NCBI GenBank assembly: GCA_029879555.1
Contig: JAOUQB010000018.1
Coordinates: 1 to 16,647 of the forward strand
From: Nitrospirota bacterium
Lineage (GTDB): Bacteria > Nitrospirota > Nitrospiria > Nitrospirales > UBA8639
Direction of reading: 5' to 3'
Length of the DNA stretch: 16,647 bases
The translations under genes were made by a program, and so were the position numbers. Below, piece by piece: positions 1 through 16,647 of this stretch. The first letter of the stretch is position 1, and the number at the start of each line of letters is the position of its first letter. The notes below the pieces were generated by a model. That model made no database searches. It worked only from the letters and a program-made list of their open reading frames with translations, and had not been told where the DNA came from.

Positions 1-137
1 AAGGTGGGGAGACGCAAGGGACCATCGTGGCGGTCACCCCGATTTCCGTCGTCGTGGAAACTCGGGAGGGGAGGGTGATTATTCCGGCTTCTCAGTTTTC
101 GGAAGCCACGGCTGTTCTGAAGCATCCCAAAGAATAA
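1..137 (+). CDS. C-terminal end of a probable MscS-type mechanosensitive channel (5' end outside the window)
   Basis: An open frame enters from the left edge and ends with TAA at 135-137, giving about 44 residues. The visible tail contains GTIVAVTPISVVVET followed by GRVIIPASQF. This resembles the beta domain of MscS-family channels, in which a Gly-x-Val strand, a Thr/Ser-rich turn and an Ile-Pro-Asn/Ala-Ser motif follow the pore helix. If so, the full protein is an inner-membrane channel that opens under membrane tension and releases small solutes. The stop lies only 2 bases before the next start codon, so it is probably cotranscribed with the MgtE-type genes downstream. The call rests on one short segment; another small beta-barrel domain with the same pattern is possible. 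Confidence 0.5.
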   Translation, partial: GGETQGTIVAVTPISVVVETREGRVIIPASQFSEATAVLKHPKE

Positions 138-139
138 CG

Positions 140-976
140 ATGGAACTCGAACACCACCTCACACTGGGGTATTTTCAATCCCATCCGGTAGAATCTGCCC
201 GGCATCTGGAGTCGCTGGGGCCGCAGGAGGCCAGTGCACTTTTAGAGTCATTGCCTGGCGATGAGATTGCACAGGTGTTAGAGCATTGTTTGCCGGTGTC
301 CACCGCGAAAATTCTTGAAGAACTTCAGAAAGAATTGAGTGGCAATGTCTTGAGTGCCATGAATGCCACCTCCGCGATTGGTGTACTTCGACAGTTAGAG
401 GAAGCCACGCGTCAGGAAATATTGGAGCGGTTGGATAACTCGATGGGCGCCACGCTTAGGCGGGCATTACGGTATTCGCCCAATACGGCCGGGAGTTTAG
501 CTGATCCCCAGGTGTTTACCCTTCCGCCCGATATATCGGTGGAAGAAGCCATCTCCCGCATCCGCACCTATGGGCAAAAGGCCATGTATTATATCTATGT
601 GATTGATCGAGATGCCAAATTGGAAGGGGTCCTCACGCTCAGGCAATTGCTCGTTGATACGTCGGATCACTTAGTCGGAACGCTAATGGAAACACAAATT
701 ACAACGTTGTCGGCTGAAGCCAATCTTGAAGAGATTATTAAACATCCGGAGTGGAGCCGGTTTCATACCTTACCAGTCGTGGATCGATGGGGAACATTTT
801 TTGGGGCATTACGGTATCGCATGCTGCGACGTATTGAAAAAGATGTTGAAGGGAAAGCCCCGTTGGGTTCGGTGAGTGACTCACTGATGCAATTATGGGA
901 AGCCTACTCTATTACGGGAATTCGTTTAATGACGGATGTAGCGCAGACCGTCACGGAACGGAAGAATGTCTCATGA
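140..976 (+). CDS. Soluble MgtE-like protein: MgtE N domain plus CBS pair, no membrane domain
   Basis: 278 residues with the cytoplasmic architecture of a MgtE magnesium channel but no transmembrane part. Residues 10-115 are short Leu/Glu-rich helices like the MgtE N superhelix. Residues 115-122 (YSPNTAGS, then LADP) match the usual MgtE junction Tyr-x5-Gly-Gly/Ser-x-Met. Residues 123-235 form two CBS motifs (YYIYVIDRDAKLEGVLTLRQL and TLPVVDRWGTFFGALRY). The last 40 residues look like a remnant of the plug helix, then the protein stops where membrane helices would begin. In MgtE the N and CBS domains sense cytoplasmic Mg2+ and close the pore. It is joined by an ATGA overlap to a complete mgtE, so a regulatory partner of that channel is my inference. 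A decayed duplicate is less likely because the frame is intact. The upstream Shine-Dalgarno is weak, suggesting coupling to the previous gene. Confidence 0.8.
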   Translation: MELEHHLTLGYFQSHPVESARHLESLGPQEASALLESLPGDEIAQVLEHCLPVSTAKILEELQKELSGNVLSAMNATSAIGVLRQLEEATRQEILERLDNSMGATLRRALRYSPNTAGSLADPQVFTLPPDISVEEAISRIRTYGQKAMYYIYVIDRDAKLEGVLTLRQLLVDTSDHLVGTLMETQITTLSAEANLEEIIKHPEWSRFHTLPVVDRWGTFFGALRYRMLRRIEKDVEGKAPLGSVSDSLMQLWEAYSITGIRLMTDVAQTVTERKNVS

Positions 977-2307
977 GTGACGATACAGTGACTACCACTG
1001 TGAGGCGACGAGGTGGGACACATGTTCTAAATGAAGCCTTTTTCCTGAAGCATCATCAGGAAGCGGCTCGCATATTGGAATCCTATCCGGCCACCGATAT
1101 TTTGCGGGTCTTGCAAGGGACGACCGCCAAAAATGCAGCCAACCTCCTCTCCAGTATTACGCCACCCGTCGCAGCCGAAGCGCTTGCCCTGATGCCAACC
1201 GATCTCTTGAAACAGGTGATTCCGCATATGTCCCCTTCTCTGGCTGCGGCCTTGTTTCAGCGGTTAGATGAAGATCTGCAACGGGCCATTTTGTTCCGGG
1301 TGCCGGAGCGATACGCCCAAGAAATTCGATCCTATATGACCTATCCGGTCGAATCCGTCGGCAGTATTATGGACCCGAAATTTCTAGTGTTGCAGGAAGA
1401 GCTGACTGTTCGGGATGCCATGTTGCATGTCCGGTCTCGCGCACAAAAAGATGTACATGATGTGTATGTGATCGATCGCAATCAAAAGTTGGCAGGAAAA
1501 TTTTCAGTGAGAGACTTGTTACTCGTTGACCCTGAAGAAAAATTGCAAGCCGTGATGGTTCGTGATTTGCCCATCATTCATCCTCTGGAGTCTCGAGAGG
1601 AAATCGTCGAACTGTTTAAAGAGCGACATTTTTTTACCATCCCTGTCGTCGATTTAGATGATCGCCTGTTAGGCGTGGTTCGGAATGAAGATATTATTAA
1701 AGCCAGTCAGGAAGATGCGACTGCCGATTTGCTCACGATGGTGGGGGCGAATAAGGATGAACGAGCGCTGTCGCCGGTTTGGTTTTCCGTACAAAAGCGG
1801 TTGCCTTGGCTGCAGTTGAATCTTCTGACCGCGTTTTTAGCTGCATTTGTCGTGGGGATGTTTGAAGGAACGATTGCGAAGTTTACAGCCTTGGCCGTCC
1901 TGCTTCCGGTCGTCGCAGGACAATCTGGGAATACGGGCGCCCAATCGTTGGCCGTCGTGATCCGAGGGTTGGCGTTGCGCGATATTCGACCATCACAATG
2001 GTTGCGTGTCAGTGGCAAGGAAGTCTATGTGGCATTTCTCAATGGATTGGCCGTTTCTGCTACCGCTTGTCTGGCGGTTGCCTTGTGGAGTCGGTCTTTA
2101 GGCTTAACCGTCATTATTGGCTTGTCCATGATCATTTCAATGGTGATCGCGGGGTTGTCGGGCGCCATTATTCCCATTGCCTTGAAAGCCATGAAACAGG
2201 ATCCTGCCCAATCGTCTTCTATTGTGTTAACGACCATTACCGATGTCGTGGGATTTTTTAGCTTTCTTGGTTTGGCCACTCTCCTCTCAAGTTTATTGGA
2301 AAACTAG
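973..2307 (+). CDS. mgtE: MgtE magnesium channel/transporter
   Basis: 444 residues, the usual MgtE length. It is an inner-membrane Mg2+ channel gated by cytoplasmic Mg2+. Residues 20-120 are the helical N domain. Residues 121-245 are two CBS motifs (DVYVIDRNQKLAGKFSVRDL; TIPVVDLDDRLLGVVRNEDI). Residues 250-275 are the plug-helix region, and about five membrane helices span 277-440. The signature Pro312-x3-Gly316-x2-Gly319-Asn320-x-Gly322-x-Gln324 is present, as is Asp424 in TITDVVGF, equivalent to the ion-selecting Asp of Thermus MgtE. I chose ATG at 973 because it overlaps the preceding TGA (ATGA) and starts just before recognisable N-domain sequence; the frame is open upstream to 895 but that stretch overlaps the previous gene. 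It is translationally coupled to its soluble paralogue. Nothing essential appears to be missing. Confidence 0.95.
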   Translation: MSDDTVTTTVRRRGGTHVLNEAFFLKHHQEAARILESYPATDILRVLQGTTAKNAANLLSSITPPVAAEALALMPTDLLKQVIPHMSPSLAAALFQRLDEDLQRAILFRVPERYAQEIRSYMTYPVESVGSIMDPKFLVLQEELTVRDAMLHVRSRAQKDVHDVYVIDRNQKLAGKFSVRDLLLVDPEEKLQAVMVRDLPIIHPLESREEIVELFKERHFFTIPVVDLDDRLLGVVRNEDIIKASQEDATADLLTMVGANKDERALSPVWFSVQKRLPWLQLNLLTAFLAAFVVGMFEGTIAKFTALAVLLPVVAGQSGNTGAQSLAVVIRGLALRDIRPSQWLRVSGKEVYVAFLNGLAVSATACLAVALWSRSLGLTVIIGLSMIISMVIAGLSGAIIPIALKAMKQDPAQSSSIVLTTITDVVGFFSFLGLATLLSSLLEN

Positions 2308-2370
2308 CGTTTCGCCTCCCGTCTCACAATTCTTTGGTTCCTTCGCACTTCTACCTTTTCACTCATGAGG

Positions 2371-2399
2371 TTGCCTACCCTTCACCCTTCGGGTAGGAT
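2371..2399 (+). promoter_or_regulatory. Candidate sigma70 promoter with an overlapping inverted repeat
   Basis: TTGCCT (2371-2376) and TAGGAT (2394-2399) are separated by exactly 17 bases and each matches 4 of 6 consensus positions. An inverted repeat CCTACCC (2374-2380) / GGGTAGG (2391-2397) runs from inside the -35 box to inside the -10 box, with a loop made of part of a tandem ACCCTTC repeat. The site lies 37 bases before the CBS-protein gene. It could be a promoter with an operator, or only a weak hairpin after mgtE; no T-run follows directly, which argues against a strong terminator. Confidence 0.4.
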
Positions 2400-2435
2400 C
2401 AAAATCATTTTTATCTCTCTATTAGAGGAGGCTTT

Positions 2436-3203
2436 ATGCAAACTCAACCGTTGACGAAACCAGATCGGGCTCAATCGCTAGACCAAGATATTCGACGCGT
2501 GCGGCAGCAATTGGATGCCTTGAAGAATCATTTAATGAATGAACCGGCGGCAGACGTCCTCAATGAGTTTGATGCGGCGACGGAAGACATGCTTGCAGAT
2601 GTGTTCGGGAGTTCCTCACCCCTGTTGGATACGTATGAATATGCTGAGGTTGGTGAAGCGGCGGGCCTCCTGAACCTCACGGATGAAGCTCCGGAAGGGA
2701 CGGAATCGCAGTCGCAACGAGAAACCATTCGACAGCGACATCGTGTCCTGGAAAGTGCCATTGCAGATTTAGAGTCTCGGCGAGCCGCCTTGGCCAAAGA
2801 AACCAAGAAACGAAAAGCCTCCGGGCCGAGAGTCTCAGATTTTATGGCGAGTAAGGTTCGCTCGATTTCTTTGGATGCCACCCTTCGTGAGGCTGGGCAA
2901 AGCCTGAAGAAGTGGAAGATTGGTTCGTTGTTAGTTCAAAGCGGAGATGAGTATATTGGTTCGATTTCCGAAACCGAGTTGACCAGCGAAGTCGTAGCTT
3001 CCGGAACCGATGCGACGACGACGACCGTGAAAACCTGTATGCGAGAACCCCTGGTGACCATTGAAACCAGCGATCCCATCGTTGAAGCCGTCCGGCTGAT
3101 GAAGGAAAAAGGAACTCGGCATTTAGCGGTGACGGAAAGCGGTCGAATCGTGGGTGTGGTGTCCGTCTCCGATGTCATTCGGTACTATTCCGGAGTCGTG
3201 TAA
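2436..3203 (+). CDS. CBS-pair protein with N-terminal coiled coil
   Basis: 255 residues, predicted cytoplasmic. Residues 10-35 and 92-127 are charged helical stretches typical of coiled coils, separated by an acidic linker (about 40-90). Residues 131-255 form a CBS pair: VSDFMASKVRSISLDATL opens the first motif, and MREPLVTIETSDPIVEAVRLM, GTRHLAV and GRIVGVVSVSDVIRYY form the second. CBS pairs usually bind adenine nucleotides and transmit energy or redox state to a partner; the target cannot be read from the sequence. Translation should be efficient, with GAGGAGG 6 bases before ATG. It stands alone between a promoter-like site and a hairpin, but its neighbours include two CBS-bearing MgtE-type proteins and a stress protease. 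There is no membrane segment and no enzyme domain. Confidence 0.85.
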   Translation: MQTQPLTKPDRAQSLDQDIRRVRQQLDALKNHLMNEPAADVLNEFDAATEDMLADVFGSSSPLLDTYEYAEVGEAAGLLNLTDEAPEGTESQSQRETIRQRHRVLESAIADLESRRAALAKETKKRKASGPRVSDFMASKVRSISLDATLREAGQSLKKWKIGSLLVQSGDEYIGSISETELTSEVVASGTDATTTTVKTCMREPLVTIETSDPIVEAVRLMKEKGTRHLAVTESGRIVGVVSVSDVIRYYSGVV

Positions 3204-3226
3204 CGCGCCACCATCGCAACACACAT

Positions 3227-3275
3227 GCCACCAGAAAATGCTCCGGCTATTCTCTGGTGGCAGCGTCCTGTTTCC
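3227..3275 (+). terminator. Hairpin terminator after the CBS gene
   Basis: A perfect 9-bp stem, GCCACCAGA (3227-3235) with TCTGGTGGC (3253-3261), encloses a 17-base loop and is followed by a pyrimidine-rich stretch with a TTTCCTTTC tail. It begins 23 bases after the stop codon. The tail is not a clean T-run, so termination may be partial. Confidence 0.55.
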
Positions 3276-3470
3276 TTTCATGCCAAAATAATTCCTCCTC
3301 CAAGACGCCCTAACTTCTTGTCCTGGTCAAAGCCGTTCTCCCTTTCGCCCTTTCTGCTTCAGTCTTAAGAAATTTTAATCTGTCTTTAATCTTCCTATTA
3401 GAGTGGGGCAGTATGCTCCTAGTATGAATAGGGTCTAATGGTGGTCTATTTTCATCAAGGAGGAAGAGAT

Positions 3471-4988
3471 ATGGAAAAGAACGGAAAAACAGTCGCCTCG
3501 CAATGGGATGGGAGTCCCGTTTGGCAGAAAAGTCTGGGGTTGGCCGGAATGGGGATCCTGGTTGGTGCTCTATTGTTTGGGTCATGGAATAATCCTGTCA
3601 CGACGTTCGCGCATGAAAAAGATGCTCAGCAGCAATTGAAAACGACGAATCCGCCGAATTTTCACAACGGGGGATTTGCCGACATTGCCAAACAAGTGAC
3701 GCCAGCCGTGGTGAACATTACGGTGAGCAAACAAGCGGCAGTTCCCATGTCTGGATTGCCGTTTGATCCCATGAAAGAGTTCTTCGGGGCCCCTGGCGCT
3801 CCTGGCTTCCCGCCTCGTCATGACCAGGGTCCGATGCCGGATCTCCAGGGTGCGGGTTCTGGGGTGATTGTGTCATCTGATGGCTATGTGTTGACCAACA
3901 ATCATGTGGTGGAGGACGCCAAAGAGATTTCGGTCACGCTTCCCGATAAACGGGAATATTCCGGAACAGTGGTCGGGCTTGATCCCCAAACCGACCTGGC
4001 CGTGATTAAAGTGGAGGCGAAAGATCTTCCCTTTGTGCGATGGGGCGATTCGTCCAGTCTCCAAGTTGGAGAATATGTGTTAGCCGTGGGGAACCCCTTT
4101 GGATTGAATTCCACGGTGACCTTGGGAATAGTCAGTGCTTTGGGCCGCGGTGGAATGGGTATTACTCAATATGAGGACTTCATTCAAACCGATGCCGCGA
4201 TTAACCCAGGCAATTCCGGTGGGGCGTTAGTGAATACCCAAGGTGAGTTGGTTGGGATCAATACGGCCATTTTTTCGCGATCGGGTGGATATCAGGGAGT
4301 CGGGTTTGCTGTGCCGACGAAATTAGCGAAACCCATCTATACCAGTCTGGTGAAATCCGGAACGGTGGTGCGAGGGTTTTTGGGCGTTGGCATTCAAGCG
4401 GTGACCCCTGAATTAGCCAAATCCTTCCAGCTAGACAAAGTGGAGGGTGCCTTAGTGACCAATGTGATGCCAGGGAGTCCTGCAGATCAAGCCGGAATCC
4501 AACGTGGGGATGTCATTGTGGAATATGAAGGACAGGTCGTAGAAGATCCACGCGCGTTGCAAGGTCAAGTTGTCGGAACAGTTGTGGGAAATACCATTTC
4601 CATGGCCGTGATGCGAGATGGGAAAAAAGTCACGCTGCGCCCCATGATTCGTGAACAAAATGAACCCACAAAAGTGGCACAGGCCAACCCGATGAGGCAC
4701 GATGGTCCGTTTGCCGGAGTGGCAGTTCAAGATTTGGATGGTCGCATGGCGCAGCAATTGGGTATAGCCGAAGAGGTGAGCGGTGTCGTCGTGATGGAGG
4801 TGACCCCAGGCAGTTATGCCGAACGAGCGGGATTGGCTCAAGGTGATGTCATTAGCGAGATTAACCGAAAGCCTGTACGCTCAGAGAAAGATTTCGTTCA
4901 AGTGATCTCTCATTTAGAAAAACAACAAGATGCCTTGCTCTTTATCCATCGTGGGAAAGGAGCATTATATTTAACTGTTAAGATTTAA
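3471..4988 (+). CDS. htrA: Do/HtrA-family periplasmic serine protease with two PDZ domains
   Basis: 505 residues. It degrades misfolded envelope proteins and may also act as a chaperone. Residues 20-40 are one hydrophobic segment (uncleaved anchor or signal peptide) with a basic residue before it. The trypsin-like domain spans about 65-295 with the triad His145 (TNNHVVEDA), Asp175 (TDLAVIKV) and Ser249 (PGNSGGALV). PDZ1 is about 300-392 and PDZ2 about 412-505. A Gly/Pro-rich LA-loop-like insert (100-127) precedes the catalytic His. I chose ATG at 3471 because AAGGAGGA sits 6 bases upstream; an in-frame ATG at 3438 lacks such a site. It is monocistronic with its own terminator. I found no clear sigmaE-type promoter in the 267-base gap upstream. 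Members are named DegP, DegQ, MucD or HtrA; the exact type is not decidable here. Confidence 0.95.
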   Translation: MEKNGKTVASQWDGSPVWQKSLGLAGMGILVGALLFGSWNNPVTTFAHEKDAQQQLKTTNPPNFHNGGFADIAKQVTPAVVNITVSKQAAVPMSGLPFDPMKEFFGAPGAPGFPPRHDQGPMPDLQGAGSGVIVSSDGYVLTNNHVVEDAKEISVTLPDKREYSGTVVGLDPQTDLAVIKVEAKDLPFVRWGDSSSLQVGEYVLAVGNPFGLNSTVTLGIVSALGRGGMGITQYEDFIQTDAAINPGNSGGALVNTQGELVGINTAIFSRSGGYQGVGFAVPTKLAKPIYTSLVKSGTVVRGFLGVGIQAVTPELAKSFQLDKVEGALVTNVMPGSPADQAGIQRGDVIVEYEGQVVEDPRALQGQVVGTVVGNTISMAVMRDGKKVTLRPMIREQNEPTKVAQANPMRHDGPFAGVAVQDLDGRMAQQLGIAEEVSGVVVMEVTPGSYAERAGLAQGDVISEINRKPVRSEKDFVQVISHLEKQQDALLFIHRGKGALYLTVKI

Positions 4989-5012
4989 CAATAAATAAGG
5001 TATGCACTGAAG

Positions 5013-5051
5013 CGGGCTATCTTCTTTGATTAGAAGATAGCCCGATTTTTT
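5013..5051 (+). terminator. Strong intrinsic terminator after htrA
   Basis: A perfect 13-bp stem, CGGGCTATCTTCT (5013-5025) with its complement at 5032-5044, has a 6-base loop and is followed by T6 at 5046-5051. There is no T-run on the opposite strand, so it acts on plus-strand transcripts only. Confidence 0.92.
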
Positions 5052-5113
5052 GTGAACTGATGGTGGCTACGAAGTCCATGAGAAAATATAGATTCCTGGG
5101 AACGGGAATATAG

Positions 5114-5136
5114 GGAGCCGTTCAACTAACGGCTCC
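5114..5136 (-). terminator. Hairpin after hsp20 (probable terminator, minus strand)
   Basis: A perfect 9-bp stem GGAGCCGTT (5114-5122) / AACGGCTCC (5128-5136) with a 5-base loop lies 20 bases beyond the hsp20 stop. Read on the minus strand, the following bases are CTATATTCCC, which is only moderately T-rich, so it may be a weak terminator or a protective 3' hairpin. Confidence 0.5.
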
Positions 5137-5155
5137 TGCAGATGTCGCGTAAGAA

Positions 5156-5554
5156 TTAATTTTCAGTGATCTGAACTTTGCGCGGTTTAGCTGGTCCAAT
5201 TTTTGGGAGAGTAACGCGCAAAACACCATGATTCAAATTGGCCTTGATATTAGCCTGATCAATGACTTCAGAAAGGGTGAATTGCCTAAAGTATTTCCCT
5301 GTTTCGAACTCTTGTACCACGATCTCTTCGTTGTCTGGGACCGCTAAGGAAGGAGCCCCCGTTAATGTAAGGATATCTTCTTGAAGGTCGATACTGACAT
5401 TATTAGATGGCACTCCGGGCATGTCCGCGATAATCGTCAACGCCTGATCATCTTCAAAAATATCCACCAGTGGAGAAAACACTCGGCGTGGAGTGGTTTG
5501 TTCTGAGGTAGATTGTAATTCTTGTTTATCTCGGGCTTGAATGTCTTGTGTCAT
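5156..5554 (-). CDS. Small heat-shock protein, Hsp20/alpha-crystallin family
   Basis: 132 residues, short for the family. It is an ATP-independent holdase that binds unfolding proteins in the cytoplasm. A short polar N-terminal arm (1-25) precedes the alpha-crystallin domain (about 26-118): PLVDIFEDDQALTIIADMPGV opens it, and NHGVLRVTLPK is the conserved Ala/Asn-x-x-x-Gly-Val-Leu motif. The C-terminal VQI (127-129) fits the Ile-x-Ile/Val anchor used in oligomer assembly. AAAGGAG lies 7 bases before ATG. It is transcribed towards the htrA terminator and followed by its own hairpin, with nhaR 143 bases upstream on the same strand. It sits beside a Do protease, which fits a protein-quality-control neighbourhood. 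Confidence 0.93.
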   Translation of the reverse strand: MTQDIQARDKQELQSTSEQTTPRRVFSPLVDIFEDDQALTIIADMPGVPSNNVSIDLQEDILTLTGAPSLAVPDNEEIVVQEFETGKYFRQFTLSEVIDQANIKANLNHGVLRVTLPKIGPAKPRKVQITEN

Positions 5555-5697
5555 GGGTTTTCTCCTTTTAGTAGAGGGATTCCCGTCCTATGCGGCAGAA
5601 ACAATGCTGAGTACTTCGGTGCCATTCAGGTGTGTTGGTAGGGAGCGGAACGTCAGGGAACAAGCCAATGCTCCTGATCCGTGTAGGGCCTTCCCTG

Positions 5698-6597
5698 CTA
5701 TCTGAAGATCGTCTCTTTTGCTGATTGTGAAATCGCTAAAACGGCGGGATGTTTGATGCGGCGATCCACTGTAATGCCATAGAAGCTTTCTGTCAGCTCT
5801 GGAATGTGTCCAACGCTTCGTACCTGATACTGGCGAGTGATTTCTTTGGCCACCACGGATGACCCCGGAAACAGCCCATGACCTTCCTGCCCGAATGCTT
5901 TCATGGTTGCCCCATCTTCAAACTCGCCCACAATGGTCGGATGGATATGGTGTTTGCGAAACCAGTCTTCCAACCCACGCCTCAACACTGAGTTATTTGT
6001 TGGCAACAAAAATCGTGCGCCATCAAGTGATTGTGGGAATTTCCTGCGATATTGACGAGCTAAAGGTTCCGTTCCAAATATCGTGACCCCGGTTTCTCCG
6101 AGTAAATGGCTATGGGCTTCAATACTTACGGTTGGAGGTACGGGGGCGTCCGTGAGGACGATATCAAGAGTATGCAGGGCGAGTTCTCCTAGGAGGCGCT
6201 CTAATCGACCTTCCCAGCAGATAATCTTAATGTTCTCGAACTGTTGGAACGCGGCTTTTAACAATTTATAGGCCACCATTTTAGGGACGACTTCGGCGAT
6301 ACCCACAATCAGGCGAACCGGATGATCGGCTTCCCGCCCTTTGAGCGTGTTGGTTAATTCATTGCCGAGTGTGAAAATTTCATCAGCGTAGCGGTACGTG
6401 ATTTTCCCAATCTCAGTCAGTACCAATCCCCGGCCAACTCGTTCGAATAATTTCTCGCCGACGGCGTCTTCGAGCGTCCGAAGTTGAACGCTCAGTGCCG
6501 GTTGTGACAGATTGAGCCGGTCGCAGGCTTGTTTAATCGAGCCTTCTCTGGCGATGACCCAGAAATATAACAAGTGATGGTAATTCAGCCATTCCAT
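5698..6597 (-). CDS. nhaR: LysR-type transcriptional regulator, NhaR-like
   Basis: 299 residues, normal for LysR regulators. Residues 4-63 are the winged helix-turn-helix (YHHLLYFWVIAREGSIKQAC ... LSQPALSVQLRTLE ... GEKLFERVGRGLVLT). About 90-299 is the effector-binding fold. The Asn-Tyr-His-x-Leu-x-Tyr-Phe-Trp opening, GRGL, YRYADEIFTL and GEFEDGATMKAFG closely resemble NhaR, the Na+-responsive activator of the nhaA antiporter in E. coli. No nhaA is in the window, so the target here is unknown. I chose the start at 6597 because the domain begins there and promoter-like boxes lie directly upstream; a longer frame reaching 6681 would run through those boxes. There is no Shine-Dalgarno before the chosen start, which fits a leaderless or nearly leaderless transcript. 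Confidence 0.87.
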   Translation of the reverse strand: MEWLNYHHLLYFWVIAREGSIKQACDRLNLSQPALSVQLRTLEDAVGEKLFERVGRGLVLTEIGKITYRYADEIFTLGNELTNTLKGREADHPVRLIVGIAEVVPKMVAYKLLKAAFQQFENIKIICWEGRLERLLGELALHTLDIVLTDAPVPPTVSIEAHSHLLGETGVTIFGTEPLARQYRRKFPQSLDGARFLLPTNNSVLRRGLEDWFRKHHIHPTIVGEFEDGATMKAFGQEGHGLFPGSSVVAKEITRQYQVRSVGHIPELTESFYGITVDRRIKHPAVLAISQSAKETIFR

Positions 6598-6607
6598 TGA
6601 TCGGCAA

Positions 6608-6636
6608 AGTATACATTTAAAAATGATATGAAACAA
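6608..6636 (-). promoter_or_regulatory. Candidate sigma70 promoter of nhaR
   Basis: On the minus strand TTGTTT (6631-6636) and TATACT (6608-6613) are spaced by exactly 17 bases; the -10 matches TATAAT at 5 of 6 positions. Transcription would start near 6601, only about 3-5 bases before the nhaR ATG, so the mRNA would have almost no leader. The surrounding DNA is AT-rich, which raises the odds of chance matches. Confidence 0.5.
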
Positions 6637-6655
6637 ATTCAAATTATGTATTTGT
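6633..6655. promoter_or_regulatory. T-N11-A dyad, candidate LysR operator
   Basis: ACAAAT (6633-6638) and ATTTGT (6650-6655) form a perfect inverted repeat with an 11-base spacer. This is the T-N11-A architecture bound by LysR-type regulators. The dyad overlaps the candidate -35 box of nhaR, so negative autoregulation is a reasonable inference. It could also serve the divergent receiver-domain gene. Confidence 0.5.
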
Positions 6656-6831
6656 CTTATGTTAGTAGGTGGCGATAGCATACGAGGTTAGATTGGTTAT
6701 AAGAGAAGCTCGGCGGTACGTGTAATGGATCCTTCCTTGTGTCTTGTTCGTCTTGTGGGGGCACAGGGAAAGGAACGCGTCTTGGAAAGAAAAATTTCCC
6801 ATTCTTGCTCAGTCGTGAGTCAGCTTTCTGT

Positions 6832-7209
6832 ATGAAAAAACGAAAACCTCGCAATTTAGACGTGGTGGTTGCCGAAAAAAATCCTGCCCACCGAGCGACC
6901 TTATGTAGTTTAATCGCGAGTTTAAATTGCGTGGCTATTCCAGCCTGCTCGGGGTTGGAAACTCTGGTGGCGATCAAAGAAGGTTCGGCGGGCCTTGTGT
7001 TATTGGATGCTGATCTTCTATCTTCCAAGCGCGAGAGCGCGCTTCAAGAAATTCGCCAAATTGATCCTTCGTTGCCTATTATTATGATGAGTGGGACGCT
7101 GACGCCTGAGCTTTCCCGGCGGTTTGGTGCCCAGGGGGCTCAGGGCGTTCTCGTGAAACCCATTCAACGGGATCAATTAGCGATGACGTTGTTTCGGTTT
7201 TTACTGTAA
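6832..7209 (+). CDS. Stand-alone receiver-domain protein (response regulator without output domain)
   Basis: 125 residues: one CheY-like domain and nothing else. The phospho-acceptor is Asp59 in GLVLLDADLL, the switch Ser/Thr is Ser87 (IIMMSGT) and the invariant Lys is Lys109 (GVLVKP). The N-terminal acidic pair, usually Asp-Asp or Glu-Asp, is reduced to Ala14-Glu15 (VVVAEKNP), so Mg2+ binding may be weakened. No kinase gene is nearby. I chose ATG at 6832, where a typical receiver strand follows a Lys/Arg-rich start. The frame is open to a GTG at 6739 and would then begin CSSCGGTGKG, a DnaJ-like Cys motif; I consider that less likely. The Shine-Dalgarno is weak at both starts. It is divergent from nhaR with a 234-base gap. 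Confidence 0.78.
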   Translation: MKKRKPRNLDVVVAEKNPAHRATLCSLIASLNCVAIPACSGLETLVAIKEGSAGLVLLDADLLSSKRESALQEIRQIDPSLPIIMMSGTLTPELSRRFGAQGAQGVLVKPIQRDQLAMTLFRFLL

Positions 7210-7369
7210 GGGAGAATGTCGTGGAGATATTCATACAGACGAGACGGTCATATCAAGCAGGCACCAAATTTATCGCCCGATCGATCAAGGTGGTGAGCTG
7301 TACCTCTTGAGTCAGGTTTTTCTGAGGAGGCCTTATCACTCAACGGTTGATCTTAGGAGAGGGAACACC

Positions 7370-8206
7370 ATGAACAATGGCATGAATGAAAAATTTAATA
7401 GGCTTGTGTTGCTCTTTTGTGGGGTGAGTCTTCTTGTCCCGTCCGCCATATTTGCCGAGTCGTCATCCCCCAAGACCGTTCCTGGACAATCGACGGCCGG
7501 GGCCGTAGGGTCATCGGAAGTATTATATGGTCCTGAGGTACATTGGCGAGCTCATAAGAAGGCGGAAGATCTCTTTAAGTCGTGGAATTTTGACCAGGAG
7601 AAAATTGGCGGCCTTCCTGCCGGGTTCTCTGTGGGAAGCACCCATAAAGAATCAACTGGAGAATGGCACATCGAAGCGGATCGGGAAGCGCCTTCTTCCC
7701 CACATGTTATGACACAAACGGCTTCCTGTCCCCAAGAAGATTGCTTTCAGGTATTACTCGCAGACACAGGAAATCTTGGGTTACCTGATATCGTCGTCAA
7801 ACTCCGGGAAGTGTCTCCGGGAAAAGGGAATGAGGCGGGAATTGTGTTGGCGGCACAGGACCATCGGAACTTTTACGCGGTGACCGTCGATCTCAACTCC
7901 TATGAGTTGAGAACGTATCGGGTGCAGGACGGGGAGCCGTCTCTTCTGGGGAAAGGCGTGGCTAAACCAAAGCCAGGAGCATGGCATGTCCTCCGTGTTC
8001 AAGTGGTGAATTCAGCCCACGTGGATTTTCCGCGTTTGGAGTTATATTTAGACGGGTATGAGGTTCCCATGCCTGAGGTTTATTCGATTCAGGGAAAGGG
8101 TCGAATTGGAGTGCTTACAAAAGGGGAGACCGTGGCGAAGTTTGATGGACTTGGCGTGGTCGAAATGATGGCGAATCGTCCGCTTTCTAAGCCCGCTGCC
8201 TATTAA
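7370..8206 (+). CDS. Secreted protein with a DUF1080-like (concanavalin/LamG-type) domain
   Basis: 278 residues. A signal peptide is clear: Lys8/Arg11, hydrophobic 12-27, and a likely cleavage after IFA (29). The mature protein has one all-beta domain (about 60-270) with WNFDQEKIGGLPAGF near its start, GNEAGIVLAAQDHRNFYAVTVDLN in the middle, and WHVLRVQV ... LELYLDGYEV ... GRIGVLTKGETVAKFDGLGV near the end. This ordering is typical of DUF1080 and related laminin-G-like folds that bind or cleave glycans. I see no obvious catalytic signature, so binding in the periplasm or outside the cell is only a suggestion. CPQEDC (140s) offers a possible disulfide. ATG at 7370 follows TAGGAGAGGG; the longer frame from a TTG at 7307 has a poorer start. 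No clear partner is nearby. Confidence 0.8.
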   Translation: MNNGMNEKFNRLVLLFCGVSLLVPSAIFAESSSPKTVPGQSTAGAVGSSEVLYGPEVHWRAHKKAEDLFKSWNFDQEKIGGLPAGFSVGSTHKESTGEWHIEADREAPSSPHVMTQTASCPQEDCFQVLLADTGNLGLPDIVVKLREVSPGKGNEAGIVLAAQDHRNFYAVTVDLNSYELRTYRVQDGEPSLLGKGVAKPKPGAWHVLRVQVVNSAHVDFPRLELYLDGYEVPMPEVYSIQGKGRIGVLTKGETVAKFDGLGVVEMMANRPLSKPAAY

Positions 8207-8253
8207 GCCCAATGTGTGAGGCTGTCCTGATTCAAGGAGGAACAAAGGGAACC

Positions 8254-8337
8254 ATGCGGAGTCTTTGTTATACCTTTCCCGACCTACTGAGCAACGAACC
8301 AGTAGATGTTTATCACCTTTCCTTGCGTGATGCGTGA
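8254..8337 (+). CDS. Possible 27-residue leader peptide upstream of purE
   Basis: ATG at 8254 opens a 27-codon frame ([20 protein letters not shown] then HLSLRDA) ending TGA at 8335-8337, 10 bases before the purE ATG. AAGGAGG lies 13 bases upstream and AAAGGGA closer. AACAAAG (8241-8247) can pair with CTTTGTT (8263-8269), placing the start codon in the loop, and CTACTG/CAGTAG (8284-8289 / 8300-8305) forms a second small stem. It could be a translated leader coupling to purE, or chance. I recognise no homologue and there is no codon bias evidence. Confidence 0.3.
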
Positions 8338-8347
8338 CAAGGATAAT

Positions 8348-8857
8348 ATGGGAAACTCCACAGAAAACCGATCGACTTCAAAGCCCCTTGTGGGCATTAT
8401 CATGGGAAGCAGAAGTGATTGGGAGACGATGCGTCCCGCCAGTGAATTGTTGGCGGAACTCGATATTCCCCATGAATGCCGGATCGTTTCCGCTCACCGC
8501 ACTCCTGCTTGGATGTTCGATTACGCCACCACCGCTGAAAAGCGAGGGCTTCGTGTCATTATTGCTGGGGCAGGTGGTGCCGCCCATCTCCCGGGAATGA
8601 CTGCAGCGAATACCGTGCTTCCCGTCCTGGGTGTCCCTGTGCGGTCGCGCACCCTTCAAGGGTTTGATTCGCTTCTCTCAATCGTGCAGATGCCAAAAGG
8701 GGTTCCGGTGGCCACTCACGCCATTGGTGAAGATGGTGCGTTCAATGCCGCGTTGCAAGCTGCTGCCATTTTGGCCTTAACCGATGCCGGCGTTCGTGAA
8801 TCTCTTCAAGCCTATCGAGACAAAGCCGCCAGCCAAGCATCGGAGAATCTGGAGTGA
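8348..8857 (+). CDS. purE: N5-carboxyaminoimidazole ribonucleotide mutase, PurE class I
   Basis: 169 residues, typical of bacterial PurE. It converts N5-CAIR to CAIR in de novo purine synthesis, in the cytoplasm, as an octamer in known members. Visible motifs: [10 protein letters not shown] (phosphate binding), SAHRTP with catalytic His50, [12 protein letters not shown], and [12 protein letters not shown]. These are class I features; pairing with purK confirms the two-step bacterial route instead of direct AIR carboxylase. I chose ATG at 8348 because AAGGA lies 4 bases upstream and the protein fits known lengths; an in-frame ATG at 8306 adds 14 unlikely residues. It overlaps purK by 4 bases (GTGA). 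Confidence 0.95.
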
Positions 8858-10065
8858 ATACGATACTTCCGGGTGGAACGATCGGCGTTCTTGGCGGCGG
8901 ACAACTCGGAAGGATGCTGGCTATGGAAGGGCGTCGGATGGGGTATCGGGTTGGTGTGTTAGATGCGATGGCGAAGGGTCCCGCTGCACAAGTCGCGGAT
9001 TTTGCGGTTCAATCAGAATTTTCCAATATCGAACGTGTGTTGGATTTTATCGCGCAGGTGGATGTGGTCACCGTTGAAACGGAATTGGTCCCATGGGATG
9101 TTCTTGCAGAAATCGAGAAAAGTAAGCCGACTCGCCCTTCGTCGTTTGTGCTGGCCCTGGTCCAGGATCGACTCGTTCAACGCCAATATCTTCAAGAGCA
9201 CCACTTTCCACAAACGCCTTTTGCCTCAATCAAGAAAGGGGGCGACTTGCCGCATGCCGCCCAACATGTCGAATTCCCGGCGATATTAAAGACATGTCGA
9301 TCCGGCTATGACGGAAAAGGGCAAACCCGAGTGGCCAGCGACAAACAGCTGAAAGATGCGTGGAAAGAACTGGATGAGGTTCCCGCAGTTTTGGAAACCG
9401 TGGTGTCTTTTAAGAGCGAACTGTCGGTTGTGCTGGCGCGAAATCTACAGGGCGACATTCAAATCTATCCACTCGCTGAGAATGTCCACCGTCAGAACAT
9501 TCTGCATACCACCCGTGTGCCGGCTCAAGTAGCGGACACGGTCCGGTTACGCGCGGGGGAGCTGGGTGTGGCACTTGCAGAGGCTCTTGAGTACTGCGGG
9601 ATTATGGCCGTTGAACTCTTTCTCCTTGAGGACGACCGTCTGCTGATCAACGAAATCGCACCACGGCCGCACAATAGCGGGCATTTTACATTTGGCGCTT
9701 GCGTGACCTCTCAATTCGAACAACATCTTCGAGCCATTTGTGGGTTGCCCTTAGGAGATTGCACGCTCTTGAGCCCCGTTGTGATGATGAATTTGCTTGG
9801 AGATTTGTGGGAAAACGGACCGCCAAATTGGGATGGTCTCCTGGCTCATCCCGGGGTTCGTCTCCATTTGTATGGCAAAGACCACCCTAAACCTGGACGA
9901 AAAATGGGCCACTTTCTTTTGTTAGAAAAGAATCCGGATCGTCTTCTGAACGAGGCAGAGGCTCTCCTGCGTGGTCTTACGCCGGGTCAAACTGGAAGAA
10001 GTGGTCGGAGTATCGAACATTCGGTTGAGCTGACCTCTCCAATATCCGGTATCAACAAAAAATAA
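8854..10065 (+). CDS. purK: N5-carboxyaminoimidazole ribonucleotide synthase, PurK
   Basis: 403 residues. It joins AIR, ATP and bicarbonate to form N5-CAIR, the substrate of PurE. It is an ATP-grasp enzyme: [12 protein letters not shown] (10-22) is the N-terminal nucleotide-fold glycine motif; [18 protein letters not shown] (143-160) is the ATP-binding B-domain loop; and AVELFLLED plus [14 protein letters not shown] (252-279) carries the metal-binding Glu residues and substrate contacts. The GTG start at 8854 overlaps the purE stop (GTGA), with GGAG just upstream. The C terminus extends a Gly/Ser-rich tail (about 380-403) past the usual end. It is the last gene before the inorganic-carbon cassette, 121 bases downstream, and its use of bicarbonate is a possible reason for that order. 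Confidence 0.95.
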
Positions 10066-10186
10066 GTCAAGTCGGCGAATTATCGGGAATGAAAAACGAC
10101 TCGGCATTATCCTCCTCTCTGTGTTGTGTCAATAATTTTCTGAAGGCTATGCGCGATGACTCCCAACCGTACGGGGAGATTCCCTT

Positions 10187-11887
10187 ATGACGATGTTTGT
10201 GGCCATCCTTGTCCCTCTGTTACCCCTCGTCTCTGGAATTATTCTCGGTGTGTTTGGAAAGCACCTGAGGGAAACAAGTTCAAAGGTGGGCGTCTTGGCG
10301 CTGGCGTTGGCCTTTATCTGTTCTCTCTGGGTGCTTTATGCGGTCAGTGTGGGTGGACCCATTCGGATCATGCTTCCGCCCTTCCATTCCGGACCAGATG
10401 GCTGGTTTCAATTCGGCCTGTTCATTGATCGGCTGAGTGCAGTCATGATGGTGCTCATTACGAGTGTGAGTACCGTGATTCACGTCTATTCCATTCGGTA
10501 TTTACAGGGGGATCCTGGATATGCCCGGTTTTACTCCTTACTGGGTTTGATGACCTTTGTCATTCTTTCGCTGGTTTCCAGTCCGAATCTATTGATGCTG
10601 TTTGTGTTTTGGCAGCTTCTAAGTTGGATCCTGTACCTGATTCTCGCATTTAATTATGCGCATGTGCCCGCCTACCAGAATGCATTTAAGACCTTGATGG
10701 TTCATCGCATTGGAGATGTCACCTTTCTTTGTGGGATCTTTATGGCGTATAAATATTTCGGCACCCTTGGTTTTAATGAACTCTTTGAGCGAGCGTCACA
10801 ACAATCTTATGTTATTTCGCTCTTGCCAGGAAATCTTCTCGACATCAGTGTGGTCACCGTCATTACCTTACTCATCTTTATCGGTGCCATGGCCAAATCT
10901 GCTCAATTTCCTTTGCATGTGTGGTTGCCGGATACCATGGATTCTCCAACCCCGGTCTCAGCTTTGATGCACGCGGGGATCATCAACGCAGGCGGTTTCC
11001 TTCTTAATCGGTTGGCTCCGCTTTATGCTCTTTCACCCAACACCCTGCATATTGTGTTTGTGATTGGCGCACTGACCGTGGTGTTCGGAGCCTCTATGAT
11101 GCTCGTGCAAAATGACATAAAGAAAACTCTCGGATACTCGACCATGGGCCAAATGGGCTATATGATCATGGAATGTGGGCTTGGCGCATTTGCGCTTGCT
11201 ATTTTTCATCTGATTGCGCATGGGCTCTTCAAAGCTTCACTCTTTCTCAGTGCGGGTAATGTCATTCATACCGCTCGCCATGAACCCAAGTTTCCTGAAT
11301 CCTCCGGCCATAAACCGACAAAACTCCCCGCCCAAGCCACTTGGGTGACTGGAATGATTGTGACGTTGATTATGCCGCTGATTATTTTGATGGTGGCACA
11401 TGATCTATTGGAAGTTCCGCTTAAAGATGCGCACGGGGCGGTGATCTTTCTCTTTTTTAGTTGGGTGACCGCCTCGCAAGCCATATTTAGTTTGTATCGA
11501 TTACATGCGGTGGCTTCGTGGAAAGTCGCGAGTGCGATGATTGCCGCGTTATTTCTTATTGGATTTACCTATTTGTGGGCAGGTGAAGTCTTTACCCATT
11601 TTCTGTACCCCGGACCAGGAGTGGCAGATGCGTTCTTCGTCGCAGCGGCTTTGAATCCTATTGTGTTTGATGCGCTCATTTTGATTTCGACGTTCTTAAT
11701 TTTTTTAGCGTGGATTTATGCTTATACCGATGCCAAAGGGCAAAAGCTTTTGAATACAGAGTGGAGTCAAGCCATTCAACAAAAAGTCTATGTGATTCTT
11801 ATCAACCGGCTGTATGTGGATCTCCTCTATATGCGATGGGGGAACGCACTCTTTCAATGGGCTCAAAAATTTGGGAACCGGTATTAA
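10187..11887 (+). CDS. dabB: NuoL/Mrp-type proton channel subunit, DabB-like
   Basis: 566 residues, about 14 membrane helices, inner membrane. It belongs to the family of complex I antiporter-like subunits (NuoL, MrpA, DabB). Conserved features include Lys237 in AMAKSAQFPLHVWLPDTM, His262 in SALMHAGIINAGG, DIKKTLGYSTMGQMGYM (310-326), and HLIAHGLFKASLFL (341-354) with Lys349. At the TM5 position where NuoL has Glu in a Trp-Glu-Gly context, this protein has Trp142-Gln143. The C terminus NRLYVDLLY is NuoL-like. With dabA downstream and no other Nuo genes, a role as the cation-conducting half of a DIC pump is likely. GGGGAG lies 8 bases before ATG. The next gene starts 29 bases after the stop. 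An alternative is a fragment of an ion-translocating respiratory complex. Confidence 0.85.
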   Translation: MTMFVAILVPLLPLVSGIILGVFGKHLRETSSKVGVLALALAFICSLWVLYAVSVGGPIRIMLPPFHSGPDGWFQFGLFIDRLSAVMMVLITSVSTVIHVYSIRYLQGDPGYARFYSLLGLMTFVILSLVSSPNLLMLFVFWQLLSWILYLILAFNYAHVPAYQNAFKTLMVHRIGDVTFLCGIFMAYKYFGTLGFNELFERASQQSYVISLLPGNLLDISVVTVITLLIFIGAMAKSAQFPLHVWLPDTMDSPTPVSALMHAGIINAGGFLLNRLAPLYALSPNTLHIVFVIGALTVVFGASMMLVQNDIKKTLGYSTMGQMGYMIMECGLGAFALAIFHLIAHGLFKASLFLSAGNVIHTARHEPKFPESSGHKPTKLPAQATWVTGMIVTLIMPLIILMVAHDLLEVPLKDAHGAVIFLFFSWVTASQAIFSLYRLHAVASWKVASAMIAALFLIGFTYLWAGEVFTHFLYPGPGVADAFFVAAALNPIVFDALILISTFLIFLAWIYAYTDAKGQKLLNTEWSQAIQQKVYVILINRLYVDLLYMRWGNALFQWAQKFGNRY

Positions 11888-11916
11888 GCGCAGCATCGGG
11901 TGAGATTGAGACCATC

Positions 11917-12990
11917 ATGCCTATAGAAGTCACTACAATTCTTGCCTTTGCGATCATTCTTTCAGCCTTTTGCGCAATCCTAGGGCAACGTTCAAAGCTA
12001 TCGTCACCGATACTTGTCCAAATTCTTATAGTGTCGGGACTCGGACTTGGAACCTTGCTGACGCCCTTGCCCATTAATCGATATTTTCTCGTTGGGGTTC
12101 TTGGTTTTGCAGCGTATTTGCTCTTTCAGTCTCATTGTCGCGCGACGACGAAAACCATGAGTCTTGCGCAAATCGCTCTCGCAATTCTTCTGGTGCTGGT
12201 GTCTTCCTTTTCGGATCACTCCTTAGCCATGTTCGCTGGACTGGGTCTAGGGTTTACCCTCCTGCCACTCTTTCCGTTTCATCTACCGTTCGTCTCACTC
12301 GTGAGTTCTGCTCATGGAGCAATGTCTGGTCTATGGGTCACCGTGTTCCTTTCTCTCGGATTGGCTGAGCTCACGGAGCTCCCAACTTTCCTGTCGGAAG
12401 GAATGCCCTCCGCCGTTTCCTGGTTAGCCTTGGGCAGTGCCCTGTATGCCTCACTCAAATGTCTGGGACAAACCCAAATTCGGCCATTACTCACCTACGC
12501 AACTATTGCCCAAGCATCCATGTTATGGGGGCTCACGACGGTGTTCTCGATATTTTCCGAATGGGTAATATCGTTTGGGTTAACCATTGCCTTCGTCATG
12601 ACCGCACTCCTTTTCACCTATCACTGTATTCAGCAGAGGTTTGGTTCGCATGCCCTAGGAACGCTGCCGGGCTTGGCCTTGGTCATGCCACGACTGGGTG
12701 TGTGCTTGATTATTCTAATCAGTTTTGCGGTGCTGCTTCCCCTTGTTCCGGTATTGTCAGGGTTGCCCGCTCTGCCAACGGCGAACAATCAAGATGTCTG
12801 CCTTGTTATCTTGTGCTTCATTATATTCGTCGTGTGGATTTTTGAGAGTTGGTATTTCCCCCATTTAATGCATCAAACGGCTTTTGGAAAAGCGAGACCG
12901 GATATTCCCTACTCGGATTTAACCGCAGGGGAAATCAGCGGACTTACCTTACTCATTGCTGCCGCCAGTTATCATGGACTATTTTATTAG
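11917..12990 (+). CDS. Short, degenerate NuoM/N-like membrane protein between dabB and dabA
   Basis: 357 residues with about 10-11 hydrophobic segments. Two stretches betray antiporter-subunit ancestry: LGFTLLPLFPFHLPFVSLVS (111-130), which aligns with the TM7 motif AFxxKxPLFPLHxWLPDAH of NuoM but has Leu where the channel Lys belongs, and TQIRPLLTYATIAQASMLWG (186-205), matching DIKRLLAYSSxAHMG of TM9. It lacks about 100 N-terminal and many C-terminal residues of full subunits. A structural, non-pumping subunit of the DabAB complex is my inference. I chose ATG at 11917, after the dabB stop; the frame is open back to 11710 but that part lies inside dabB. The gene ends 12 bases before dabA, which suggests translational coupling. 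I know no standard gene name for it. Confidence 0.75.
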   Translation: MPIEVTTILAFAIILSAFCAILGQRSKLSSPILVQILIVSGLGLGTLLTPLPINRYFLVGVLGFAAYLLFQSHCRATTKTMSLAQIALAILLVLVSSFSDHSLAMFAGLGLGFTLLPLFPFHLPFVSLVSSAHGAMSGLWVTVFLSLGLAELTELPTFLSEGMPSAVSWLALGSALYASLKCLGQTQIRPLLTYATIAQASMLWGLTTVFSIFSEWVISFGLTIAFVMTALLFTYHCIQQRFGSHALGTLPGLALVMPRLGVCLIILISFAVLLPLVPVLSGLPALPTANNQDVCLVILCFIIFVVWIFESWYFPHLMHQTAFGKARPDIPYSDLTAGEISGLTLLIAAASYHGLFY

Positions 12991-13002
12991 AGAGTATTCA
13001 TT

Positions 13003-16000
13003 GTGGCTGAAGTGAAAGAAATCGATCAGTCAAGAGACGGACAGCGAATGGAGGTTCTCTCGCTGGTCAAACTGGCGAGTGAGCCCATTTCTCACTATTG
13101 GCCCATGCAAACATTTATTCACCATAATCCCCTCCACGGATTAGAACACCTACCCTTTGGTGAGGCTATTAACGAAGCGACACGGTTTCTTGGTGGCCAA
13201 GGGTATCTACCCAATACAGAATACCGGAATTACCACCAGCAAGGGCGCATTACCCTAGATGCCATTGATGAAGCGTTAAAAGATCAGAGTGACAATCAAC
13301 TCATTGTCATCGGCCATCGAAAAATTTCTCATCTCGAAACCTTACGTGCGATTCTCATCAATGGAACCGGTTATACCGCACCAGATGTGGCCTCAGTCCT
13401 TTTGCAAGAATATCAAGACGACAATGATGTGAAGGCGCTCATTGATAAACTCCAAGCTCTGTTCGAGTCAAAACCACCCACATGGTCTTTAAATGATCAT
13501 GCCACGAGGGAGCAAGAGGAACTTGGGTCGGCCTACATCCTGTCCGCCTGGTGCGATCAAACACTGGGCACTACGGTTCAGGACCTCATGAACTACGAAC
13601 TCATCAAATGGTGTGGCAGTTTTCTGGATGAAGGACATGCTCCCTGGCCTATGCCTTTTCGAGAAAAAACCTTTTATGGTGGTTGGAAAGCATTGGCCCA
13701 AATCGAGCGGTCTGGTTCGGTGTTAGGCATTCCACAATGGCAATCCAAAATTCAACGTCTTCCGATCCGACCAGAAGATGCCATCCTCGAAAGCCTCGAG
13801 GCCATGGCCATTCCTCGTGAAGTGTGGATGGATTATTTCACCATGCATTTGGCGCAGTTGTCGGGATGGGCCGGATTCATCAAATGGCGATCAGAACAAT
13901 CGGATTATCAGTGGCAGAATGCCAATCGCATTGACCTAGTCAAATACCTCGCGGTTCGTTTGTTTTATGAAAAAGAACTGGTCGCATTGGCTTGCCAAGA
14001 CAAACTTGGCATTCCAGGAACGTATTCTTCGATTCAGTCCTATCTCGAGAGTCACCCCTCTGGATATGGACTGTACAAGGAATGGAAACTCACAGGTTTA
14101 CCGGCAATGGTCGTCGAGGATCTTGGGCTTTCACTTTTCGTGCAACACCCCTTGCCCATTGATGCACTCGATAAGAGTGCCGTCCGCATCAGAGAAATCT
14201 GGCAGTCGATTCGCCGAGAACAAGACATTCACCAAATGGCCTTAATGGCGTTGCACCTCGCCAGATCCCTTGGCTTCTCTGTGCAAGAGTTAGTCACCAG
14301 TCCTCAAGAAACGTTGGTTGGATTAATGGAATGGGCATCGCAATTTCCAGAGCCACAACATGGTCCGATTTGGCTGAAAGCCTTTGAACTCACTTTCATT
14401 AAAGGGTTTCTCCCAGGTTTTTCTCCGAATCTTGAAATACTCGAAAAAATCGATGAGTCAGAAGAACCATCCGCTGAATCACGTCCATTGGCTCAAGGGA
14501 TTTTCTGCATTGATGTTCGGTCGGAGGGTTTTCGTCGGCATTTCGAAGAAGTTGGAGGAAATGAAACCTTTGGATTTGCTGGATTTTTTGGCGTTCCCCT
14601 TTCCTACCAAGGGTTTGGGAGTGAGCAAGAAACCGATCAATGTCCGGTCCTGCTCAAACCCAAACATGTCATCAAAGAAATTCCTCGAGCGTACCAAGCC
14701 AAGGCGGCCAAACAATTTCTGGAACGACAACAGTTAGCGAAAACAGGGCATACGCTCCTTCATGATTTGAAAGAGAATGTGATTACTCCCTATGTCATGG
14801 TCGAAGCCATTGGCTGGTTTTTCGGGTTCAGGCTGTTTGGCCAAACCTTGAGTCCCTTGTGGTTTAAACGGATCACGTCCTGGTTTACTGAGCGATTTGA
14901 CATTCCCCTTGGTACGACGTTGACCGTTGACAAGCTGACCAACCAGGAGGCAGAGGAAATGGTGGCCTCAGAGCATCGTGCCTCAATCTATCGTATGCTC
15001 ATCGAACAGTGTGGCCGACAAGGGATGGCTGTTTCACATGACCAAGTCGAACGACTTCGCAAGCTCGCGCTGAGCCAAATGACCTTTGATCCGGACGAAG
15101 AGGAGGAATTACTCAGCAAGCTCCAGTGGACGGAATCTGACCACACGCAATTTATTGAAGACTTAAGAAACCAATATGGTGTGCACGACCGCGCCGCCAA
15201 TAATCGGATGCATCGTATTACGCAGACAGGATTCACCACCACCGAACAAGCGCATTTTGTGGAAACCGCTCTTCGGGTTCTAGGGTTCACCAAAACGTTT
15301 TCCCGGTTGATCTTAACGTGTGCCCATGGCAGCATTTCCGATAACAATCCATTTGAATCGGCTTTAGATTGTGGGGCCTGTGGAGGGAACCACGGGGTCT
15401 CGAATGCTCGGGCCTTTGCGGCCATGGCCAACAAAGGACAGGTGCGACACATTCTGGCACAAAAAGGGATTCATATTCCTCCTGACACTCATTTCCTGCC
15501 AGGTCAACATGATACCACTACTGACGAGGTTGAGTTGTTCGACCTAGAAGACGTCCCAGCGACTCATCGTAAAGATTTAGTGAGACTCCAACACGACCTG
15601 GATGAAGCCACTCGCCGCAATAGTAGGGAGCGGTTAACTCGCTTACCCGACGACAAGGGGTGTGAATCATTGGCGGAGGCAGCTGAACGGACTAAACAGC
15701 GCAGCATCGATTGGTCTCAGGTTCGGCCCGAATGGGGCCTTTCTCGACACACGGCATTTATTGTGGGAAGACGTCTCTTAACACAAGGCATTAATCTTGA
15801 GGGGCGAACATTTTTACACTCGTACGATTATTCCCAAGATGAGACAGGTAAATATTTGGAAATCATCATGACGGCGCCTATGATCGTGGCAAATTGGATC
15901 AACATGGAGCATTATTTTTCCACAGTGGACCCAGTGGTGTATGGTGCTGGAAGCAAGGTCTACCATAATGTGGTGAGTCGCATCGGGGTTATGTATGGGT

Positions 16001-16248
16001 CCCAAAGTGATATTTGTGTTGGCTTGCCATTGCAGACTGTTTTTGATGGGGAAACCCCCTATCATGAACCTATGCGATTGTTTGTCATTCTCGAAGCCCC
16101 GCGTGAACGAATCAGCATGATCATCTCGCGGCATGATATTCTTCAACGGCTCATTGGCAATCAATGGATCAATCTGGTGGCTCTAGATCCGGCCACCAGG
16201 GAATTCTTTGTTCATGATTCACGGAACGATTGGCAATTCATTCAGTAA
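13003..16248 (+). CDS. dabA: DabA, large zinc subunit of the inorganic-carbon pump (DUF2309)
   Basis: 1081 residues. DabA is a peripheral inner-membrane protein with a beta-carbonic-anhydrase-like site, proposed to hydrate CO2 to bicarbonate one way, driven through DabB. The zinc ligands are visible: Cys502 and Asp504 in GIFCIDVRSEGFRRHFE, and His775 and Cys790 in CAHGS ... ESALDCGACGGNHGVSNAR. The His-to-Cys spacing of 15 equals that of Halothiobacillus DabA (H524, C539 from memory), while the Cys-to-His interval is about 100 residues longer. The N-terminal FIHHNPLHGLEHLPF and the C-terminal MYGSQSDICVGLPLQT are family signatures. The start is GTG at 13003 with only a weak GAGA site; ATG at 13048 (codon 16) is the alternative. 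It is in one operon with dabB, the short membrane gene and the PII-like gene. Confidence 0.93.
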   Translation: MAEVKEIDQSRDGQRMEVLSLVKLASEPISHYWPMQTFIHHNPLHGLEHLPFGEAINEATRFLGGQGYLPNTEYRNYHQQGRITLDAIDEALKDQSDNQLIVIGHRKISHLETLRAILINGTGYTAPDVASVLLQEYQDDNDVKALIDKLQALFESKPPTWSLNDHATREQEELGSAYILSAWCDQTLGTTVQDLMNYELIKWCGSFLDEGHAPWPMPFREKTFYGGWKALAQIERSGSVLGIPQWQSKIQRLPIRPEDAILESLEAMAIPREVWMDYFTMHLAQLSGWAGFIKWRSEQSDYQWQNANRIDLVKYLAVRLFYEKELVALACQDKLGIPGTYSSIQSYLESHPSGYGLYKEWKLTGLPAMVVEDLGLSLFVQHPLPIDALDKSAVRIREIWQSIRREQDIHQMALMALHLARSLGFSVQELVTSPQETLVGLMEWASQFPEPQHGPIWLKAFELTFIKGFLPGFSPNLEILEKIDESEEPSAESRPLAQGIFCIDVRSEGFRRHFEEVGGNETFGFAGFFGVPLSYQGFGSEQETDQCPVLLKPKHVIKEIPRAYQAKAAKQFLERQQLAKTGHTLLHDLKENVITPYVMVEAIGWFFGFRLFGQTLSPLWFKRITSWFTERFDIPLGTTLTVDKLTNQEAEEMVASEHRASIYRMLIEQCGRQGMAVSHDQVERLRKLALSQMTFDPDEEEELLSKLQWTESDHTQFIEDLRNQYGVHDRAANNRMHRITQTGFTTTEQAHFVETALRVLGFTKTFSRLILTCAHGSISDNNPFESALDCGACGGNHGVSNARAFAAMANKGQVRHILAQKGIHIPPDTHFLPGQHDTTTDEVELFDLEDVPATHRKDLVRLQHDLDEATRRNSRERLTRLPDDKGCESLAEAAERTKQRSIDWSQVRPEWGLSRHTAFIVGRRLLTQGINLEGRTFLHSYDYSQDETGKYLEIIMTAPMIVANWINMEHYFSTVDPVVYGAGSKVYHNVVSRIGVMYGSQSDICVGLPLQTVFDGETPYHEPMRLFVILEAPRERISMIISRHDILQRLIGNQWINLVALDPATREFFVHDSRNDWQFIQ

Positions 16249-16277
16249 TTCACCAGGTTGTGGAGGACCAGGCCATC

Positions 16278-16604
16278 ATGAGTACCATTAAACTTTACCC
16301 GATGAAAGAAATTAAAATTATCATTGATGGTGAGCACATAAAATTCGTGACGGAAGTGCTCGATCGAATCAAAGCCAGTGGCTATACCATTTTTAGCAAC
16401 CTCTCTGGGAAAGGCCATAGCGGATTTCATGAAGGACATCTTTTGTTTAATGACACGAGTAGCTTGCAGATGGTGTTAACCGTGGTTCCGGAAGAGAAGG
16501 TTGAGCCTATTCTTTCGGGACTCAGGCCGTTTTTAGAGCGTCATTCTGGAAGTATTTTTGTTATCGATGCGTGTGTGCTCAGAAAAGATCATTTTGAATC
16601 ATGA
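16278..16604 (+). CDS. Atypical PII-like signalling protein linked to DabA
   Basis: 108 residues with the ferredoxin-like PII fold: strand EIKIIID, helix EHIKFVTEVLDRIKASG, then a T-loop-like stretch (about 38-62: NLSGKGHSGFHEGHLLFND), strand MVLTVVP, helix VEPILSGLRPFLERHSG, and strand SIFVIDACVL. Canonical marks are missing: no uridylylated T-loop Tyr and no TGxxGDGKIF B-loop. GKGHSGFHEG is the kind of loop seen in PII-like proteins encoded beside bicarbonate transporters (the CPII group). A role as nucleotide- or bicarbonate-dependent regulator of the pump is inference. ATG at 16278 follows GGAGG by 11 bases, 29 bases after the dabA stop. It is the last clear gene of the cassette. Confidence 0.82.
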   Translation: MSTIKLYPMKEIKIIIDGEHIKFVTEVLDRIKASGYTIFSNLSGKGHSGFHEGHLLFNDTSSLQMVLTVVPEEKVEPILSGLRPFLERHSGSIFVIDACVLRKDHFES

Positions 16605-16625
16605 TCATCCTGAGATATTTTTTTT
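16578..16625 (+). terminator. Probable intrinsic terminator of the dab cassette
   Basis: Outer stem CTCAG (16578-16582) / CTGAG (16610-16614) and inner stem GATCAT (16587-16592) / ATGATC (16601-16606) form a two-part hairpin with an 8-base loop, followed after three bases by T8 (16618-16625). It includes the end of the PII-like gene. The stems are AT-rich, so strength is uncertain. Confidence 0.55.
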
Positions 16626-16647
16626 GCAACGAAGACACGCGATGGGG

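What the first reader, a model, noticed from the sequence alone, without database searches (positions are those of the whole stretch)
10187..16604. Four-gene inorganic-carbon pump cassette with an extra membrane subunit and its own PII-like protein
Seen: dabB-like, a short antiporter-like gene, dabA and a PII-like gene, all on one strand with gaps of 29, 12 and 29 bases. Known: DabA and DabB suffice for DIC uptake in Halothiobacillus, and PII-like proteins occur beside bicarbonate transporters. Inference: this is a three-subunit pump (B, X, A) with a dedicated regulator, a variant beyond the two-gene system.
Basis: partly seen in the sequence, partly recalled or inferred. Interest (0 to 1): 0.75.

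Follow-up and report, generated by a model that had tools for sequence, protein, structure and literature searches.

The report
Three-subunit carbon pump of Nitrospirales
This is the nitrite-oxidiser version of a known four-gene bacterial CO2-uptake pump, and its extra membrane protein looks like a copy of a proton-pumping subunit that has lost its proton path and now probably serves as a structural partner.

Summary
dabB (566 aa), X (357 aa), dabA (1081 aa) and a PII-like gene (108 aa) lie on one strand at 10187-16604, with gaps of 29, 12 and 29 bases. It is not a new architecture: the same order is the DAB1 ("three-subunit DAC") locus of Halothiobacillus, in print since 2015-2020. X lies upstream of dabA in 97 of 100 readable CPII-dabA loci.

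No RuBisCO large subunit or microcompartment shell match was found in the host genome.

The parts
10187..11887 (+). dabB: NuoL-like proton-conducting membrane subunit, 566 aa; the seven DabB2 proton-path residues compared (S256, H260, K310, S316, H339, H343, K347) are all kept here, and the TM5 Glu of NuoL is replaced by Gln
11917..12990 (+). gene X (name used here): NuoM/MrpD-like membrane protein, 357 aa, lacking the first helices of that fold and its main ion-path residues (TM7 Lys -> Leu115, TM12 Lys/Glu -> Leu283, numbering counted by hand)
13003..16248 (+). dabA: vectorial carbonic-anhydrase subunit, 1081 aa, GTG start; zinc site and finger glutamate kept
14506..14520 (+). DabA Cys502, Asp504, Arg506 (= DabA2 C351, D353, R355): zinc ligand and Asp-Arg dyad
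   Evidence: roles from PMC13144422 section 8
14803..14805 (+). DabA Glu601 (= DabA2 E444) of the transmembrane finger that completes the putative proton path with DabB2
   Evidence: role from PMC13144422 section 11
15325..15372 (+). DabA His775 and Cys790 (= DabA2 H524, C539): remaining zinc ligands
   Evidence: roles from PMC13144422 section 8
16278..16604 (+). CPII-type PII-like regulator, 108 aa, 52% identical to the Thiomonas CPII stretch taken from the PDB match

Best explanation
This is a DAB1-type inorganic-carbon pump of a Nitrospirales bacterium. DabA is a zinc beta-carbonic-anhydrase-like subunit that hydrates CO2 on the cytoplasmic side. Protons flowing inward through DabB, joined by the glutamate of DabA's membrane finger, make the reaction run only towards bicarbonate (proposed for DAB2 by others from structure and mutants; inferred here from conserved residues). 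X is a NuoM-type antiporter subunit that has lost its main ion-path residues and its first helices. It most likely sits beside DabB, in the place NuoM has beside NuoL in complex I, as a rigid non-conducting buttress. The association with DabB is supported by conserved synteny and natural fusions; the buttress role and the placement are inferred. The CPII-like protein probably adjusts pump activity to bicarbonate and adenylate levels (inferred from family). The bicarbonate would feed carboxylases of a cell in which no RuBisCO large subunit or microcompartment gene was found.
Against: Three loci (L043-L045, one clade in the DabA tree) have dabB-dabA-PII without X, and DAB2 works without it, so X is not universally needed. 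One fused DabB-X gene (L222) has no dabA in the 1.4 kb read downstream. Charged residues do occur in X at secondary positions: K310 column R 22, D 4, H 2, E 1 of 90 and H339 column H 6, E 1 of 90; K310 column E 9, R 7, K 4, D 2 of 95 fused X halves. The profile match of short X to MrpD alone is weak (9.7%).
Confidence: 0.78

Rival explanations
1. X is a second active ion-translocating subunit, so the pump moves two ions per CO2.
For: X has the antiporter fold with both broken helices. PMC5700660 (section 10) proposed that the number of membrane subunits may set the number of ions moved. Some X proteins keep a charged residue at the K310 column.
Against: TM7 Lys and TM12 Lys/Glu are lost in all 90 X proteins (one gap at TM12) and in 95 of 95 fused X halves, while DabB in the same loci and polypeptides keeps its own. 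The Proteobacterial X aligns only to TM7-TM14.
Confidence: 0.07
2. X is an assembly or insertion factor, or the docking site for the PII-like protein, and not a lasting subunit.
For: X varies greatly in length (241 to 441 aa) and is missing in 3 of 100 loci.
Against: Natural DabB-X fusions put X in the finished complex at 1:1 with DabB. CPII is kept in the three X-less loci, so it does not need X as a dock there.
Confidence: 0.13
3. The cassette works mainly in sodium-coupled bicarbonate symport or pH homeostasis, as argued for MpsAB, rather than in CO2 uptake for autotrophy.
For: MpsAB was proposed to be a sodium/bicarbonate symporter (passage of PMC13144422). The same genome has a second dabA in an Mrp-type sodium/proton antiporter operon.
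Against: The DAB2 catalytic and proton-path residues compared are kept. The kin complex DAB1 complements CA-free E. coli (PMC7714395, passages).
Confidence: 0.1

Closest known systems
DAB1 of Halothiobacillus neapolitanus (hneap_0909 dabB1, 0908, 0907 dabA1, then PII)
   Same: Same four-gene order in congeneric loci (Halothiobacillus sp., L127 and L166); the middle gene there is homologous to X (profiles of long and short X, hhalign 99.4%); CPII follows. The H. neapolitanus sequence itself was not fetched.
   Different: Here X is 357 aa instead of 241-267 in the named loci and keeps more helices; no RuBisCO large subunit or BMC match in the genome.
DAB2 of H. neapolitanus (PDB 9rd0)
   Same: DabA zinc site, finger glutamate and DabB proton-path residues.
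   Different: DAB2 is a two-subunit complex (PMC13144422); DabA here is 1081 aa against 870, with insertions in the N-terminal part and after the finger.
CPII of Thiomonas intermedia (PDB 5d4l, 5d4n)
   Same: 52% identity; a T. intermedia MAG locus (L101) has the same B-X-A-PII order.
   Different: Sits in a genome without a RuBisCO or BMC match here; ligand binding untested.
NuoM/ND4 of complex I and MrpD
   Same: Fold of X, including broken TM7 and TM12 helices.
   Different: X lacks the first helices and the TM7 Lys and TM12 Lys/Glu.

Membership tests
DAB/DAC inorganic-carbon pump | DabA (PF10070) with Cys2His zinc site and Asp-Arg dyad | tested here: met
DAB/DAC inorganic-carbon pump | Adjacent NuoL-like DabB with intact proton-path residues and without the TM5 Glu | tested here: met
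DAB/DAC inorganic-carbon pump | Uptake of CO2 driven by proton-motive force | not testable with these tools
   no experiment on these genes
DAB1 (three-subunit) subtype | Third membrane gene between dabB and dabA, homologous to the Proteobacterial one | tested here: met
DAB1 (three-subunit) subtype | Located in a carboxysome operon | tested here: not met
   no BMC or RuBisCO large subunit match in the genome; so I use the subtype name for gene content and order only
CPII (carboxysome-associated PII) | Sequence kinship closest to CPII among solved PII proteins | tested here: met
   E 6.8e-33 to CPII against 0.24 for the next chain
CPII (carboxysome-associated PII) | Adenylate and bicarbonate binding | not tested
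   no ligand assay possible
Proton-translocating antiporter-like subunit (NuoM/MrpD) | Fold with broken TM7 and TM12 | tested here: met
Proton-translocating antiporter-like subunit (NuoM/MrpD) | Lys in TM7 and Lys/Glu in TM12 | tested here: not met
   0 of 90 X proteins, one gap at TM12; X is kin by fold but not filed as an active member

The most novel reading that the evidence does not exclude
A whole branch of DAB pumps carries a dead antiporter subunit: a NuoM-type protein stripped of its proton path, worn down from about 440 aa to the TM7-TM14 half, and in several phyla (by source labels) fused to DabB. It takes NuoM's place beside the NuoL-like DabB, so these CO2 pumps keep the complex I neighbour contact as structure while only one subunit conducts. 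The unnamed third gene of DAB1 would then be explained.
Probability: 0.6. Interest if true: 0.55.

Novelty: new member of a known kind. Interest (0 to 1): 0.4.

Why it matters
It shows that the carboxysome-linked DAB1 design also serves bacteria in which no RuBisCO or carboxysome gene was found. It also gives the unnamed DAB1 gene an identity that can be tested: a non-conducting NuoM-like partner of DabB. The natural fusions offer ready-made single-chain constructs for structure work. Nitrospirales are major nitrite oxidisers, so their CO2 supply matters for nitrification.

Tried and rejected
X as a duplicate of DabB: rejected, since the X profile matches MrpD (94.7%) far better than DabB (3.9%). 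X as a chance ORF: rejected by conservation and structure. X as a CPII dock: unlikely, because L043-L045 keep CPII without X. purE-purK as a fixed part of the operon: rejected; purK lies within 600 bases upstream of dabB in 3 of 23 readable Nitrospirales loci, window included, and in 0 of 53 named ones; a fourth, L084, was set aside there for short upstream sequence but shows purK upstream. Promoter and terminator scan: no excess over shuffles (8 against 7.8; 7 against 7.3). Reported failure of DabA1/B1 to rescue an E. coli can mutant (PMC12859837, passages and sections 5 and 13) against complementation by dabAB1 plus the interstitial gene (PMC7714395): suggestive that X is needed, but the text I read does not say whether the first construct held X, so not used as evidence.

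Limits: the named survey kept the best 80 of 280 CPII loci by likeness to Thiomonas CPII, so it leans to Proteobacteria, and all X frequencies are conditional on CPII. The DabA tree (quick method) used 87 of 135 rows: 22 of 28 X-bearing Nitrospirales and 22 of 64 X-bearing named rows drawn at random, the other groups whole; frames under 800 aa were left out beforehand. Fusion counts are of the 120 best listed of 882. That X shrank rather than grew is inferred from its kinship to the full-length fold; no tree of X was built.

Full report
What is there.

The DabA and DabB subunits. Against the DAB2 structure (PDB 9rd0; PMC13144422: abstract, passages and sections 8, 11 and 12 read), the window DabA keeps the zinc ligands Cys502, His775 and Cys790, the dyad Asp504-Arg506, Leu913 in place of the canonical Gln/His, and the finger glutamate Glu601. 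Over the 136 rows (135 distinct frames; the window counts twice) the zinc ligands and the dyad never vary; E444 is E in 108 and D in 28; L658 is L in 133. The window DabB keeps the equivalents of S256, H260, K310, S316, H339, H343 and K347. The TM5 Glu of NuoL, whose loss PMC13144422 describes for DabB2, is absent here too (Gln; no Glu in 89 DabB).

The order is known. PMC4633670 (passages) describes for H. [quoted passage not shown] PMC5700660 (section 10) reports nuoL-ybcC operons with a PII gene at the 3' end, and others with SulP and NuoM. [quoted passage not shown] coli. PMC13144422 (passage) calls DAB1 a three-subunit DAC.

Survey. A scan of named genomes with a CPII alignment kept 80 of 280 loci. 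With the 33 PII loci of the window's own order, window included, that makes 113: 2 had no dabA, 11 were cut upstream, and of 100 readable ones 94 had dabB and X, 2 had X with dabB cut off, 1 had X fused to dabB (L042) and 3 had no X. The three X-less loci form one clade (SH-aLRT 99) within the Nitrospirales part of a quick DabA tree of 87 of 135 rows. As X is present in both the Proteobacterial and Nitrospirales groups, a single loss is the simplest reading. A Halothiobacillus sp. locus (L127) carries ferritin-like, Pterin_4a, ParA-like and VWA genes before dabB-X-dabA-PII, and cbbQ after; PMC4633670 lists most of these for the H. neapolitanus carboxysome locus.

X has lost the main ion path. 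At the TM7 Lys column 90 of 90 X proteins are uncharged (F 59, L 28, V 2, M 1); at the TM12 Lys/Glu column 89 are uncharged and 1 is a gap. At other columns charge is occasional (K310 column: R 22, D 4, H 2, E 1; H339 column: H 6, E 1). No residue of X aligns to the TM5 Glu column in the 25 compared. The 89 DabB proteins of the same loci keep K or R, H, K, H, H and K at the six matching columns.

Fusions. A search with the X part of the L042 fusion returned 882 proteins, 120 listed. 95 of 120 are at least 800 aa; all 95 match both profiles, and 94 show an N-terminal DabB and a C-terminal X. In these 95, the DabB half keeps the TM7 Lys in 95 of 95, while the X half has no charged residue at TM7 or TM12 in 95 of 95; its K310 column is charged in 22 of 95. 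Source labels name several groups, among them Nitrospiria, Deltaproteobacteria, Pseudomonadota and Leptospirales. A search of 295 Nitrospirota genomes and 11 fetched regions showed the fused gene followed by dabA in 10 of 11 loci and, where the PII position was readable, by PII in 9 of 9. The eleventh, L222, has only small ORFs and no dabA or PII match in the 1.4 kb downstream, and its X half lacks the start of the X profile. These 11 lie in other families of the phylum; L042 is a twelfth, in the window's own order.

In print? None of the listings and passages I saw from the held library describes the DabB-X fusion or the loss of X's ion path; PMC4633670 mentions fusions of PF00361 to PF10070, which are different. 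Most subscription papers, Desmarais 2019 among them, are not held.

Mechanism. Proposed by others for DAB2 from structure and mutants: proton path in DabB, the finger of DabA, zinc site, CO2 binding. Inferred here: the same for this complex. For X: fusion and synteny support a lasting 1:1 partner of DabB. Since DabB is NuoL-like and X NuoM-like, and the TM5 Glu lost in DabB lies near the subunit interface of NuoL (PMC13144422, section 11), I propose that X takes NuoM's place beside DabB as a non-conducting buttress. That NuoL's TM5 faces NuoM's TM12 is recalled, not checked. The CPII-like protein (52% identical to Thiomonas CPII) probably tunes the pump; the title of Wheatley 2016 (seen only in a reference list) says CPII is regulated by bicarbonate.

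Setting. The genome shows one beta-carbonic anhydrase match and no BMC or RuBisCO large subunit match. Nitrospira moscoviensis fixes CO2 by the reductive TCA cycle (PMC8407350, abstract passage). PMC10880623 (passages) says that rTCA organisms of Nitrospirae typically encode several carbonic anhydrases, a DIC transporter, or both.

Noticed in passing
L041 (G000:C78) 1-9110, and similar loci in relatives: The same genome has a second dabA (1028 aa) of another type, beside a SulP gene and an Mrp-type antiporter operon (MnhE, MnhG, MbhD/E, MnhB, chain-4L-like and Proton_antipo_M genes by Pfam); PMC5700660 describes a SulP/NuoM arrangement of this kind (its clade C).
   Followed up: partly
L222 1-3883: A fused DabB-X gene without dabA or PII in the 1.4 kb downstream, followed by small ORFs that look like HTH/antitoxin genes by eye.
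   Followed up: partly
L067 1462-9977 and L068 5089-13720: Two dabB copies in tandem before X, dabA and PII, and a second, distant PII gene on the other strand.
   Followed up: no
window 8306-10065: purE and purK (bicarbonate-using purine enzyme) lie directly upstream of dabB on the same strand; purK is upstream in 3 of 23 readable Nitrospirales loci and 0 of 53 named ones.
   Followed up: partly
L059 and L066: The B-X-A-PII cassette lies tail to tail with a dabA that groups with the Mrp-type ones in the tree, so both dabA genes are neighbours.
   Followed up: no
window 140-2307: A protein with MgtE_N and CBS domains but no MgtE membrane domain lies just upstream of a full-length mgtE, whose frame it overlaps.
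   Followed up: partly
window 5698-6681 (-): A LysR-type regulator; it looks NhaR-like by eye (recalled), not tested.
   Followed up: no
P0006: An X protein 69% identical to the window's is labelled Nitrosopumilus sp. in a metagenome-assembled genome, probably a binning error.
   Followed up: no
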